From: Pseudomonas izuensis
GTDB lineage: Bacteria > Pseudomonadota > Gammaproteobacteria > Pseudomonadales > Pseudomonadaceae
Assembly: GCF_009861505.1 (NCBI RefSeq)
Contig: NZ_WTFT01000004.1
Span: 402,503-466,502 of the forward strand
Direction of reading: 5' to 3'
Length of the DNA: 64,000 bases
Below the pieces are notes generated by a model, which saw nothing but the letters and a program-made list of their open reading frames with translations, was not told where the DNA came from and did not search any database. Positions 1 through 64,000 of the stretch are shown piece by piece (position 1 is the first letter of the stretch; the number at the start of each line of letters is the position of its first letter). The position numbers and the translations under genes were made by a program.

Positions 1-514
1 CCCAGCGCTGGTGACCGGACTTCACGTTGATGTGCCCCGCACCCGCCAGGATCCCCGCCTCCGCGCCCCAGTGACGCGCCAGTTCCAGCGCTCGCGGCGC
101 ACTGACGGCGGCATCGTTGTCGGAGCTGACCACCTGGCTCGGAAACGGCAACAGGTCGGTGGGAATCGGCGCAAAGTTGCGCAACGCCGGCGCACAAGCC
201 GGGCGCTCGACATCCGCAGGAGCAACCAGCAAGGCCCCGCGAACCTGACGCAAAAACGGCAACGGCGCAGTCGCTGCCCAATGGGCGACGGTGATGCAGC
301 CCAGGCTATGGGCAATCAGGATCACCGGGGTGCTGTCGGCGACAATCGCCTCGGCCAGCGCCGCGACCCAGTCTTCACGACGTGGTGTCAGCCAGTCGGC
401 CTGCTCCACCCGTGCGCTGTTCGGCAGACTGTTCTGCCAATGGCTTTGCCAATGATCTTCTGGCGATCCTTGCCAGCCCGGCACAATCAGGTAGCGAATT
501 GATTCGTTGCGCAT
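1..514 (-). CDS. RBBP9/YdeN-type serine hydrolase (3' end off window)
   Basis: Reading the minus strand from the ATG at 514 gives MRNESIRYLIVPGWQGSPED, the usual opening of the small alpha/beta hydrolases of the RBBP9/YdeN family, with the nucleophile elbow A-H-S-L-G about 75 residues in. A GGAGAG ribosome site lies just upstream of this ATG. Near the window edge the reading ends in a G-A-G-H-I-N motif, where the catalytic His of this family sits. About 171 of the expected 180-190 residues are present, so only the last few codons are missing. The substrate is unknown for most family members; it is expected to be cytoplasmic. No partner gene is visible. Confidence 0.85.
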   Translation of the reverse strand, partial: MRNESIRYLIVPGWQGSPEDHWQSHWQNSLPNSARVEQADWLTPRREDWVAALAEAIVADSTPVILIAHSLGCITVAHWAATAPLPFLRQVRGALLVAPADVERPACAPALRNFAPIPTDLLPFPSQVVSSDNDAAVSAPRALELARHWGAEAGILAGAGHINVKSGHQRW

Positions 515-623
515 GGGGGAACTCTCCTGCTGCGTGTCTGTTCCCGGTCGAGTATAGGGAGGAGAGTTATATTCGTTAAGGAATAAGAAGCTATTTATTA
601 AGACCTATATCGAATATCAAATC

Positions 624-728
624 TGTAGGAGCTGGCTTGCCAGCGAAGGCGGTGTATCAGCCAATATCGTTATCGCCTGACATGGCGCATTCGCTGCGGT
701 GCGGCGATCCGACAAGCCAGCTCCTACA
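624..728. repeat. REP pair, GTAGGAGCTGGC type
   Basis: Two inverted REP sequences: TGTAGGAGCTGGCTTGCC at the left and its complement ending CCAGCTCCTACA at the right. The same type recurs at 13507 and 44955. It sits between the hydrolase and desaturase genes. Confidence 0.9.
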
Positions 729-748
729 AAGGTTTGTGGAATAAAAAA

Positions 749-778
749 GGGGCCGCACCCTGCCAAGGAGACGGCCCC
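749..778 (-). terminator. Rho-independent terminator, minus strand
   Basis: Stem GGGGCCG / CGGCCCC with a 16-base loop, followed on the minus strand by six T. It lies about 220 bases beyond the desaturase stop codon and is the first terminator for that transcript. Confidence 0.75.
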
Positions 779-1001
779 GGAAACTCAAAACCTGCCAGCG
801 TTGATCAACAACCCTGAAGCGGATGATTGGTGAAATTGGTTATCCAATAAAGGAATATTTAATTACTTTAATAGACCCTGATTGCATAAGCCATTGCCCC
901 CACGGCAACCGCCAATCATCGTTGCTTGCATCACAACCTAGCGTCCCTTTAGGTCAAAATGATGACCAACGTCTTCGTTTTTGAGTTTCCCGGTGCATTG
1001 C

Positions 1002-2075
1002 TCAGACCTGAGCGGCACGCACCTGCTGCGGTTCTGCCGCTTCCTTGCGCACAAACCGGTTCGCCCGACCGAACGTACCGATATCGTTGAAGCGCACGCC
1101 CATCTCGCGCATCACTTTGTGCGCCACCGGTGCCGTCATCTGGCGGATGTAGAACGGCTCCTTCACCACAAAATGATGAATCCCGTGAGTGCTGCCGAAA
1201 TTGAAGCAGAACGCCTGCAACGGCCACAGCCACCAAGCGTTCAACACCTGACACTGCTGCATCACGTTGCCCGGCTCCACGTCGCCGTAGTAATGCATGT
1301 TCGAGCTGATGAAGTGCAGGCAGAAGGTGCGCAACACGTTCGGACCGACGATCACCACGACGGCGATGTCGATGACCTGCATCACCGACAACGTGGTCGC
1401 CGACCATTCAATCGGCGCCCCCAGCAAATGGGCAATGCCATTGGCCGCGTGGAACCCGAGGAACACATACCACGCGCCCCAATGCATCAGCGCCAGCGGT
1501 GCGTAGACCTTCAGAGCGCGCATGGCGATGCTGAGTTTTTGCGCCGCGGTTGGCGCCCTTAGCATGCGGATAAACGCCGACATCACGTTGTCGCCGACCA
1601 TCAACAACCGGGCGATGCCCCAAGGCTCGCCGTTGGTGATCGCCCGCTCTTCCATGTCGGTTTCCGTGCCGGAGACCTTGTGGTGATTGAGGTGCAGATG
1701 ACGGCGAATCCACGGATTGATGGTGCTCGGCCGCGCCAGCCAGACCAGGCCCATCATCAGGTTGTGTGGCACCCGTTGTTTGCGAAAGTACATGCTGTGA
1801 ATCAGATCGTGTTCGAGCTCGTGGGTCAGCGAAGCGAAAAAACCGTTGAGCAACAGGCACGCCCACCAGGCCATATGCCCGGTCATGTAGAGCGCCGCCG
1901 AACCGATCATCCCGGCCAGCGCGAAGGCCAGAATGCCCGCGCCCAGGGCATCCTGGTACATGAGAATCGGGTAGCGCTCGCGCAATTCGACGCCTTTGGC
2001 CAGCACCACTTGGCGAATATGCGCTGAGCGCTGGGTTGCATTCAGTCGCTGGGGACTTGCAGAAGTACCTTGCAT
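1002..2075 (-). CDS. Membrane fatty-acid desaturase family protein
   Basis: The 357-residue product has the three histidine boxes of membrane di-iron desaturases: HELEHDLIH (about residues 86-94), HLHLNHH and HGIHH near the C-terminus. Hydrophobic pairs before and after the first boxes fit a four-helix inner-membrane enzyme. The start at 2075 has a GAGGATGGA ribosome site. It is divergent from an AraC-family regulator 100 bases away, which suggests substrate-induced control. It differs from the acyl-CoA desaturase-type DesA at 11131 and lacks a recognisable ferredoxin or cytochrome b5 domain. Hydroxylation or desaturation of a lipid or alkyl chain is likely; the substrate is unknown. Confidence 0.85.
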   Translation of the reverse strand: MQGTSASPQRLNATQRSAHIRQVVLAKGVELRERYPILMYQDALGAGILAFALAGMIGSAALYMTGHMAWWACLLLNGFFASLTHELEHDLIHSMYFRKQRVPHNLMMGLVWLARPSTINPWIRRHLHLNHHKVSGTETDMEERAITNGEPWGIARLLMVGDNVMSAFIRMLRAPTAAQKLSIAMRALKVYAPLALMHWGAWYVFLGFHAANGIAHLLGAPIEWSATTLSVMQVIDIAVVVIVGPNVLRTFCLHFISSNMHYYGDVEPGNVMQQCQVLNAWWLWPLQAFCFNFGSTHGIHHFVVKEPFYIRQMTAPVAHKVMREMGVRFNDIGTFGRANRFVRKEAAEPQQVRAAQV

Positions 2076-2175
2076 GCTTCCATCCTCTGGTTATTGATGT
2101 TCGCATCCTGCCTTCTACGCTTTCCCGTAGCGGTAGCCGTGAACGCCAACCTGTTGACCGGAAGCGCCAATCAGC

Positions 2176-3180
2176 ATGACTGAACCGACCTCCCTCGCCA
2201 GCTGGACCCGCGCTCTGCGCAAGCAACTCGACGCCCTGGGCCTCGACAGCACCGCGCTGTGCCAGCAAGCCGGGCTTGACCCGCAATTGATGGACGACCC
2301 GAACGCCCGTTACCCGTTGTCCGGTACCACGCGCCTGTGGGAACTGGCGGTGCAGGTCAGTGGCGACCCGGCGATTGGCCTGCGCGTCTCGCGCTTCGTC
2401 AGCCCCACCACGTTCCATGCGCTCGGTTATGCGCTGGTGGCCAGCGGCAGTCTGCGGGAAGTCTTCGAGCGCATCGTGCGCTATCACCAAGTGGTCAGCG
2501 ATGCCCAGGAACTGGAGTTGACCCGCGCCGAGGATCGCTATCACTTCCGCCTGAAAATCCCGCCAGGCAATCCGGCCCCGGCCTTCGAGGCCATCGACGC
2601 CTTCATGGCGATCTACGTGCGCACCTGTCGCAATCGCCTTGGCCGTGACTACGCCCCGCTGGCGGTGTACCTGCGTCGCCCGGAACCGGCGGACGTGCAC
2701 CAATGGCACAAGGTGTTTCGCTCACCGGTGTACTTTTCCACTGACGAAGACCGACTGGAGTTCGCGCTCGCCGATTTCGACAGCCATCTGGACGATGCCA
2801 ACCCGGAACTGGCCGAACACAACGAAACCGTGCTCAAGCGCACGCTGGCGCAACTCAAGCCGTTGACCTGGGAGCGCAAGGTGCGCGACGCCATCGAAGA
2901 ACAATTGCCGGAAGGCGAACCCAGCGCCGAACACATCGCCAAGGCCCTGCATCTGAGCCTGCGCAGCTTGCAACGGCACCTGGCTGACGAGGGTTGTCGG
3001 TTCGACACGCTGCTCAACGAAAGCCGCGAGAACCTGGCGCTGCTGCACCTGCGCGATCCGCAATGTTCGTTGAGTGAGATCAGTTATTTGCTGGGGTTTG
3101 CCGATACCAGCAGCTTCAGCCGCGCATTCAAGCGCTGGACGGGGATGACGCCGGGGCAGTTTCGGGATGGGTTGCGCTGA
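2176..3180 (+). CDS. AraC-family transcriptional regulator
   Basis: The 334-residue protein has an N-terminal arabinose-binding-like domain of the OruR/ArgR-like (AraC_binding_2) type in roughly the first 190 residues. A C-terminal AraC double helix-turn-helix follows from about 235 to 334, ending in ISYLLGFADTSSFSRAFKRW and a T-G-M-T-P-G-Q-F-R motif. The start ATG is preceded by GGAAGCG. It is divergent from the desaturase at 1002-2075 and most likely controls it. No other regulator is nearby; the effector cannot be read from the sequence. Confidence 0.9.
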   Translation: MTEPTSLASWTRALRKQLDALGLDSTALCQQAGLDPQLMDDPNARYPLSGTTRLWELAVQVSGDPAIGLRVSRFVSPTTFHALGYALVASGSLREVFERIVRYHQVVSDAQELELTRAEDRYHFRLKIPPGNPAPAFEAIDAFMAIYVRTCRNRLGRDYAPLAVYLRRPEPADVHQWHKVFRSPVYFSTDEDRLEFALADFDSHLDDANPELAEHNETVLKRTLAQLKPLTWERKVRDAIEEQLPEGEPSAEHIAKALHLSLRSLQRHLADEGCRFDTLLNESRENLALLHLRDPQCSLSEISYLLGFADTSSFSRAFKRWTGMTPGQFRDGLR

Positions 3181-3216
3181 CATGCTCCCAGAGGTGTGCT
3201 GTCAGAACCGACCTCA

Positions 3217-3304
3217 TCGCGGGCAAGCCCGCTCCCACAGGGTTTTAGGTTGACCACAAAACTGTGACTCACCTAGATCACTGTGGGAGCGGGCTTGCCC
3301 GCGA
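3217..3304. repeat. REPIN, GCGGGCAAGCCCGC type
   Basis: Inverted pair TCGCGGGCAAGCCCGCTCC ... GGAGCGGGCTTGCCCGCGA around a central spacer that begins GTTTTAGGTTGA. A near-identical REPIN with a homologous spacer lies at 4651-4739, and a third copy at 59082-59170. Confidence 0.9.
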
Positions 3305-3350
3305 AGAGGCCAGATCAACCAGCGTCCAAGCCTGCTGACACCCCACATCG

Positions 3351-4037
3351 TCAGATTGTCGCCAGCGTCCGCAACCGCTCGGCATCGAGAATCTCGATTT
3401 CCCCATACCCCAGATTCAGAATCCCCTGCCCCTGCAATTCCTTGAGCAACTGATTTGTGGTCTGGCGCGACAGCGACAACATGGAAGCAAGCTGTTCCTG
3501 CGGCAACTGCAGGACACGACGTGGCTCGTCGAGCTGGCCGTAGCCTTCGGCGATCATCAGCAAGCGATGCGCCAGCCTCGCCGGGGCAGGCAAGAGGCTC
3601 AATTGTTCGAGATTGATGAACGTCATGCGCAGTTTCTGACTCATCAGCAACGCCAGTTGCCGCCAGTACACGGGCTGTTCGTCCAGCAGCGCCAGCAGTG
3701 CGGTTTGCGGGATGTGCAACAGCGTGCACGGACCTGCAGCGAACGCATCATGGGTGCGTGGCTGGCCATCGAACAGGCAGATTTCACCGAACCAGTGCGG
3801 CGGCTCCACCAGGCTCAGCAACGCCTCCTTGCCCTGCTCGTTGACGGCACCAACGCGCACCGCGCCTTCCAGCACCGCGTACAGCCCACACGGTGGATCG
3901 CCGCGCTGGAACAGGCGCTGGCCCGCTGACAGATGCCGTACTCGCCCGGCATTGAGCAGGCTATCCTGTAGGGAAACAGGCAGATGGCTGAACCATTGAC
4001 CGCGCATCAGGCACGCACGCCAGACCTGCATATCCAT
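3351..4037 (-). CDS. Crp/Fnr-family transcriptional regulator
   Basis: The 228-residue product starts MDMQVWRACLMRG at 4037, where AGGAG precedes the ATG; the open frame continues upstream but has no better start. An N-terminal cyclic-nucleotide-binding-type beta-barrel (about residues 25-140, with LFDGQPRTHDAFA) is followed by a C-terminal winged helix (LSLSRQTTNQLLKELQGQGI). None of the four FNR-type iron-sulfur cysteines is present, so oxygen sensing by an Fe-S cluster is unlikely. It is divergent from the DUF962/Mpo1-like gene at 4122, its most obvious target. The ligand is unknown. Confidence 0.88.
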   Translation of the reverse strand: MDMQVWRACLMRGQWFSHLPVSLQDSLLNAGRVRHLSAGQRLFQRGDPPCGLYAVLEGAVRVGAVNEQGKEALLSLVEPPHWFGEICLFDGQPRTHDAFAAGPCTLLHIPQTALLALLDEQPVYWRQLALLMSQKLRMTFINLEQLSLLPAPARLAHRLLMIAEGYGQLDEPRRVLQLPQEQLASMLSLSRQTTNQLLKELQGQGILNLGYGEIEILDAERLRTLATI

Positions 4038-4121
4038 GAAAACTCCTAGAGATTGTCGCCTGGCTGACAGAGCGAAAAATAACTCCGAGGCAAGATCAGT
4101 CACCCTACAGGAGGAAGAACA

Positions 4122-4643
4122 ATGAAAAAAAGCCTCGTTGACCATCTCAGTCAATACGCCGCCTACCACCGCGACCCACGCAACATCGCCAGCCACTTCA
4201 TTGGCATTCCGCTGATCGTCGTGGCCGTGGCGGTGTTGCTGTCCCGTCCGCAATGGGCCGGTGGCTGGCTTTCGCCGGCGGTGCTTGTCTCGCTGACGTC
4301 TGCCTGGTTTTACCTGCGCCTGGAGCTGCGCCTCGGGGTGCTGATGACAGTGTTGCTCGGACTGTGCGTGTGGGCCGGTCAGGTACTGGCGCAGCAAGGC
4401 ACGCTGGTCTGGCTGGCGAGCGGCGTCGGGATGTTCGTGGTGGGCTGGGCGATCCAGTTTGTCGGGCATCACTACGAAGGGCGCAAACCGGCGTTTGTCG
4501 ATGATGTGACGGGGTTGATTGTCGGGCCGTTGTTCGTGGTGGCGGAGCTGGCGTTCATGCTGGGATTGCGGCATGAGTTGAAAGAGCAGATCGAGGCGCG
4601 GGCGGGGGGTGTGCGGATCAATCCGAATCGTGCCGCTGTTTAG
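4122..4643 (+). CDS. Mpo1-like (DUF962) membrane protein
   Basis: The 173-residue protein opens with a conserved YAAYHRDPRNIASHFIGIPL block and has four hydrophobic segments, with a second histidine motif FVGHHYEGRKPAF. These are the hallmarks of the DUF962/YGL010w (Mpo1) family. Yeast Mpo1 is an Fe(II)-dependent dioxygenase that alpha-oxidises 2-hydroxy fatty acids using conserved histidines; bacterial members are assumed to act similarly on lipids. A strong AGGAGG site precedes the ATG. The gene is divergent from the Crp/Fnr gene, and the pair is bracketed by two near-identical REPINs. Confidence 0.85.
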   Translation: MKKSLVDHLSQYAAYHRDPRNIASHFIGIPLIVVAVAVLLSRPQWAGGWLSPAVLVSLTSAWFYLRLELRLGVLMTVLLGLCVWAGQVLAQQGTLVWLASGVGMFVVGWAIQFVGHHYEGRKPAFVDDVTGLIVGPLFVVAELAFMLGLRHELKEQIEARAGGVRINPNRAAV

Positions 4644-4650
4644 AATGCAA

Positions 4651-4739
4651 TCGCGGGCAAGCCCGCTCCCACAGAGTTTTAGGTTGATCACAAAATTGTG
4701 ATTTACCACAGATCACTGTGGGAGCGGGCTTGCCCGCGA
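4651..4739. repeat. REPIN, GCGGGCAAGCCCGC type
   Basis: Second copy of the REPIN at 3217, with identical outer arms and a spacer that differs at only a few positions over its left half. It lies immediately after the DUF962 gene and five bases from the cysA stop codon. Confidence 0.9.
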
Positions 4740-4744
4740 TGCTT

Positions 4745-5734
4745 TTAGATGTTGGCGAGCTTCTGCCAGACTTTCGGCTTGAAGAACAACGTCTCACCCT
4801 TGGCCAGGCCAATCAGGCTGTCGTGATCCTTCACCACTTCCGCTTCGATCAAATCGCTCTGCCCTTCGACCTTCAGTGTCACCCGGGTCGTCGCACCCAG
4901 CGGACGAATATCCCGCACTTCGGCCGCATGGTGATCTTCCAGTTCATGGCGCGACAACGACACTTCGTGCGGACGGAACAGCACGTGTTTGTCTTCGCCC
5001 AAGTGCAAGCGGTTCGAATCACCGAGGAAGTGATAGACGAAATCGCTGGCCGGGTTTTCGTAGACGTCGCCCGGTGAGCCGATCTGCTCGATCACACCCT
5101 TGTTCATCACCACGATGCGGTCGGCGACTTCCATGGCTTCTTCCTGGTCGTGGGTCACGAACACCGACGTCAGGTTGATGTCTTCGTGCAAGCGCGCCAG
5201 CCAGCGGCGCAGTTCCTTGCGGACCTTGGCATCGAGGGCACCGAAGGGTTCATCGAGCAGCAGCACTTTCGGTTCCACTGCCAGGGCACGAGCCAGGGCG
5301 ATACGCTGACGCTGGCCACCGGAGAGTTGTTCCGGGTAACGATCCGACAGCCAGTCCAGCTGCACCATGTTCAGCAGTTCGTGGACCTTGGTTGCGATCT
5401 GGCTTTCGCTCGGGCGCTGGTTCTTCGGCTTCATCCGCAGACCGAACGCGACGTTGTCGAACACCGTCATGTGGCGGAACAAGGCGTAGTGCTGAAACAC
5501 GAAACCGACGTTGCGATCACGCACGTCGTGGCCGGAGACATCTTCGCCGTGGAACACGATGTTGCCCTGATCAGGGGTTTCCAGACCGGCAATGATCCGC
5601 AGCAGCGTGGTCTTGCCGCAGCCGGACGGGCCGAGCAAGGCCACCAGTTCACCGCTCTGAATATCCAGGCTGATGTTGTTCAGCGCCTTGAAGGCATTGA
5701 AATTCTTGCTGACGTTACGCACTTCGATCGACAT
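4745..5734 (-). CDS. cysA: Sulfate/thiosulfate ABC transporter ATPase CysA
   Basis: The 329-residue ABC ATPase has Walker [10 protein letters not shown] (about residues 34-42), signature [16 protein letters not shown] and Walker [14 protein letters not shown]-terminal regulatory extension (TOBE-like, about residues 235-329) is typical of CysA/MalK-class proteins. It is the last gene of the minus-strand operon oscA-sbp-cysT-cysW-cysA, four bases after cysW. It powers sulfate or thiosulfate import through CysT/CysW at the inner membrane. The operon is probably controlled by CysB. Confidence 0.96.
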
Positions 5735-5738
5735 GAAA

Positions 5739-6611
5739 TCATTCCTCCGCGGCGCTGGCGCGCAGGCGGTTAATACGGTTTTCGCTCCACTGCTTGGCCA
5801 GCAGGATGAAGAGCGCCAGGATCAGCAACAGGCTCGCCACGGCGAACGCGGCCACGTGGTTGTATTCGTTGTAGAGGATCTCGACGTGCAGCGGCAAGGT
5901 GTTGGTCACCCCGCGGATGTGCCCGGAAACCACCGACACCGCACCGAACTCACCCATGGCCCGCGCGGTGCACAGCACCACGCCATAGATCAGGCCCCAT
6001 TTGATGTTAGGCACGGTGACGTGCCAGAACATCTGCCAGCCATTGGCCCCGAGCAGGCGCGCGGCTTCTTCTTCCTGAGTGCCCTGCTCCTGCATCAGCG
6101 GGATCAGCTCACGCGCCACGAACGGCACGGTGACGAAGATCGTCGCCAGCACAATGCCCGGCAAAGCGAAGACGATCTGAATGTCATGGTCCTGCAGCCA
6201 TGGGCCGAAGATCCCTTGAGCGCCGAACATCAGCACATAGACAAGACCGGCGATCACCGGCGACACCGAGAACGGCAAGTCGATCAGGGTCACCAGCATG
6301 CTCTTGCCGCGGAATGAGTATTTGCTCACACACCAGGCGGCACTGACACCGAACACCAGGTTCAACGGTACCGAAATCAGCACCGCAATCACCGTGAGCT
6401 TCAGGGCCGACAGCGCATCGGGTTCGAAGATCGCGGTGAAGAACGCGCCGAGGCCCAGTTTCAAGCCCTGGGACACCACGATGAACAGCGGCAGCAGCAG
6501 GAACAGCGCAAAAATCAGCCAGCCAAGGCCGATCAGGATGCGCCGCGACGCGGCACTGCCACGGCGGGCAGCGTTGGCCGAGGAAGCGGCAGCAATAGAC
6601 GATTGGGACAT
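5739..6611 (-). CDS. cysW: Sulfate ABC transporter permease CysW
   Basis: The 290-residue integral membrane protein has about six hydrophobic segments and the EAA-type loop [20 protein letters not shown] that docks the ATPase. It pairs with CysT (6625-7443) to form the channel. The gene lies between cysT (13-base gap) and cysA (4-base gap) on the minus strand. Length and sequence are typical for CysW; nothing is unusual apart from a short Ser/Ala/Arg-rich N-terminal extension before the first membrane helix. Confidence 0.95.
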
Positions 6612-6624
6612 GTTGTGCGCCTCC

Positions 6625-7443
6625 TTATGGGGTTTCGATGCGTCGCTGCAGCAAGTTGATCAGCAGCAGCAGAATGAAGGAAACCACCAGCATCAGTACA
6701 CCAATGGAGGTCGCGCCGGTGTAATCGTACTGGTCGAGCTTGACCATGATCAGCAGCGGGAGAATCTCGGTTTTCATCGGCATGTTGCCGGCGATGAAAA
6801 TCACCGAACCGTACTCGCCGACCCCACGGGCAAAGGCCAGGGCGAAACCGGTCAACCAGGCGGGCAACAGGGCCGGCACCAGGATATGGCGAAATACCTG
6901 CACCGGTTTCGCCCCCAGGCACGCCGCTGCTTCTTCCACTTCCCGTGGAATATCTGCCAATACTGGCTGTACGGTACGTACTACGAATGGAAGTGTCACA
7001 AAAGTGAGGGCAAGGGTGATGCCCAGGGGGGTGTAGGCGATCTTGAAACCCAGATCCGCTGCAAACTGACCGACCAGACCGGTAGGGGTATACAGCGCGG
7101 TCAGCGCAATACCGGCCACGGCGGTGGGCAATGCGAAGGGCAAGTCGATCATGGCGTCGATGACTTTGCGTCCAGGGAAGGTATAGCGCACCAGCACCCA
7201 GGCCAGCAGCGTGCCGATGATGCCGTTGATGACTGCGGCATAGAGCGCGGTGCCGAAGCTCAGCTTCAACGCAGACAGCACCCGTGGCGCCGAGATGATT
7301 GCCCAGAACTGGTCCCAGGTGAGTTGAGCGGCATGCACGAACATCGCCGCCAGTGGTATGAGCACAATCAGGCTGAGGTACACCAAGGTGTAGCCCAGCG
7401 TCAGCCCGAAGCCGGGTATGACGGGGGAGATACGACGCGACAT
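6625..7443 (-). CDS. cysT: Sulfate ABC transporter permease CysT (CysU)
   Basis: Starting at the ATG at 7443 ([18 protein letters not shown]), which has an AGGAC site upstream, the product is 272 residues with about six membrane segments. It has the permease loop [20 protein letters not shown]. An in-frame ATG eight codons further upstream is less likely. It is the partner of CysW in the sulfate/thiosulfate importer. A hairpin at 7470-7493 separates it from sbp, which usually allows higher expression of the binding protein than of the permeases. Confidence 0.94.
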
Positions 7444-7469
7444 AAAAGTCCTTGGTTGAGAACGCACAA

Positions 7470-7493
7470 AGCCCCGAAGGTAAACCCGGGGCT
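7470..7493 (-). other. Intercistronic hairpin between sbp and cysT
   Basis: Stem AGCCCCG / CGGGGCT with a 10-base loop, directly after the sbp stop. On the minus strand it is followed by TTGTG rather than a run of T, so it looks like an RNA-stabilising or partially terminating hairpin. It may set the ratio of binding protein to permease. Confidence 0.55.
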
Positions 7494-7512
7494 CATTGAT
7501 GGCTATTTAAGA

Positions 7513-8526
7513 TTACTGCGCCTGGTAAATCTGGTCGAACACGCCGCCATCGTTGAAGAATTTCGGCTGTGCGGTTTTCCAGCCGCCGAAGTCCTTGTCG
7601 ATGCTCACCAGCTCCAGTTTCGGGAACTGCTGGGCGTATTTGGCGGCGACATCCTTGTCCCGTGGACGATAGAAGTTCTTCGCCGCGATTTCCTGGCCCG
7701 CCGGGCTGTACAGGTGCTTGAGGTACGCCTCGGCGATCTCGGTGTTGCCCTTTTTCTCGGCATTCTTGTCGACCACGGCCACTGGCGGTTCGGCGAGGAT
7801 CGACAGCGAAGGCACGACGATGTCGAACTTGTCGGCACCGCCCTCTTCTTTCAGGGCCAGGAAGGCTTCGTTTTCCCACGCCAGCAACACATCGCCCTGA
7901 CCGTTGTTGACGAAGGTGATGGTCGAACCGCGAGCGCCGGTGTCCAGCACAGGCACGTGCTTGAACAGGGTTTGCACGTATTCCTTGGCCTTGGCTTCAT
8001 CACCGCCGTTGGCTTTCAGGCCATAGGCCCACGCAGCGAGGAAGTTCCAGCGCGCACCGCCAGAGGTTTTCGGGTTCGGGGTGATCACCGATACATCGTT
8101 CTTGACCAGATCGCCCCAGTCCTTGATGCCTTTAGGGTTGCCCTTGCGCACCAGGAACACGATGGTCGAGGTGTAAGGTGTGCTCGCTTCCGGCAAACGC
8201 TTCTGCCAGTCAGCCGGCAAGGTCTTGCCGAGCTTGGCGATTTCGTCGATGTCACCAGCCAGGGCCAGGGTCACCACGTCGGCACGCAGGCCATCGATCA
8301 CTGCCCGACCCTGCTTGCCCGAACCACCGTGGGACTGCTGGATTTTCACGCTGTCACCGGCATGGTCTTTCTGCCAGAACTTGACGAATTCGGCGTTGTA
8401 ATCCTGATACAGCTCACGGGTCGGGTCGTACGACACGTTGAGCAATTCGTAATCCTTGGCAACCGCGGAACCGGCAAAAAGGGCGCTGGCCAAGGCGGCC
8501 AAGGCGAAATGGCGAATCGACGACAT
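7513..8526 (-). CDS. sbp: Sulfate-binding periplasmic protein Sbp
   Basis: From the ATG at 8526 (AGGAGC upstream) the product is 337 residues. It begins with a signal peptide [20 protein letters not shown], with cleavage expected after A-V-A, then [20 protein letters not shown], the sulfate-binding-protein signature. The block [20 protein letters not shown] contributes the anion site. It delivers sulfate to CysT/CysW/CysA. The open frame reads upstream into oscA DNA in another frame, so the signal peptide and ribosome site decide the start. Confidence 0.96.
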
Positions 8527-8602
8527 GGTGAAAGCTCCTGGAATTCTTGGGTGTGTTGGCTTTTTCTTATGGACTTCTGGAATCGCGGTGCCTGTTCTCG
8601 CT

Positions 8603-8785
8603 TCAGCCCGGTTTGTTACCCGGCTGCTGCAAGCGGAATTTTTCCTTGCGCTCGATCTGAACCACCTGCGCGTTGTGCACAGTGATTTCCACAGCGCCGA
8701 AACGCAGATCGCGCAAGGCACTCTGGATTTCACGCAGGATGGTTGCTTCGTCCTGGCCGTCAACGCTACGTAGAGATGCGCTCAT
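8603..8785 (-). CDS. oscA: OscA, small YezD-family (DUF2292) protein
   Basis: This 60-residue protein ([20 protein letters not shown]) belongs to the YezD/DUF2292 family. Its fold is probably a short beta-strand element ([20 protein letters not shown]). A small gene at the same place, upstream of and cotranscribed with sbp, was named oscA in Pseudomonas corrugata, where it is needed for organosulfur use and chromate tolerance. The ATG is preceded by AAGGAGCAGC. It is the first gene of the sulfate operon here. Its biochemical function is unknown. Confidence 0.88.
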
Positions 8786-8867
8786 GGTGCTGCTCCTTCA
8801 ACTGAGTGGTTGCCTGGCAGTGGCGGCACTGCTTGCGGCGTGAAACCAATAGTAGAGAGGCACAGAT

Positions 8868-8892
8868 ATTCTTAAAAAGACTATTTAAGAAT
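8868..8892. promoter_or_regulatory. AT-rich dyad upstream of oscA operon (candidate CysB site)
   Basis: A perfect 9-base inverted repeat, ATTCTTAAA ... TTTAAGAAT with a 7-base spacer, lies 83-107 bases upstream of the oscA start in otherwise AT-rich DNA. Position and composition fit an operator for the LysR-type sulfur regulator CysB. The assignment is inference from context. Confidence 0.5.
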
Positions 8893-8952
8893 GTTTATAT
8901 AACCAGAAGACATTATTTGGCGGGACAAGGGCTTGCGAGGTTTATGCCTTTC

Positions 8953-9052
8953 TGTAGGAGCGAGCCTGCTCGCGATGGTGGCATGGGCACCGCGTTCATT
9001 CAGGCTGCCCTGGTCATCGTTAACGCCCATCGCGAGCAGGCTCGCTCCTACA
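8953..9052. repeat. REPIN, GTAGGAGCGAGCCTGCTCGCGA type
   Basis: Inverted arms TGTAGGAGCGAGCCTGCTCG ... CGAGCAGGCTCGCTCCTACA lie between the sulfate operon promoter and the 3' end of the PAS-GGDEF-EAL gene. The same arm type recurs at 55851 and 63126. Confidence 0.9.
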
Positions 9053-9063
9053 AGGGTTTGTGG

Positions 9064-10995
9064 TTATCCAATCACCGGTGCACGCAACCAATCCAGCTGC
9101 CCGGCCGGTACCGGTCGTCCAAACCAATACCCCTGCCCCAGATGGCTGCCTTGTTCGAGCAGGAACGCCGCCTGCTCGACCTGCTCGATCCCTTCGGCAT
9201 GCACCTGCATCCCCATGCTCTGCGCCAGGGCGATGATCACCCGCACGATGGCGGCGTCGTCTTCATCCCATGGCAACCCGGCGACAAAGCCTTGATCGAT
9301 CTTGAGCTTCTGCACCGGCAGGCGCTTGAGCCGCAGCAGTGATGAATAACCGGTTCCGAAGTCGTCGATGGCCAGCCGCACACCCAGCTCACGCAGACGA
9401 TGCATCTGCTCCAGCGCGACTTCAGGGTCTTCCATCACCGCGCTTTCCGTGACCTCCAGTTCCAGGCAGGCCGGGGCCAGCCCGGTATCGCGCAGCACTT
9501 GTGCCACTTGCTGGTACAGCTCGCGGCGGGCGAACAGGCGCGAGGACACATTCACCGCGACAAACGACAACACCACGCCGGCCTGTTGCCACTGGCACAT
9601 TTGCCGGCACGCCTGCTGCATCACCCAGGCGTCGATTTCAGCGATCAGACCGGTTCGCTCGGCAATCGGGATGAATTCTGCCGGCGACACCAAGCCACGC
9701 TGCGGATGCTCCCAGCGCACCAGTGCTTCGACGCCGATCAATCGACTGGTTTTAAGGTCATGAACCGGTTGGTAATAGACCCGCAATTGTTGCTGGTCTA
9801 ACGCATTGCGCAATTCGAAGGAGATCTCGACCCGTTGCTGGGCATGGGCGGTCAGCTCCTCGGTATAGAGCGCGTAGCCATTGCGACCACCGCTCTTGGC
9901 CTTGAACAGCGCCGAATCGGCATTGCGCAACAATTGTTCAGCGCTCAAGGCATCGCTGGGGAACAGGCTGATACCGATGCTGGTGTTGATAAACAGCTGA
10001 TGCCCGTCGATCGGAAACGGTTCCTTGAGGCCATCGATAATCCGCCGGGCCAGCGCCGCCGCCTGGACCAAATGCGGACAGCTTTCGGCCAACACGGCGA
10101 ACTCGTCTCCACCCAGTCGCGCCAGGGTTATGCCCGCTCCGAACATAGCTTTCAAGCGCTCCGCCACCGCCTTGAGCAGTTGGTCACCGATGGTATGCCC
10201 GAGGCCGTCGTTGATCATTTTGAAATGATCCAGATCGATCAACAGCAACGCACAACCGCGCTTGTGGACCTGCGCCGACGCCAGGGCCTGCTCGGCGCGG
10301 TCAGTAAACAACAGGCGGTTGGGCAAATCCGTCAGCGCATCGTGGTGCGCCAGGTGCATCAGTTTGTGTTCGGAGTTCTTGATCGCGCTGATGTCGGAAA
10401 ACACCGCGACGTAATGACTGCGCCGCCCCAAGTCGTCATGAATGACACGGATGGTTTGCCATTGCGGGTAGATTTCGCCGCTTTTGCGACGGTTCCAGAT
10501 TTCCCCACTCCACTCCCCCCTGCTGTCGAGTGTCTCGAACATCGCCTGGTAGAAACCTTTCAGATGACGGCCAGACTTGAACAGGCTGGGTCGCTGCCCC
10601 AGCACCTCCTCGCTTTGATAGCCGGTAATCTCCATGAAGGCGCGGTTGACGTGCACGATCAATCCTTCGCCGTTAGTGACCAGCACACCTTCGCGCGTGC
10701 AATCGAACACGGCAGCCGCCTGGCGCAAGCGCTCCCGATCTTCGCTGCGTCCGCGCAACCTAGCGCCGATCCCCAGGCAACGCAGCAGACGCGCCCGGGC
10801 AATGAAAATCAATCCGGCGCTGACCGCCACCCAGGCATAACCGTTGATCAGTTGCCATCGCAACAGCTCGGCCGAGCTATCGAAGAAACTGTTCAATAAA
10901 TAACCACTGAGCTGCATCCAGACCACAGAAAGCAACAGGTAAAGCAGCGCTGCGCGCAAGGCTTCGCGATAGCTGGCAGACATAAGACTGTCCAT
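9064..10995 (-). CDS. Membrane PAS-GGDEF-EAL c-di-GMP protein
   Basis: The 643-residue product has two N-terminal membrane segments (about residues 15-35 and 50-66), a PAS domain (about 92-200), a GGDEF domain with intact LGGDEF and an EAL domain with intact EALVRW plus DDFGTGYSSL. Both catalytic motifs are preserved, so it could make or degrade c-di-GMP. It corresponds by position to P. aeruginosa PA0285, next to the sbp operon and desA. The start could be the ATG at 10995 or the in-frame ATG at 10983; neither has a strong ribosome site. It is divergent from desA. Confidence 0.9.
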   Translation of the reverse strand: MDSLMSASYREALRAALLYLLLSVVWMQLSGYLLNSFFDSSAELLRWQLINGYAWVAVSAGLIFIARARLLRCLGIGARLRGRSEDRERLRQAAAVFDCTREGVLVTNGEGLIVHVNRAFMEITGYQSEEVLGQRPSLFKSGRHLKGFYQAMFETLDSRGEWSGEIWNRRKSGEIYPQWQTIRVIHDDLGRRSHYVAVFSDISAIKNSEHKLMHLAHHDALTDLPNRLLFTDRAEQALASAQVHKRGCALLLIDLDHFKMINDGLGHTIGDQLLKAVAERLKAMFGAGITLARLGGDEFAVLAESCPHLVQAAALARRIIDGLKEPFPIDGHQLFINTSIGISLFPSDALSAEQLLRNADSALFKAKSGGRNGYALYTEELTAHAQQRVEISFELRNALDQQQLRVYYQPVHDLKTSRLIGVEALVRWEHPQRGLVSPAEFIPIAERTGLIAEIDAWVMQQACRQMCQWQQAGVVLSFVAVNVSSRLFARRELYQQVAQVLRDTGLAPACLELEVTESAVMEDPEVALEQMHRLRELGVRLAIDDFGTGYSSLLRLKRLPVQKLKIDQGFVAGLPWDEDDAAIVRVIIALAQSMGMQVHAEGIEQVEQAAFLLEQGSHLGQGYWFGRPVPAGQLDWLRAPVIG

Positions 10996-11130
10996 GTCCC
11001 TACAAAAATGCCGGGATTATAGGTTAAAGACACCTCCAGCCACTCTTATCTGAAAGGGCGACTGGTTTTATCTGTGGGCTCGGTGATAATGCAACGGCTG
11101 TTTTTTTCTTTATCGAGGGCCCTACAGGCT

Positions 11131-12312
11131 ATGTGGTACGAAGGTTTTCTCGGCTTGTCGCCCTGGGCACTGGTGGCAGTCACCCTGCTGATGACCCATG
11201 TGACGATCGTCGCCGTCACGGTCTATCTGCACCGCTATTCCGCCCATCGCTCGCTTGAGCTGAATGCCGGCCTGAAACATTTCTTCCGCTTCTGGTTGTG
11301 GCTCACCACGGCGCAGAACACCCGCGAGTGGACCGCCATCCACCGCAAGCATCACGCCAAATGCGAAACCGTAGATGACCCGCATAGCCCGGTCATCAAG
11401 GGCTTGTCCACGGTCCTGCGCAAAGGTGCCGAGCTGTACCGCGCCGAAGCGGAGAACCCCGAGACCCTGCGCATCTATGGCAAGAACTGCCCCGAAGACT
11501 GGATCGAGCGCAACCTCTACAGCCGCTACCCGCTGCTGGGCGTGGCGATCATGGGCGTCATCGACCTGCTGCTGTTCGGTACCATCGGCATCACCATCTG
11601 GGCCATCCAGATGATGTGGATCCCGGTCTGGGCCGCCGGCGTGGTCAATGGCCTGGGCCATGCCGTCGGCTACCGCAATTTCGAATGCCGCGATGCGGCG
11701 ACCAATCTGGTGCCCTGGGGCATCCTGATCGGCGGTGAAGAACTGCATAACAACCATCACACCTACCCTAACTCGGCAAAACTGTCGGTGAAGAAGTGGG
11801 AGTTCGATCTGGGCTGGGCCTGGATTCAAGTGTTCAGCTTCCTGCGCCTGGCCAAGGTTCAGCGCGTCGCGCCGATTGCCCACCGTGTCGAAGGCAAGGG
11901 CAACCTGGACATGGACACCGCCATGGCGATTCTCAACAACCGCTTCCAGATCATGGCCCAGTACCGCAAATTGGTGATCGGGCCGCTGGTCAAGCAGGAA
12001 CTGGACAAGGTCGATCACTCGGTCCGCCACCAGTTCCGCCGCGCCAAGCGCCTGCTCTCGCGGGAAACCAGCCTGCTGGACGACAGGCACCACGTACGTA
12101 TCCAGAACATGCTCGAGCACAGCCAGGCACTGAAGGTAATTTACGAGAAACGCCTGGCCTTGCAGCAGATCTGGGTCAAGACCAGCTCAAATGGTCATGA
12201 CATGCTGGCCGCCATCAAGGATTGGGTACACGAAGCCGAAGCCAGCGGGATTCAATCCCTGCGCGACTTTGCCGATCAGTTGAAAACCTACTCCCTGCGT
12301 CCTGCTGCCTGA
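11131..12312 (+). CDS. desA: Delta-9 fatty acid desaturase DesA
   Basis: Starting at 11131 the protein (MWYEGFLGLSPWALVAV) has 393 residues, close to the length I recall for P. aeruginosa DesA (PA0286), which desaturates acyl chains of membrane phospholipids aerobically. Histidine boxes are HRYSAHRS, HRKHHAKCE and HNNHHTYP, all of the acyl-lipid/acyl-CoA desaturase class, with four to five membrane helices. In-frame upstream starts exist at 11089 (ATG) and 11074 (GTG) but add residues not expected in the family. It is divergent from the GGDEF-EAL gene, as in P. aeruginosa. A C-terminal helical extension follows the catalytic part. Confidence 0.9.
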   Translation: MWYEGFLGLSPWALVAVTLLMTHVTIVAVTVYLHRYSAHRSLELNAGLKHFFRFWLWLTTAQNTREWTAIHRKHHAKCETVDDPHSPVIKGLSTVLRKGAELYRAEAENPETLRIYGKNCPEDWIERNLYSRYPLLGVAIMGVIDLLLFGTIGITIWAIQMMWIPVWAAGVVNGLGHAVGYRNFECRDAATNLVPWGILIGGEELHNNHHTYPNSAKLSVKKWEFDLGWAWIQVFSFLRLAKVQRVAPIAHRVEGKGNLDMDTAMAILNNRFQIMAQYRKLVIGPLVKQELDKVDHSVRHQFRRAKRLLSRETSLLDDRHHVRIQNMLEHSQALKVIYEKRLALQQIWVKTSSNGHDMLAAIKDWVHEAEASGIQSLRDFADQLKTYSLRPAA

Positions 12313-12328
12313 TTGATCGCCAGGCCTT

Positions 12329-12359
12329 TGTAGGAGCTGTGCACTCGACAGCTCCTACG
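12329..12359. repeat. Single REP-like hairpin after desA
   Basis: A compact hairpin TGTAGGAGCTG ... CAGCTCCTAC, a solitary REP half-element just after the desA stop. It has no T-run and is not a classical terminator. Confidence 0.6.
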
Positions 12360-12507
12360 ACCGCCCGGCGGGATACCTCTGCCTCACCACAGTAAGCGGG
12401 AACTTCATCCCGTATCCCCTATCTCAAAGACACTTCGCCACCCCGGCGGGCTTCGTTGTGGCCGCTTTCGAACCTCGAGCGGCGCACGCCCTTTGAGATT
12501 TGTGCCG

Positions 12508-13497
12508 ATGGTCAATAAAAACCTGAACGACCCATCTCCACCGCAGTGGCCCGAGGCCGCGCAAACCTTGTTGGCGTTGATGCACGCCCAAGGTGAAGTG
12601 GCGCGCCTGAGTGAACGCGAACAGCTGTTCAGCACCCTGCTGGTGAGCGTCAACGCGGTGCTCTGGGCATTCAACTGGGAAACCCGCCAGGTGCTGTATG
12701 TCAGCCCCGCTTATGAACGGCTTTTCGGCCGCTCCGCCGACCTGCTGCTGGCCGACTACAACCAATGGCGCGACGCCATTTACCCCGACGATCTGGAATA
12801 TGCCGAGCGCAGCCTGGCGGACGTGCTGGCCAAAGGTGCCGTCGAAGACCGCGAATACCGGATCATCGACGCCGAGGGCCAGGTGCGCTGGCTCAGCGAC
12901 AAGTGCTTCATCAACCGGCAGGCCGAACCGGGACAGCCGGTAATCATTGTCGGCATCGCGGAAGACATCACCGATAAAAAGCAGATGGAAACCGAGCTGC
13001 AACGCCTGGCCACCACCGACGCCCTGACGCAGAGCAGCAATCGACGACATTTCTTCGAGGGCGCGAACCAGGAATTCGAACGGGCGCGGCAACAAGACAC
13101 GCCGCTGTCGTTCCTGATGCTGGACATCGATGACTTCAAAGCGATCAACGATACCTACGGCCATCAGGAAGGCGATAACGTGCTGCAACATATCGCCGAC
13201 TGCGGCCGCGCGGCGTTGCGGCGCGGTGACCTGTTCGGGCGCATTGGTGGCGAGGAATTCGCTGCGGTGTTCCCCGGCTGCACGCCGGGCATGGCCCTGC
13301 AAGTCGCCGAGCGCTTGCAACGGGAGATCCAGCGCTTGAGCTTCGACCATGACGGCCAGACATTCGGCATCACCGTCAGCCAAGGGTTGACCAGCCTTAC
13401 GGCCGAGGACGAAAACATCGAAAGCCTGTTTGGCCGCGCGGACGCGGCGATGTACCAGGCCAAGCGTGACGGGAAAAACCGGATTATCACCGGCTGA
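12508..13497 (+). CDS. PAS-GGEEF diguanylate cyclase
   Basis: Product of 329 residues from the ATG at 12508; a TTG five codons earlier is less likely. A PAS/PAC domain spans about residues 45-160 (ending EDITDKKQMETEL), followed by a GGDEF domain with the active motif GRIGGEEFAAVFPG. The D-I-D-D-F-K metal site is present, so it should make c-di-GMP from two GTP. No membrane segment is visible, so it is predicted cytoplasmic. By position it matches P. aeruginosa PA0290, downstream of desA and without the gpu genes found between them there. Confidence 0.9.
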   Translation: MVNKNLNDPSPPQWPEAAQTLLALMHAQGEVARLSEREQLFSTLLVSVNAVLWAFNWETRQVLYVSPAYERLFGRSADLLLADYNQWRDAIYPDDLEYAERSLADVLAKGAVEDREYRIIDAEGQVRWLSDKCFINRQAEPGQPVIIVGIAEDITDKKQMETELQRLATTDALTQSSNRRHFFEGANQEFERARQQDTPLSFLMLDIDDFKAINDTYGHQEGDNVLQHIADCGRAALRRGDLFGRIGGEEFAAVFPGCTPGMALQVAERLQREIQRLSFDHDGQTFGITVSQGLTSLTAEDENIESLFGRADAAMYQAKRDGKNRIITG

Positions 13498-13506
13498 CAA
13501 CACCCC

Positions 13507-13602
13507 TGTAGGAGCTGGCTTGCCAGCGAATCCAGACACCTCGGTGTGTCGGATACGCCGTCTTCGCTGCGGTGCGGCGATCCGACAAGCCAGCTCCTAC
13601 AG
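13507..13602. repeat. REP pair, GTAGGAGCTGGC type
   Basis: Inverted arms TGTAGGAGCTGGCTTGCCAG and its complement, with the internal motif GCTGCGGTGCGGCGATCCGA shared with the copy at 624-728. It lies between the convergent GGEEF and HDOD genes. Confidence 0.9.
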
Positions 13603-13617
13603 TGGTTTGTGTGAGAT

Positions 13618-14832
13618 TTATTGTTTGCGCATCCGCATCAGCTCCGGCAACCCGATCTTGAGCAACCGCGCCGTCCGGCTTTTAGCCAGTTCCTCGACGC
13701 CCTCATGCTCAGTCAGGCGCGCCAGTTGCGCCGCCATGTTCATCACCAGCGCTTCACGGGAGTAAACCCCACCACCGAGCTGGTAGGCCGCCGCAATCAG
13801 CTGTCGCAGCTCCAGCGGCAGACGCCAACGGGTGCGCAGTGCCGAGCCATAGGCCGCGCCGAACTCGACCAACGCTTCGCCCACCGCCTCCTGCTCGTCC
13901 AACTCGCCACCGGCCTGCTTCCATTCCTGCAGGCAACGCAGCAACGCCAGGTCACCGAGGCGATGCAGCATGCCGGCGCAATAGCAACGCGCCTGATCCA
14001 GATCCAGCAAACGCGCCAGCGTCCGTGCATATTCGGCGGTGTGCAGCGACAGATCCCAATAACGCTCGGCATAGTCCGCCAGGTACGGATCACTGAGCCT
14101 TGCACTGCGCTTGAGGGTCAGGCCCAGAATCAGGTTCATGCTTTGCCCGGTGCCCAGCCGGTGCAGCGCCTGGGACAGGGTTTGCACGGCGGCGCCATGG
14201 TGCTGGGCCGCGCTGTTGGCGGCGGCGATCAGCACGGCGGTGACCTGCGGATCGGTACGAATCTCGTCTTCCAGTTTCGTCAGGTCGAGGCCGTTGGGAT
14301 TGAGGCTGCGCTTGACCGCCAACTGCACGTCGGTCATCAGCGGCGCACCCTCGGCCAGTTCACGCCGACGCTCCAGGTAAACCGACAAAGTCATGCCCGG
14401 TGCCAGCGACGGCACTTCGCAGGTGACTTCCTTACCCGCATCGAGCAGCAAATCCTGCAAGCGATGGGTCAGGCTTTCCATGTTCAGGGGTTTGGTCAGA
14501 TAAGCGGCTGGCGCCAGCGGCAGGGCTTCGCGCACGCTGGCACTGTCGTTGCGGCTGCTCATCAGAATGAATGGCAGCGGCGGATTGCGTTTGCGCTGGC
14601 GGACACTGCGCAACACATTCAGGCCGTCGACGCCTGGCAACTCCCAGTCGGCAATCACCAGGTCATAAGGATTGGCCGCCAACAGCTCCAGCGCCTGCTG
14701 GCCGTCGGCACACAGGTCCAGTCGCGCATCGCAGCGTACGTTCAGCAGCACTTCCTTGAGCAAATCGCGGGACCAGGGATCGGCCTCGGCAATCAACACT
14801 CTGGGAATGGCAGGTAAATCTAAGACAGTCAT
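13618..14832 (-). CDS. Response regulator with HDOD domain
   Basis: The 404-residue protein has an N-terminal receiver domain (residues 10-130; phosphoacceptor Asp in LVIADWELPG, Lys in AAYLTKPLN). A HDOD domain fills the C-terminal half (about 165-380), with the degenerate HD-like text HRLGDLALL typical of that family. HDOD proteins act in signalling without confirmed hydrolase activity. GGAGAG precedes the start. No sensor kinase is adjacent; P. aeruginosa has a comparable gene (PA0267, from memory) beside gabT. Its output is probably protein-protein interaction. Confidence 0.88.
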   Translation of the reverse strand: MTVLDLPAIPRVLIAEADPWSRDLLKEVLLNVRCDARLDLCADGQQALELLAANPYDLVIADWELPGVDGLNVLRSVRQRKRNPPLPFILMSSRNDSASVREALPLAPAAYLTKPLNMESLTHRLQDLLLDAGKEVTCEVPSLAPGMTLSVYLERRRELAEGAPLMTDVQLAVKRSLNPNGLDLTKLEDEIRTDPQVTAVLIAAANSAAQHHGAAVQTLSQALHRLGTGQSMNLILGLTLKRSARLSDPYLADYAERYWDLSLHTAEYARTLARLLDLDQARCYCAGMLHRLGDLALLRCLQEWKQAGGELDEQEAVGEALVEFGAAYGSALRTRWRLPLELRQLIAAAYQLGGGVYSREALVMNMAAQLARLTEHEGVEELAKSRTARLLKIGLPELMRMRKQ

Positions 14833-14919
14833 ACAGCTCTCCCTGGCAATGCCTGAACCTTAGCGAATGCCGGCCCTTCGATACAGCGCATTTACGCGGG
14901 TAGTATTACGACCGGCATG

Positions 14920-14945
14920 AAAAAACCCGCCGAAGCGGGTTTTTT
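14920..14945 (-). terminator. Terminator after gabT
   Basis: Stem AACCCGC / GCGGGTT with T-runs on both sides, so it can act on either strand. It lies 24 bases after the gabT stop codon and closes the gab transcript before the HDOD gene promoter. Confidence 0.88.
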
Positions 14946-14968
14946 GTCGATCAGGTCACACTTGGCGA

Positions 14969-16246
14969 TCAGAGCTCGGAGAAGCACTCTTCGATGATTG
15001 CCAGACCTTTGTCCAGTTGCTCGTCCGGCGAAGTCAGCGGTACCAGGACGCGCAGAACGTTGCCGTAGGTGCCGCAGGACAGCAGGATCAGACCCTTGTC
15101 ACGCGCCTTGGCGACAACAGCAGCCACTGCAGTCGGGTTTGGCTTGTGGCTATCGCCGCCTTCAAACAGCTCGACCGCGATCATTGCGCCCAGGGCACGG
15201 ACTTCACCGATCACCGGGTACTTGGCCTGGATAGCCTTCAGGCCAGTCACCAGACGCTCGCCGACAGCCTTGCAGCGGTCCAGCAGGTGCTCTTCTTCGA
15301 ACACTTCCATCACGGCCAGGGCCGCGGCGCAAGCGATTGGGCTACCGGCGTAGGTGCCGCCCAGGCCGCCTGGAGCGATGGCGTCCATGTATTCGGCCTT
15401 GCCACACACACCGGCCAGCGGGAAGCCGCCAGCGATGGATTTGGCGAAGGTGGTCAGGTCGGCGGCAACGCCCATCTGTTCCATGGCGAAGAAAGTGCCG
15501 GTACGGCCAGCGCCGGTCTGTACTTCGTCAGCGATCAGCAGGATGCCGTGCTGGTCGCACAGGGCACGCAGACGCTTCATGAACTCTTTAGGCGCGACGT
15601 AGAAACCACCTTCGCCCTGAACCGGCTCGATGATGATCGCAGCGATGTCTTTCGGCTCGGCGTCGTTCTTGAAGATGCGCTCGATGCTGGCGATCGAATC
15701 GTCGATGCTCACGCCATGCAGTTCGTTCGGGTACAGCGCGCGGAAGATGCCGCCTGGCATCAGGCCCATGCCGGCCGAGTAAGGCACGACTTTACCGGTC
15801 AGGCCCAGGGTCATCATGGTGCGACCGTGATAAGCGCCGGTGAAGGCGATCACGCCGGCACGGCCAGTAGCGGCACGGGCGATCTTGATGGAGTTTTCAA
15901 CGGCTTCGGAACCGGTGGTCACCAGCAGGGTTTTCTTGTCGAAATCACCTGGCACCTTGGCGTTGATTTTTTCGCACACTTCTACGTACGGCTCGTAGGC
16001 CAGTACCTGGAAGCAAGTGTGGGTCAGCTTGTTCAGCTGCTCGGTCACGGCGGCAATGACTTTCGGGTGCACGTGGCCGGTGTTCAGCACGGCGATACCG
16101 CCGGCGAAATCGATGAACTCGCGACCTTCAACGTCAGTCACGGTAGCGTTCTTCGCGGAATCGGCGAAGATTGGGTGAATCTGGCCAACACCACGTGGAA
16201 CAGCAGCGGTACGGCGGGCCATCAAAGAAGCGTTAGTCTTGCTCAT
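14969..16246 (-). CDS. gabT: 4-aminobutyrate aminotransferase GabT
   Basis: The 425-residue class-III aminotransferase starts MSKTNASLMARRTAAVPRGV at 16246, where GAGGAAAGT is the ribosome site; a longer frame five codons upstream lacks one. The PLP-binding lysine lies in FAKSIAGGFPL and the cofactor Asp in LLIADEVQTGAGRTG. It converts GABA and 2-oxoglutarate to succinate semialdehyde and glutamate. gabD, which oxidises the product, lies upstream on the same strand, 184 bases away. The cytoplasmic pathway feeds succinate to the TCA cycle. Confidence 0.96.
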   Translation of the reverse strand: MSKTNASLMARRTAAVPRGVGQIHPIFADSAKNATVTDVEGREFIDFAGGIAVLNTGHVHPKVIAAVTEQLNKLTHTCFQVLAYEPYVEVCEKINAKVPGDFDKKTLLVTTGSEAVENSIKIARAATGRAGVIAFTGAYHGRTMMTLGLTGKVVPYSAGMGLMPGGIFRALYPNELHGVSIDDSIASIERIFKNDAEPKDIAAIIIEPVQGEGGFYVAPKEFMKRLRALCDQHGILLIADEVQTGAGRTGTFFAMEQMGVAADLTTFAKSIAGGFPLAGVCGKAEYMDAIAPGGLGGTYAGSPIACAAALAVMEVFEEEHLLDRCKAVGERLVTGLKAIQAKYPVIGEVRALGAMIAVELFEGGDSHKPNPTAVAAVVAKARDKGLILLSCGTYGNVLRVLVPLTSPDEQLDKGLAIIEECFSEL

Positions 16247-16372
16247 ACTTTCCTCATTCACCGCTCATCGGGCGGTGTGGTTCAAGGATTAAGCGGCGGG
16301 GAACAACAGCGACAGCATGCGATGATCGACTGCCACAGCGTTCCCGGCCACCGAGAAAATTCCGTTTGAAGC

Positions 16373-16406
16373 ACGCAAAGGGACAGCGCTCTCGTGCCCT
16401 TTGCGT
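16373..16406. other. Inverted repeat between gabD and gabT
   Basis: A perfect 10-base inverted repeat, ACGCAAAGGG / CCCTTTGCGT around a 14-base loop, in the 184-base gap after the gabD stop. Read on the minus strand it is followed by GCTTCAAACGG, without a T-run. It may be a processing or stabilising hairpin, or a regulator site for separate gabT control. Confidence 0.55.
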
Positions 16407-16430
16407 TTGAAGCGATGCCTTTTTCCGGGC

Positions 16431-17873
16431 TTAGATGCCCAGGCAGAGGTATTTGATTTCCAGGTAATCTTCGATGCCGTACTTGGAGCCTTCACGGCCC
16501 AGGCCCGAGGCCTTGATGCCGCCGAACGGCGCGACTTCGTTGGAGATCAGCCCGGTGTTGACGCCGACCATGCCGTATTCCAGGGCTTCAGCCACACGGA
16601 ACACACGACCCAGGTCGCGAGCATAGAAGTACGAGGCCAGACCGAACTCGGTGTCGTTGGACATCGCGATCACGTCGGCTTCGTCTTTGAAGCGGAACAG
16701 TGGCGCCAATGGACCGAAGGTTTCTTCCTTGGCCACGGCAGCGTTGTTCGGCACGTTGGTCAGGATGGTCGGCTCGAAGAAGTTGCCTTCCATCGGCTTG
16801 CCACCGGCCAGTACGGTCGCGCCTTTGCTCAAGGCGTCGGCGATGTGTTCTTGCACCTTGGCCACGGCTTTTTCGTCGATCAGCGGGCCAGTAGTGGTAC
16901 CTGCTTCCAGACCGTTACCGATCTTCAGCTTGGCAACGGCCACTTTCAGCTTCTCGGCGAATGCGTCGTAGACACCGTCCTGAATGTACAGGCGGTTGGC
17001 GCAGACGCAGGTCTGGCCGTTGTTGCGGTACTTGGAAATGATCGCGCCTTCGACGGCCTTATCCAGATCCGCGTCGTCGAACACGATGAACGGCGCGTTG
17101 CCGCCCAGTTCCAGGGACACTTTCTTGATGTCCTTGGCGCATTCGGCCATCAGCTGACGACCGATTTCGGTCGAACCGGTGAAGGACAGCTTGCGCACGA
17201 TCGGGTTGCTGGTCAGCTCGGTACCGATGTCGCCGGCGCTGCCGGAAACAACACTGAATACACCGGCAGGAATACCGGCACGCTGAGCCAGTTCAGCCAG
17301 GGCGAAAGCCGAGAACGGGGTTTGCGAAGCAGGCTTGAGCACCATGGTGCAACCGGCAGCCAGGGCCGGGCCGGCTTTACGGGTGATCATCGCGGCCGGG
17401 AAGTTCCACGGGGTGATTGCAGCGGTCACGCCGATTGGCTGCTTGATCACGATCAGGCGCTTGTCTGGCTGGTGGCCCGGAATCACGTCACCGTAGATGC
17501 GCTTGGCTTCTTCGGCGAACCACTCGATGAAGGAAGCGGCGTAAACGATTTCACCCTTGGCTTCGGCCAATGGCTTGCCTTGTTCCAGGGTCATCAGGCG
17601 AGCCAGGTCATCCTGGTTCTCGATCATCAGTTCGAACCAGCGACGCAGCTTGGTCGCACGCTCTTTGGCGGTCAGTGCACGCCAGGCCGGCAGCGCCTTG
17701 TCAGCGGCTTCGATGGCACGGCGGGTTTCGGCAGCGCCCATTTTCGGCACGGTGCCCAGAATTTCGCCCGTTGCCGGGTTGTTGACCTTGATCGTCTGAC
17801 CATTGTCGGCATCGACCCACTCGCCATTGATAAAGGCTTGCTGGCGGAACAACTGGGTGTCTTTAAGCTGCAT
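16431..17873 (-). CDS. gabD: Succinate-semialdehyde dehydrogenase GabD
   Basis: The 480-residue aldehyde dehydrogenase starts MQLKDTQLFRQQAFINGEWV at 17873 with AAGGAAA upstream. The frame extends 48 codons further but that region has no homology or ribosome site. The active-site Glu lies in LELGGNAPF and the nucleophilic Cys in NNGQTCVCANR. It oxidises succinate semialdehyde to succinate with NADP+. It is encoded directly upstream of gabT, the usual Pseudomonas order, next to tRNA-Arg as in P. aeruginosa. Confidence 0.96.
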   Translation of the reverse strand: MQLKDTQLFRQQAFINGEWVDADNGQTIKVNNPATGEILGTVPKMGAAETRRAIEAADKALPAWRALTAKERATKLRRWFELMIENQDDLARLMTLEQGKPLAEAKGEIVYAASFIEWFAEEAKRIYGDVIPGHQPDKRLIVIKQPIGVTAAITPWNFPAAMITRKAGPALAAGCTMVLKPASQTPFSAFALAELAQRAGIPAGVFSVVSGSAGDIGTELTSNPIVRKLSFTGSTEIGRQLMAECAKDIKKVSLELGGNAPFIVFDDADLDKAVEGAIISKYRNNGQTCVCANRLYIQDGVYDAFAEKLKVAVAKLKIGNGLEAGTTTGPLIDEKAVAKVQEHIADALSKGATVLAGGKPMEGNFFEPTILTNVPNNAAVAKEETFGPLAPLFRFKDEADVIAMSNDTEFGLASYFYARDLGRVFRVAEALEYGMVGVNTGLISNEVAPFGGIKASGLGREGSKYGIEDYLEIKYLCLGI

Positions 17874-18028
17874 GTCGGCTTTCCTTAACAGCACCGCAAT
17901 GGATGCGGAGCAAATTATGATTGTAGAAAGGCGCCTCAGTAGGCTGCCGTCAGGGAAATCATTCACCGGGCTGAAGCACATAAATAGCGCACGGATTGGA
18001 CTCGTGCGGTTCAGCACCCAGACAAGAG

Positions 18029-18046
18029 CGTTTGAAATCTCAAACG
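18029..18046. promoter_or_regulatory. Palindrome upstream of gabD
   Basis: A perfect 7-base inverted repeat CGTTTGA-AATC-TCAAACG centred about 165 bases upstream of the gabD start, within a 350-base gap between gabD and the tRNA gene. It is a candidate operator for a gab regulator; the regulator is not encoded nearby. The rest of the gap shows no coding potential. Confidence 0.4.
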
Positions 18047-18223
18047 AATCCTAGGATCAAAGGGGGTAAAGGACAATAGGCCGTTCGAAAAAAAGAACGA
18101 AAACGCCGCATTTGCCTGTTTTTTCTGATCAACGTAGCAAACGCAGGTTACGCTTGTGAAAACAGCAAGCGATTCAGCAGCATGGACGCCCGCATTGCAT
18201 ATGAGTATCATGGCGCCCGCATT

Positions 18224-18300
18224 GCACCAGTAGCTCAGCTGGATAGAGTACTGCCCTCCGAAGGCAGGGGTCGTGGGTTCGAATCCCGCCTGGTGCACCA
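18224..18300 (+). tRNA. tRNA-Arg (anticodon CCG)
   Basis: A 77-base cloverleaf: acceptor GCACCAG / CTGGTGC, D-arm AGCTCAGCTGGATAGAG, anticodon stem CTGCC / GGCAG around loop CTCCGAA, T-arm GTGGGTTCGAATCCCGC and encoded CCA. The anticodon CCG reads CGG. It is adjacent to gabD, as in P. aeruginosa. Its 3' half is repeated in degenerate form at 35679-35728, and an integrase remnant starts 75 bases beyond, so it marks the left end of an island. Confidence 0.97.
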
Positions 18301-18310
18301 TACAAAGCAA

Positions 18311-18338
18311 AGGCTCAGGTGAAAACCTGGGCCTTTTT
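18311..18338 (+). terminator. Terminator after tRNA-Arg
   Basis: Hairpin GGCTCAGGT / ACCTGGGCC with one bulge and a five-T tail, 10 bases beyond the tRNA CCA end. It ends the tRNA transcript. Confidence 0.8.
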
Positions 18339-18375
18339 GTTTTCGGCTGTGGCAATTCTGTGCCTAAACCGTGCA

Positions 18376-18729
18376 TCAGGCTTTGATCAGGTTGTCGAAG
18401 GCGCTGCCGTCACGCCGCGTTAGATTGGGGACATAACACGAGTAGACGCGGGACAGCATCTCGGTTGTCGTGTGCCCCATCTGCCTGGCGATCCACTCCG
18501 GATTTTCGCCTACCGCCAGCCATAGGGTCGCCGCCGTATGGCGTGTCTGATAGGGGCGTCGCCGACGCAACCCCAGGTGACGAAGCAGTGGGTAGCCGCA
18601 GCGGGCGACCAGCTCGTTGAAACCTTCGAGCCAGCCCAGGCCGCCACGACCGTTTAGCTCGATGAAGGACGGATTGATAACGTCCTTGACCGGCGAATCC
18701 CAGCCCATGCGCACAGGCCGTAACCCCAA
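18376..18729 (-). pseudogene. Tyrosine recombinase (integrase), C-terminal fragment
   Basis: About 110 residues remain of a tyrosine recombinase: [20 protein letters not shown] (the box II R-H region), then [20 protein letters not shown] with the box His and the nucleophile Tyr, and the native end DNLIKA. The N-terminal DNA-binding part and the box I Arg are missing. Just upstream in another frame lies [20 protein letters not shown], a signal-peptide-like start of some other gene, so the remnant probably arose by deletion. It lies beside tRNA-Arg and reads toward it, the usual arrangement for an island integrase. Confidence 0.82.
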
Positions 18730-19054
18730 GCCACGGCGTGGGAGGCGGACAGCGCGCCGAGGGCGACGACGAGTTTGAGCGGGGACATGGGGAAAGCCTT
18801 TCTTGGAGTTGTGCTTTTTTTATAGTGCCGACGAAACGATTCATCACGCTTAAAAAGCTTACGCCCTAGCCTTCCCAAGCCTATTAAAATTGACCTTATG
18901 CAACCTCCGCACGCTTACGTTAGTCTCATAAGGTTTGAACCTCCGGAAAATTGGCGGCGACATCATGATGGCATCAAGGTCGCCCGTTAAATGCAGGAGC
19001 AAGCACAGACAGATTTGTCTGTCATTTTTGCGCAACGGATCGTATGGAGTTTGA
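18730..19054. other. Deletion scar and srf operon leader
   Basis: The minus strand from about 18789 down encodes the start of a small protein with a signal-peptide-like sequence ([20 protein letters not shown]) and is then interrupted by the integrase remnant in a different frame. The remaining bases up to 19054 hold no gene. They contain a hairpin at 19005-19022 and a 7-base inverted repeat CCTTATG ... CATAAGG at about 18894-18933, and should include the srf promoter. Confidence 0.5.
19005..19022 (+). promoter_or_regulatory. Hairpin in srf operon leader
   Basis: A perfect 7-base inverted repeat ACAGACA-GATT-TGTCTGT followed by CATTTTTG, 33 bases upstream of the first srf ATG. The T-rich tail makes it resemble a weak terminator or attenuator; it could equally be a dyad operator. 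Confidence 0.5.
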
Positions 19055-20422
19055 ATGCGCGGGCCACTATTACGCAGCGGTAAGAGCGGGTCATTCACTG
19101 CCCTCGGCGAAACAGGTCAACCGGTCTACCGGGCAGCCCTGCAACTGCGCGAAGCCATTCGCCGCAAGAACCCCGAGTTGGTCGATCACCTGGCCATCCC
19201 TCAAAGCGATGAACTCGGCAACCAGATCGATTGGTACAGCGCCCTCGACGGCGATGTGATTCCGTGGAGCAGCGCGACCGAAGAAGAACGCGCTCCTGCC
19301 CGCCGTCAGCTTGAAGCGCTGAAGACTGCGCTCGAAGAATTGAGCCAGCGCTTCCTGGGTACAGACTCCGGCGAACAGCAGCAAGGCGACAAAGCCGTGT
19401 TCGGCAAGCTGCTCAAGCGCGTGATTCATTTCCCGGACGAAAACTTCGTCTACCTGGTGCAAGGCAAACCGGTGCTGACCTTCTGGGGTTTCGAGCATGC
19501 CGGTACCGGCAATAGCGATCCCCTGCACTGCCTTTATCAGGTCCCGCCCGCGTTCACGCTGCCCCCCGTGGCCGAAGCGCCTGTTGTTGCGCCCGTCGTG
19601 CCGGTGGTTGCTCGTCCTTGGTGGCGGCGCTGGTGGTGGCTGTTGTTGCTGCCGTTCCTGCTGCTGCTCTTGTGGCTGTTGCTCGGCCTGCGCGGTTGCG
19701 TCCCGCTTCCGTTGTTGGCCGTAGACCTGCTGCCCGAGGGCGTCGTACCGGTGGAGAAACACCTGGAAGAGCCACCACTGACCGGCAATGTCACGACGCT
19801 CAATGGCGTCCCCGTGACCGGCACCGTCGTAGGCGCCACCAACGGCACCGGCACCGCCGTGACCGGAACACAGGGTGTGGAAACGCCGGCCGTCGAGGAT
19901 AACGAGGCTGACGGTGCACCCGCCGACTTAACCAAAGACCCAACCAAAGACCCGGCAGCCGAAAACAAAACCGCACCACCTGAAAACAAAACCACGCCGC
20001 CGGATGTCACATCGCCCGAAGCAGAAAAACCCGCCGCCGCAAAACCCGGCCCTCCCCTGAGCATCCCGCCAGACGCCGCCGACGGTGCCGCCAAGTTTCT
20101 TGACGGTCAGTACAGCGCAGGCGCCGGGATACAGGACCGCCGGACTGGCAAACCGCTGCGTCTGGAATACCAGCTCAAGGACGGTAAGGGCCAAGTCACC
20201 GTACACCAGGCCGACGGCTCGAAATGTAGCGGGCCCGTAAGCGCTACTATGAAGGGTGGCAGCCTGGCCATCGACAGCCAAGGCCAGGCCGTTTGCGGCG
20301 ATGGCAGCACTTACGACATGCCCAAGGTCAACTGCCGCAAAGGGGCGACCACGGTCGCGGACTGCACTGGCGGCTACGGAAAAGAACAATTCCCCATGTC
20401 CATGCGGCAAGTGGCCGAATAA
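19055..20422 (+). CDS. srfA: SrfA-like single-pass membrane protein
   Basis: First gene of the srf operon, 455 residues, with TGGAGTTTGA before the ATG. Residues 1-188 are cytoplasmic in style (MRGPLLRSGKSGSFTALGE). A Trp/Arg-rich boundary leads to one long membrane helix (about 190-213). A Pro/Thr-rich linker (about 230-335) then joins a C-terminal domain (338-455) with four Cys (391, 414, 427, 437), as for disulfide bonds in the periplasm. I recognise it as SrfA-family by sequence style and its place before srfB-srfC. In Salmonella the srfABC genes are controlled by SsrB; the biochemical role is unknown. Confidence 0.8.
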   Translation: MRGPLLRSGKSGSFTALGETGQPVYRAALQLREAIRRKNPELVDHLAIPQSDELGNQIDWYSALDGDVIPWSSATEEERAPARRQLEALKTALEELSQRFLGTDSGEQQQGDKAVFGKLLKRVIHFPDENFVYLVQGKPVLTFWGFEHAGTGNSDPLHCLYQVPPAFTLPPVAEAPVVAPVVPVVARPWWRRWWWLLLLPFLLLLLWLLLGLRGCVPLPLLAVDLLPEGVVPVEKHLEEPPLTGNVTTLNGVPVTGTVVGATNGTGTAVTGTQGVETPAVEDNEADGAPADLTKDPTKDPAAENKTAPPENKTTPPDVTSPEAEKPAAAKPGPPLSIPPDAADGAAKFLDGQYSAGAGIQDRRTGKPLRLEYQLKDGKGQVTVHQADGSKCSGPVSATMKGGSLAIDSQGQAVCGDGSTYDMPKVNCRKGATTVADCTGGYGKEQFPMSMRQVAE

Positions 20423-20439
20423 AAACGGAATAACCCGAC

Positions 20440-23400
20440 ATGTTGCCTGAAGTCACTCAATTCGAAGACACCGTCACGCTGGTCAGCGACACCGGCATCC
20501 AGTTCATGGATTTCGCCCTGCGCCTGGATCCCCGCAAGGAGCCGGCGGGCGAGTTCGCGCCGATGATCAGCGGGCTGATCTGCCGCTTGGCGTACAACGA
20601 AGAGAAAGACTTCTTTTTCTACGAGCCCGAACCGGAAAAAGTCGAAAAAGCCAAGCCTGCGTTCAGCGTCGACATGAAAAGCAGCCTCGATTTGCTCGAC
20701 GGTATCTGGCTGCCGACCCCGTTTTTCCGCTTCATGCCGCCGCATCGCTTCGACGAAGGTCCGACCAACTGGTCGCGCATGCGCCTGGTGAAACTGGCGA
20801 CTCCCGACATCGACGGCAACACCCACCGCCTGACGATGGCGTTCGACAGCCGTGTGATGCCCAAGCGTGACGGCACTGCCTATCTGGCGCCAAACGAAGA
20901 AGACATCAGCTCCGGCGTGTCTTTCAAACTGGCGACCAAGGCTAGCGAAACCCGTTGGTTCCTGGCACAGCCGTGGGTCAACGAGTGGTTGCTGGAAGTG
21001 TTCAATGAGGGCAATGCCCACCGTTCGCGCGCAGAGTTGGACATCGATATCCGTGCCAACCATCACCTGGCGCACTACCTCAACTTGCTCAGCCTGTTGA
21101 GCAAACCGTCAGCCGCCCAGCAATCGAAAGCCCGTGCGAAAGTTGAAATCCCCGAGCTGAAAGTAGTCGCCAACGACAGCAATGGCCTGATCAAACCGAT
21201 TCCGGTGGATCTGGTGCTGGACGTCGGCAATTCGCGCACCTGCGGCATTCTGATCGAAAACCACGGTCAGGCCGGCTCCGGGCTGAAGCAGAACTACGTG
21301 CTGGAACTGCGCGACCTGATCACCCCCGAACACACCTACAACCTGCCGTTCGAAAGTCGCGTGGAATTCGCCCAGGCGTATTTCGGCAAGGACCACTGCT
21401 CGGTCAAGAGCGGTCGTCACGATGCGTTCCAGTGGGCGACGATTGCCCGCGTCGGCAATGAGGCCAGTCGTCTGGCCAGCCGTCGTCGCGGTACTGAAGG
21501 CTCCACTGGTCTGTCCAGCCCGAAACGTTATCTTTGGGACGAAAATGCCTATGGTCACGGCTGGCGTTTCAACTGCTCGTACATCAAGACTGATAACGAG
21601 CCGTATGCCACCGCCGCGCCGTTCTCGCACCTGATCAACGAAACCGGCGAGGCGCTTTACAGCCTCGAAGAAGATGATCGTCTGCCAGTGTTCATGCCGC
21701 GTTATTCACGCAGCTCGCTAATGACCTTCATGCTCGCCGAAGTACTGGCCCAGGCGCTGTCGCAAATCAACAGCCCGGCCCAGCGCTCGCGCCAGGGTCA
21801 CACCCGCGTGCCGCGCCAGCTCAACAGTATTACCCTGACCGTGCCGCCGGGCATGCCGCAGGCCGAGCGCAGCATCCTCAACGAACGCATGCTCCAAGCC
21901 ATCGGCCTGGTGTGGAAAAGCCTCGGCTGGCATGCCGGCGAGGAAGATCCACATCAGGATCAGGCCGTCAGCCCGCGCACGCCGATCCCGAGCATCCGCG
22001 TGGAATGGGACGAAGCGTCCTGCGGCCAGTTGGTGTACCTGTACACCGAGGTCAACGAGAACTTCGCCGGTCACCCGGAAGAGTTTTTTGACACCATCGC
22101 CCGGCCGGACAAAGCCGACCGCCAACGCATCACCCTCGCAACCATCGACATCGGCGGTGGCACCACCGACCTGGTGATCACCGACTATCGCCTCGACCGC
22201 GCGGGCAATACCGGCAGCGGCAGCAACGTGCACATCGTGCCCGAGCAGCGTTTTCGCGATGGTTTCAAAGTGGCCGGCGACGACATCCTGCTGGACGTGA
22301 TTCAGGACTTCATCCTGCCGAGTTTCGAAAAAGCCTTGCAGAACGCCGGCGTGAAGGCCCCGAACTCATTGATGTCACGGCTGTGTGGCGATGAATCGGT
22401 CAGTGCCCAGGACATGATCCTGCGTCAGCAACTGAACCTCCAGGTGTTTGCCCCACTGGGCCTGGCGCTGCTCAAGGCGTACGAGCATTACGATCCGCAG
22501 GTCCCGCAACAAGTCATCCCGCAAAGCTACCGCCAATTGCTCGGTGACAACGCAATCAGCCAGACCGTACTCGACTACGTCAATGTCGCCGTGCGTCGCG
22601 ATGTCGGCGCACAGAGCGGTTTCGACCTGTATGCCGCGCCGATCAGCTTCGACCTGCAAAAGCTCCACGCCGCGTTCCTCAACGACCAGATCAACATCAC
22701 CAAGATCCTGGGTGCGCTGTGTGAAGTGGTCGCGCATTACCCGTGTGATGTCTTGCTGCTGACCGGCCGCCCTTCGCGTCTGCCCGGTATCCAGGCGTTC
22801 ATTCGCAAGGTGTTGCCACTGCCACCTGGACGCATTCTGGCGCTGCAAAACTACCGCACCGGCGGCTGGTATCCGTTTCACAGGAACGGCCGGATCGACG
22901 ACCCGAAAAGCACCGCCTCTGTGGGCGCCATGCTTTGCCTGTTGTGCGCCAACCACAGCGTGCCAAACTTTTACTTCCGGGCATCGGCGCTCAAGCCGTA
23001 TTCGACGGTCAAGCACATCGGCGTCATCGACCTGAACAACGTGATCAAGGATGCCGACGTGCTGTACCGCGACATCCAGTCCGAAGACTACAAAATCAAG
23101 CTACCGGAAATTGGCGTTGGCGACGCCGCCGACACGCCACAGCTGGAAATGCGCGGCGATCTGCGCCTCGGTTTCCGCCAGTTGGCCACTGAACGCTGGG
23201 CCGCTTCGCCGTTGTATACCTTGCGGTTCACCAAGACGGGTCGGGAGAAGTTTTCCCGGGCAATCGGTGAAAACGGTAGCGCGCCGCTGCTCAAGGTGCG
23301 GTTCGAGGTCAAACCGGCGGACAAATACACGCGCAAGCAGGATCTGGTCAGCGACCGCCTCTCGGTTCGCGACATCGAATCCAACAGTAACAACGTCAAC

Positions 23401-23505
23401 TTCAACCCGCGCAGCGACCTCGAGCTGGAACTCAACACCATGCTCGACGCCGGCCTGAGCGAGACCAAGTACTGGCTCGACAGTGGAAGTGTGAAACGCA
23501 AATGA
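20440..23505 (+). CDS. srfB: SrfB-like actin/Hsp70-fold ATPase
   Basis: Product of 1021 residues, 17 bases after srfA. It has the two phosphate-binding motifs of the actin/Hsp70/sugar-kinase ATPase fold: LDVGNSRTCGI (Asp about 261) and ATIDIGGGTTDLVITDY (Asp about 570). An adenosine-type motif LLLTGRPSRLPG follows at about 772-783. The size and the long insertions are typical of the virulence factor SrfB family. No signal peptide or membrane helix is seen, so it is predicted cytoplasmic. It overlaps srfC by ATGA, suggesting equal synthesis and a complex. Xenorhabdus SrfABC has been described as a toxin, but the motifs point to an NTP-driven machine. Confidence 0.85.
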   Translation: MLPEVTQFEDTVTLVSDTGIQFMDFALRLDPRKEPAGEFAPMISGLICRLAYNEEKDFFFYEPEPEKVEKAKPAFSVDMKSSLDLLDGIWLPTPFFRFMPPHRFDEGPTNWSRMRLVKLATPDIDGNTHRLTMAFDSRVMPKRDGTAYLAPNEEDISSGVSFKLATKASETRWFLAQPWVNEWLLEVFNEGNAHRSRAELDIDIRANHHLAHYLNLLSLLSKPSAAQQSKARAKVEIPELKVVANDSNGLIKPIPVDLVLDVGNSRTCGILIENHGQAGSGLKQNYVLELRDLITPEHTYNLPFESRVEFAQAYFGKDHCSVKSGRHDAFQWATIARVGNEASRLASRRRGTEGSTGLSSPKRYLWDENAYGHGWRFNCSYIKTDNEPYATAAPFSHLINETGEALYSLEEDDRLPVFMPRYSRSSLMTFMLAEVLAQALSQINSPAQRSRQGHTRVPRQLNSITLTVPPGMPQAERSILNERMLQAIGLVWKSLGWHAGEEDPHQDQAVSPRTPIPSIRVEWDEASCGQLVYLYTEVNENFAGHPEEFFDTIARPDKADRQRITLATIDIGGGTTDLVITDYRLDRAGNTGSGSNVHIVPEQRFRDGFKVAGDDILLDVIQDFILPSFEKALQNAGVKAPNSLMSRLCGDESVSAQDMILRQQLNLQVFAPLGLALLKAYEHYDPQVPQQVIPQSYRQLLGDNAISQTVLDYVNVAVRRDVGAQSGFDLYAAPISFDLQKLHAAFLNDQINITKILGALCEVVAHYPCDVLLLTGRPSRLPGIQAFIRKVLPLPPGRILALQNYRTGGWYPFHRNGRIDDPKSTASVGAMLCLLCANHSVPNFYFRASALKPYSTVKHIGVIDLNNVIKDADVLYRDIQSEDYKIKLPEIGVGDAADTPQLEMRGDLRLGFRQLATERWAASPLYTLRFTKTGREKFSRAIGENGSAPLLKVRFEVKPADKYTRKQDLVSDRLSVRDIESNSNNVNFNPRSDLELELNTMLDAGLSETKYWLDSGSVKRK

Positions 23506-26216
23506 ATGACCTGACCCCCGATCAAACTCAGCTCTCTGCCAGTTGGGCCGCTGTTTATGAAGGCGCCGGTCAGGCGCTGGACTGGATTGGCCAGACACGC
23601 GTCAATGCACCGCGCCTGGACAGCGAAGCCGACAACCTGAACATCCGCCTGCACCGTGCCCGCAACCTGGCCAAAAGCCTCGGTCGCGTGGCCTGCACGC
23701 CGATGACCATTGGCTTTTTCGGCTTGTCCCAGGCAGGTAAGTCCTACCTGATTTCGGCCCTCGCCGCCGGTCAGAACGGCAAGCTGGAAACCGAGTTCGG
23801 CGACCAGCGCCTGGACTTCATCAAGCACATCAACCCGGTGGGTGGTGGCAAGGAAGCCACTGGCCTGGTAACGCGCTTCAGCCGTCGGGCGAAGGAAAGT
23901 CAGGACAAGGACTTCCCGGTAGAACTCACGCTGTTCAAGGAAATCGAGCTGGCGAAGATTCTCGCCAACGCCTGGTTCAAGGATTTCGACCTTGAACGGA
24001 TTTCCTACGAGATCGACGAAGAGCGCATCCAGCGCGTGCTCAAACCGTTCGAAGGCCGCGAAACCGGACCGCTGCAAACGGGGGTCAACGCCGACGATCT
24101 GGTGTCGCTGTGGGATTACCTGCGCGACAACTTCCGCAACTCGGTGAAGAAGCTTGAGCACCTGTACTGGCCCAAAGCATTGCAATTGGCGCCACGCCTG
24201 AATTACCAGGAACGGGCCGAGCTGTTTTCGATTCTCTGGGGTGAGCAAAGCGAGTTGACGCGCGTGTACCAGCAACTGGCCGGCGCGCTGCACAAGCTGG
24301 GTCTGCCCGAGACCGTGTTCGCACCGTTGAAGGCCTTGGTGAGTTTCGACAACGACACCTACAGCCAGCGCGACAGCATCATGAACGTCGACATCCTCGA
24401 ACGCTTCGGTAGCCCGCTGGACTTGCCGATCGATGTTCGACCGCTGGTGGGCGATCGCCTGCAAAACAGCCAGGCCATTGCGGTCGCGCAACTGGCGGCA
24501 CTGACCGCCGAAATGACCTTCCGCCTGATCGAAGCGCCGGTAGATGACATCGTCAATCAGGTCGACCTGCTGGATTTCCCCGGTTATCGCGGGCGCCAGA
24601 AACTGCACGAGATCGCCGATTCCAACGACCCGCAGTCCACCGCCAAGGACAACTCCGTTTCCCAGCTGATCCTGCGCGGCAAGGTCGCCTACCTGTTCGA
24701 ACGCTACACCGACAACCAGGAAATGAACGCACTGGTGGTCTGCACAAGCTCGACCAAGCAAAGCGACGTCAACGATGTGGGCCCGGTGCTGACCCGCTGG
24801 ATCGAAAAAACCCAGGGCGCCGACTCGGCCGCTCGCAGCAAGCGCGATACCGGCCTGATCTGGGCGCTGACCATGCTTGACCTGCGCATTACCAACTCCC
24901 TGAGCCTGACACCTGATCAGTACGACGAGAGCTGGAACGGCATGGTCAAGTTGACCATGCTGGAGCGTTTCGGCAGCCTGAGCTGGATGAACGACTGGGC
25001 CGGCACGCCGTTCCAGAACACCTATCTGGTGCGCAAACCGCGTATGGACGCGGCGTTCATCGGACAAGACGCGACCGGTGCGGAAACCGGTCTCAATGCC
25101 CTCTATCAGGAGCGTGTCAGCGCGCTGGGCATCAGCTTCGCCAGCAACGCCCTGGTGTGCAAACACATCAAGGACCCGGCCAACGCCTGGACAGAAATGC
25201 TGCGCAACGATGACGGTGGCATCAGCCACTTCAGCGGCAGTTTCAAAGGCGTGGCCAATATCGAATTCAAATTGCAGCGTATCCGCGAGCAATTGGGCGA
25301 ATGCCTCGAAGGCCTGACCACTCACGGCCTGAGCACCTGGTACCACGCTGACGACGACAGCGCCGCAGCCGCCAAGAAAGCCAAGGCGCAAATGATTTTG
25401 ACAGGCCTGGGCCGTCGCCCGGCGGTACTTGGCGAATTGATCGATCAACTCGACATGCCGAGCGAAGAGGTGCGCGACCTGTACCTCAGCGGGGTGTACG
25501 AAACTGATGACGAGCCCGCCGTAACCGACGAACCGGTCGCCCCGACGCCAAGCCAGAGCCTATACGGCAACGACGCCGGTTTTGACTTCGATTTCGGTGA
25601 CGACCTGAGCCCCGACAGCACGCCGGCGAGTAACAAAATCGGCACCCCGGCGCCCGAACTGCAAAGCAATGAGCATCGTTTCGCCAAAGCAGCCTTCAAG
25701 GCCTGGATCGCCCACCTGCGTGAACTGACCACCCGGCAAAGCCTGCTCAACCTGCTGGGGCTGGAAAAGGCCTTGCTGGAAGCGGTAGTCGATGAACTGA
25801 TCACCGCCGGCTATCGCCAGGACTTGCCGGGGCAACTGAGCCGCGCCGTCCTCAAGCGAGCACAAAGTGGCGCGCGGCGCGATCAACTGGTCGAACGCCA
25901 GGTACTGGAAGTGCAGCGCGTGCTGCGCGATTTCGTGTCCTGGTTCGGCTACCTCCAGAAACCGGTGAACGAGCGCCCGAACAGCCGCACCGGAGCCAAG
26001 GCGCCTTTGTTTTCGTTCTACACCGACATTGGTCCGGGACAAGTGCCCGAACTGCCGGCGCAACCGTCGAATCAGGCGCAACGGTACCTGGGCGACTGGC
26101 TCTCGGGCCTGGCCTACATCACGCAGGACAATGCCGGCCATGGTGCCGGACGTGAAATCACCCCTGAACAGAACGAACGGCTGGGCCAAGTGCTCACAGC
26201 CTTTGCAGCGAGATAA
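23502..26216 (+). CDS. srfC: SrfC-like large P-loop GTPase
   Basis: Product of 904 residues; the ATGA overlap with srfB sets the start. A P-loop GFFGLSQAGKSYLIS (Lys 80) follows a short helical N-terminus. A DxxG switch motif lies in VDLLDFPGYRG (Asp about 358), so it is a TRAFAC-class GTPase with an insertion of about 270 residues between the first two motifs. The C-terminal half is helical, as in dynamin-like or scaffold GTPases; an acidic low-complexity linker (about 665-710) precedes the last 190 residues. It matches the virulence factor SrfC family. No membrane helix is obvious. It probably works with SrfB and the membrane proteins of this operon. Confidence 0.83.
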   Translation: MNDLTPDQTQLSASWAAVYEGAGQALDWIGQTRVNAPRLDSEADNLNIRLHRARNLAKSLGRVACTPMTIGFFGLSQAGKSYLISALAAGQNGKLETEFGDQRLDFIKHINPVGGGKEATGLVTRFSRRAKESQDKDFPVELTLFKEIELAKILANAWFKDFDLERISYEIDEERIQRVLKPFEGRETGPLQTGVNADDLVSLWDYLRDNFRNSVKKLEHLYWPKALQLAPRLNYQERAELFSILWGEQSELTRVYQQLAGALHKLGLPETVFAPLKALVSFDNDTYSQRDSIMNVDILERFGSPLDLPIDVRPLVGDRLQNSQAIAVAQLAALTAEMTFRLIEAPVDDIVNQVDLLDFPGYRGRQKLHEIADSNDPQSTAKDNSVSQLILRGKVAYLFERYTDNQEMNALVVCTSSTKQSDVNDVGPVLTRWIEKTQGADSAARSKRDTGLIWALTMLDLRITNSLSLTPDQYDESWNGMVKLTMLERFGSLSWMNDWAGTPFQNTYLVRKPRMDAAFIGQDATGAETGLNALYQERVSALGISFASNALVCKHIKDPANAWTEMLRNDDGGISHFSGSFKGVANIEFKLQRIREQLGECLEGLTTHGLSTWYHADDDSAAAAKKAKAQMILTGLGRRPAVLGELIDQLDMPSEEVRDLYLSGVYETDDEPAVTDEPVAPTPSQSLYGNDAGFDFDFGDDLSPDSTPASNKIGTPAPELQSNEHRFAKAAFKAWIAHLRELTTRQSLLNLLGLEKALLEAVVDELITAGYRQDLPGQLSRAVLKRAQSGARRDQLVERQVLEVQRVLRDFVSWFGYLQKPVNERPNSRTGAKAPLFSFYTDIGPGQVPELPAQPSNQAQRYLGDWLSGLAYITQDNAGHGAGREITPEQNERLGQVLTAFAAR

Positions 26217-26219
26217 GCA

Positions 26220-27248
26220 ATGCCAATTCGTGTCGACCTGCTCGCGTTAGAGCCCAATGTGCCTGGCCAGGCCCGCCTCACTGTGAAGAAATGGCAGGGT
26301 AGCGAGGAACAGCTGGAGTTTTCCATTCAGCGCAACCAGGACGGTTTTTACCTCCAGGACCACAAGGCGTGGAGCAACAATCCATTCTGGTTCAAGGTCT
26401 CGCGTTTCAACCTCACCGCCAACGGCGAAGCGTTGGAAACGCAGGTCGGCCCGAGCGTGATCGACCCCCTGCTGGAAGGCAGTGCCAACTCGCAATTCCA
26501 AATCGAACTGCGCGAACAGAGCCTGGGCCACACTGACAAAGGCGTGGTTCGACCAGGCATCGGCTTGCTGCCGTCCACGGCCGGCGGCCAGACACGCTCG
26601 ACTTACGGCGGTGCCGAACTGACGGCGCCAAGCGAACCTGCACCGGAGGTTCCGGAGATCCCGGATCTACCTGAATTGACCCTGTCCACCATCGAGCCAG
26701 AAGTGGAATTGGAGTCGGTACTCACCGAGCCTGCCTACACACCGCCTCCGGCCCCGGTGAAGAAAAGCAACAAAGGCCTGATCGGACTATTGATTGTGGT
26801 GCTGCTGCTGGCGGCAGGCGCAGGATTCTGGTTCTACAAACGCCCCGCCGCGCCTGCCTCGGTGGCCACAGCCACTGCCGCTGCACCTGCCGGCGCCGAC
26901 GCTCAAGCCTGTACCCTCGACAGCATGAACAGCCTGCCGGAGTTGACCTTCGTCCAGACCTGCATCAAAGCGGCACCCGACAGTGCCAAGTTGCTGGAAA
27001 TCATTAACCAGGCCAAGGCTGGCAAACACTGCGGCGTTGCCCAGCGCCTGTACGCCAACCGTGCCCAGGCCGGTGACGCGCTGATCGCCAACGCCTATGC
27101 CCGTGAATACGACCCTAAATACCTGAAGGCCAGCGAGTGCTTCCCGGCCGCGGACAACGCCACCGCCGCCTACTGGTATGAAACCATCCTCACCCAGGAC
27201 CCGAACAACGCCGAAGCCAAGCAGCGCTTCGAGGAGTTGCAGAAGTGA
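26220..27248 (+). CDS. Srf-associated single-pass membrane protein, unknown
   Basis: I do not recognise a family for this 342-residue protein. The N-terminal 100 residues look like a cytoplasmic beta-rich domain (MPIRVDLLALEPNVPGQARL). A Pro/Glu-rich linker follows (about 130-183), then one membrane helix (about 186-206). The C-terminal periplasmic part (225-342) is helical, TPR/Sel1-like, with four Cys (231, 248, 271, 307). The topology copies that of SrfA and of the VWA protein at 34038. It lies 3 bases after srfC and overlaps the next gene. It may link the cytoplasmic NTPases to periplasmic partners; this is inference from topology. Confidence 0.7.
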   Translation: MPIRVDLLALEPNVPGQARLTVKKWQGSEEQLEFSIQRNQDGFYLQDHKAWSNNPFWFKVSRFNLTANGEALETQVGPSVIDPLLEGSANSQFQIELREQSLGHTDKGVVRPGIGLLPSTAGGQTRSTYGGAELTAPSEPAPEVPEIPDLPELTLSTIEPEVELESVLTEPAYTPPPAPVKKSNKGLIGLLIVVLLLAAGAGFWFYKRPAAPASVATATAAAPAGADAQACTLDSMNSLPELTFVQTCIKAAPDSAKLLEIINQAKAGKHCGVAQRLYANRAQAGDALIANAYAREYDPKYLKASECFPAADNATAAYWYETILTQDPNNAEAKQRFEELQK

Positions 27249-29239
27249 TGCGTTCGCCCCTGAGTCGATTCCTGCTGAGCGGTGCCGCCTTGCTCGCGCT
27301 ATGCATCAGCCCGCTGTCCCAAGCCGATGACAAACCGCTGATTCAGGCTGGTAAAAAAACCCTGTTCCAGCGCGTGCTGACCACGCCCGGCTGCAAAATA
27401 AGCCCGACGGCGGGTGGTGCTGAAGGTGACGCACAACCGGTCTTCACCCGCTTCTATGTGTACGAACGTGCGCAAGCGAAGAACGCCGAGTGGCTGAAAG
27501 TCGGCCCCGACAGCTACGGCAAAACCATTGGTTGGCTGCCTGCCAGCTGTACCACCGACTGGAAGATGCAACTGACGCTGGCCTTCACCAACCCGGCCAA
27601 CCGCGACCGGCTGCTGTTCTTCAAGGACCGCGCCACCGTCGAAGGCATCCTTGATGCACCGGACCCGGTCAGCAAAGTCGCGCCGCTGCGGGCTACGCTG
27701 AAAAAGGGACAGCAGGCACCGGGCGTACTGGCTGAAGAACCGGAATACTTCGTCGACCTGCAAAAGCAGTTCTACCTGCTGCCGGTGCTCAGTGGCGAAG
27801 AAGTCATGACCGAAAGCGGTTTCCGCACGCGCCTGCTCAACGTAGCCTCCGTCAGCAAGCCGGATGACAAGAACGCCAAGGGCGGTGCTGCAAACAACGC
27901 TGCCGGCAGCAAGGAGGCCGAAGAGAAAAAGGCCAACCAGCTGAAGGAATTCAGTGCGGCCGTGGTATTTGTCATCGACTCGACGATTTCGATGGACCCC
28001 TACATCGACCGCACCCGCGAGGCGATCCGCAAGGTATATCAGAAGATCGAAGCGCAGAATCTTGGCAAGCAGGTCAAGTTCGGCCTGGTGGCTTTCCGCT
28101 CCAACACCCAGGCGGTACCGGGGCTGGAATACACCACCAAGATGTACGCCGACCCGACTCAGGTGAAAGACAGCGCCGACTTTTTCGCCAAGATCGCTGA
28201 CCTCAAACAGGCCACCGTGTCGAGCAGCAGCTTCGATGAAGACTCGTTTGCCGGCGTCATGGAGAGCATCGACAAGGTCGACTGGAGCCAGTTCGGCGCA
28301 CGCTACGTGGTGCTGATCACCGATGCGGGCGCCATCGAAGGCGACGACAAGCTGTCGAAGACCGGTTTGAGCGCCGCGCAGGTGCGTATCGAAGCCGCCA
28401 ACCCGGGCGTGGCGATTTACACCCTGCACCTGAAAACCCCGGCCGGGGCCAAGGACCACGCCAAGGCCGAGGCGCAGTACCAGGACCTGTCGACCTACCC
28501 GGGCACCAACACCTCGCTGTACTACCCGGTGAACGCTGGCGACGTGCAGGAATTCGGTCGAAAGGTCGACGCACTGGCCGGGGCGATCACTACACAGGTC
28601 AAAGCCGCCTATATGGGAGAAGACGCCATCGGCAGTGCGGCGAACGCCAAACAGGACCCGGCCGAGAAAAAGATGCTCGAAGACGCGGCGCTGATCGGCC
28701 ACGCCATGCAACTCGCCTATCTCGGCGAGAAGACCAACAGCAAAGCCCCGCCAGTATTCAAGGCATGGATCACCGACCGCGACCTGATCAAGCAGAACAT
28801 CCCGACCACCGACGTGCGGGTGCTGCTGACCAAGTCACAGCTCAGCGACTTGAGCGACGTGATGAAGCAGATTCTCGATGCTGCCAACGAAGGCCTGATT
28901 TCGCCGACGGAAATGTTCGATCGCCTGCGCTCGGTGGCGGCTACCATGGGCGCCGATCCCAATCAGCTCAAACAGAATAGCAACGCCAAACTGGCGGACA
29001 TGGGCGTCCTCGGTGAATACCTCGAAGACCTGCCCTATCAGAGTGAAGTGCTGAACCTGGATGAAGAGACCTGGAAGAGCTGGGATGGTCTGGCACAAGA
29101 GAAATTCATCCGCACGCTGAACACCAAACTGCGGCATTACCAGCGTTACAACGCCGATGTAGACCGTTGGGTAGCTTTAGCCAAAGACAGCGATGCGCGG
29201 GACAACGTCTACCCCGTGCCACTGGAAATGATGCCTTAA
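27248..29239 (+). CDS. Periplasmic VWA-domain protein (PpkA C-terminal-like)
   Basis: Product of 663 residues from the ATG at 27248; a GTG one codon earlier is also possible. The signal peptide is RFLLSGAALLALCISPLSQA. The VWA domain has a MIDAS-type motif FVIDSTISMDPYIDRTREAI (Asp about 244) in the style of the periplasmic VWA part of the T6SS kinase PpkA. No kinase domain is present. An SH3-like N-terminal segment (about 30-110) precedes it and a helical C-terminus follows. It occupies the position that ppkA has before tagT-tagS-tagR-tagQ. A sensor or ligand of the FGE-like protein is plausible. Confidence 0.75.
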   Translation: MRSPLSRFLLSGAALLALCISPLSQADDKPLIQAGKKTLFQRVLTTPGCKISPTAGGAEGDAQPVFTRFYVYERAQAKNAEWLKVGPDSYGKTIGWLPASCTTDWKMQLTLAFTNPANRDRLLFFKDRATVEGILDAPDPVSKVAPLRATLKKGQQAPGVLAEEPEYFVDLQKQFYLLPVLSGEEVMTESGFRTRLLNVASVSKPDDKNAKGGAANNAAGSKEAEEKKANQLKEFSAAVVFVIDSTISMDPYIDRTREAIRKVYQKIEAQNLGKQVKFGLVAFRSNTQAVPGLEYTTKMYADPTQVKDSADFFAKIADLKQATVSSSSFDEDSFAGVMESIDKVDWSQFGARYVVLITDAGAIEGDDKLSKTGLSAAQVRIEAANPGVAIYTLHLKTPAGAKDHAKAEAQYQDLSTYPGTNTSLYYPVNAGDVQEFGRKVDALAGAITTQVKAAYMGEDAIGSAANAKQDPAEKKMLEDAALIGHAMQLAYLGEKTNSKAPPVFKAWITDRDLIKQNIPTTDVRVLLTKSQLSDLSDVMKQILDAANEGLISPTEMFDRLRSVAATMGADPNQLKQNSNAKLADMGVLGEYLEDLPYQSEVLNLDEETWKSWDGLAQEKFIRTLNTKLRHYQRYNADVDRWVALAKDSDARDNVYPVPLEMMP

Positions 29240-29249
29240 AGAGACGCAG

Positions 29250-29951
29250 ATGCTCGATATCAAGAACCTGCTGGTGCGCCGTGGTGAAGGCGCACACGCC
29301 CATAACGTGCGGCTGCCGCACTTGCAGGTCGGCGCCGGGGAAATCCTCGCCATCACCGGCGAGAGCGGCAGCGGCAAAAGCACGTTGCTCGAAGCCATCG
29401 GCCTGTTGCTCGCGCCGGTGGAACTCGAGCGCTTTCGGCTGGGCCCGACGCACGCTCAGGATATCGCCCAACTGCTGGCCACTGACGACCAGCCAGCGCT
29501 CGCAGCGGTGCGTTCACGGCACTTGGGATTCATTTTGCAGAGCGGCGGCTTGCTGCCGTTCCTGAGTGTGCGTGACAACATCAGCCTGCCGCGCCGTTTG
29601 CTCGGGATGCCTGCAAAAAGCGATCACATCGACCACGCCGTTGACGTATTGCGCCTGCAAGGGTTGCTGGATAAACAACCAAAGGCCTTGTCGATCGGCG
29701 AACGCCAGCGCGTTGCTTGCGTTCGGGCAATTGCCCATGAACCGCTGCTGCTGTTGGCCGACGAGCCGACCGCCGCGCTCGACCCTCACGGTGCCCGGCG
29801 TTTGTTCGAGTTGCTCCTGAGCCTGGTGTCGAGCATGGGCCTGAGTGCGCTCGTTGTGTCCCATGACTGGGTTTTGTTGAAGGATTTCGGCTTGCCGCGA
29901 CTCGGCGCTATCAGCCATCAGGGGGAGACTCTGTTTGAACCGATGGACTGA
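29250..29951 (+). CDS. ABC transporter ATPase, LolD/TagT-like
   Basis: The 233-residue ATPase has Walker A GESGSGKST, signature LSIGERQRVA (in place of LSGGQ) and Walker B LLLLADEPTAALD, the layout of LolD/MacB/TagT-type ATPases. It overlaps the next gene, an FtsX-like permease, by 17 bases. In P. aeruginosa TagT and TagS form an inner-membrane complex that signals to PpkA; the same order here (VWA, ATPase, permease, FGE-like) suggests an equivalent module. It could alternatively be a lipoprotein-releasing ATPase. Confidence 0.82.
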   Translation: MLDIKNLLVRRGEGAHAHNVRLPHLQVGAGEILAITGESGSGKSTLLEAIGLLLAPVELERFRLGPTHAQDIAQLLATDDQPALAAVRSRHLGFILQSGGLLPFLSVRDNISLPRRLLGMPAKSDHIDHAVDVLRLQGLLDKQPKALSIGERQRVACVRAIAHEPLLLLADEPTAALDPHGARRLFELLLSLVSSMGLSALVVSHDWVLLKDFGLPRLGAISHQGETLFEPMD

Positions 29952-31158
29952 TCGCTTGCGCCTGCTGGGTTCACTGGCGCTGCGAGACCTCTGGCACGAC
30001 CGCAAGGTCTCGCTGTGCATCGCCGCCTCCCTGGTGGCGGTGATCGCGCCGTTGTTGTTGCTGTTCGGGCTCAAACACGGGGTGGTCAGCCAACTGCAGG
30101 ACGAACTGCTGCGCGACCCGCGCAACCTTGAAGTGAAAATGCTCAGCAACGGCAACTACGACACGGCCTGGATCGAGCGTTTGCGCCAGCGCCCCGAGAC
30201 CGGTTTTGCCCTCGGCCAGACCCGCTCGCTCAATACCCAGGCTGACCTGCTGATTGGCATGCAACGGTTTGTCGAAGGTGCGGAAATCATCGCCACCGAA
30301 TCGGGCGACCCACAACTGAACCTGTCGTCACTCAACCCCGTCGGCAATCAAGTGATCCTCAGCGCCAGCGCAGCGCAACGCTTGCAGGCCAAGGCCGGCG
30401 ACAGCGTGCAGCTGCGGGCCTTGCGACGTCTGGAAGGTGTCAATGAACGCGGCGAGATGACGCTGACGGTACTGGCCGTGCTCGACGGTGCCCGCTTCGG
30501 TCGAGCTGCCGGGTTTGTCGCCCCGCCGCTGCTGCTGGATCTGGAGCGCTTTCGCGACGGTTATCAGGTCAGTGAGTTCGGTGTGATCACCGGCAAGCCT
30601 CCGGGTAATCTACAACCGCTGTACGCCCGCGCCCGCGTGTATGCACGCGACATCGATCAGGTCGCGCCGCTTGAACACTGGCTCAACGAACAACACATCG
30701 AAACGTCGAGCCGACTGGCCGACATCGACAACGTCAAAGCCATCAACCACGTGCTGGGGCTGATCTTCGGTGTGATCGCCATGGCGGCGCTGATCGGCTG
30801 CGTGGCGTCGATGGTCGGCGCGTTCCTGGCCAACATTGATCGCAAACGCAAAAGCCTGGCGGTCTTGCGTCTGCTGGGTTTCAAACGCAGGGCCGTAGGC
30901 GGTTTCGTGGTCCTGCAAGCGCTATTGCTGAGCCTGGCTGGCTACGTTGGCGGGCTGGGGTTTTATGCCGTGGGCAGTCATTTGTTCAACTACCTGCTCG
31001 GCAGCAGCCAGGCCACCGGCACCTTCGTTTGCCACATCACTGTTTGGCATGGCCTGGCCGCCCTGCTCCTGACCTTTTTGGTCGCTGCACTGGTGGCCGC
31101 GATCGGCGCCTTGCGAGCCATCAACATCCAACCTGCGGAGAGTCTGCGTGAGCTATAA
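29935..31158 (+). CDS. FtsX/MacB-like permease, TagS-like
   Basis: Product of 407 residues with a TTG start and GGGGGAG about 10 bases upstream. Topology is that of type VII ABC permeases: one helix near the N-terminus (about residues 26-45), a large periplasmic domain (about 50-275), then three helices in the last 130 residues. It is paired with the ATPase at 29250. These transporters usually couple ATP use to conformational work across the periplasm rather than to transport. It overlaps the FGE-like gene by 11 bases. Confidence 0.82.
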   Translation: MNRWTDRLRLLGSLALRDLWHDRKVSLCIAASLVAVIAPLLLLFGLKHGVVSQLQDELLRDPRNLEVKMLSNGNYDTAWIERLRQRPETGFALGQTRSLNTQADLLIGMQRFVEGAEIIATESGDPQLNLSSLNPVGNQVILSASAAQRLQAKAGDSVQLRALRRLEGVNERGEMTLTVLAVLDGARFGRAAGFVAPPLLLDLERFRDGYQVSEFGVITGKPPGNLQPLYARARVYARDIDQVAPLEHWLNEQHIETSSRLADIDNVKAINHVLGLIFGVIAMAALIGCVASMVGAFLANIDRKRKSLAVLRLLGFKRRAVGGFVVLQALLLSLAGYVGGLGFYAVGSHLFNYLLGSSQATGTFVCHITVWHGLAALLLTFLVAALVAAIGALRAINIQPAESLREL

Positions 31159-32692
31159 ACGTTTTGGCTTGCTGTTACCCCTGAGCCTCGGCTACTTGCT
31201 CGACGCCTCGGCGGCGGGCTGGGAAGAGAAGTATTACAACCCGATGCCCGAGGCTGGCGACGTCGTGCTGCCGATGCCCTGCGAAGGCTCGATGGTGTTC
31301 CGCAAGGTGTTTATTCCGGTCGCCGGTCCGCTGGATGACTACCCAATCAACATCGGTCAGGACGGCGCGGAATACGGCTATGTCGAACAGACCCGTCCAA
31401 CCTTTATCGCCGGCAGTTTCACCGGGGCCAAGAACGACAAATCCCGCTACTACCTGATGGCCAAGTACGAGATGAGTCAACTGCAATACGCCGCACTGAC
31501 CGAAGCAACCTGCCCCACCGCCACCACCAATATGCGCTTGCCGCAAACGGCGGTGAGCTGGGTGCAAGCCATCGAAGCCGCCGACAAGTACAACCTGTGG
31601 CTGCGCAAAAACGCCACCGGCAAGCTGCCCAAGGAAGACGGGGCGCAAGGCTTCCTGCGCCTGCCGACCGAAGTCGAGTGGGAGTTCGCCGCGCGCGGCG
31701 GGCTGGAAGTCGGTGCCGCTGAATTCCGCGACACGCACTACCCGATGCCAGAAGGCATCAACGCCTACGAGTGGTTCGCCGGGGCGCAATCGTCCAACGG
31801 CAAAGTGCAATTGACTGGTCTGCAAAAGCCCAATCCGCTGGGTCTGCATGACATGCTCGGTAACGTCGACGAAATGATGTTCGAGCCGTTTCGCCTGAAC
31901 AAACTCGACCGCCAGCACGGTCAGGCCGGCGGTTACGTCGTCCGTGGCGGCAACTACCTGACCGCGCAGGCCGACCTGCATACGGCATTGCGTAAGGAGG
32001 AGCCGTATTACAACGCCGAAGGCCAAGTAAAAAACAAAACCACCGGCCTGCGACTGGTGCTGGTCTCCCCGACCCTCACCTCTCGCGAACGGGTCGCCAG
32101 CATCGAAAGCAGCTGGAAGAAACTCGGCACCGGCAGCAAGGAAACCGAATCCGCCGACAAAGGCACCGTACAATCCCTGAACAGCCTCGCTTCAGGCGTC
32201 GAAGACAAAGCGCTCAAGGAAAAACTCCAGGCCCTGGAGAACCAACTGCGCGCCAGTAACCAGCAGCAGGAAGAAACCCGCGACCAGGCGATCCGCGCCA
32301 GCCTCAACCTGGGTGCGTTCCTGTGCACCAAGATGCTCGACGACGGCCAGTACGTGGACTTCCTGCAAAAGAACTACAAGCTTAACTGCGAAAGCGCAGA
32401 CAAAGATGCCAGTTGCGACATGCGTAAAGGCAAGCTCGACGAGCAAAAGGATCGCCTGCACAAACTCAGCCGTTACTACGCCAGCAGCCTGGTGGAATCG
32501 GCTACCTTGTACGGCCAGCCACTGCTTGAAACGCAAGTCCCGGTGATGGAAGAAATCATCACCCGCAACAAACAGCTGCAAGACCTCAAACCTTACTTGC
32601 GCACCCACTGGGCCAATCAGAAGGCGTTCCTGCAAAAGCAGAAAATCGACACTGAAGCCTGGCTGACCAGCTGCAAAACCGTCACTCAATAA
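31148..32692 (+). CDS. Periplasmic FGE-sulfatase-fold protein, TagR-like, non-catalytic
   Basis: Product of 514 residues, GTG start overlapping the permease stop. It has a short signal peptide (about 22 residues), then a formylglycine-generating-enzyme fold (about 80-310) with LPTEVEWEFAARGG, GLHDMLGNVDEM and YVVRGGNYLTAQADLHTALR. Catalytic FGE has cysteines right after the RGG motif; here there are none, so no oxidation of sulfatase cysteine is expected. TagR of P. aeruginosa is a similar periplasmic fold that acts on PpkA. A coiled-coil (about 340-380) and four Cys in the C-terminal part (about 396-512) follow. Probable periplasmic ligand in the relay. Confidence 0.78.
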   Translation: MSYKRFGLLLPLSLGYLLDASAAGWEEKYYNPMPEAGDVVLPMPCEGSMVFRKVFIPVAGPLDDYPINIGQDGAEYGYVEQTRPTFIAGSFTGAKNDKSRYYLMAKYEMSQLQYAALTEATCPTATTNMRLPQTAVSWVQAIEAADKYNLWLRKNATGKLPKEDGAQGFLRLPTEVEWEFAARGGLEVGAAEFRDTHYPMPEGINAYEWFAGAQSSNGKVQLTGLQKPNPLGLHDMLGNVDEMMFEPFRLNKLDRQHGQAGGYVVRGGNYLTAQADLHTALRKEEPYYNAEGQVKNKTTGLRLVLVSPTLTSRERVASIESSWKKLGTGSKETESADKGTVQSLNSLASGVEDKALKEKLQALENQLRASNQQQEETRDQAIRASLNLGAFLCTKMLDDGQYVDFLQKNYKLNCESADKDASCDMRKGKLDEQKDRLHKLSRYYASSLVESATLYGQPLLETQVPVMEEIITRNKQLQDLKPYLRTHWANQKAFLQKQKIDTEAWLTSCKTVTQ

Positions 32693-32726
32693 CAATGCGT
32701 CAACACCGTTACGTAGGAGTTTCACC

Positions 32727-33470
32727 ATGTCGCGCAGCCTTTGGACTCGCTTCAAGCTACAGATCGCTTTCGTAGTCGCCAGCAGCCTGCTAATGAGCGG
32801 TTGCGCCAACACTGGCAGCTCCATGCTGGGCGAAGGCGAAAGCGAAGGCGGCGGTGCCGACCCGCGCCTGACCCAGGGCAATGACGCAGAGTTCTTCAGC
32901 AAGTCCGGTTACCAGGCCTGCGCCGTCGGCGCCGGCGTCGGCATCCTCGCTTGCGCACTGTCTAACAGCAACAACAAAACCGTGTGCGTCATCGCCGCCG
33001 GTATTACCGCGTGTGGCGTGGCCATGGGCGCGAACTATTACCTGGATCAACGTCGCGCCGAATACGCCGACACCACCACCCGCCTGGCGAAGATGAACAG
33101 CGACGTCGAACAAGACACGCAGAACGTGATCGCCCGGACTGCGACCGCTCAGCAAGTGATCAATGATGACCATGCGCAAATTGCCCAGATCAAAAAGGAC
33201 ATTGCCAACAAGAAAGTCGACAGGAGCAGGGCTCAGGCGCAAATCGCCGGGATCGATTCGGACATCGCGCGCCTGCGTAAAGACCTGGCCAACATGCGTA
33301 TCAAAGTCACCGAGTACAGCAAAGTGGCAGACGCCGAGCGTTCACAAGGCTCCAGCGCCGAGATCAGGCAAGTGGAGATGAACATTCAAAGAATGAACCA
33401 GAAAGTCGCCAGCCTGCAGAAGGAAGTCGACGCTCTGTACAGCCAACGCTCCGCAATCACCCTGGGTTAA
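32727..33470 (+). CDS. Srf-associated lipoprotein with coiled coil (TagQ position)
   Basis: Product of 247 residues with a lipobox LMSGC (lipidated Cys 26) and TAGGAGTTTCACC before the ATG. After it comes a Gly/Ala/Cys-rich hydrophobic segment (about 55-95), then a long coiled coil (about 105-245) rich in Gln, Lys and Asp. The family is unrecognised. It follows the FGE-like gene where tagQ, an outer-membrane lipoprotein that holds TagR, follows tagR in P. aeruginosa. Residues after the lipid Cys (A-N) do not show an Asp sorting signal, so outer-membrane placement is likely. Confidence 0.7.
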   Translation: MSRSLWTRFKLQIAFVVASSLLMSGCANTGSSMLGEGESEGGGADPRLTQGNDAEFFSKSGYQACAVGAGVGILACALSNSNNKTVCVIAAGITACGVAMGANYYLDQRRAEYADTTTRLAKMNSDVEQDTQNVIARTATAQQVINDDHAQIAQIKKDIANKKVDRSRAQAQIAGIDSDIARLRKDLANMRIKVTEYSKVADAERSQGSSAEIRQVEMNIQRMNQKVASLQKEVDALYSQRSAITLG

Positions 33471-33474
33471 GCCT

Positions 33475-33981
33475 ATGACGCCAAGACAACTGATGCTCAT
33501 CACTGCCGTCCTGGCCCTGAGCGGTTGCGCGAGCCAGCCCGGCGAATGCGATGCGACCAATCGCGACAGCAGCATGCTGACCAAGATGAACTGCGACTAC
33601 TCCGGTGGTTACAGCGATCAGGTCAAGCAGAAGGAACTGGCACTGAGCGAGTCCCGGCAGCAAAACGCAATGTTCCGCCAGGTGTACGAGAACATTCAGG
33701 CCCAGCAGCTCAGCACCAAGACCGATCTGGCCAGCCAGCAGAAAGCCCAGGCGGCGTTGAATCAGTCGCTGGCGCAACTGCTGACCTCGCTCAAGGCCCG
33801 GCGTGGCAATGAAGCCCAGGTGCAGAAGCAGATTGCCGACCTCGAGAAGCAGCTCAAGGCTTCGCAAGCGGCACCAACGACCAAATCAACACCCGCGACG
33901 CTGGCGGCCAAGCAGCAAGAGCTGAAAGCATTGCAGAAGAAGGTCAACCAGCTGCAATTCAGCCTCGGCTACGAAGAGTAA
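33475..33981 (+). CDS. Srf-associated small coiled-coil lipoprotein
   Basis: Product of 168 residues, 4 bases after the previous stop. Its lipobox LALSGC places the lipidated Cys at position 18. Cys 25 and Cys 40 lie close together in the mature N-terminus. The rest (about 50-165) is a long Gln/Lys-rich coiled coil with a short low-complexity break (TKSTPATLAA). The family is unrecognised. It is probably a partner of the lipoprotein at 32727, with which it shares the coiled-coil build. Position +2 is Ala, so outer-membrane localisation is expected. Confidence 0.68.
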   Translation: MTPRQLMLITAVLALSGCASQPGECDATNRDSSMLTKMNCDYSGGYSDQVKQKELALSESRQQNAMFRQVYENIQAQQLSTKTDLASQQKAQAALNQSLAQLLTSLKARRGNEAQVQKQIADLEKQLKASQAAPTTKSTPATLAAKQQELKALQKKVNQLQFSLGYEE

Positions 33982-34037
33982 CTTTTCACCCTGCAAGCAT
34001 CCCGATGGATGCCTGCACTTTTTCAGGAATCGTCGTC

Positions 34038-35528
34038 ATGCAGCGGGTCATCAGGGATGCGCAAGCCACATCGGAGGGGATGAGTGCACTGCAAGCCAAA
34101 GTCGCCCTCATCCAGAAACACTTTCCGCCGACCGTCGCCAGCCTGTTTGCCATCCCGCGGATGGGCAGCGGCGACGTGATGGAGTGGTGGACCGAACTGG
34201 GTGGCCAACCCACGCCTTATGCCGATCTCAATGAGGACGCGCGACGACGTTTGCTGGAAACCTATGAAGTGCGTCAGACGTCCCTCGGACAGCTGGCGGA
34301 TGAACTGCAAAAACGCGGTCAATCGACAGAAGCGGATGACCTGCGCAGCCTGCTTGGCACGCCTGAGCTGGACAAACTCTACAGCCTCAACGGTGAGCCT
34401 TTGGTGGTGCGCTGGAACCAGCGTCCGCCCAAACCGATCGTGCCGCCGGTGGTGCCGGTCGCGCCCGTGCTGCCGCCGTCGCGTCGAGGCTGGTGGATCG
34501 CGGCGGCCTTGCTCGCGCTGCTGTTGCTGCTCCTGGCGCTCTGGCTCTGGTGGTTCCTGCACCGTGAGCCGGTTGTCGTGGCGCCGCCTGTAGCGCCTGT
34601 GCCGCCAGTGGTTGCGCCGGTTGAGAAACCGGTCGAGCCTGCCCCCGCGCCTGTCGTGGAGCCGGAACCGAAACCTGTTCCGCCACCTGAATCCACGCCA
34701 GAACCGGTACCGGAACCCAAGCCGGTCCCGCCACCAAAACCGGCCCCGGCACCGGCACCTGAACCCAAGCCGGCTCCGCCACCCAAACCGGTTCCACCGC
34801 CAAAACCGGTCGTGGCTGCCCCGCCACCAGCGCCACCACCCGCCCCGACGCTGGACAACTTCGCATGCCGCAAAACAGCGCCGAAGTCAGAGGTCCCGCA
34901 GTTCGTGGTGGTGCTCGACACTTCGGGCTCGATGGATTTGAACATCAAGGCAGTGAGAGCCGACGAGGACTGGTTCTACGGTCCTGACATCAACAAGCTG
35001 CTGGACCCGAACCGCACCATGCGGCTTACCGCCAGACCCAGCCGCATGGACGTCGCCAAGGAGTCGCTGGCCGGAATGATCAACGGGCTGGACCCGAAGA
35101 TTGATACACGCCTGATCACCTTTGCCGGCTGCGAAAGAACACCCGACCAGGGTTTGTTCAAGTTCGGCGACCGCCCGCGGCTGATCAACGGGATTCGAGG
35201 CCTGGTTCCCGACGAAGGCACACCGCTGGCCGACAGCCTGGCCCACGCGGCGAGCACGGTCGACGGGCGCAATAACGATGCGGTTATCGTGATGTTCGTC
35301 GACGGCGAAGACGGTTGCGGGCAGGACGTTTGCGCGGTATCCCGTCGAATCGCCAGGGAACAACCGCGCCTGCGGGTCAACGTGGTGAAAATCGGTGCTG
35401 GCGGCCCGTCACGCTGTATCGCTGAAAACACCGGAGGTCGGGTTTACAACAGCACCAATGCGGCTGAGTTGGGCAACCTGTTGAAACAGGCGAGCAAGGA
35501 AGTATCCAGCAGTACCAAGTGCGACTAG
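34038..35528 (+). CDS. Membrane-anchored VWA protein with Pro-rich stalk
   Basis: Last gene of the operon, 496 residues from the ATG at 34038 (AGGAA upstream); an ATG 11 codons earlier is less convincing. A cytoplasmic helical N-terminus (about 1-145) is followed by a membrane helix (about 152-174). Next comes a stalk of about 100 residues, nearly all Pro, Val, Glu, Lys and Ala. The periplasmic VWA domain has a complete MIDAS motif VLDTSGSMD (Asp about 294), T-P-L-A-D-S and FVDGEDGC. Several Cys pairs suggest disulfides. The stalk is long enough to reach toward the outer membrane or peptidoglycan. Function unknown. Confidence 0.78.
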   Translation: MQRVIRDAQATSEGMSALQAKVALIQKHFPPTVASLFAIPRMGSGDVMEWWTELGGQPTPYADLNEDARRRLLETYEVRQTSLGQLADELQKRGQSTEADDLRSLLGTPELDKLYSLNGEPLVVRWNQRPPKPIVPPVVPVAPVLPPSRRGWWIAAALLALLLLLLALWLWWFLHREPVVVAPPVAPVPPVVAPVEKPVEPAPAPVVEPEPKPVPPPESTPEPVPEPKPVPPPKPAPAPAPEPKPAPPPKPVPPPKPVVAAPPPAPPPAPTLDNFACRKTAPKSEVPQFVVVLDTSGSMDLNIKAVRADEDWFYGPDINKLLDPNRTMRLTARPSRMDVAKESLAGMINGLDPKIDTRLITFAGCERTPDQGLFKFGDRPRLINGIRGLVPDEGTPLADSLAHAASTVDGRNNDAVIVMFVDGEDGCGQDVCAVSRRIAREQPRLRVNVVKIGAGGPSRCIAENTGGRVYNSTNAAELGNLLKQASKEVSSSTKCD

Positions 35529-35561
35529 CTTGGAATTGATCCTGATTTGAGCTGGCCCTAT

Positions 35562-35623
35562 TCGCGAGCAGGCTCGCTCCCACAGGGTTTGTGTCGATCA
35601 TAAATACAAGTGTGGGAGCTCAC
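35562..35623. repeat. Degenerate REP pair at right island edge
   Basis: A good left arm TCGCGAGCAGGCTCGCTCCC is followed by a truncated right arm GTGTGGGAGCTCAC. The right half is diverged, possibly damaged when the island inserted or decayed. Confidence 0.6.
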
Positions 35624-35678
35624 TTAACCGAGAGGCACTTAGAGTCATTTGCGACCGACCGAGATTCCTGTACCGCAT

Positions 35679-35728
35679 TGCCCTCCAAAGGAGGGGTCGT
35701 GGGTTCGAATCCCGTCTGGGCACCATAC
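35679..35728 (+). pseudogene. Degenerate tRNA-Arg 3' half (candidate attachment site)
   Basis: The 50 bases from TTGCCCTCC to GCACCATA repeat the 3' half of tRNA-Arg(CCG) in direct orientation, including the identical T-arm block GGTCGTGGGTTCGAATCCCG. There are two small deletions and a few changes relative to 18252-18302. No matching 5' half or acceptor strand lies upstream, so no functional tRNA can fold. It is best explained as the right attachment site of an element integrated at the tRNA, and is followed by a strong terminator. Confidence 0.75.
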
Positions 35729-35740
35729 GCAAGAACGAGA

Positions 35741-35774
35741 AAGCCCCAGACCGCAAGGTCTGGGGCTTTTTTTT
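35741..35774 (+). terminator. Bidirectional-looking terminator after tRNA remnant
   Basis: Strong stem AGCCCCAGACC / GGTCTGGGGCT with loop GCAA and a run of eight T on the plus strand; purines on the other side also give a short minus-strand tail. It sits 15 bases before the end of the convergent chemoreceptor gene. Confidence 0.88.
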
Positions 35775-35788
35775 GTTTCTGGAACGCC

Positions 35789-37678
35789 TCAGATCCGGAA
35801 GCTGCCCACCAAATGCTTCAAGCGGCTGGCCTGCTGTTCCAGGTCCGAGCAGGCGCGCAAGGTGGACTGCAGGTTCTCCATGCCTTCCTGGTTCAGTGTG
35901 TTGATCTCATTGATGTCCATGTTGATCGAGTCAACCACGGCCGTCTGCTCTTCAGTGGCGGTGGCCACCGACTGGTTCATTCCGTCGATTTCACCGATGC
36001 GCTGGGTCACGCTGCCCAGGCGCTCGCCCGCCTGATTGGCAATCGACACGCTGTCCTGGCTGTGGCGCTGGCTTTCGCCCATGGTATTGACCGATTCACG
36101 GGCACCGATTTGCAGCTCCTCGATCATGTTCTGCACTTGCTGCGCTGATTCCTGGGTGCGGTGAGCCAGATTGCGAACTTCGTCAGCGACCACGGCAAAG
36201 CCACGACCCGCCTCACCAGCGCGCGCCGCTTCGATGGCCGCGTTGAGCGCCAGCAGGTTGGTTTGCTGGGAGATGCTGGTGATCACTTCGAGAATCTGAC
36301 CGATGTTCACGGTCTTGCTGTTCAGCGTTTCGATGTGCGAACTGGAGGTGACGATCAGGTCCGACAGGCGATTCATGGCCTGAATGCTGCGATCGACCAC
36401 TTGCTGGCCTTCTTCGGCCAAGTGGCGGGCGGAGCTGGCGTGTTGCGAAGCTTGCGCGGCGTTATGCGCGATTTCCTGGGCGGCAGCCCCCAGTTGATTG
36501 ATCGCGGCCGCGACGCTGCTGGTGCGGTTGACCTGCTCGTCGGAATTGACCATCGAAGCGTTCGATGCACTCACCACACGCAGGGCCACTTCGTTGACCT
36601 GCTCGGTGGCCGACGACACTTCGCGGATCGAGGTGTGAATACGTTCCACGAAGCGGTTAAAGGCGTTCCCGAGAATGCCAAACTCATCCTGGGTATGAAT
36701 GACCAGGCGCTTGGTCAGGTCGCCTTCACCTTCAGCGATATCTTCCATGGCCTTGCTCATGGCCTGCAGAGGTTGCAGCAGCAGACGAATCAGCATGCCC
36801 AGCAGGGCAATAATGAAGACCACGGCGAACACGGTGGCCACAACAGCCGACGCACGGAACTCGCTGAGCCTGGAAAAGGCCTTGTCCTTGTCGATGGACA
36901 GGCCGATGTACCAGTTCACCGAAGGCAAGCCCTTGATCGGGGCGAACGTGACGATGCGGGTCTGGCCATTGGCCTGGACTTCAGTCAACTCGCCGTTGAT
37001 CCGTGGCGTACCCTGCGGGAAGAGGTCGCTCAGGCTCTTCATCTGCATATTTTTGTCGGGGTGGACCAGCACCTTGCCATCGGAGCTGACCATGAAGGCG
37101 TAACCGACTCCGCTCAGATCCAGTTTGTTGATGATGTCGACCAGCGCACCGAAGCTCACATCACCGCCGACCACGCCGACGGTCTGCCCTGACTTGCGGA
37201 TTGCCGCCACCATGGAGACCACCAGCGTGTTAGTGGCCATTTCGACGTACGGCTCGGTCATGGCGACGCTATTGTTGGCCTCGGCAAGCTTGTACCAAGG
37301 GCGCGTGCGAGCATCGTACCCGTCGGGCATCTTCGCATCAGGCAGGATGGCGAACTCGCCTTTTGTGGTACCGACGTAGGTACTGGGGAAGCTCGACACC
37401 AACGTTTTCTGTGCCATCAACGTGGTGATGCTGGCCATCTCCGGGTTCAAAGCCGCGTTTTGCGCCAGGTTTTCAACCAGCAAAGTGCGACCGTCAAACC
37501 AGTTCTTGATGTTGGCCGCCGTCACGTCGCCCATTTCATGGAGGTTGTTCTCCAGATCCTGGCGAATGGCGTTGCGCTGGAGGTAGTCGTTGTACAACGT
37601 GAATAGCGCGAAGGCGACTACCACGATCAGCGACGCCGCAAGAAGGATCTTGTGGCTGAATCGGAGGTTTCTATTCAT
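35789..37678 (-). CDS. Methyl-accepting chemotaxis protein, PctA/CtaA-type amino-acid receptor
   Basis: Starting at the ATG at 37678 the receptor is 629 residues, the same length I recall for PctA. It has an N-terminal helix (about 10-30), a periplasmic dCache domain with [10 protein letters not shown] and VVGGDVSF (the amino-acid-binding residues of dCache_1AA sensors), a second helix, HAMP, and a signalling domain with the conserved hairpin region [20 protein letters not shown]. It closely resembles P. aeruginosa PctA/PctB/PctC and P. fluorescens CtaA/B/C. Its role is chemotaxis to amino acids. The open frame extends far upstream but without homology. Confidence 0.92.
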
Positions 37679-37895
37679 AACGGGTCGTGTCCACGAAGGC
37701 GTTATTGTTGATTGGCACGAGCTATATCGACCGCCGAATAGAATACTGAACATCTTTGTTCGTTTTTCTAGACGCGGAAGGATCCCCCGGATCAATCCGC
37801 CCCCGATTCGGACAAATGCCGCAAAAATCTTTTTTGCCCGGCGCGCTTCACGCTCTCCAGAATGCCTTCCCCAGGACTTAACCAAAGGGAACGCC

Positions 37896-38760
37896 ATGCG
37901 TTTGATAAGGAATGTCGACAAGGGCTTTGAACAAACAGAAAGCCCCAGCACTGCCGCCCGATGGGTGAACGACGCGCTGATGCGAGGTCGCCACAACATC
38001 GAAGGACTCGCTAATTTGGGGAACCCCTCCCGCATCAGCAGCGACTTCGAAATTGTCGAGGCCGTCCGCAAGGGTGATTTGCTGTTGGTAAAGGAACGTC
38101 TTGCCAGCTCAGGCGGTGGCTTCATTGCCAGATCAGCGCCAGCACCCACACCTGAACCTGTCTACATCCCCCCAAAAGATCCATGGCCGCAGGCCAAGCC
38201 TCGCGACGATCAGATTTTTGTGGAACGTCGATAAAACCGCGTTGGAGGCCAAGCTCAACGGCATCACAATTCTGTGGACACCCCAGCGCGGCCCACTGGG
38301 ACAGATGCCACAGCTGATCTACCCCGACAGCAGCGGTGAACAGCTCAGCACCATCCTGGTACACCCGATCCCGGAAAACACGGACAGCCAACTCGAAGGC
38401 CTCCCCGGAGAAGACATCACTACCGACGACTGTATTCTGGTGTTTCCAGCAGACACCGGGCTGAAGTCGATGTATGTGGTGTTTGCCCGGCCTATTGGCG
38501 GCGATCACAACTATCACCCAGCTCCCAAAGGGCTGACAGCTTTCCCAGATGCCACACGCGCAAAACAAATGTCGAGCGTCCAAGGCGGCGGCAAAAAACG
38601 AAGTCGCTGGAAAGATCGCAAGGGCAGAATTTATGAATGGGATTATGAGAACGGCAGAATTGAACTCTACGATAAACAAGGTAAGCATTTAGGAGAGTTC
38701 AACCCCGAAACGGGAGAACGAACAAAGGATGCCGAACCAGGGCGGACCACAACAAAGTGA
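37896..38760 (+). pseudogene. S-type pyocin with colicin E3-type rRNase domain, disrupted
   Basis: An N-terminal part in one frame (37896-38234, ending [20 protein letters not shown] then VERR and a stop) and a C-terminal part in the +1 frame (from about 38224, VDKTALEAKLNGITILWTPQ) belong to one S-type pyocin. The hydrophobic translocation segment normally found between these blocks is missing, so there is an internal deletion plus a frame change. The C-terminus (RSRWKDRKGRIYEWDYENGR) is the colicin E3/cloacin cytotoxic domain that cleaves 16S rRNA. The His that follows the catalytic Asp in E3 is Asn here (38650-38652). The product is almost surely non-functional. Confidence 0.85.
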
Positions 38761-38775
38761 TATCGGAGAGCAATA

Positions 38776-39015
38776 ATGTTTTTAGAGATTACGGGCTTTC
38801 TTGCAGGCAAAAACGAAGACGATTCGATCAAATTTGAGCTCGACGTTAGTCCAGAATTTGAGCAAGCGGTTATGCACATATTGGGTTGGGATAGCTTGGC
38901 GGCGGAAGCTAACGGCGAACTTCCACTAACCGACGGACAGGTCCAACAATTGGAAATTGCGATCCAACAGTCATTACCGAAAGAATTGGAGCTATTCATC
39001 GGAGTACGGGCATAG
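38776..39015 (+). CDS. Putative bacteriocin immunity protein
   Basis: A 79-residue acidic protein starting MFLEITGFLAGKNEDDSIKF, 15 bases after the bacteriocin stop, with CGGAGAGC before the ATG. Size, acidity and position are those of immunity proteins that block E3-type rRNase domains, but I cannot match it to the classical Im3 sequence. It appears intact although the toxin gene is broken, so it could still protect against related bacteriocins from neighbours. A DUF7683-type assignment is possible. Confidence 0.72.
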   Translation: MFLEITGFLAGKNEDDSIKFELDVSPEFEQAVMHILGWDSLAAEANGELPLTDGQVQQLEIAIQQSLPKELELFIGVRA

Positions 39016-39152
39016 CAGAGTCACCCGATTCCGGAAGACCATTAGCCTTCAGCATTGAGATCCCTGCCGACGTGTTCGATATGTTGGCAGAGCTAATGGC
39101 CTGGCGTGAGCCGGAAGATGCCATTTATGAATACGACCTGTCGCCAGAATAG
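39015..39152 (+). pseudogene. C-terminal remnant of a second immunity-like gene
   Basis: Directly after the immunity stop codon, another frame encodes 45 residues (AESPDSGRPLAFSIEIPADV ... ending AIYEYDLSPE) without its own start. The block resembles the C-terminus of DUF7683-type immunity proteins. It is either a leftover from an exchanged immunity cassette or a decayed extension of the preceding gene. Confidence 0.5.
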
Positions 39153-39369
39153 GTAAGTCGCCTTGAAAGCATGACTGGAAGGTCCTTCAACAGCCCTGAC
39201 TTCATCTTTCAGCTGTCTTGTTCCGCTTAAATACAATTATCGTGGCACGCGCCTTAACGCCAAACTCTGCCCGCGCAAACTTACGCGAACATAGTTCAGC
39301 AAAGCTTGGTGCGCTATCTATCGAAATGAAAAAGCCTCAGGCTCGTGGGGTCTGGAGCTTTTTTAGGCG

Positions 39370-39396
39370 AAAAAAAACCGCCAAAGCGGTTTTTTG
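39370..39396. terminator. Bidirectional terminator
   Basis: Stem AACCGC / GCGGTT with A- and T-runs of six or more on the two sides. It overlaps the end of the small acidic protein gene (minus) and follows the immunity region (plus). Confidence 0.85.
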
Positions 39397-39624
39397 TCAT
39401 TCCGTCGTCCAATCAAACTCGTCGTACTCATCATCCTCGTCGTCCTCGAACTCTTCCCCTTCAAGAACGTCCTCTTCCTCAACCTCACCCTCTTCCGGCT
39501 GATTCAGCAGAAAATCCTTACGACTCTCGGTAATCGCGCGCCGAAGTTCTTCGCCCTTTTCCGGGCAGTTGAGCATTTGGGCGATGCGGTCGATTTTTTT
39601 TGCCACGGTTTCCTCCAACCCCAT
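39397..39624 (-). CDS. Small protein with acidic C-terminal tail, unknown
   Basis: A 75-residue protein: a helical N-terminus (MGLEETVAKKIDRIAQMLNC) then a strongly acidic tail (about residues 43-75, mostly Glu and Asp). It ends at a bidirectional terminator. The upstream sequence CCGATGGGGTTGGAGGAAAC gives no strong ribosome site, but the codon pattern and sequence look like a conserved Pseudomonas hypothetical. Function unknown. Confidence 0.6.
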   Translation of the reverse strand: MGLEETVAKKIDRIAQMLNCPEKGEELRRAITESRKDFLLNQPEEGEVEEEDVLEGEEFEDDEDDEYDEFDWTTE

Positions 39625-39687
39625 CGGCGATGGCTTGATAGTGCGCGCTTTCGGGCGCGGATGCCAAATCGCCGAGGGTTGCAGGGA

Positions 39688-40302
39688 TTAGTTTTTTTGC
39701 AGGGCCTTGAGTCGGGTGGTGAGGTTTTCATTGGGGAAGCGTTTGTGCAGGTCTGCCAGCAGCTTGTCGGCGGCTTGCGTCTGTCCGGATTTTTGCAGGC
39801 GCAGGACTTCGCGTAGCTGCTCGTCCAGCGATTTCACCGGTGCCGCTGCGCGCTTGCTGACTTTGGCTTCGTCCGCCATGTCGGCGCTGAAGGATTCGCT
39901 TTGAGCAGGGGCTGCCGATTCCGCCATGGGCGCTGCGGGTACAGGCATTGCGCCGGCCGGGGCAGCGAGTGGGCGGGCAACTGCCGACTCGGCTTCTTGT
40001 CTGGCAACCGGTGCGGAGGCTTTGGGTGCAGGCGCGAAGTCGTAGCTCGGTACGGGCTCGGGTGAGCGTTGTACCAAAGCCAGCATCAACGCGACCCCGA
40101 CGAGGCTGGCGAATGCCACTTGCCAGCGGGGTTTCTGGCAGGCGTGAACCCAGCGTTGCCACAGGGTTGGCTTTGGTGCGGGTACTTCGCGCTGCGCGGT
40201 GGCCAGGATGAAGGCGTCCAGATGCGCCGGTGGTTCGCCGCTTTTGTGTTCACGATAATGTCCGAGCACTTGCTCTTCGGGTGTCGGGCGGGCGTCAGTC
40301 AT
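39688..40302 (-). CDS. Putative anti-sigma / single-pass membrane protein
   Basis: Product of 204 residues: a cytoplasmic N-terminus (about 1-60), a membrane helix (about 60-78, WQVAFASLVGVALMLALV), an Ala/Pro-rich periplasmic linker, and a C-terminal helical segment (about 150-204). It starts inside the end of the ECF sigma gene (overlap of 4 bases). Topology and linkage suggest an anti-sigma factor, although the N-terminus lacks a clear zinc-binding H-x3-C-x2-C motif. Last gene of the VWA-sigma operon. Confidence 0.7.
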   Translation of the reverse strand: MTDARPTPEEQVLGHYREHKSGEPPAHLDAFILATAQREVPAPKPTLWQRWVHACQKPRWQVAFASLVGVALMLALVQRSPEPVPSYDFAPAPKASAPVARQEAESAVARPLAAPAGAMPVPAAPMAESAAPAQSESFSADMADEAKVSKRAAAPVKSLDEQLREVLRLQKSGQTQAADKLLADLHKRFPNENLTTRLKALQKN

Positions 40303-40910
40303 GTCAGTTCCTCCTCGGCCAGCAGCCGACGCAGTTTTTGCTGGGCGTAACGCAAGCGGCTCTTGACGGTTTCCAGCGGTGTTTCGGTGAGGGTGGCGAT
40401 CTGCGGCAGGTCGAGATCGCTGTAGGCGCGCAGCAGGAACACTTCGCGCTGGTCGGCGGGCAACGCTTGCAAGGCGGCTTCGAGGCGCTGGCTGTCGCGG
40501 CTCAGGCTCAGCAGTTGCTCGGGATCGGATGTGTCGTCGGCCAGAGCATGGGTCTGTTCCTCGTAAATGTCGTGCAGCGGTTGATGGACACCGTGCTTGC
40601 GCCAGTGATCGATCAAGCGGTTGCGGGCAATCTGGTACAGCCAGGTACGAAAAGTCGCCCGGCCTTGTGGCTGGCTGCCGCTGCGGATCAGGCTCAACCA
40701 GGTTTCCTGATACACCTCCTCGGCCCGCTCCGCGCTGCCACTGAGCCCCAGCAGAAACCGGTACAGCCCCTGACGGTGGCGTGCGTACAGAATCTCGAAC
40801 GCCGCGCCGTCGCCCTCGCGATAACGGGCCAGCAACGATTCGTCGCTACTGGCCTCATGGCTGTTCGCAGGCGCGAACAGCTGGCTGATGAACCCCTTGA
40901 GTCGGCTCAC
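40299..40910 (-). CDS. ECF-family RNA polymerase sigma factor
   Basis: Product of 203 residues with sigma region 2 (about 25-95; EILYARHRQGLYRFLLGLSG and TFRTWLYQIARNRLIDHWRK) and region 4 (about 135-195; ALPADQREVFLLRAYSDLDL). It begins at the stop codon of the upstream VWA gene and overlaps the downstream putative anti-sigma gene, so all three are cotranscribed. The regulon is unknown; autoregulation through the promoter near 42655-42682 is likely. Confidence 0.9.
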   Translation of the reverse strand: MSRLKGFISQLFAPANSHEASSDESLLARYREGDGAAFEILYARHRQGLYRFLLGLSGSAERAEEVYQETWLSLIRSGSQPQGRATFRTWLYQIARNRLIDHWRKHGVHQPLHDIYEEQTHALADDTSDPEQLLSLSRDSQRLEAALQALPADQREVFLLRAYSDLDLPQIATLTETPLETVKSRLRYAQQKLRRLLAEEELT

Positions 40911-42613
40911 TATTCAATCCGTCGTTCAGTGGCGGTTGGATTCGATGCCGTGGTGCTGCGCAGGCTCTGCGCCAGTTCCACCAACTGCACGAACTCGCTG
41001 CGCAGGCCGAAGCGGTCATCGCCTCGTGCGCCACGGGCCAGCGTTTCGGTGTCTTTTAGACTGAATTCGCCGGTGTAGCGACCATCCTTGAGCTGTTGGG
41101 AAAACGCGGCGACGGCAGCGGCAAAGCGCAGGTCGTCACTGGCGGGTTTCACGCTATCGGTGATGGGTCGTTCGATCAGGCGACTATTCCCACCTTCCGG
41201 CAGCTGATATCGCACACGCAGCATCGCCCATTCCCCGTTCTTGCCGGAAACCACGGCGCCCCGTTTGCCATAGCGCAGTGGCTCCAGCCAGCCCTTCTCG
41301 CCCGTGGGGACAATTTCGTACAGTGCCGTTACCGTATGTCCTGCCCCGATTTCACCCGCATCGACTTTGTCATTGCTGAAATCCTCACGTTTCAATGCGC
41401 GGTTTTCGTAACCCAACAGCCTGTATTCACTGACCTGCGCCGGATTGAACTCCACTTGCAGCTTCACGTTTTTTGCCACCACCTCGAGGGTCGAGCCGAG
41501 TTGATCCACCAGCACCTTGCGCGCCTCGCGCAGGTTGTCGATGTAGGCATAGTTGCCATCGCCGGCGTCGGCCAGTTGTTCCATCAGGTGTTCATTGTAG
41601 TTATCCACACCAAAACCCAGGGTGGTCAGGGATACGCCGGTCTTGCGTTTATCCACAGCCATTTGCTTGAGGCTATCGAAGTCGCTGATGCCGACGTTGA
41701 AGTCTCCGTCGGTGGCCAATAGCACGCGGTTGATGCCCTTGGGGATAAACGCTTGCTGTGCCATTTGATACGCCAATTCGATGCCCGAGGCTCCGGCGGT
41801 GGAGCCGCCAGCCGACAATTGGTCGATGGCTGTACGAATCTTCGCTTTTTCCCGCCCGGAAGTGGGCTCCAGCACCACACGGGATTCTCCGGCATAGACC
41901 ACCAGTGACACCCGATCCTGTTCGCGCAGTTGATCGACCAGCAATTTCAGCGTGCTTTTGACCAGCGGCAGACCCTCGCGGCGGTCCATGGAGCCGGACA
42001 CGTCCACCAGAAACACCAGGTTCGCCGGGGCCAGTTCCGCCACTGCACGGTCCGACGCCTTGATGCCGATGCGCAGCAAGCGGGTATGCGGGTTCCATGG
42101 CGACTCCGCCAGTTCGGTGGTCACGCCGAAGGGCGAGCCATCCGTGGGCAAGGCGTAGTCGTAAGGGAAGTAATTGACCATTTCCTCCAGACGCACCGCG
42201 CCTTCCGGTGGCAGGCGCCCCTGATTGAGCAAGCGACGGACATTGGCGTAGGCGCCGGTATCGACGTCGGCGCTGAAGGTTGAGACCGGTGCTTCGGCGA
42301 CGCTGTGGATCGGGTTGTCGGCCAGGGCCTGATATTGCTCACGCTGTTCGTCGCGATAGCCTTGTGGATAAGTCTCACCGGCCGGCATTGGCGCGAAACC
42401 GGGCGTCGCGCGGACGCTACGCTTGGCCATCGCAGCATCGGCCATGGGCGCTTCGTATTCCACCAACGCTTCGGTTTTCAACTCAGTCTGGGCCGGTGGC
42501 GGCACCGCCGCGGACTCGGGTTTGGACGAAACACCGCAACCGGCCATTGCCAGCAGCAGCCCAGTGGCGAAACCCTGGGCGGCCGGGCGGAGAAAATGCA
42601 GAGGAAGGAGCAT
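40910..42613 (-). CDS. VWA/DUF3520 lipoprotein, YfbK-like
   Basis: Product of 567 residues with a signal peptide and lipobox LAMAGC (Cys about 26). A von Willebrand factor type A domain follows (about 185-370) with MIDAS motif VFLVDVSGSMD, then a C-terminal DUF3520 domain. The layout matches the E. coli YfbK family. It is the first gene of an operon with an ECF sigma factor and a putative anti-sigma protein; GAGG lies upstream of the ATG. An envelope sensor or effector for that sigma system is plausible. The exact function is unknown. Confidence 0.88.
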   Translation of the reverse strand: MLLPLHFLRPAAQGFATGLLLAMAGCGVSSKPESAAVPPPAQTELKTEALVEYEAPMADAAMAKRSVRATPGFAPMPAGETYPQGYRDEQREQYQALADNPIHSVAEAPVSTFSADVDTGAYANVRRLLNQGRLPPEGAVRLEEMVNYFPYDYALPTDGSPFGVTTELAESPWNPHTRLLRIGIKASDRAVAELAPANLVFLVDVSGSMDRREGLPLVKSTLKLLVDQLREQDRVSLVVYAGESRVVLEPTSGREKAKIRTAIDQLSAGGSTAGASGIELAYQMAQQAFIPKGINRVLLATDGDFNVGISDFDSLKQMAVDKRKTGVSLTTLGFGVDNYNEHLMEQLADAGDGNYAYIDNLREARKVLVDQLGSTLEVVAKNVKLQVEFNPAQVSEYRLLGYENRALKREDFSNDKVDAGEIGAGHTVTALYEIVPTGEKGWLEPLRYGKRGAVVSGKNGEWAMLRVRYQLPEGGNSRLIERPITDSVKPASDDLRFAAAVAAFSQQLKDGRYTGEFSLKDTETLARGARGDDRFGLRSEFVQLVELAQSLRSTTASNPTATERRIE

Positions 42614-42654
42614 GGGGGCTGACCTCAGGAGGAAGTTGATCCATTCATCCTCTG

Positions 42655-42682
42655 AGACGGACAGCCCAAATGCTTCGGGTTA
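42655..42682 (-). promoter_or_regulatory. ECF-type promoter candidate for the VWA-sigma operon
   Basis: On the minus strand, AACC and CGTCT lie 18 bases apart, about 42 bases upstream of the VWA start codon. AACC-N-CGTC is the usual form of an autoregulated ECF promoter. This is a pattern match only. Confidence 0.45.
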
Positions 42683-42701
42683 ACCCGCGCGAAAAAATCT
42701 T

Positions 42702-43265
42702 TCAGCGGTGATAACGCCGCACCACGCTGCTGTTTCTCAGCACATGGCCTTTGATTTTTTCCAGCAGCTGCGCGCGGGTCAGGCCGGCGGGCAAGGCATC
42801 CGGGGCCAGGTCCAGGGCGTAGATCTGGATGATGTAATGGTGTGCACTGTCGCCAACCGGTGGGCAAGGACCGACATAACCCGTGGTGCCTTTACTGTTG
42901 GTGCCACCCACACCTTCGAGCGCGGATTTGGCGCCGACACCGGCCGGAATCTGGCGGGTGGCGGCCTTGATGCCGTAATGAATCCAGTGATCGCTGCCCT
43001 GCCCTTTCTGACCATCCGGGTCGTGCATGACGATGGCGTAGCTCAGCGTGCCGGTCGGGCCGCTGTTCCAGCTCAACGCCGGCGAAAGATTTTTCCCGCC
43101 GCAACCCTGGGCATCGCTGGCGGCGGCCGAAGTGAACAAACGGTCATCCGATACGCCTGGGATGTTCAGGGTGAAACGTTCCTGGGCCGCCTGCGCCGGA
43201 AATTGCACGCAAAGGGCGACTGCTACTGCCGCCAGCCAAGGGTTCAGAGAGGTCAATCGGGTCAT
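42702..43265 (-). CDS. YbhB/YbcL-type PEBP-family protein
   Basis: From the ATG at 43265 the product is 187 residues with a signal peptide (LNPWLAAVAVALCVQFPAQA). It has the Raf-kinase-inhibitor-like/PEBP motifs NLSPALSW, YAIVMHDPDG, HWIHYGI and a C-terminal YALD segment. These are small ligand-binding proteins of unknown bacterial role; the periplasmic form here is probable. The frame extends upstream but the signal peptide fixes the start. No clear partner gene is seen; it is divergent from the Rieske/FAD gene. Confidence 0.9.
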   Translation of the reverse strand: MTRLTSLNPWLAAVAVALCVQFPAQAAQERFTLNIPGVSDDRLFTSAAASDAQGCGGKNLSPALSWNSGPTGTLSYAIVMHDPDGQKGQGSDHWIHYGIKAATRQIPAGVGAKSALEGVGGTNSKGTTGYVGPCPPVGDSAHHYIIQIYALDLAPDALPAGLTRAQLLEKIKGHVLRNSSVVRRYHR

Positions 43266-43404
43266 ACCGGAGCACCTTAAGCGGGTGGGGCCGTCGTCGG
43301 CGTGCAAACTATAGCTGGACCGTTCGCGCCGTGGCAGTGGGATTTGGCTGAACCTCAAGAATAGGGCCAAACTCTTAAGTGAAACGCCTGCCTGGAGAGC
43401 GATC

Positions 43405-44925
43405 ATGACCCTGCATCGCGTCGCCCGTTTCACCGATGTCCCCGAAAACCGTGGCCTTGAAGTCAAGATCGAGGACAGCAAAATCCTCCTGCTGAAAGTC
43501 GGCGATCAATTGCGTGCCTATCAAGGCGAATGCCCTCACGCCGGGGCGCCGCTGGCCGAGGGCGCGCTTTGCCATGGACGCCTGACCTGCCCGTGGCACA
43601 AGGCTCAGTTTCGCATCGAAGACGGCGGATTGTGTGAACCGCCAGCCCTCGACAGCCTCAAGCGCTACCCGCTCGAAGTGCGTGACGGCGAGGTCTGGGT
43701 TGACGATCAACCACTGGCGGATGCCCACACGCCGCCGGCCGATGACGAGCGTACCTTCGTGATTATCGGTGCCGGCGCCGCCGGCACGGCAGCGGCGGCG
43801 GCATTGCGGGAAAAAGGCTTTGGCGGGCGAGTGCTGTTGATCGACCGGGAAACCGGTGCCGGTTACGACCGGACGGTATTGAGTAAATTCGTGATCTCCG
43901 GGGAGACGCCGCCGGACGACGTCCCAACCCTGCGCGATGAAGATTTTTATAGAGAGCAACGCATCGAGCGAATCACCGCTGAAGTGACGAACCTGGATGC
44001 CGAAAACCAGACACTGCAACTGAGCGACGGCCAATCGCTCGATTATGACGCCGCGCTGCTGGCAACCGGCGGCACGCCAAAACCACTGGCCCTGCCCGGT
44101 GCCGACCTGCCGCACGTGTTTGTTTTACGCTCAAGGGATCATGCCCGACAGATCCTCGAAGGCGCTAAGCCCGGTCAGCGGGCGGTGATCATCGGCGACA
44201 GCTTCATCGCCATGGAATCCGCTTCGTCCCTGCGCCAATACGGCCTCGACGTTACCGTGCTTGCCCGTCAGCCGGTGCCGTTCGCCAGGCAGTTCGGCGA
44301 AACCGTCGGCAAGGCAATCCTTGCCCTGCATCAAGCCAATGGCGTGGTGTATACCCAGGGTGAAGCCTCGCAGATCCAAGGAACGGACAAGGTCGAAGCC
44401 GTGCGCCTGGACAATGGCCAACGGTTACCGGCGGATCTGGTGCTGGTCGGCATTGGCGTGAGCCCGGCGACCGAAGCGTTCACCGACCTGCCGAAGGAAA
44501 AAGACCACTCGCTGCGGGTCGATGGCGGCATGCGCGTGACCGACGGCCTCTGGGCGGCCGGTGATATCGCCACCTTCCCGCTCAACGGCCAGCCCCTGCG
44601 CATCGAACACTGGCGCCTGGCCCAGCAACAGGCGCGGATCGCCGCGGCGAACATGCTCGGTGGCGACGAGCACTATCTGGACGTACCGTATTTCTGGACC
44701 TGGCACTTCGGCAAAAACTACGACTACCTCGGCTACGCCCAGGCGTGGGATGAAGTCGAATTCAAGGGTGATCCTTTCAACCCGCCCTTTATCGGGTTGT
44801 TCGGCAAAAACGGCGTAGTGACGGCGGCCGTGGCCTGCGATGAAGAGCAGACCATGGCGATGCTCGCCGAACGGATGAAACAGCCGCTGCCGGTGGATGA
44901 GGCGTGGCGCTTGATTCGCGGATGA
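43405..44925 (+). CDS. Rieske-FAD oxidoreductase, AIFM3-like
   Basis: Product of 506 residues. An N-terminal Rieske [2Fe-2S] domain (1-105) has both ligand boxes, CPHAGAPL and CPWHKAQF. A pyridine nucleotide-disulfide-type FAD/NAD(P)H domain follows (about 115-400; IIGAGAAGTAAA and LWAAGDIATF), then the C-terminal reductase domain. This is the organisation of AIFM3-like and ferredoxin reductase-type proteins, using NAD(P)H to move electrons. A GAGAG site precedes the ATG. The partner protein is unknown. Confidence 0.9.
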   Translation: MTLHRVARFTDVPENRGLEVKIEDSKILLLKVGDQLRAYQGECPHAGAPLAEGALCHGRLTCPWHKAQFRIEDGGLCEPPALDSLKRYPLEVRDGEVWVDDQPLADAHTPPADDERTFVIIGAGAAGTAAAAALREKGFGGRVLLIDRETGAGYDRTVLSKFVISGETPPDDVPTLRDEDFYREQRIERITAEVTNLDAENQTLQLSDGQSLDYDAALLATGGTPKPLALPGADLPHVFVLRSRDHARQILEGAKPGQRAVIIGDSFIAMESASSLRQYGLDVTVLARQPVPFARQFGETVGKAILALHQANGVVYTQGEASQIQGTDKVEAVRLDNGQRLPADLVLVGIGVSPATEAFTDLPKEKDHSLRVDGGMRVTDGLWAAGDIATFPLNGQPLRIEHWRLAQQQARIAAANMLGGDEHYLDVPYFWTWHFGKNYDYLGYAQAWDEVEFKGDPFNPPFIGLFGKNGVVTAAVACDEEQTMAMLAERMKQPLPVDEAWRLIRG

Positions 44926-44954
44926 AGCCCGATCACCTGCACGACACCGCCCCC

Positions 44955-45044
44955 TGTAGGAGCTGGCTTGCCAGCGAAGGCGGTGGGTCAGTCGAGATAT
45001 TTATCGACTGGAAGAACGCATTCGCTGGCAAGCCAGCTCCTACA
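44955..45044. repeat. REP pair, GTAGGAGCTGGC type
   Basis: Inverted arms TGTAGGAGCTGGCTTGCCAG and CTGGCAAGCCAGCTCCTACA with a short spacer, just after the Rieske/FAD gene. Confidence 0.9.
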
Positions 45045-45107
45045 GGTCTTTAAGTGGCTGTCGGTTGTGCTCAGTATCGAGAACACGCGTTTTCCAACAC
45101 CGGAAAG

Positions 45108-45146
45108 CAAAACGCCCGGCGCCTGCGTTGCGCAGAGGCCGGGCGT
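45108..45146 (-). terminator. Terminator after the DUF945 gene
   Basis: Stem CGCCCGGC / GCCGGGCG with a 17-base loop; on the minus strand it is followed by TTTTGCTTT. It lies about 20 bases past the DUF945 stop. Confidence 0.78.
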
Positions 45147-45166
45147 TGCGGTGCAAGTCTCGGCTT

Positions 45167-46672
45167 TTACTGGACTTCGCCAGTGCTGCCAAACTTGCTC
45201 ATCAGGAAACCGACAAATTCTTCGACGGTCATTTTCTGGCCGTTGAACTCCACCTGGTTGTTGGCGTAGTGCAATTTGCTGACGATGTTGTTGCCCTCCA
45301 GTTTGGCCAACTGCGAACCGACAGCCATGCTGCTGAACATGTCGGCCGTAGCGCTGGCCTGATCGGCGACCAGTTTGACGTCGGTCTGTCCGTCGATTTG
45401 CGACTGCACGGTGAGCACGTCAATGATCATCGGTTTGGACACTTGCAGATTGAAATCCAGCAACGCAATCAACTGCCGGACCAGTTGATCGGCCGGCAGG
45501 TCGATCGCTTGCGGTTTGGTCAGGTCAAGCACCAGGTTGGCGCGGCTTTCGCCATTGGTGGTGTTGAACGACAGGTTCTCCAACGCGACCTGCGGACCGG
45601 CCGCGAGCAATTGCTCCAGTTGGGTCTTGAGCTGCGCCTCTTCGGCTTCGGTCAGTTGAAGCTCCGGTGCCGGTTGACCCGCCGCAGTCGCCTCGGCAAC
45701 GGCCTGTTCATACGGTTGCAGTCGGGTCTGGTAAATCTGCATCAACGCCATGGCGGAGGGAATGTCGAGGTTCTTCAGGCTCAAGGCCATCTGCGCAGTA
45801 CCGACAGCCTTGCCGTTCAGGGACACTTCCCCAATCTTGTAATCGGCGCGCCCCGATGCGTTGGTGCCTGATTCCGAAGTCTGGTTCTTCATTTCGAAAT
45901 TCTTGAAGCCCAGCACCGACTGTTTCGGGCCAAAGGTGGTCTTGCTGTTGCTCAGCTCGACGGTGTTCTCGCCGGTGTAGTAACCGTAAGTACTTTTGCT
46001 CAGGTTGCTGGCCAGCGTCAGGCCGCTCAACTCGACCTGCACCGGTGTCTGGTCTTCGGCAACGGTAGTCAGTTTCAGACTGTCCATATAACCGTCGGCC
46101 TTGACCTTCTGCGCCTGGGCAGAGGCCGCAACATCAATCTTCAGACCGGAAAATTTCATGCTGGATTTGTCATCCAGCGCCGTTTCCAGCGGCAGCAATT
46201 CCAGCGAGCCTTTGGTGGAGTTGTCGTAGCCGATGTTCACCACGCCTTTAAGCGGCGAAGCCTCCTGGGCGGCGGCGAACCATTTTTCCGTGACCGGCGT
46301 TTTTTCCAGCTCGTAATGACTGGTGACCATGACCGGCAACCACTTCAGCGACACCAGGCGCGAGAACGGCAACGGCCCATGTTCGAGGCGATCGACGAAC
46401 AGCAGCTCGACCGGCGCCTCGCCGAACATTTCACCTTCAGCCTTGAGGCGATAATGCGCGGTGCTGCTGAATACGTGGCGTTCCAGCGACACCAGTTCCA
46501 CCGTCGCCGTGCCTTTATGCCCGACCAGCGCGGCCTGCAATTGCTGGTTGACGTCGGCCAGGGAGGTGTTCAGCACGCTTTCGATTTTGGTGCCGGTGTA
46601 CCACGCCCCGCCGACGCTGATTGCGCCAATGGCGACAACAATGCCCAGAAGCACGCCTGCTGATTTATTCAT
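45167..46672 (-). CDS. DUF945 (YdgA-like) envelope protein
   Basis: From the ATG at 46672 the protein is 501 residues: MNKSAGVLLGIVVAIGAISV is a signal anchor, followed by a long periplasmic region of the DUF945/YdgA type. An in-frame start five codons earlier is possible. Repeated beta-rich segments (SMKFSGLKIDVAAS, LDIPSAMALMQIYQ) are typical. The Pseudomonas family is conserved and lacks a defined enzymatic function; E. coli YdgA affects motility and the envelope. A strong terminator follows. It stands alone. Confidence 0.85.
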   Translation of the reverse strand: MNKSAGVLLGIVVAIGAISVGGAWYTGTKIESVLNTSLADVNQQLQAALVGHKGTATVELVSLERHVFSSTAHYRLKAEGEMFGEAPVELLFVDRLEHGPLPFSRLVSLKWLPVMVTSHYELEKTPVTEKWFAAAQEASPLKGVVNIGYDNSTKGSLELLPLETALDDKSSMKFSGLKIDVAASAQAQKVKADGYMDSLKLTTVAEDQTPVQVELSGLTLASNLSKSTYGYYTGENTVELSNSKTTFGPKQSVLGFKNFEMKNQTSESGTNASGRADYKIGEVSLNGKAVGTAQMALSLKNLDIPSAMALMQIYQTRLQPYEQAVAEATAAGQPAPELQLTEAEEAQLKTQLEQLLAAGPQVALENLSFNTTNGESRANLVLDLTKPQAIDLPADQLVRQLIALLDFNLQVSKPMIIDVLTVQSQIDGQTDVKLVADQASATADMFSSMAVGSQLAKLEGNNIVSKLHYANNQVEFNGQKMTVEEFVGFLMSKFGSTGEVQ

Positions 46673-46842
46673 GAATGACCCGATCAATGTCCGTTGTTGA
46701 AGGTGTGGTCGTCTTCCCTGAACCCATGACGGGTGGCGGTCACGACTGCGCTTGAAGTGGGGTGCAGATTAGCACCCGGCGCGCGGGGCGGCCCAATGAT
46801 TAAAGGTGAAAGAGTGTCATGGGAGGTGTTCATGAGATCGCC

Positions 46843-46909
46843 ATCGCGAGCAAGCTTTGCTCCCACAGGAGACCTGCATTCCCTTGTGGGAGCAAAGCTT
46901 GCTCGCGAT
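46843..46909. repeat. REP pair, GCGAGCAAGCTTTGCTCCC type
   Basis: Inverted arms TCGCGAGCAAGCTTTGCTCC and its complement separated by about 25 bases. A second copy of this type lies at 53802. Confidence 0.88.
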
Positions 46910-46933
46910 GGCGTCAGACCAGGCAACATCGAA

Positions 46934-47569
46934 TCAGGAATACTGCACTTCGATCTCATCCAGCTGATGATCAAAGGTTTTCAGCCGTGCGGTCCAGGTG
47001 TACACCAGCACTTCAAAATCCCGGTTGATCACCGCCCCGCCCGTCACTTCCCCACGGGGGTCGCAGAAGTCCAGCTGATACCGTTCGCGGGCCATGGCGG
47101 TGGCAACATCAGCCAGTTCCCGGGCATTGTTGAGCCAGTGCCGGCCGTCGTCCGCCACTTGCCTGTCCAGCTCCAGGCATTGCTTCTTCAGGGTTTCGAG
47201 GCTTTTTTCCAGCGGCGTGCCGGTGAGTTCGCCCATGACCTCCTGGAACGTACGCCCCGGTTGCCAGTAACTGCCCCAGAAATAGCGGTCGAACACCGTC
47301 TCGACACGGCGCAGCGCGACCTTGGTGTCCCAGATCAGCACCAGGGTCTTGCCTTGTTCGAGTTGTCTTTTCTTGATCCGCTGAGTCTGGACCGACGCCC
47401 AGGCCACCACCGCGATGGACATCGCAGCGATCAACGCGACGGCACTGTCGAGAAACACCAGCGCCTTGTCGATCTGGTGGGCCAGCATGATGCCGTAGAA
47501 ATACGTTGCCGTGAGCAGCACCAACGCCACGACGGCACACCAGAAGCCGAGAGCATAAGGGTTTTTCAT
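46934..47569 (-). CDS. Two-helix inner-membrane protein, unknown
   Basis: From the ATG at 47569 (MKNPYALGFWCAVVALVLLT) the protein has 211 residues with two membrane helices (about 8-28 and 40-60) and a long cytoplasmic helical domain (about 65-211). Start candidates lie up to 18 codons further upstream; GGGGAAACC sits just before the chosen ATG. I do not recognise a family. It is a lone gene between the DUF945 gene and the efflux operon. Conserved hypothetical membrane protein. Confidence 0.65.
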   Translation of the reverse strand: MKNPYALGFWCAVVALVLLTATYFYGIMLAHQIDKALVFLDSAVALIAAMSIAVVAWASVQTQRIKKRQLEQGKTLVLIWDTKVALRRVETVFDRYFWGSYWQPGRTFQEVMGELTGTPLEKSLETLKKQCLELDRQVADDGRHWLNNARELADVATAMARERYQLDFCDPRGEVTGGAVINRDFEVLVYTWTARLKTFDHQLDEIEVQYS

Positions 47570-47660
47570 TATTGGTTTCCCCATGACCTGCGCAAGCCTG
47601 TGCGAAGCAAGGGCGTTTTTCACGAACGCCCTTTCAACACTTCAAAGCATAGCAACGGCC

Positions 47661-49109
47661 TCAGGGTTTGCCGGAGTTCGACGCTTGCGTTCGTCCGCTT
47701 TCCCAACCGCCACCCAATGCCAGGAACAGATTGATCTGACCAGCGGCCACTTGGGTATTGGCAGCGGCCAGTTGCGCGCGGACATCGGTGTAGGTTCGGG
47801 TGGCTTGCAAGTCGGCGAGGAACGAGGCGCGACCGGCCTGAAAGAAACGGTGAGTCTGGTCGGCCGCCAGTTTCGCCGATTGCTCGGCGTCCGCCAGGGC
47901 GTCACGACGTTGCAGCAAGGCGGAATACTGGGCAAGGCTTGTCTGGGTTTCGCGGATCGCGTTGAGCACCACACCGTCGAACTGCGCCAGGGCACCTTGA
48001 GTGGCTGCTTCGGCTTCGCGGATGCGCGCGCGGGCGCCGTTGGTCGGCACGGTCCAGGTCAGCGAAGGTCCGAAGCCCCAACGGTTGGTGGAGGGCTCAC
48101 CGAGGTTCTCCAGAATACCCACGGTGCCGACCGTCGCACCGATACTGACGTCCGGGTACAACTGAGCCGTGGCGATGCCGATCGTCGCGGTCGAAGCCGC
48201 CAGTCGGCGCTCCGCTTGCCGTACGTCGGGGCGACGCTTGAGCAGTGAAGCGCCATCGCCCACCGGCACCAATTGGGCGATTTTCGGCAGTTCGGCGCAG
48301 CTATCGGTCCCGGCCGGCAATTGATCTACCGGTTTAGCCAACAACATCGACAGGCGGAACAGCCCGGCCTGGCGCTCCGCTTCATAACGCGGCATGTCGG
48401 CGCGCAAGGATTTGAATTGGGTTTGCGAACGGGTGACCTGGGTTTCATCGCCACGCCCGGCGTCGCGCAGACGCTGGATCAATGTGGTGCTCTGGGCTTG
48501 CAGATCCAGGGAATGCTGGGCGATTTCCCGCTCTTCGTTGGCCGCGCACACTTGGGTGTAGGCGCGTACCACCTCGGCCACCACGGTAATGCGTGCAGTG
48601 TCGGCGGCGGCTTGGGTCGCATCGGCACTGGCCTTGGCCGCTTCGATGCCGCGCTGCAGCTTGCCGAACAGATCGAATTGGTACGACGCGCTGATGGCGA
48701 TTTCGCCGATGTTGGCCACCGGCACCTTCTCCGGCAGCAAGAACGCTTCACCGGACTCCTGCAAACGCTGGGCGCCCATCTTCACGCCGCCGCTCCAGCC
48801 ACCCGCCGCCTCGGCCTCGTCGACCTGGGCGCGGGATCGTTGCAGGTTGGCCGCTGCCACGCGCAAATCCGTATTGGACGCCATGGCCTGCTGGATCATC
48901 TGGTCAAGTCGCGGATCCCGATACAGGCGCCACCAATCGGCAGGCACCGGGTCCGAAACCACAGGCTTGCCATCAACCGCCAGTTTGCCCTGCAAGTCTT
49001 CACGGTGGATCGCGGCCTCGTCCGGCAGGTGATAATCCGGTCCGACCACCTGACACGCCGACAGCAGCAAGCCCAAACCGGCAACCATCAAACCCGAGGC
49101 CTTGTTCAT
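47661..49109 (-). CDS. NodT-family outer-membrane efflux lipoprotein (AaeAB-linked)
   Basis: Product of 482 residues, lipobox LLSACQ (Cys about 19) followed by VVGPDYHLP, the NodT/OprM signature. Two repeats of the outer-membrane factor domain follow. It is the last gene of a minus-strand efflux operon: marR, aaeB-like, DUF1656, HlyD-like, NodT. The start overlaps the HlyD stop codon by 4 bases. It forms the outer-membrane channel for the AaeB-type pump. Substrates are probably aromatic acids or similar compounds. Confidence 0.9.
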   Translation of the reverse strand: MNKASGLMVAGLGLLLSACQVVGPDYHLPDEAAIHREDLQGKLAVDGKPVVSDPVPADWWRLYRDPRLDQMIQQAMASNTDLRVAAANLQRSRAQVDEAEAAGGWSGGVKMGAQRLQESGEAFLLPEKVPVANIGEIAISASYQFDLFGKLQRGIEAAKASADATQAAADTARITVVAEVVRAYTQVCAANEEREIAQHSLDLQAQSTTLIQRLRDAGRGDETQVTRSQTQFKSLRADMPRYEAERQAGLFRLSMLLAKPVDQLPAGTDSCAELPKIAQLVPVGDGASLLKRRPDVRQAERRLAASTATIGIATAQLYPDVSIGATVGTVGILENLGEPSTNRWGFGPSLTWTVPTNGARARIREAEAATQGALAQFDGVVLNAIRETQTSLAQYSALLQRRDALADAEQSAKLAADQTHRFFQAGRASFLADLQATRTYTDVRAQLAAANTQVAAGQINLFLALGGGWESGRTQASNSGKP

Positions 49110-49993
49110 TGCGCTGGCTCCCGTTTCTGATCGTCAATGATCGACACGGTGGCCGTACGCCCGGCGATCATGCGGAAGTCCGCCGGTACGTCATCGAAAG
49201 CAATCCTCACCGGAATCCGCTGGGCCAGCCGCACCCAACTGAACGCCGGGTTGACGTTGGGCAACAGGTTGTTGCCGCTGGTGCGATCCCGGTCTTCGAT
49301 ACCGGCGACGATGCTTTCCACGTGGCCACGCAACCGCGCGCGGTCGCCAATCACGCGGATATCGACGCTTTGGCCAACCTGAATGCCATCCAGTTTGGTT
49401 TCTTCGAAATAGCCGTCGATGTGAAAGGAATTGCTGTCGACCACCGACAACACCGGCCGGCCGGCACTGACAAATTCCTGGGTACGCGGCGCGCGGTCGT
49501 TGACGTAGCCGTCCACCGGGCTGCGGATCACCGAGCGGTCGAGGTTGAGCTGAGCACTGTCGACGGCCACCTGGGCTTCCATCAACGCCACTTGGGCGCG
49601 GGCTACCTTGGACTGGCTTTCTTCCAGCTGTTCGCCCGGCACCAGATTGCCCAGGCCCTTGTTGCGCTTGGCTTCGCGCTGGGCCTGGGCGAGGGTTTCC
49701 TCGCGGTCGGCCACCGCCGCTTTCGCCTGACGCAAGGCCAGTTTGAATCGGTCCGGGTCAATGCTGAACAGCACTTGCCCGCGCTTGACCAACTGGTTAT
49801 CGCGCACTTCCACCTGCTGGATCAGCCCGGACACGTCCGGGGCGATTTGCACGATGTCGGCGCGGATGTGCCCGTCGCGGGTCCAGGGGGCGAACATGTA
49901 ATACATCACCATGCGCCAGACCACGACGACCGCGAAGGTCACGATCAACAGGGTCAGGACCACACGGCCAATGGTCAAAAAGGGTTTTTTCAT
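49106..49993 (-). CDS. HlyD/AaeA-like membrane-fusion protein
   Basis: Product of 295 residues: a signal anchor (about 8-30, VVLTLLIVTFAVVVVWRMVM), biotinyl-lipoyl-like halves (IVQIAPDVSGLIQQVEVRDN and VNDRAPRTQEFVSAG), and a helical hairpin (about 90-150). It bridges the FUSC-type pump to the outer-membrane factor. It overlaps both the DUF1656 gene and the NodT gene by 4 bases each. AaeA-type by association with an AaeB-like pump. Confidence 0.9.
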   Translation of the reverse strand: MKKPFLTIGRVVLTLLIVTFAVVVVWRMVMYYMFAPWTRDGHIRADIVQIAPDVSGLIQQVEVRDNQLVKRGQVLFSIDPDRFKLALRQAKAAVADREETLAQAQREAKRNKGLGNLVPGEQLEESQSKVARAQVALMEAQVAVDSAQLNLDRSVIRSPVDGYVNDRAPRTQEFVSAGRPVLSVVDSNSFHIDGYFEETKLDGIQVGQSVDIRVIGDRARLRGHVESIVAGIEDRDRTSGNNLLPNVNPAFSWVRLAQRIPVRIAFDDVPADFRMIAGRTATVSIIDDQKREPAQ

Positions 49994-50199
49994 GTCATCA
50001 GGTATCGACTGAGTGAATTCACGGCGCCAAGCAGCAAGGCGTAGAGAGCCACGTTAAACAATGCCCGGTGCCAGACCAGACGGTAAAAGTGCAAGCGCGT
50101 CAGCACCCCGTGCACCAGCAGGTACAACACATACGTAATGCCCATCAGCACCAGCAGCGTGGGCAGGAACACCCCGCCGATATCCAGATCACCGATCAT
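49990..50199 (-). CDS. DUF1656 (AaeX-like) small membrane protein
   Basis: A 69-residue protein with two membrane helices (MIGDLDIGGVFLPTLLVLMG and a second segment LFNVALYALLLGAV). This is the DUF1656/AaeX family, always encoded between the FUSC pump and its membrane-fusion protein. It overlaps both neighbours by 4 bases. Possibly a small accessory of the efflux complex; its role is not known. Confidence 0.88.
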   Translation of the reverse strand: MIGDLDIGGVFLPTLLVLMGITYVLYLLVHGVLTRLHFYRLVWHRALFNVALYALLLGAVNSLSRYLMT

Positions 50200-52268
50200 A
50201 AAGGCGCTCCATCGATGCCATGGGGAAGCGGTTCTTCGAGTTCGACGGAACCGACAAATTCGACACCGGGCAACAACGCCAGGCGCAGGCCGCTCAAGGC
50301 GTGCAGCAGATGCAGACGGGTTTCATCGTCACCCGCACCAGCAAGGGCGCGGCGGGTGCGATCCATGGTCATCAGCAGTGGGCTGGGTGCCGGCAGGCGT
50401 TCGCCGGCCTTCAGGCACGCCTTGAAGTATTCGCCGACCTCCGCCACCACCTGGCGCAACAGAGCCTGCGGTACGCCGTGAACCCGTGGCGTATAGGCGA
50501 GCACGTCCAGCAGATTCAGCGCCACACGCACTTCTCGCAGGGCGATGCCGGTGTCCTGGCCGGTCATGGCCAGGCGCGGTAAATGCTGCATCAAGCGATC
50601 CAGCACCTGCACACCCAGCTGCCGGTGTTCGGCCAGCGTCGCAGGCTCAGTGAGGCTGACAATGTCGCGCCAGCTGAAACGGGTCAGGCGCTTGGCTGCC
50701 AGTTCGGCGCCGAATGGCCGGGCAACCAGGGTCCAGATGAACGCAAACAGCAAACCGATGGGACCGGCCAGGTTGGAGTTGGCGAAACTGAGGAAATCCG
50801 CGTCGTAGGCGCCCTGGATACTGATGAAGGACGAGGTGTTGACGAGGGTCAGCAGCATGCCGAGGTAAAACTGCGGCTTGACCGTCAGGGTGCCGGCGCA
50901 AATGAACGGCACGGCAAACGCCAGCACCAGCATCGGGAAGTCATGCAGGTTGGGCAGCACCAGAAACAGGTAAAGGCTGGCGAACAGCACCGACATCGCC
51001 GTCCAGAAAAAGAACCGGTAAATCTGCGGTGCCGGGTCGTCCATCGAGGCGAAGAAGCTGCACGCAACGGCTGCCAGAATCACCGCACTGCCACCGTTGG
51101 TCCAGCCAAGCAGAATCCACAGCACCGACGCGACAATGATCGCGGTCACAGTGGACGCCGCCGAATAAAGCATCAGGCCACGATCCAGAAACGGCGTCAG
51201 CCGGCCCAGCCGCCAATGGCGATACACCGCGCGCCAGCTCGCCTGGTTTTCGCACTGGATGGCGATTTGCAGACTGCGACAGTCTTGCCACAGATCGATC
51301 CATTCGCCCAGACGATAGAGGGCATTGGAGAAAAGCAGCTGCTTGCGATCCTCCAGCGCCTCGGCACTGGGTTGCAGGGCTTCGAGCTGATCCTTCAACG
51401 CCTGCCATCGATCAATGTCGGCGTCTTTATGCTGCAGCCATTCGGTGGTGGCCCCGAGCAGTGGCGCGAACTTGTCCACAAGCTCTGGGGTGCGCCGTTC
51501 GAGGGCGTAAAGCGCATCGTCGAGGGCATCGATGACGGGCAGCAGGTGAATCATGCGCCCGCGCAGTTCCTTGGTATTACGCACGGTTTGCGGTCGCGAG
51601 CCCTCGTGGGGCAACTGGCCGATCATCAATTCCAGGCTGTTGAAGGTCGCGACCATCGACGCACGCAAGCCACTGACTTCATCCGGTTGCACGTTGCGGC
51701 TGAGAAACCGCTGGCTGTACGTCGACGCATCGGCAAACCATTTGCTCACCGAATCGTTGAACACCGGTGCCAGCCGCCGGGGCCAGAACATCGCGCCGAC
51801 CACCGCCGCGACGGCGATACCGAGGAAGATTTCCTCGGTGCGCGACTCGGCGATGTCCCACACCGCCAGCGGGTTATCCACCACCGGCAAGGCGATCAGC
51901 GGCAAGGTGTAACCGGCGAGCATCAAGGCGTAGTTGTTGGCCGTTCGCAGGTGCAGGGACAGGAACAGCAAGATCCCCGTCCAGAGTGCAATGACCAGCA
52001 CCAGCAAATAAGGGCTCTGGACAAACATCGGCACGAACAACACCGCCGCCGCGGCGCCCAGAAAGGTACCGATCGCACGGTACAACGCCTTGGAACTGGT
52101 GGGGCCGACGAAGGGGTTGGAAACGATATACACCGTGGCCATCGCCCAGTACGGACGCGGCATTTGCATGAGCAGGGCGATATACAGCGCGATCATCGAC
52201 GCCGCGAAGGTTCGCACACCGAAGAACCAGTCCCGCGCCGGGGGCATGCCGGAAAAGAAACCGTTCAA
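50196..52268 (-). CDS. FUSC-family efflux pump, AaeB-like
   Basis: Product of 690 residues. The fusaric acid resistance/AaeB architecture shows two blocks of membrane helices (about 20-180 and 365-525), each followed by a cytoplasmic helical region. Motifs such as YWAMATVYIVSNPFVGPTSS identify the family. It exports aromatic or weak organic acids together with the HlyD and NodT proteins of the operon. It overlaps marR and DUF1656 by 4 bases each, so control by MarR is likely. Confidence 0.92.
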   Translation of the reverse strand: MNGFFSGMPPARDWFFGVRTFAASMIALYIALLMQMPRPYWAMATVYIVSNPFVGPTSSKALYRAIGTFLGAAAAVLFVPMFVQSPYLLVLVIALWTGILLFLSLHLRTANNYALMLAGYTLPLIALPVVDNPLAVWDIAESRTEEIFLGIAVAAVVGAMFWPRRLAPVFNDSVSKWFADASTYSQRFLSRNVQPDEVSGLRASMVATFNSLELMIGQLPHEGSRPQTVRNTKELRGRMIHLLPVIDALDDALYALERRTPELVDKFAPLLGATTEWLQHKDADIDRWQALKDQLEALQPSAEALEDRKQLLFSNALYRLGEWIDLWQDCRSLQIAIQCENQASWRAVYRHWRLGRLTPFLDRGLMLYSAASTVTAIIVASVLWILLGWTNGGSAVILAAVACSFFASMDDPAPQIYRFFFWTAMSVLFASLYLFLVLPNLHDFPMLVLAFAVPFICAGTLTVKPQFYLGMLLTLVNTSSFISIQGAYDADFLSFANSNLAGPIGLLFAFIWTLVARPFGAELAAKRLTRFSWRDIVSLTEPATLAEHRQLGVQVLDRLMQHLPRLAMTGQDTGIALREVRVALNLLDVLAYTPRVHGVPQALLRQVVAEVGEYFKACLKAGERLPAPSPLLMTMDRTRRALAGAGDDETRLHLLHALSGLRLALLPGVEFVGSVELEEPLPHGIDGAPL

Positions 52269-52732
52269 GAGTAGGTCACCGGCAATTGGCCCGCCGACTC
52301 GAAGGCTTTCAACACACGCAACGCAGCCTCCAGGTCACGCTGGTCGATGCCTTCGAGCACTTCATTGCGCAATCGCACCAGTTCCATCTCGACCGTTTGC
52401 ACCAGCATACGACCCGTACCGGTCAGGCTCAGGCATTTGGCGCGGCGGTCCTGGGTGTCTTCCGTGCGGCAGACATGACCGGCATGACACAGCTGGTCCA
52501 GAAGTCGCACCAACGACGGGCTCTCCATCCCGGACGCCTGCGCCACGGCCACCTGCCGGACACCATCGCCCAAACGCCCGATCATCAACAACGGGACGGC
52601 ACAGGCTTCGGATATTCCATAGTTGACCAGCGTCGTCTGGCAGATTTTGCGCCAATGCCGGGCGGCCACCACCATGGAGCTGCTGATGTTCATCTGCAGA
52701 GCGTCGAGATTATTCGGCACGAGGGAAAACAC
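52265..52732 (-). CDS. MarR-family regulator of the efflux operon
   Basis: Product of 155 residues from a GTG at 52732; alternatives are a GTG four codons in (52720) and an ATG at 52693. The winged helix of the MarR family is seen (about 50-120), with VAQASGMESPSLVRLLDQLC as recognition region and DRRAKCLSLTGTGR as wing. It is the first gene of the aaeB-type operon, so it probably represses its own transcription and responds to an exported aromatic compound. An inverted repeat GTTAG-TTTG-CTAAC lies just upstream. Confidence 0.85.
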   Translation of the reverse strand: MFSLVPNNLDALQMNISSSMVVAARHWRKICQTTLVNYGISEACAVPLLMIGRLGDGVRQVAVAQASGMESPSLVRLLDQLCHAGHVCRTEDTQDRRAKCLSLTGTGRMLVQTVEMELVRLRNEVLEGIDQRDLEAALRVLKAFESAGQLPVTYS

Positions 52733-52737
52733 ACACT

Positions 52738-52751
52738 GTTAGTTTGCTAAC
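52738..52751. promoter_or_regulatory. Dyad at the marR promoter (candidate MarR operator)
   Basis: Perfect inverted repeat GTTAG-TTTG-CTAAC immediately upstream of the MarR start, in an AT-rich segment. Position fits autorepression. Confidence 0.5.
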
Positions 52752-52914
52752 TATCAATATGGCACTGGAAGGGATTTACCGTCAAGTTTTGAAACAAATT
52801 GGCAGCCATGAACAAACGCACGCCAAGGGTCGCTATGGTGTTTGAAGGTTTTTCAGCCCTGGGTATCAAACCATGCATAAGTACCCACCGACAGAATTAG
52901 GAATCTGTAGACCT

Positions 52915-53196
52915 TCAGCGTTTCTTGGCCCGCTCGTAGACTTCACTACATTCGCGCTTTCCGACCGCAACCACAGAAACGACCACCCTCTCGTCAATAA
53001 CCTCATAGACCAGACGGTATCCCGAGGACTTCAGCTTGATTTTGTAGCAATCAGGCAGGCCATGTAGTGCGTCGGATTGGATTCGAGGCAGCTCAAGTCG
53101 TTCAGCCAGTTTCTTTTTGAATTGCTCACGCAACGTATGCCCCAGTTTGTCCCACTCCTTGCGTGCGGACGGCAGGAATTCGAGTTTATAGGTCAT
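52915..53196 (-). CDS. RelE/ParE-family toxin
   Basis: A 93-residue basic protein, MTYKLEFLPSARKEWDKLGH, with the RelE fold text IKLKSSGYRLVYEVIDERVV and a C-terminal block VVAVGKRECSEVYERAKKR. RelE toxins cleave mRNA at the ribosome; the Arg and Lys residues of that block match this type. The start overlaps the antitoxin gene by 11 bases, a normal type II arrangement. It forms a pair with the Phd/YefM-like protein at 53186. Confidence 0.9.
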   Translation of the reverse strand: MTYKLEFLPSARKEWDKLGHTLREQFKKKLAERLELPRIQSDALHGLPDCYKIKLKSSGYRLVYEVIDERVVVSVVAVGKRECSEVYERAKKR

Positions 53197-53431
53197 CCAG
53201 GGTTACCGGGATCGGCGTTTCATGACGACGAGAACGAACGATATCCGCCAACGCAAGATCATCGAGGCGCTCCATCATCGCCTCAAAGACATCCGCCGGG
53301 ACCATGTACCCCATGACCCGATTGTGATTCAGAACCGCGACGGGGCCGCCGTGGGCACCATTTAAAACGGCCGTCGGGTTTTTCTTTAACTCGGAAACAC
53401 TAACAGCCATGTCGGCCAGAACACTTTGCAT
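53186..53431 (-). CDS. Phd/YefM-family antitoxin
   Basis: An 81-residue protein: the N-terminal Phd/YefM DNA-binding fold (MAVSVSELKKNPTAVLNGAH, then GPVAVLNHNRVMGYMVPADV) and a C-terminal acidic toxin-binding tail (about 55-81). It neutralises the RelE-type toxin and probably represses the operon through the palindrome at 53438-53453. The start could also be the internal ATG at codon 8. It stands before the toxin gene in the transcript. Confidence 0.9.
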   Translation of the reverse strand: MQSVLADMAVSVSELKKNPTAVLNGAHGGPVAVLNHNRVMGYMVPADVFEAMMERLDDLALADIVRSRRHETPIPVTLDDL

Positions 53432-53437
53432 AATAAA

Positions 53438-53453
53438 GACCTCAAATGAGGTC
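53438..53453. promoter_or_regulatory. Palindromic operator of the toxin-antitoxin pair
   Basis: Perfect 7-base inverted repeat GACCTCA-AA-TGAGGTC, six bases upstream of the antitoxin start codon at 53431. This is where Phd/YefM-type antitoxins autoregulate. Confidence 0.65.
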
Positions 53454-53512
53454 GTAATAGTGGTCTATTTTTACCTCCCCGACAAATTTGAAATTTGCTT
53501 TCTATCGGATTT

Positions 53513-53758
53513 TCACACCCCCCGCCCCTTTCTCAACAGCACATCCAGCTGATCCACCACCTCCGCCCAATCGGCATCATCGAGAATTTCATTGCGCAAC
53601 AGTTCCGCCTGGCACGGGCTCCAGAAAAAGGCGTCCGCCAGATGCAATTCGGGTTTTAGCGGTGAGTGGGTGGCGATGAATTTGTCGATGTTTTCGGCGT
53701 CGTCAGGCAGGCCGAGTTGTTTGAACAGGGATGGGAGGCTGTGGGTTGGGTTTTCCAT
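53513..53758 (-). CDS. DUF2789-family protein
   Basis: An 81-residue protein starting MENPTHSLPSLFKQLGLPDD, with the conserved FIATHSPLKPELHLADAFFW and EVVDQLDVLL blocks of DUF2789. The family is cytoplasmic, common in gamma-proteobacteria, and of unknown function. AGGAGCCCGAC lies before the ATG. It stands alone between the toxin-antitoxin pair and a REP pair. Confidence 0.88.
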   Translation of the reverse strand: MENPTHSLPSLFKQLGLPDDAENIDKFIATHSPLKPELHLADAFFWSPCQAELLRNEILDDADWAEVVDQLDVLLRKGRGV

Positions 53759-53779
53759 GTCGGGCTCCTGTTAATCAAT

Positions 53780-53799
53780 AAAAAGACCGCTGCGCGGTC
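53780..53799 (-). terminator. Terminator downstream of the YbaK-like gene
   Basis: Stem GACCGC / GCGGTC with a T-run of five on the minus strand. It lies past the REP pair that follows the deacylase stop. Confidence 0.75.
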
Positions 53800-53801
53800 A
53801 A

Positions 53802-53864
53802 TCGCGAGCAAGCTTTGCTCCTACAGGTGACGCGTGCCCCTGTAGGAGCAAAGCTTGCTCGCGA
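53802..53864. repeat. REP pair, GCGAGCAAGCTTTGCTCC type
   Basis: Inverted arms TCGCGAGCAAGCTTTGCTCC and complement with a 22-base spacer; same type as the copy at 46843. Confidence 0.88.
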
Positions 53865-53889
53865 TGACGGCAGTGAAGACGCCACAAAT

Positions 53890-54351
53890 CTAATCACTCA
53901 GTTCCCGCACCTCCGCATGGGGCACCATTTTCAGGAAGTCCGGCATGTTCATATGCAGCAGGTTGATGTGGTTGCCGGCTTCCAGATAGATGTCTTTCTG
54001 ACGGGTCAGCAGGGGGTCGATGACCACCTCCAGTCCATAGGCTTCGCCAAGGGCGGGCACCGCGCCACGTTCGCAATCATCAAACAGGTGCGGCAGGTTG
54101 CTTTCCCGGGAGATCTGCCATTGACCACTGCTACGGACTTTGCTCAGGTCCAGGTGACGGCTGGCGGGCAGCACGGCCATCAGGTAGTGCCCGTGGTGGT
54201 CGTCGAGGATGACCGATTTGGCCACCCGTTCGGCGGGAATGCCCGCGACCCGCGCCGTTTCGAGGCTGCTGGCCGAATGGGGATGGGTGACGATGTCATA
54301 GTCGCATTGAGCCTTTTCCAGGCTTCTCTGCACGGTTCTAGCCATACGCAT
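53890..54351 (-). CDS. YbaK/ProX-type aminoacyl-tRNA deacylase domain protein
   Basis: From the ATG at 54351 (GAGGTG upstream) the product is 153 residues; two codons later there is another ATG. The YbaK/prolyl-tRNA editing fold is visible: SSLETARVAGIPAERVAKSV, ILDDHHGHYLMAVLPASRHL and the C-terminal loop YLEAGNHINLLHMN. These free-standing domains hydrolyse mischarged tRNAs such as Cys-, Ala- or Ser-tRNA(Pro); which one cannot be told. It is a single gene with a terminator beyond the REP pair. Confidence 0.88.
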   Translation of the reverse strand: MRMARTVQRSLEKAQCDYDIVTHPHSASSLETARVAGIPAERVAKSVILDDHHGHYLMAVLPASRHLDLSKVRSSGQWQISRESNLPHLFDDCERGAVPALGEAYGLEVVIDPLLTRQKDIYLEAGNHINLLHMNMPDFLKMVPHAEVRELSD

Positions 54352-54546
54352 GATGCACCTCGGAGTCCGCATTAACGCCTGGCGGACGATGATTAACATT
54401 TTTGTACGTAGTGAAAGTCTAGGCCCGCCGGGGCAATCCGGAGGGAAATCCGCCCATCGGAGAGTCGACGTTCGAGCAAAATCCAGACAACCGGCGCGTC
54501 AACTAAACTGTATACAGAACCACCAGCGACTCTCCTGGAGGGTCAT

Positions 54547-55080
54547 GTGAATACGCGTTGTTGTGCCATTGCATGGCTGCTGGCGTTGAGCAGCTGCGCC
54601 TTCGCCGCGGACACTGTCGGGCTGCCGCCTCCCGACCCCATCGGGATGTGGCTGATCACCTTCGGCATCGCGTTTCTGATCGCCGAGGCGGCCCTGCCCA
54701 ATTACGGTGTGATTGGCCTGGGCGGGATCGTGATGTTCGTGATCGGCGCGGTGATCCTGACCAATGCCCAGATGCCCGTGCCGTTGATGATCGGCCTTGG
54801 GCTGATCAGCGCACTGCTGCTGATCTTCCTGCTGATCCGCGCCCTGAAAACCCGACCGCGCCATACCGTCAGCGGCGATGCCGGCCTGTTGGGCAGCGTG
54901 ACGCCGGTGTTGTCGCTACAGGCCGGCGATACCTGTCACGGCTGGGTGCATTTACAGGGCGAGCGCTGGCAAGTGTCGAGCACCAAGCCATTGCAGATCG
55001 GGCAGCGGGTCCGGGTGGTGGCACGCAAGGGATTAATGCTGGAAGTGGCCGCGACTGACGCGGTATCGGTTGGAGAATAG
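54547..55080 (+). CDS. NfeD-family membrane protein
   Basis: Product of 177 residues from a GTG with CTGGAGGGT upstream. A signal peptide ([10 protein letters not shown]) precedes three to four membrane helices (about 30-100) and a C-terminal OB-fold domain (about 110-177), the short NfeD type. NfeD and stomatin-like proteins are encoded together; here the slipin gene follows after 2 bases. They organise membrane microdomains and may help protein quality control. Confidence 0.9.
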
Positions 55081-55082
55081 CC

Positions 55083-55841
55083 ATGGGTTTGCAGCTGGGT
55101 TTTGTCGCGCTCCTGTTGTTGCTGATCGCCTTGGCAGGAGCGACTTTTCGCATCCTGCGCGAGTACGAGCGCGGGGTGGTGTTCCAGCTCGGACGCTTCT
55201 GGCAGGTCAAGGGCCCGGGCCTGATCCTGTTGATTCCGGTTATCCAGCAAATGGTCCGCGTCGATCTGCGCACCGTGGTCCTCGACGTGCCGGCGCAGGA
55301 TGTGATCACCCGCGACAACGTCTCGGTCAAGGTCAACGCCGTGCTGTACTTCCGCGTGCTCGATCCGCAGAAGGCAATCATTCAGGTCGAAGACTTTCTG
55401 ATGGCCACCAGCCAATTGGCGCAAACCACTTTGCGAGCGGTGCTCGGTAAACACGAACTCGACGAACTGCTGGCCGAGCGCGAACGGCTGAACATCGACA
55501 TCCAGCAAGTGCTCGACGCCCAGACCGATGCCTGGGGCATCAAGGTGGCCAACGTTGAGATCAAGCACGTGGACCTCAACGAATCGATGATCCGCGCCAT
55601 CGCCAAACAGGCCGAAGCGGAGCGCGAACGCCGGGCCAAGGTGATCCACGCCGAAGGTGAATTGCAGGCGTCGGAAAAACTCATGCAAGCCGCCGAAATG
55701 CTTGGCCGCCAACCCGGCGCCATGCAGCTGCGCTATATGCAGACGCTGAGTTCGATTGCCGGCGACAAGAGTTCGACCATCGTTTTTCCGTTGCCGATCG
55801 AATTGCTCAAGGGCATGGCGGATCTGTCGCCGAAAACATGA
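55083..55841 (+). CDS. Slipin (stomatin/prohibitin-like) protein
   Basis: Product of 252 residues: an N-terminal membrane anchor (about 3-22), then an SPFH/band 7 domain (about 25-190; [38 protein letters not shown], a coiled coil of Ala and Glu) and a C-terminal segment [17 protein letters not shown]. It is the partner of NfeD and is probably membrane-attached at the cytoplasmic face. The pair is cotranscribed; a REPIN follows. Confidence 0.92.
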
Positions 55842-55850
55842 TCACCACCC

Positions 55851-55941
55851 TGTAGGAGCGAGCCTGCTCGCGATGGCGGCCTGACAGTCAACATTGATGT
55901 TGAATGTGAAGGCCTCATCGCGAGCAGGCTCACTCCCACAA
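55851..55941. repeat. REPIN, GTAGGAGCGAGCCTGCTCGCGA type
   Basis: Inverted arms TGTAGGAGCGAGCCTGCTCG ... CGAGCAGGCTCACTCCCACA, with one mismatch in the right arm; it abuts the end of the GT39 gene. Confidence 0.88.
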
Positions 55942-57525
55942 TCAATGCGACTCTGAGCCCATCACGAACAACCGCGCCCGGTTATTGCCCGCCTCGGTCT
56001 CGCTGATTTTTTGCCAGCCATTGGGCAGCGGAGCGAATTCGTCCGGCTGGTCGGCCGTGCTGATCAACCAGACGCGACCTGTTCCCCGGGGCAATTGGCT
56101 GAGGTGATCGAGATAGATCCTATGCGCGTCGCCATTGACCAAAGTGCCGAAACCGTAATCATTCGGGCGACTGGAACGACCGTTGGCCAGGGGTGGGGTA
56201 TAGAGCAGCGGAAGCGCATCGGTGCGGTTGTAATAGACATAAGGCATCCACCAGAGCATGTCACTGATGACGATCCGGTCACCGGCCACGTAATGCTGGT
56301 TGACGAACTCGACCATCACGCTGGTCTGGTCATTCACATCGACCGTGGCATTGGTCTTCAGCCCGACCAGCTCGGCGCCGACAAACAGTGCCAACAACCC
56401 AAACGCCCATATGCGAAAACCATGGAGCAAGCGATCGATAGCCAGCGCCATGATCAATGGCAGGCCCAGCGCATAGGCGTTCAGATAGCGCTCGATGAAC
56501 ACCGGCGAAATAAACGAGACCCCGTAGACCAGCAGCAGCGGCAACAGGGTGTAGAGCGCCAGCACGACACTCCAGCGATAGCGACTGCGATCACGAAAGA
56601 CCGTCATCAGGATCACCGCCAGCAATAGTATCGGCACTGCGCTGAACAGCAGCCAGGGCAGGTTATCCCCATCGTCCTGAATCAGAAAATCCCACACCAT
56701 CGATGGCAGTGAACTGAGCGTGACCGGCAGCTCCCAACCCACATCACCGTTGGCCTTGAGCTGGTCCATGTGCTGGATCAGATCGATCAGGCCGGGAATC
56801 CAGGGGGCAAACAGCATCACGATAGCGACATTCGCCAGCCACCACGCCGGGCGGTCGATGAGTTTCAGGGGATGAACCGGCTGCAAGCGCAGCACCAGCA
56901 AATACGTCCAATGGACAAGCACGCACAACGCGGTGAAATAGTGAGTGTAAAAGCCGGCGGTCATCAGCAACGCATACATCACCAGCGCCTGCGTGTGGCG
57001 GGGTTGTTTGACCCAATACACCAGCGCAATCGTGGCGCCGAGCAACCACACGCCCAGCCACGAGTACATCCGCACTTCCTGGCTATAACGCACGGCTGTG
57101 GGCAAAAGCGCCAGCATCAGCCCGGCCAGCAACGCCGCACGAGTACCGGCCATTAATCGGACCAGCCACATGCCCAGCATGACCGCGGCAATACCCGGCA
57201 ATGCACTCAAGCTGCGTATCGAAAAAATGCCGTCGCCAAACCATTCGATCCAGCCATGAAGCAGCATGAAATACAACGGCGGGTGCACGTCATGAGCGGC
57301 ATGCACCCAAATGCCGGTCAGGTCATAGCGACTCATCAACAGGCTCGAGCCCTCATCGCCCCAGATGGCCGCAGCGGTCAGGTCATAAAAACGGGTCAGG
57401 GCGGCCACCGCCAGGACAATCAGCCCGCCGACCCAGGCCTGTGACCACTCCTTTTTGCCAGGCAATCCCTGGTCCGCACGAGATTGCTGGCGTCTGACCA
57501 ACGGCTCTTTGATGTCCACCCCCAT
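55942..57525 (-). CDS. GT39-type integral membrane glycosyltransferase
   Basis: From the ATG at 57525 the product is 527 residues; a GTG two codons earlier is an alternative. It has about eleven membrane helices, an acidic loop AAIWGDEGSSLLMSRYDLTG after the first helix, and VHPPLYFMLLHGW, characteristic of GT39/ArnT-like enzymes that use polyprenyl-phosphate sugars. The large C-terminal periplasmic domain (about 405-527) is typical. It may glycosylate lipids or proteins; the acceptor is unknown. The gene stands alone. Confidence 0.88.
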   Translation of the reverse strand: MGVDIKEPLVRRQQSRADQGLPGKKEWSQAWVGGLIVLAVAALTRFYDLTAAAIWGDEGSSLLMSRYDLTGIWVHAAHDVHPPLYFMLLHGWIEWFGDGIFSIRSLSALPGIAAVMLGMWLVRLMAGTRAALLAGLMLALLPTAVRYSQEVRMYSWLGVWLLGATIALVYWVKQPRHTQALVMYALLMTAGFYTHYFTALCVLVHWTYLLVLRLQPVHPLKLIDRPAWWLANVAIVMLFAPWIPGLIDLIQHMDQLKANGDVGWELPVTLSSLPSMVWDFLIQDDGDNLPWLLFSAVPILLLAVILMTVFRDRSRYRWSVVLALYTLLPLLLVYGVSFISPVFIERYLNAYALGLPLIMALAIDRLLHGFRIWAFGLLALFVGAELVGLKTNATVDVNDQTSVMVEFVNQHYVAGDRIVISDMLWWMPYVYYNRTDALPLLYTPPLANGRSSRPNDYGFGTLVNGDAHRIYLDHLSQLPRGTGRVWLISTADQPDEFAPLPNGWQKISETEAGNNRARLFVMGSESH

Positions 57526-57632
57526 GACCACTTATTCACCTGCAATGACGAAACATGTTGCTCACTCTAGGCTACCGCCCATTGCAACGTCGATGCCCAG
57601 GCCAGCGATCCGATGAAGTGAGCAGTGCCGGC

Positions 57633-59201
57633 TCAGCGTTGCGCCGACAGCGGATATACCGACTGCCATCCGCCGCCCAGCGCCTTGTACAACCCGACCG
57701 CTGCCAGCGACACACCGGTCGAACTCTCGACCCATTGCTCCTGGGTTGCCAACAACGCGCCTTGTACGGTGAGCACATTGACGAAATCCACCACGCCCTC
57801 GACATATTGCCGTTGGGCGGTTTGCAGGGCGATCCGGTTCTGGCGCACCGCTTCGGCGAGGCTGTCACGGCGCAGTTGACTGGCGTTGTAGGCGCTCAGT
57901 TGGTCATCGATTTCATGCCAGGCACGCAACACGGTTTGCTGGTAGGCGATAGCCGCTTCCTGTTGCTGGGCTTCGCGCAGGTTCAACACACCGCGCAAGC
58001 GCCCGCCGTCGAACAATGGCAGGGTGAATTGCGGGCCGATGCCGAACGCACGCGAACCCCACGAACCGAAATCACCCAACTGCATGGCTTGCGAACCGAC
58101 ATTGCCGGACAACGTAATGCGTGGATAGAAATCCCCCTTGGCTACGCCGATGCTGGCTGTCGCGGCATGCAGACGGGCCTCGGCCTGGCGAATGTCCGGG
58201 CGGCGCTCGGCCAGTTGCGACGGCAAGCCAATAGCGACCTGACGCGGCGTTTGTGGCACCGGCGCGTCGGTGGATAACTCGGCCGTCAGCGCTTGGGGCG
58301 GTTCGCCCATCAGCAGGCTCAAGGCGTTGATCAGTTGTGCCTGGCGCTGCTCCAGCGCCGGCAGGCGCGATTCGATGGCGGCGACTTGCGCGGCGGCTTC
58401 GGCGACATCCAGGTCGGTCGCGACACCGTCGGCCAGGCGCAGTTGCGACAACTTCAAACTGTGGCGAGCGACCTCAAGGTTCTGTTCGGTGACGGCTCGG
58501 GTGTTTTGCACACCGCGCAGTTGAATGTAGTCCTGGGCGGTTTCGGCCAGAACTGATAACAGCACGCCACGACGGTCGTTTTCCGCAACTTCCAGCGTGG
58601 CGTCGGCCGCTTCGGTTTCACGGCGCACCCGGCCCCAGAAATCCAGCTCCCAGGACGCAGAGAAGCCGGCATCCCAGAGGTTGAATGCGGATTTTCCGTT
58701 ATGTCCCGAGGGGTCCATCAAGCCTTCTGCGCTGTTGCGTTCACGGGCATAACTGCCGGTGGCGGCCGTCGTCGGGTAGCGGTCGGCGGTGACCACTTGG
58801 CGCACGGCGCGGCTTTGCTGCAAACGGCTGCTGGCGAGCTTCAGGTCGAGGTTGTCGGTCAGGGCCCGCTGGCTCAGGGCCGAGAGCTTCGGATCGTTGA
58901 ACACTTCCCACCAGCGCTCGTTCAGGGTCTCGTCGGTGGCTTGGCTGGCGACAGCTTTTGAGGGTTTCGACCATTCGGTGACTTGTCGGGCTTCGGGTTT
59001 CTGGAAGTCCGGGCCTACTGTGCAAGCTGAAAGTCCAATGACCAGTAAGGTACAAAAGGTCAGTTGAGGCAGCCGGCCTATTCGCGGGCAAGCCCGCTCC
59101 CACAGGGATCTGCGGTGAATGCAAATTTTGTGATCACCACCGAACCTTGTGGGAGCGGGCTTGCCCGCGATGGCGTCGGTGCATGCAACGAAATTTCTCA
59201 T
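57633..59201 (-). CDS. NodT-family outer-membrane efflux lipoprotein with REPIN-encoded leader
   Basis: The 522-residue frame begins at the ATG at 59201, which overlaps the HlyD stop codon (ATGA). Residues 9-41 are encoded by a REPIN (59082-59170) lying inside the frame; only then comes the hydrophobic core and lipobox (LTFCTLLVIGLSAC, Cys about 60). After it, TVGPDFQKPEA starts the mature NodT/OprM protein with two outer-membrane-factor repeats. No in-frame ATG, GTG or TTG exists between the REPIN and the lipobox, so a long unusual leader or a CTG start is needed. It serves the EmrAB-type pump encoded just upstream. Confidence 0.82.
   Translation of the reverse strand: MRNFVACTDAIAGKPAPTRFGGDHKICIHRRSLWERACPRIGRLPQLTFCTLLVIGLSACTVGPDFQKPEARQVTEWSKPSKAVASQATDETLNERWWEVFNDPKLSALSQRALTDNLDLKLASSRLQQSRAVRQVVTADRYPTTAATGSYARERNSAEGLMDPSGHNGKSAFNLWDAGFSASWELDFWGRVRRETEAADATLEVAENDRRGVLLSVLAETAQDYIQLRGVQNTRAVTEQNLEVARHSLKLSQLRLADGVATDLDVAEAAAQVAAIESRLPALEQRQAQLINALSLLMGEPPQALTAELSTDAPVPQTPRQVAIGLPSQLAERRPDIRQAEARLHAATASIGVAKGDFYPRITLSGNVGSQAMQLGDFGSWGSRAFGIGPQFTLPLFDGGRLRGVLNLREAQQQEAAIAYQQTVLRAWHEIDDQLSAYNASQLRRDSLAEAVRQNRIALQTAQRQYVEGVVDFVNVLTVQGALLATQEQWVESSTGVSLAAVGLYKALGGGWQSVYPLSAQR
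59082..59170. repeat. REPIN inside the 5' end of the NodT-type gene
   Basis: Inverted arms TCGCGGGCAAGCCCGCTCC and GGAGCGGGCTTGCCCGCGA, the same type as at 3217 and 4651. It lies between the HlyD/NodT start-stop overlap and the lipobox codons, and has an open frame through it. Confidence 0.92.
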
Positions 59202-60265
59202 CGCTGCGCAACCTCATGTTCAGTGACGGCACCTGAGGTATCAATCCTCGCCTCCACCGACATCCCCACCCGCAACCGCTCGGCCAAGGGTTGCCCCGGC
59301 TCCAGCACAATCTTCACCGGAATCCGCTGCACGACTTTGGTGAAGTTACCGGTCGCGTTGTCCGGCTTGACCGAGGCGAAGGTCACGCCGGTGGCCGGTG
59401 CGATGCTCTCGACGCGCCCGTTCAGCGCAGCACCGCCAAAGGTGTCGACGCGGACTTGCACGTCTTGCCCCGGCTGCACATGGGTCAACTGGGTTTCCTG
59501 AAAATTGGCCACTACATAGGCCTGCGCCAATGGCACCACCGCCAGCAGCTTGCTGCCCGGCGTGACATAGGCGCCAACCCGCACCGCACGCTCGCCGACC
59601 ATGCCGTCCTGCGGCGCGACGATGCGTGTATAGGACAGTTCATAGCTGGCAATTTCCAGCTTCGCCTGCGCCCGTTTCAAGCCACCTTCCGCCCCATCGC
59701 GCTGGGCCGTGAGGATGTCCACCTGCTTGCGTTCTGCCGCCAGCACCGCCGTGACATTGGTCAATCGGGCGCTGGCCTGATCAATGCGCGTGCGCGCCTG
59801 TTGCGCGTTCTGCACGGTGCCGGCGCCCACCCCAGCGAGATGATCGTAGCGATTGAGTTCATGTTCGGCGAAGGCCATTTCAGCCTTGGCCGACACCACG
59901 GTCGCCTGCGCCTGGGCGATCACTGATGCCTGACGTTCGAGGGTCGCCCGGGCATTTTGCAGTTGCGCCTGGGCCACCAGCGCTTCGGCGGCGGCCGCTT
60001 CAGCGGCGGCGCGCAGATCGCGGTCGTCGATCAGCGCCAGCAACTGGCCGGCCTTGACCTGTTGGTTGTCTTCAACCAGCACTTGCTTGATGAACCCGGC
60101 CACGCGCGGCACCACCAGCGTGTAGTCCGCCGAAACATAGGCATCATTGGTGCTCTGTTGCGTGCGCTGGCCGAACAGTCCGGGCGCCAGCAGATAAATC
60201 AGCACGCCCACCGCGATCACGACGGCAACGCCCACGGCCACTTTTTGCTTCGATTGAGTCGTCAT
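59198..60265 (-). CDS. HlyD/EmrA-family membrane-fusion protein
   Basis: From the ATG at 60265 (MTTQSKQKVAVGVAVVIAVG, AGAAGG upstream) the product is 355 residues. A signal anchor (about 9-28) precedes YVSADYTLVVPRVAGFIKQV and a helical hairpin (about 85-210), and the second lipoyl half RIVAPQDGMVGERAVRVGAY follows. This is EmrA-like, partnering the MFS pump at 60292 and the NodT channel. The open frame extends 37 codons upstream, overlapping the MFS gene, without homology. Confidence 0.92.
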   Translation of the reverse strand: MTTQSKQKVAVGVAVVIAVGVLIYLLAPGLFGQRTQQSTNDAYVSADYTLVVPRVAGFIKQVLVEDNQQVKAGQLLALIDDRDLRAAAEAAAAEALVAQAQLQNARATLERQASVIAQAQATVVSAKAEMAFAEHELNRYDHLAGVGAGTVQNAQQARTRIDQASARLTNVTAVLAAERKQVDILTAQRDGAEGGLKRAQAKLEIASYELSYTRIVAPQDGMVGERAVRVGAYVTPGSKLLAVVPLAQAYVVANFQETQLTHVQPGQDVQVRVDTFGGAALNGRVESIAPATGVTFASVKPDNATGNFTKVVQRIPVKIVLEPGQPLAERLRVGMSVEARIDTSGAVTEHEVAQR

Positions 60266-60291
60266 AAAAACCTTCTGTTTCAGTGGAGCAT

Positions 60292-61824
60292 TCAGGTCGG
60301 TGCGCGCGGCGGATAGATCCGCGTCGGCAGCCAGAAAATCAGCAGGATCAGCGCTACAGCGATGCCGGCCATGCACAGGTAAAGATCGGCAGAGGTCAGC
60401 ACCACCGCCTGCTCATGCAGCCGATGGGCAAGGCCGGGGCTGCCTGCATCGACCAAGGGTGAGTTGCCGAGGCGATCCACCAACATCGTCGAGTGAAAGT
60501 GCAGCCGCGCGGTGGTCAAGGTTTCCAGCACGCCGGTGGCAATCACCGACGCCAGGCCTTTCACGGTGTTGAACCAGGACGACGCGAACGGTCCGTCCAT
60601 CGGGTTGATGCTGCCGGTCGCCAGCATCAGCAGTGGCAGTACCGCCATGGGCTGGCCGAAAATCTGCAGCAGTTGCAGCCCATAGAAATCATCGCGAATC
60701 CACGCCGAGGTCAGCTGCGATCCAGTGAGGCAGGACACGGCGAGCATGCTCAGGCCGGTCCCCAGCACCCAGCGACAATCCACCCACCTCAGGTTGCACA
60801 ACGCCGCCACCAGCGGCAGCGCGATCAACTGCGGCAGCGCCGACAGCAAGGTGATCGGCGCGGTTTGCACCGGGCGATAACCCTGGATCTGCGCCAGGTA
60901 ACCGGATGGAATGATGATCACCGCCGACAGCACCACCAGCACCCCGGCCAGGGTCAGCAACGCGAACGACAGGTTGCGGATGCCGAGCATCTGCATCTTG
61001 AAAAACGGGATGGGCTGCGACCATTCGTTGATCAGAAACAGCACCAGCAACAACGCGCCGCCCGCCAGCAAGCCGCTGACCAGGCTCGACTCGAACCAGT
61101 CCAGCCGATTGCCCTGCAGGATGCCGACCACCAGCATGCAGATCGCGGGAAACCCCAGCAGCAAACCACGCCAGTTGAACTGCTTGAAACGCTCCAGCCG
61201 CAGTGGGTCCTGGGGAATGCCATAGGCCACCGCCACCATGGCGATCAGGCAGGGCGCGACGACTTGCCAGAACGTCCATTGCCAGCCGACGTACTCGGTC
61301 CACAACCCCGCCAGCGGCGTGCCCAGCCCCGGACCGAAGGTGGCGGTCAGGGTGTAACCGGCCAGGCCGTAGAGCTTCACATTGGCCGGCAGAAAACGCA
61401 GGGCAACGGTCATCAGCATCGGTGGCAGTGCGCCGCCGGCCAGGCCTTGCAAGGTACGCAGCACCAACAGGCTTTCATAGTTCGGCGCCAGCGGACACAA
61501 CACCCCCAACAGGGTGAACGCGCTGATGGCGCACAGGGTGAAGCGGCGCAAAGAGAAGGTCACCGCACACCAAGGCGCGAAGGCCATAGCGGCCACCGAG
61601 GTCGCGGTGTAGCTGGCGACCAGCCAGGTGCCTTCGTCGTAGCCAATGGCCAAAGCACCGCGAATATCGGCCAGGGCAACCTTGGTCACTGTCTCGTTCA
61701 GGCCCGAAACCAGCACCGCCAGCAGCACACCCACCAGGCCAATGATGATCCGCGGACCAAAAGCCATTGGCGCGGCGGCCGGCGCGGGCGCGGCCAGAGG
61801 CACCGAGGCCGTCAGGGAGGTCAT
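60292..61824 (-). CDS. EmrB-type MFS efflux pump (DHA2 family)
   Basis: From the ATG at 61824 (GGAGTTG upstream) the product is 510 residues with fourteen predicted membrane helices. The motifs GYDEGTWLVASYTATSVAAM and LRTLQGLAGGALPPMLMTVA are those of the DHA2/EmrB drug:proton antiporters. It works with HlyD (59198) and NodT (57633) to export hydrophobic drugs or signals from the cytoplasm across both membranes. A LysR-type gene lies upstream on the same strand. Confidence 0.93.
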   Translation of the reverse strand: MTSLTASVPLAAPAPAAAPMAFGPRIIIGLVGVLLAVLVSGLNETVTKVALADIRGALAIGYDEGTWLVASYTATSVAAMAFAPWCAVTFSLRRFTLCAISAFTLLGVLCPLAPNYESLLVLRTLQGLAGGALPPMLMTVALRFLPANVKLYGLAGYTLTATFGPGLGTPLAGLWTEYVGWQWTFWQVVAPCLIAMVAVAYGIPQDPLRLERFKQFNWRGLLLGFPAICMLVVGILQGNRLDWFESSLVSGLLAGGALLLVLFLINEWSQPIPFFKMQMLGIRNLSFALLTLAGVLVVLSAVIIIPSGYLAQIQGYRPVQTAPITLLSALPQLIALPLVAALCNLRWVDCRWVLGTGLSMLAVSCLTGSQLTSAWIRDDFYGLQLLQIFGQPMAVLPLLMLATGSINPMDGPFASSWFNTVKGLASVIATGVLETLTTARLHFHSTMLVDRLGNSPLVDAGSPGLAHRLHEQAVVLTSADLYLCMAGIAVALILLIFWLPTRIYPPRAPT

Positions 61825-61887
61825 CGGTTCACAACTCCGAAATAATTGAGGTGGCAGTCTACGAAGGCGCATCACTGACGAAAACTG

Positions 61888-61908
61888 ACTTATCGGCAAT
61901 TTATAAGT
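61888..61908. promoter_or_regulatory. Dyad upstream of the MFS operon (candidate LysR site)
   Basis: Inverted repeat ACTTAT ... ATAAGT, containing a T-N11-A core (TTAT ... ATAA), 64-84 bases before the MFS start codon. It fits a LysR-type operator for the regulator encoded at 62123. Confidence 0.4.
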
Positions 61909-62030
61909 GCGCCGGACGCAGCAATCGAACGATGAAAATGGGCGAGAACAGAGGCCTGTCTTGCGCAGAAACGAGGGGGAAAACTAACACCGTCGTATCA
62001 GGCAAACCACCATCCATAGGTATGAACCTG

Positions 62031-62119
62031 CAGGAGCCGGCTTGCTGGCGATAGCGGTGTGTCAGGCGCCATTTTTGCCAACTGATGTGCCGCCATCGCC
62101 AGCAAACCGGCGCCTACAG
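62031..62119. repeat. REP pair, variant arms
   Basis: Diverged inverted arms AGGAGCCGGCTTGCTGGCGA and CGCCAGCAAACCGGCGCCTA, between the LysR gene and the MFS operon. Confidence 0.7.
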
Positions 62120-62122
62120 GTC

Positions 62123-63040
62123 TCAGGGTTGGGCCGCCAGCCACGTCTCGTCGCAACAGCTTTTCACGGTTTCGCGCAGCCAGCGGTGGGCGGGGTCATT
62201 GTCAAAGCGCGGATGCCAGGCCTGACTCAGCACGATGGTTGGCAAGGGGATCGGCAGAGTGAACGAGCGCAACTTCAGCCCCAGGCGACGTACGCTCAGC
62301 AGCGTTTCCCTGGGCACCGGCAGAATCAGATCGGAGTCGGGCAAGGCGAACATCGCCGCATGAAAACTCGGCGCAATCACCGCCACCCGCCGCTCCAGCC
62401 CCAGGGCGTTGAGCGCTGTATCGATCGGCCCACGAGCGATCCCTCTGCGGGACATGCTGATATGAGAGAACCCGGCAAAACGTTCCGCGGTGATTTCTTC
62501 ATCGAGCAACGGATGATCTTCACGCACCAGGCCGACAAACTGGGTGGAAAACAGGTTCTGCACTTTCACTTCCGGCATCGGCGGTCGAGTGTTGCTGACA
62601 TTCAGATCGATGCGGCCTTCACGCAAGGCCTCGTCATCGCCATCGCCTTCCGGGACGAAGCGCAATTCACAATGCGGCGCCTGACGCTCCATGGCATCGG
62701 ACAACTTGCCGCCGTAGACGCCGATGAAGAAATCGTTGGCCCGGATACTGAACCGTCGTCGCAAACTGCCCAGGTCCACGACTCGGGCCGAGTGGAACAA
62801 CTGCGCGGCCTGCTCCACCAGATCCCGCACCTGCTCGCGCAACTCCAGCGCCTTGGGGGTCGGCACCAGACCACGGCCGGCACGAACCAGGATCGGATCG
62901 CCGATGGCTTCGCGGATACGCGTCAGGGTACGGCTCATGGCCGCCGGGCTGAGATTCATCCGCCGCGCGGCGCCCACGACGCTGCCTTCGTCGAGCAGCG
63001 CGTCGAGGGCGATCAGCAGGTTCATGTCCGGGAGTTGCAT
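62123..63040 (-). CDS. LysR-family transcriptional regulator
   Basis: From the ATG at 63040 the product is 305 residues; a GTG three codons earlier is possible. An N-terminal winged helix (about 5-65; GSVVGAARRMNLSPAAMSRT) and a C-terminal LysR substrate-binding domain (about 95-300) are seen. The MFS operon lies downstream on the same strand, after a REP pair, so it is a likely activator or repressor of that operon, although LysR genes are usually divergent from their targets. The effector is unknown. Confidence 0.9.
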   Translation of the reverse strand: MQLPDMNLLIALDALLDEGSVVGAARRMNLSPAAMSRTLTRIREAIGDPILVRAGRGLVPTPKALELREQVRDLVEQAAQLFHSARVVDLGSLRRRFSIRANDFFIGVYGGKLSDAMERQAPHCELRFVPEGDGDDEALREGRIDLNVSNTRPPMPEVKVQNLFSTQFVGLVREDHPLLDEEITAERFAGFSHISMSRRGIARGPIDTALNALGLERRVAVIAPSFHAAMFALPDSDLILPVPRETLLSVRRLGLKLRSFTLPIPLPTIVLSQAWHPRFDNDPAHRWLRETVKSCCDETWLAAQP

Positions 63041-63125
63041 GGCGAGCACTCGTTAGCGATCAGGATTGATTCAGGCGCAATGCTAGCAAACATCCTCCAA
63101 AGGATGCGCTGGCAGTTCCGGCCTC

Positions 63126-63217
63126 ATCGCGAGCAGGCTCGCTCCTACAATGGATCTCCAGTAGATGCAGATTTTGTGTAAAACACCTCCCCCTGTAGGA
63201 GCGAGCCTGCTCGCGAA
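63126..63217. repeat. REPIN, GCGAGCAGGCTCGCTCCTACA type
   Basis: Inverted arms TCGCGAGCAGGCTCGCTCC ... GGAGCGAGCCTGCTCGCGA, spacer about 54 bases, in the gap between the LysR gene and the RHS gene. Confidence 0.9.
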
Positions 63218-63330
63218 GGCGTCCGCACTGTCACCGCCGCCACTATCAGTTCTGCTAGTTCTCAACTTTGTCCGTCGCGCGTAAAACTAAACCAGACACT
63301 CGCCTTGATCCTCTCGCAAAGGTTTTCGGT

Positions 63331-64000
63331 ATGACTCAACCCAATCAACAGAATCCGACTCGGCAACGCACGGTACTGCTGGCGACGGATCTCAAAAACT
63401 CGGTACTCGCCGAAATCGACGCGGGTAATCCTAATCGCATTGCGTATTCACCCTACGGCCAGCAATCGGCGCAGGTTGAAGTCATGACGTGGTTAGGCTT
63501 CAACGGTGAACTGAACGAGGTGAATCCCGAATGGTACTTGCTGGGCAACGGCTACCGCGCCTACAACCCGCGCTTGATGCGCTTTCACAGCCCGGACAGT
63601 TTCAGTCCGTTTGATAAGGGCGGGGAAAATGCGTATGCGTATTGCGGCGGGGAGCCGGTGATGAATTCGGATCCGTCGGGACACTATTTCGGATTTTTTT
63701 CGTGGGGGCTCGGCAAACTCTCTGGCGGGCTGCGGGCAGTCGTCAGTAAGGCATCCACTTTTGCCACCAGCGCTGTCAGCAACACAGCAAGCACCATCAG
63801 CCGAAGTGCATCTCAGGTCGCTGATGTTTTAGGTAGTTCAAAAAAGGCACTGAGCAATGCTCTTCTCGGCGCTGAACCTTTTCCTGGACCTCCACCTCGC
63901 CGATTTGTACAAACACCACCCGCACATCGCGTCGTTAACCAGCCCAACCCATATAGAGGACCCAATTCAGTCAGGGCTCAGCAAACTCCATTTGTGTCCA
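63331..64000 (+). CDS. Orphan RHS-core protein (3' end off window)
   Basis: From the ATG at 63331 (MTQPNQQNPTRQRTVLLATD) an open frame runs to the window end. Residues about 20-115 contain the RHS repeat-associated core: RIAYSPYGQQ, TWLGFNGELNEV, WYLLGNGYRAYNPRLMRFHS and NAYAYCGGEPVMNSDPSGH. Full-length RHS proteins have over a thousand residues before this core; here only about 20 precede it. After the core the sequence is low-similarity (Ser/Ala rich, then Pro rich), as in the variable tips of polymorphic toxins. AAAGG precedes the start. The toxin domain and any immunity gene lie beyond the window. Confidence 0.82.
   Translation, partial: MTQPNQQNPTRQRTVLLATDLKNSVLAEIDAGNPNRIAYSPYGQQSAQVEVMTWLGFNGELNEVNPEWYLLGNGYRAYNPRLMRFHSPDSFSPFDKGGENAYAYCGGEPVMNSDPSGHYFGFFSWGLGKLSGGLRAVVSKASTFATSAVSNTASTISRSASQVADVLGSSKKALSNALLGAEPFPGPPPRRFVQTPPAHRVVNQPNPYRGPNSVRAQQTPFVS

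Follow-up and report, generated by a model that had tools for sequence, protein, structure and literature searches.

The window analysed here, a 64,000-nt stretch of Pseudomonas izuensis (GCF_009861505.1, contig NZ_WTFT01000004.1, 402,503-466,502, forward strand), carries srfA, srfB and srfC in one cluster with homologues of TagT, TagS, TagR and the periplasmic half of PpkA, in a genome where we find no TssB, TssC or TssK. By analogy with the relay of the type VI secretion system (T6SS), we give a little better than an even chance to the view that a TagQRST-type damage or contact sensor here switches on the NTPase pair SrfC and SrfB instead of a T6SS. The features of the cluster and its flanks are these:

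18224..18300, + strand: tRNA-Arg (ccg), found with ARAGORN; the left copy of the flanking repeat is formed by its 3′ half
18252..18303, + strand: attL-like direct repeat on the left flank, matching 35679-35728 over 52 columns (92.3% identity, E 6e-14)
19055..20422, + strand: SrfA (NCBIfam NF040486, 437.6 bits)
20440..23505, + strand: SrfB (Pfam PF07520, 1355.8 bits)
23502..26216, + strand: SrfC (Pfam PF10139, 1027.2 bits)
26220..27248, + strand: bitopic protein TM342, with an N-terminal beta-sandwich (about 1-120), a TM helix (185-206) and a C-terminal helical repeat (233-341)
27245..29239, + strand: VWA protein with a signal-like segment (6-24), a homologue of the PpkA periplasmic half without the kinase
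29250..29951, + strand: TagT-type ABC ATPase (Pfam ABC ATPase, 1.5e-22; assigned by homology and tree)
29935..31158, + strand: TagS-type FtsX-like permease (Pfam FtsX permease, 5.1e-12)
31148..32692, + strand: TagR-type FGE-fold protein with a TagR-like C-terminal extension (Pfam FGE domain, 1.4e-30)
32727..33470, + strand: putative TagQ-related lipoprotein (lipobox LMSGC, hydrophobic segment, coiled-coil-like remainder)
33475..33981, + strand: second small lipoprotein, Lp2 (lipobox ALSGC)
34005..35528, + strand: SrfA-VWA (NF040486, 5.1e-10; PF13519, 1.8e-7)
35679..35728, + strand: right flanking direct repeat, a copy of the tRNA-Arg 3′ half
35737..35772, + strand: terminator-like hairpin with a 16-pair stem and a T run, past the right repeat (a consensus match only)

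The 11 genes between 19055 and 35528 are tightly spaced on the + strand, with intergenic gaps of -17 to +34 bases, and all of their reading frames are open. The SrfA, SrfB and SrfC families stand in that order (Pfam, NCBIfam). P. jessenii DSM 17150 carries the cluster as well. The first-pass annotation counted six consecutive genes between 26220 and 33981; the genes that it named are present, but the stretch holds seven, the overlooked one being the membrane protein gene at 26220-27248 with which it begins. The unit exceeds that description by srfABC, this bitopic protein and the SrfA-VWA protein encoded at 34005. It sits between tRNA-Arg and a 52-bp repeat of the tRNA's 3′ half, and no full tRNA is found at the right-hand repeat.

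The P. aeruginosa H1-T6SS locus reportedly reads ppkA-tagT-tagS-tagR-tagQ, and the periplasmic VWA domain of PpkA is said to be sensed through TagR. For comparison we used 14 stretches around TagQ matches in the same genus, 13 of them with TagQ over the family cut-off (L053 is below it). Partners of the VWA, ATPase, permease and FGE proteins are held by 12 of the 14; L049 and L053 gave no match to these four window proteins at 1e-3. The VWA domain itself is a weak Pfam match (2.3e-4, under the family cut-off), and the protein aligns with the C-terminal part of PpkA at 35.6-39.4% identity (best E 2.5e-145) in those 12 stretches, and with the periplasmic half in hhalign at 3e-150 over 641 columns; the two have D[ST][ST]xSM in common. 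The permease matches TagS at 35-37% identity over about 400 aa (hhalign 1e-84), and the FGE protein matches TagR at 29-33% over about 465-541 aa (hhalign 1.5e-79, 523 columns). The FGE protein, the sole FGE-type match in genome G007, lacks Cys in residues 255-310. Chance kinship of the four is excluded. Homology of the proteins at 27245, 29250, 29935 and 31148 to the PpkA periplasmic half, TagT, TagS and TagR is firm, and their order is that of the T6SS loci of the genus.

The ATPase deserves separate comment, as it might have belonged with unrelated exporters, the outcome that the first-pass annotation had set against its own proposal. It shares 42-49% identity with TagT in the 12 T6SS loci, with a margin over the next ABC ATPase, and a tree groups it with TagT (support 100/98), apart from the 28 ABC ATPases that rank next in two Pseudomonas genomes. 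Together with the profile comparisons, this places all four proteins in the predicted lineages. An ordinary LolCDE- or MacB-type lipoprotein exporter with chance neighbours would fit the best NCBIfam match of the ATPase, which is LolD (1.8e-35), but we consider that reading very improbable indeed: the score of 122.5 bits is far below the LolD cut-off of 307.75, the tree points to TagT, and the linkage of these genes is conserved between bacterial families.

The lipoprotein encoded at 32727 is only weakly TagQ-like by sequence. It gave no blastp match at 1e-3 to TagQ in the genus TagQ stretches, and it scores 23.7 bits (E 2.6e-5) against NF041250, for which the cut-off is 300, a level equalled by other genus proteins of 160-182 aa and bettered by one in the same genome. 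On the other side, hhalign relates it to TagQ at 9.3e-14, and 25 of 28 of its relatives match NF041250 at E<=0.01 (best 1.4e-14). Lp2 is present in the 12 other loci of the genus.

Our results also support the earlier claim that the kinase, phosphatase and FHA protein are missing from the locus. No kinase family is found by Pfam among the 11 cluster proteins, nor is any phosphatase (PppA) or FHA (Fha) family listed for them, and the PpkA relative corresponds to the periplasmic half only, with homology starting some 35-80 residues past the TM segment in the two PpkAs checked. A profile of the PpkA N-terminal part has 12 matches in T6SS loci and three weak ones in Srf loci (18.8-21.1 bits), all of which are TM342 proteins. 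Two kinases are encoded elsewhere in the genome. That the PpkA relative of the Srf loci has no kinase is new here. It was further claimed that all Tss genes are absent, and this holds for the three that we sought across the whole genome (rated 100% complete), namely TssB, TssC and TssK. The cluster could instead be a T6SS accessory relay that serves clusters elsewhere and is left over in P. izuensis. TssK is indeed present in 13 of 20 relay-positive genomes, and the relay parts are homologous to those of the T6SS, but the remaining seven genomes, P. izuensis included, have no TssK, the cluster has no kinase, and its 11 frames are all open. Moreover, TagQ over the family cut-off occurs in 0 of 13 SrfB-positive genus genomes compared with 37 of 119 overall (P 0.006, kinship not corrected). 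We therefore regard this alternative as quite improbable.

What the relay might command is suggested by SrfB and SrfC. The DxGN and GGGTTD residues of SrfB are invariant across 16 alignment rows; we take these to be actin/Hsp70 motifs, and SrfB is accordingly predicted to be an actin/Hsp70-like ATPase. SrfC has the G-domain motifs G1 and G3 (P-loop at residues 74-81, DFPGYRG at 358-364), and a fold search with its predicted model returned the dynamin type, with low TM-scores and 8-16% identity in the structural matches, so that SrfC is predicted to be a dynamin-like GTPase. In annotation SrfABC carries the label 'virulence factor', but its function is called unclear in the excerpted text of PMC3608642. 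A secreted toxin complex whose export or release is triggered by the relay would agree with the cytotoxicity described for SrfABC from Xenorhabdus stockiae in part of PMC6950479, and with a suggestion in the excerpt of PMC3608642, which deals with oral Deltaproteobacteria, that PpkA could trigger SrfC export. We think this unlikely, however, given the dynamin-like SrfC model and a genome without TssB, TssC or TssK, and the PpkA kinase presupposed by the export idea is missing from the cluster. A simple scan of hydropathy shows no TM or signal-like segment in SrfC and a single one in SrfB, at 756-774, and those of SrfA are internal (192-210 and 215-233, between an N-domain and a C-domain, with topology inferred).

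Returning to a sensor that acts on SrfC and SrfB, the TagQ-like lipoprotein and TagR-like protein would meet the signal in the periplasm and act on the VWA protein, which is likely free and would substitute for the periplasmic half of PpkA, with TagS and TagT providing an ATP-driven conformational change. Since the cluster has no kinase, TM342, SrfA and SrfA-VWA would pass the signal over the inner membrane through binding and not through phosphorylation. TM342 (model pLDDT 81.8, pTM 0.45) is found in 63 of 63 loci holding all four relay genes and is a candidate coupler; SrfA-VWA combines an SrfA-like N-domain, a hydrophobic segment (160-178, by hydropathy), a proline-rich linker and a VWA domain. 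The last step would be the assembly of SrfC and SrfB at the inner membrane, which they would remodel or reseal close to the damage. We infer that the relay drives SrfB and SrfC from linkage, co-variation and analogy. The homologous relay of P. aeruginosa is reportedly activated by outer-membrane damage (PMC11881912), and by analogy the relay here likely senses such damage or contact. The same relay might serve surface or contact sensing for swarming or biofilm growth instead of the repair of damage. The available part of PMC4219756 describes a Salmonella srfC mutant with poor swarming and normal swimming; swarming is also all that is affected by a polar mutation in srfB or by deletion of the operon. 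The trigger reported for the homologous relay is a different one, and we see this, too, as an outside chance.

It had been allowed that srfABC loci might generally lack these relay genes. An even draw of the phylum gave 21 genomes whose SrfB exceeds the cut-off, and 13 of them have no relative of the relay VWA protein, which counts in part against the earlier inference; 12 of those 13 belong to one enterobacterial clade. Lost in that clade are the relay, some 75 residues of the SrfC GTPase domain (the block at about 465-550 is reduced) and often the nucleotide-binding motifs. In a midpoint-rooted SrfB tree the relay-linked loci look ancestral. This contrast between the two kinds of locus is new here. 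A bolder proposal, which we offer tentatively and at well under an even chance, is a kinase-free, T6SS-free form of envelope repair in which the sensor directly commands SrfC and SrfB to reshape or reseal the inner membrane at a wound, the enterobacterial srfABC being decayed, sensor-less descendants. Functional conclusions from relay-less enterobacterial SrfABC may concern reduced forms. The tie of SrfABC to a relay of known trigger provides a testable link between outer-membrane damage and SrfC; if it is true, the relay would be a portable sensor pluggable into different outputs (T6SS, SrfABC and perhaps a third in locus L190), and bacteria would possess a damage-gated dynamin.

Several known systems resemble the cluster in part. 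It shares with the TagQRST-PpkA relay of the P. aeruginosa H1-T6SS homologous TagT, TagS, TagR and PpkA periplasmic half, and a TagQ-like lipoprotein likewise follows TagR; it differs in having no kinase, FHA or phosphatase family, and in being joined to SrfABC, TM342 and SrfA-VWA. The enterobacterial srfABC loci (Yersinia, Pectobacterium, Brenneria, Lonsdalea) have homologues of SrfA, SrfB and SrfC in the same order, but no relay genes were found beside them, and their SrfC (710-831 aa) lacks the block and frequently the P-loop or DxPG as well. The linkage of srfABC to the relay has been known since 2013, when a srfABC-tagQRST-ppkA neighbourhood of host-associated Deltaproteobacteria was published; in the excerpted account the gene set, compared by name, is the same, and T6SS machinery is given for one genome only (PMC3608642). 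The ppkA gene is there called and discussed as a kinase, in contrast to the kinase-free relative in the Srf loci examined here. Finally, the predicted fold and G1 and G3 motifs liken SrfC to bacterial dynamin-like proteins (BDLP, SynDLP) and to mitofusins, a resemblance of the model that is new here, and SrfC differs from these in being tied to SrfB and to a transenvelope relay.

Eleven genes, all on the plus strand with intergenic gaps of -17 to +34 bases, occupy positions 19055-35528 in the order srfA, srfB, srfC, TM342 (a bitopic protein), VWA protein, ABC ATPase, FtsX-type permease, FGE-fold protein, two lipoproteins and SrfA-VWA. From this spacing we infer a single operon; a search for a sigma-70-like promoter at the cluster found none. 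Family scores were 1355.8 bits for SrfB, 1027.2 for SrfC and 437.6 for SrfA, and the closest named SrfB, from Pseudomonas jessenii, is 99% identical. The VWA protein begins with a signal-like segment, and the last gene product joins a SrfA N-domain (5.1e-10) to a C-terminal VWA domain (VWA_2, 1.8e-7). The first-pass annotation counted six genes in 26220..33981, where seven of the eleven lie. The cluster sits between a tRNA-Arg and a duplicate of that tRNA's 3' half:

18224-18300, tRNA-Arg
18252-18303 and 35679-35728, left and right copies of the flanking direct repeat, from the tRNA-Arg 3' half (92% over 52 aligned columns, E 6e-14)
35737-35772, terminator-like hairpin

Relays for comparison came from T6SS loci of the same genus, picked via the TagQ family, which exceeds its cut-off in 37 of 119 genus genomes. 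Fourteen stretches were fetched, 13 around such matches and one (L053) around a weak match. The window VWA protein, ATPase, permease and FGE-fold protein match PpkA, TagT, TagS and TagR in 12 of these, and L049 and L053 contain no match to the four at 1e-3. Profile comparisons gave 3e-150 (641 columns) for the VWA protein against PpkA, 1.2e-76 for the ATPase against TagT, 1e-84 for the permease against TagS and 1.5e-79 for the FGE-fold protein against TagR, bearing out the proposed identities of the proteins at 29250, 29935 and 31148. In 10/10 alignments the VWA protein covers the C-terminal part of PpkA, past the TM segment, to the final residue. When one T6SS genome was searched, the ATPase scored highest against TagT (184.8 bits, with the next-ranked of 87 matches at 95.9) and TagR was the sole match of the FGE-fold protein. 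A tree of 49 ATPases places 14 Srf-linked rows, six TagT rows and the row from locus L190 in one group (100/98), within which 13 Srf-type rows (97/92) and the TagT rows (96/93) branch separately; the long branches of L190 and of L193, which is Srf-linked, pair with each other (86/77) and are of unsure placement. The FGE-fold protein has no cysteine within residues 255-310, which we take to be the place of the enzyme's catalytic cysteine pair, and this absence would fit its 'non-catalytic' label. L190 itself (8520-17684, genome G132) presents a third context, with VWA, TagT, TagS, TagR, Gly-zipper lipoprotein and Lp2-like genes (Lp2 being the second small lipoprotein), no SrfABC within the 19 kb examined, an S41 peptidase next after the relay genes and an alpha-2-macroglobulin-like gene nearby on the opposite strand.

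The lipoprotein at 32727, first read as TagQ, shows a weaker relation to its proposed counterpart. It aligns with TagQ by hhalign (9.3e-14), and 25 of its 28 relatives match the family at E<=0.01 (best 1.4e-14). Against this, the window protein scores 23.7 bits where the cut-off is 300, 27-28 of these 28 relatives also match coiled-coil families (E down to 2.7e-7), and small proteins of 160-182 aa elsewhere in the genus reach similar TagQ scores, one of them, rather than the lipoprotein, being the top TagQ match of the window's genome. We class it as TagQ-related, a relation that is not proven.

A profile of the N-terminal kinase part of PpkA matched 12 proteins in T6SS loci and just three in Srf loci, all TM342 proteins (18.8-21.1 bits); Pfam gave no kinase family in the window TM342. 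The reported absence of kinase, phosphatase and FHA stands, none of these families being listed for any of the eleven cluster proteins. The genome encodes two protein kinases at other sites (contigs C1 and C28). TssB, TssC and TssK had no match in the whole genome (estimated 100% complete), which upholds the claim that all Tss genes are absent for these three, of the larger set that it covers. Among 20 relay-positive genomes, TssK is present in 13 and absent from seven, and the PpkA-like VWA protein is single-copy in every one. SrfB occurs in 13 of the 119 genus genomes and overlaps with none of the 37 holding TagQ over cut-off (P 0.006 assuming independent genomes, which here are related).

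All 12 other genus loci share this set of eleven genes and its order. Among 80 named loci, the top-scoring of at least 587 relatives and so biased to close kin, 76 extend 8.5 kb beyond srfB; 63 of these hold all four relay genes, always with TM342. The other 13 comprise eight enterobacterial loci with a short SrfC, L146 (with two of the four relay genes), L147 (genes broken), L151, L178 and L179. Loci of Aeromonas, Erwinia, Pantoea, Siccibacter and Citrobacter have the lipoprotein and SrfA-VWA genes upstream of srfA, so the linkage outlasts rearrangement. An even draw of the phylum (398 genomes) yielded SrfB matches in 22, 21 of them above cut-off; the relay VWA protein is present in eight of the 21 and absent from 13, namely 12 short-SrfC loci and genome G255. 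Two SrfA-VWA-like genes occur in L036 (270-1535 and 1548-2975), L037 (277-1671 and 1554-2936) and L145.

In a FastTree SrfB tree of 71 rows (midpoint root only for drawing), 17 relay-less enterobacterial rows form a single clade (100) nested among relay-positive loci. Nearest to this clade is an Enterobacterales locus, followed by loci of Proteus, Silvania and Xenorhabdus, and these carry the relay; two further relay-less cases, Thiocapsa and G255, stand apart. Across 96 SrfCs, the block at residues 465-550 of the window SrfC spans 6-13 residues in 20/20 from the relay-less clade and 83-92 in the other 76/76, the P-loop is intact in 8/20 versus 76/76, and DxPG is present in 7/20 versus 76/76. 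Structural alignment of a predicted model puts this block within the GTPase domain (EngB covers model residues 66-590). Our reading is that loss of the relay relaxed selection on the SrfC GTPase. However, the enterobacterial loss is one event, and L090 of G255 and L179 of Thiocapsa, both among the 76, retain the motifs with no relay found nearby. SrfABC without a nearby relay is seen in L178, L179 and L192 (G255), with long-type SrfC motifs kept in L179 and G255; the L179 SrfC is split into two pieces.

The flanking repeat has the arrangement seen in islands sited at tRNAs, and the cluster is probably genomic-island cargo. The tRNA-Arg or its half was found in 3/33 related loci tested (L122, L126, L128) and not inside the stretch examined of the others. 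A small minus-strand ORF at 18379-18729, with a DUF4432-like start and a tail resembling a tyrosine recombinase by eye, is probably a decayed junction. SrfB matches occur in 142 plasmid records, 114 from Klebsiella, each below 60% identity; the one record examined for gene order, Klebsiella pneumoniae NZ_CP029739.1, has a relay-linked srf cluster (L227 9992-26847). Around the divergent relay-srf locus of L193 lie three 249-aa genes (8139-8888, 14341-15090 and 16382-17131) whose first 50 residues are nearly identical and which may be insertion-sequence transposases.

According to PMC11881912, outer membrane damage by an AFM tip or polymyxin nonapeptide leads to H1-T6SS firing in P. aeruginosa via TagQRST-PpkA, with dimerisation as the proposed mode of action of PpkA. 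The present cluster has PpkA's periplasmic half as a lone protein, so the signal has to exit the periplasm by a different route; TM342, SrfA and SrfA-VWA would be candidate carriers. SrfC and SrfB are the NTPases encoded alongside them, which is why we read the relay as the trigger of that pair. On this view a damage or contact relay likely triggers a predicted dynamin-like/actin-like pair at the inner membrane, probably to remodel or repair that membrane. The basis for this reading is homology, linkage, co-variation and the lack of TssB, TssC and TssK; the signal, coupling and output of the relay-SrfABC system are what we infer. Full-text searches of open-licence papers, by titles and abstract starts, found no report of the missing PpkA kinase or of SrfC as a dynamin, although such reports may exist. 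The linkage of srfABC to the relay is itself already known from two papers: host-associated Deltaproteobacteria have srfABC with tagQ and ppkA, and tagRST in most genomes, T6SS machinery being present in just one of these bacteria, with PpkA suggested as a possible trigger of SrfC export (PMC3608642, 2013), and in Xenorhabdus genes tied to post-translational control of the T6SS lie near srfABC (PMC6950479, 2019).
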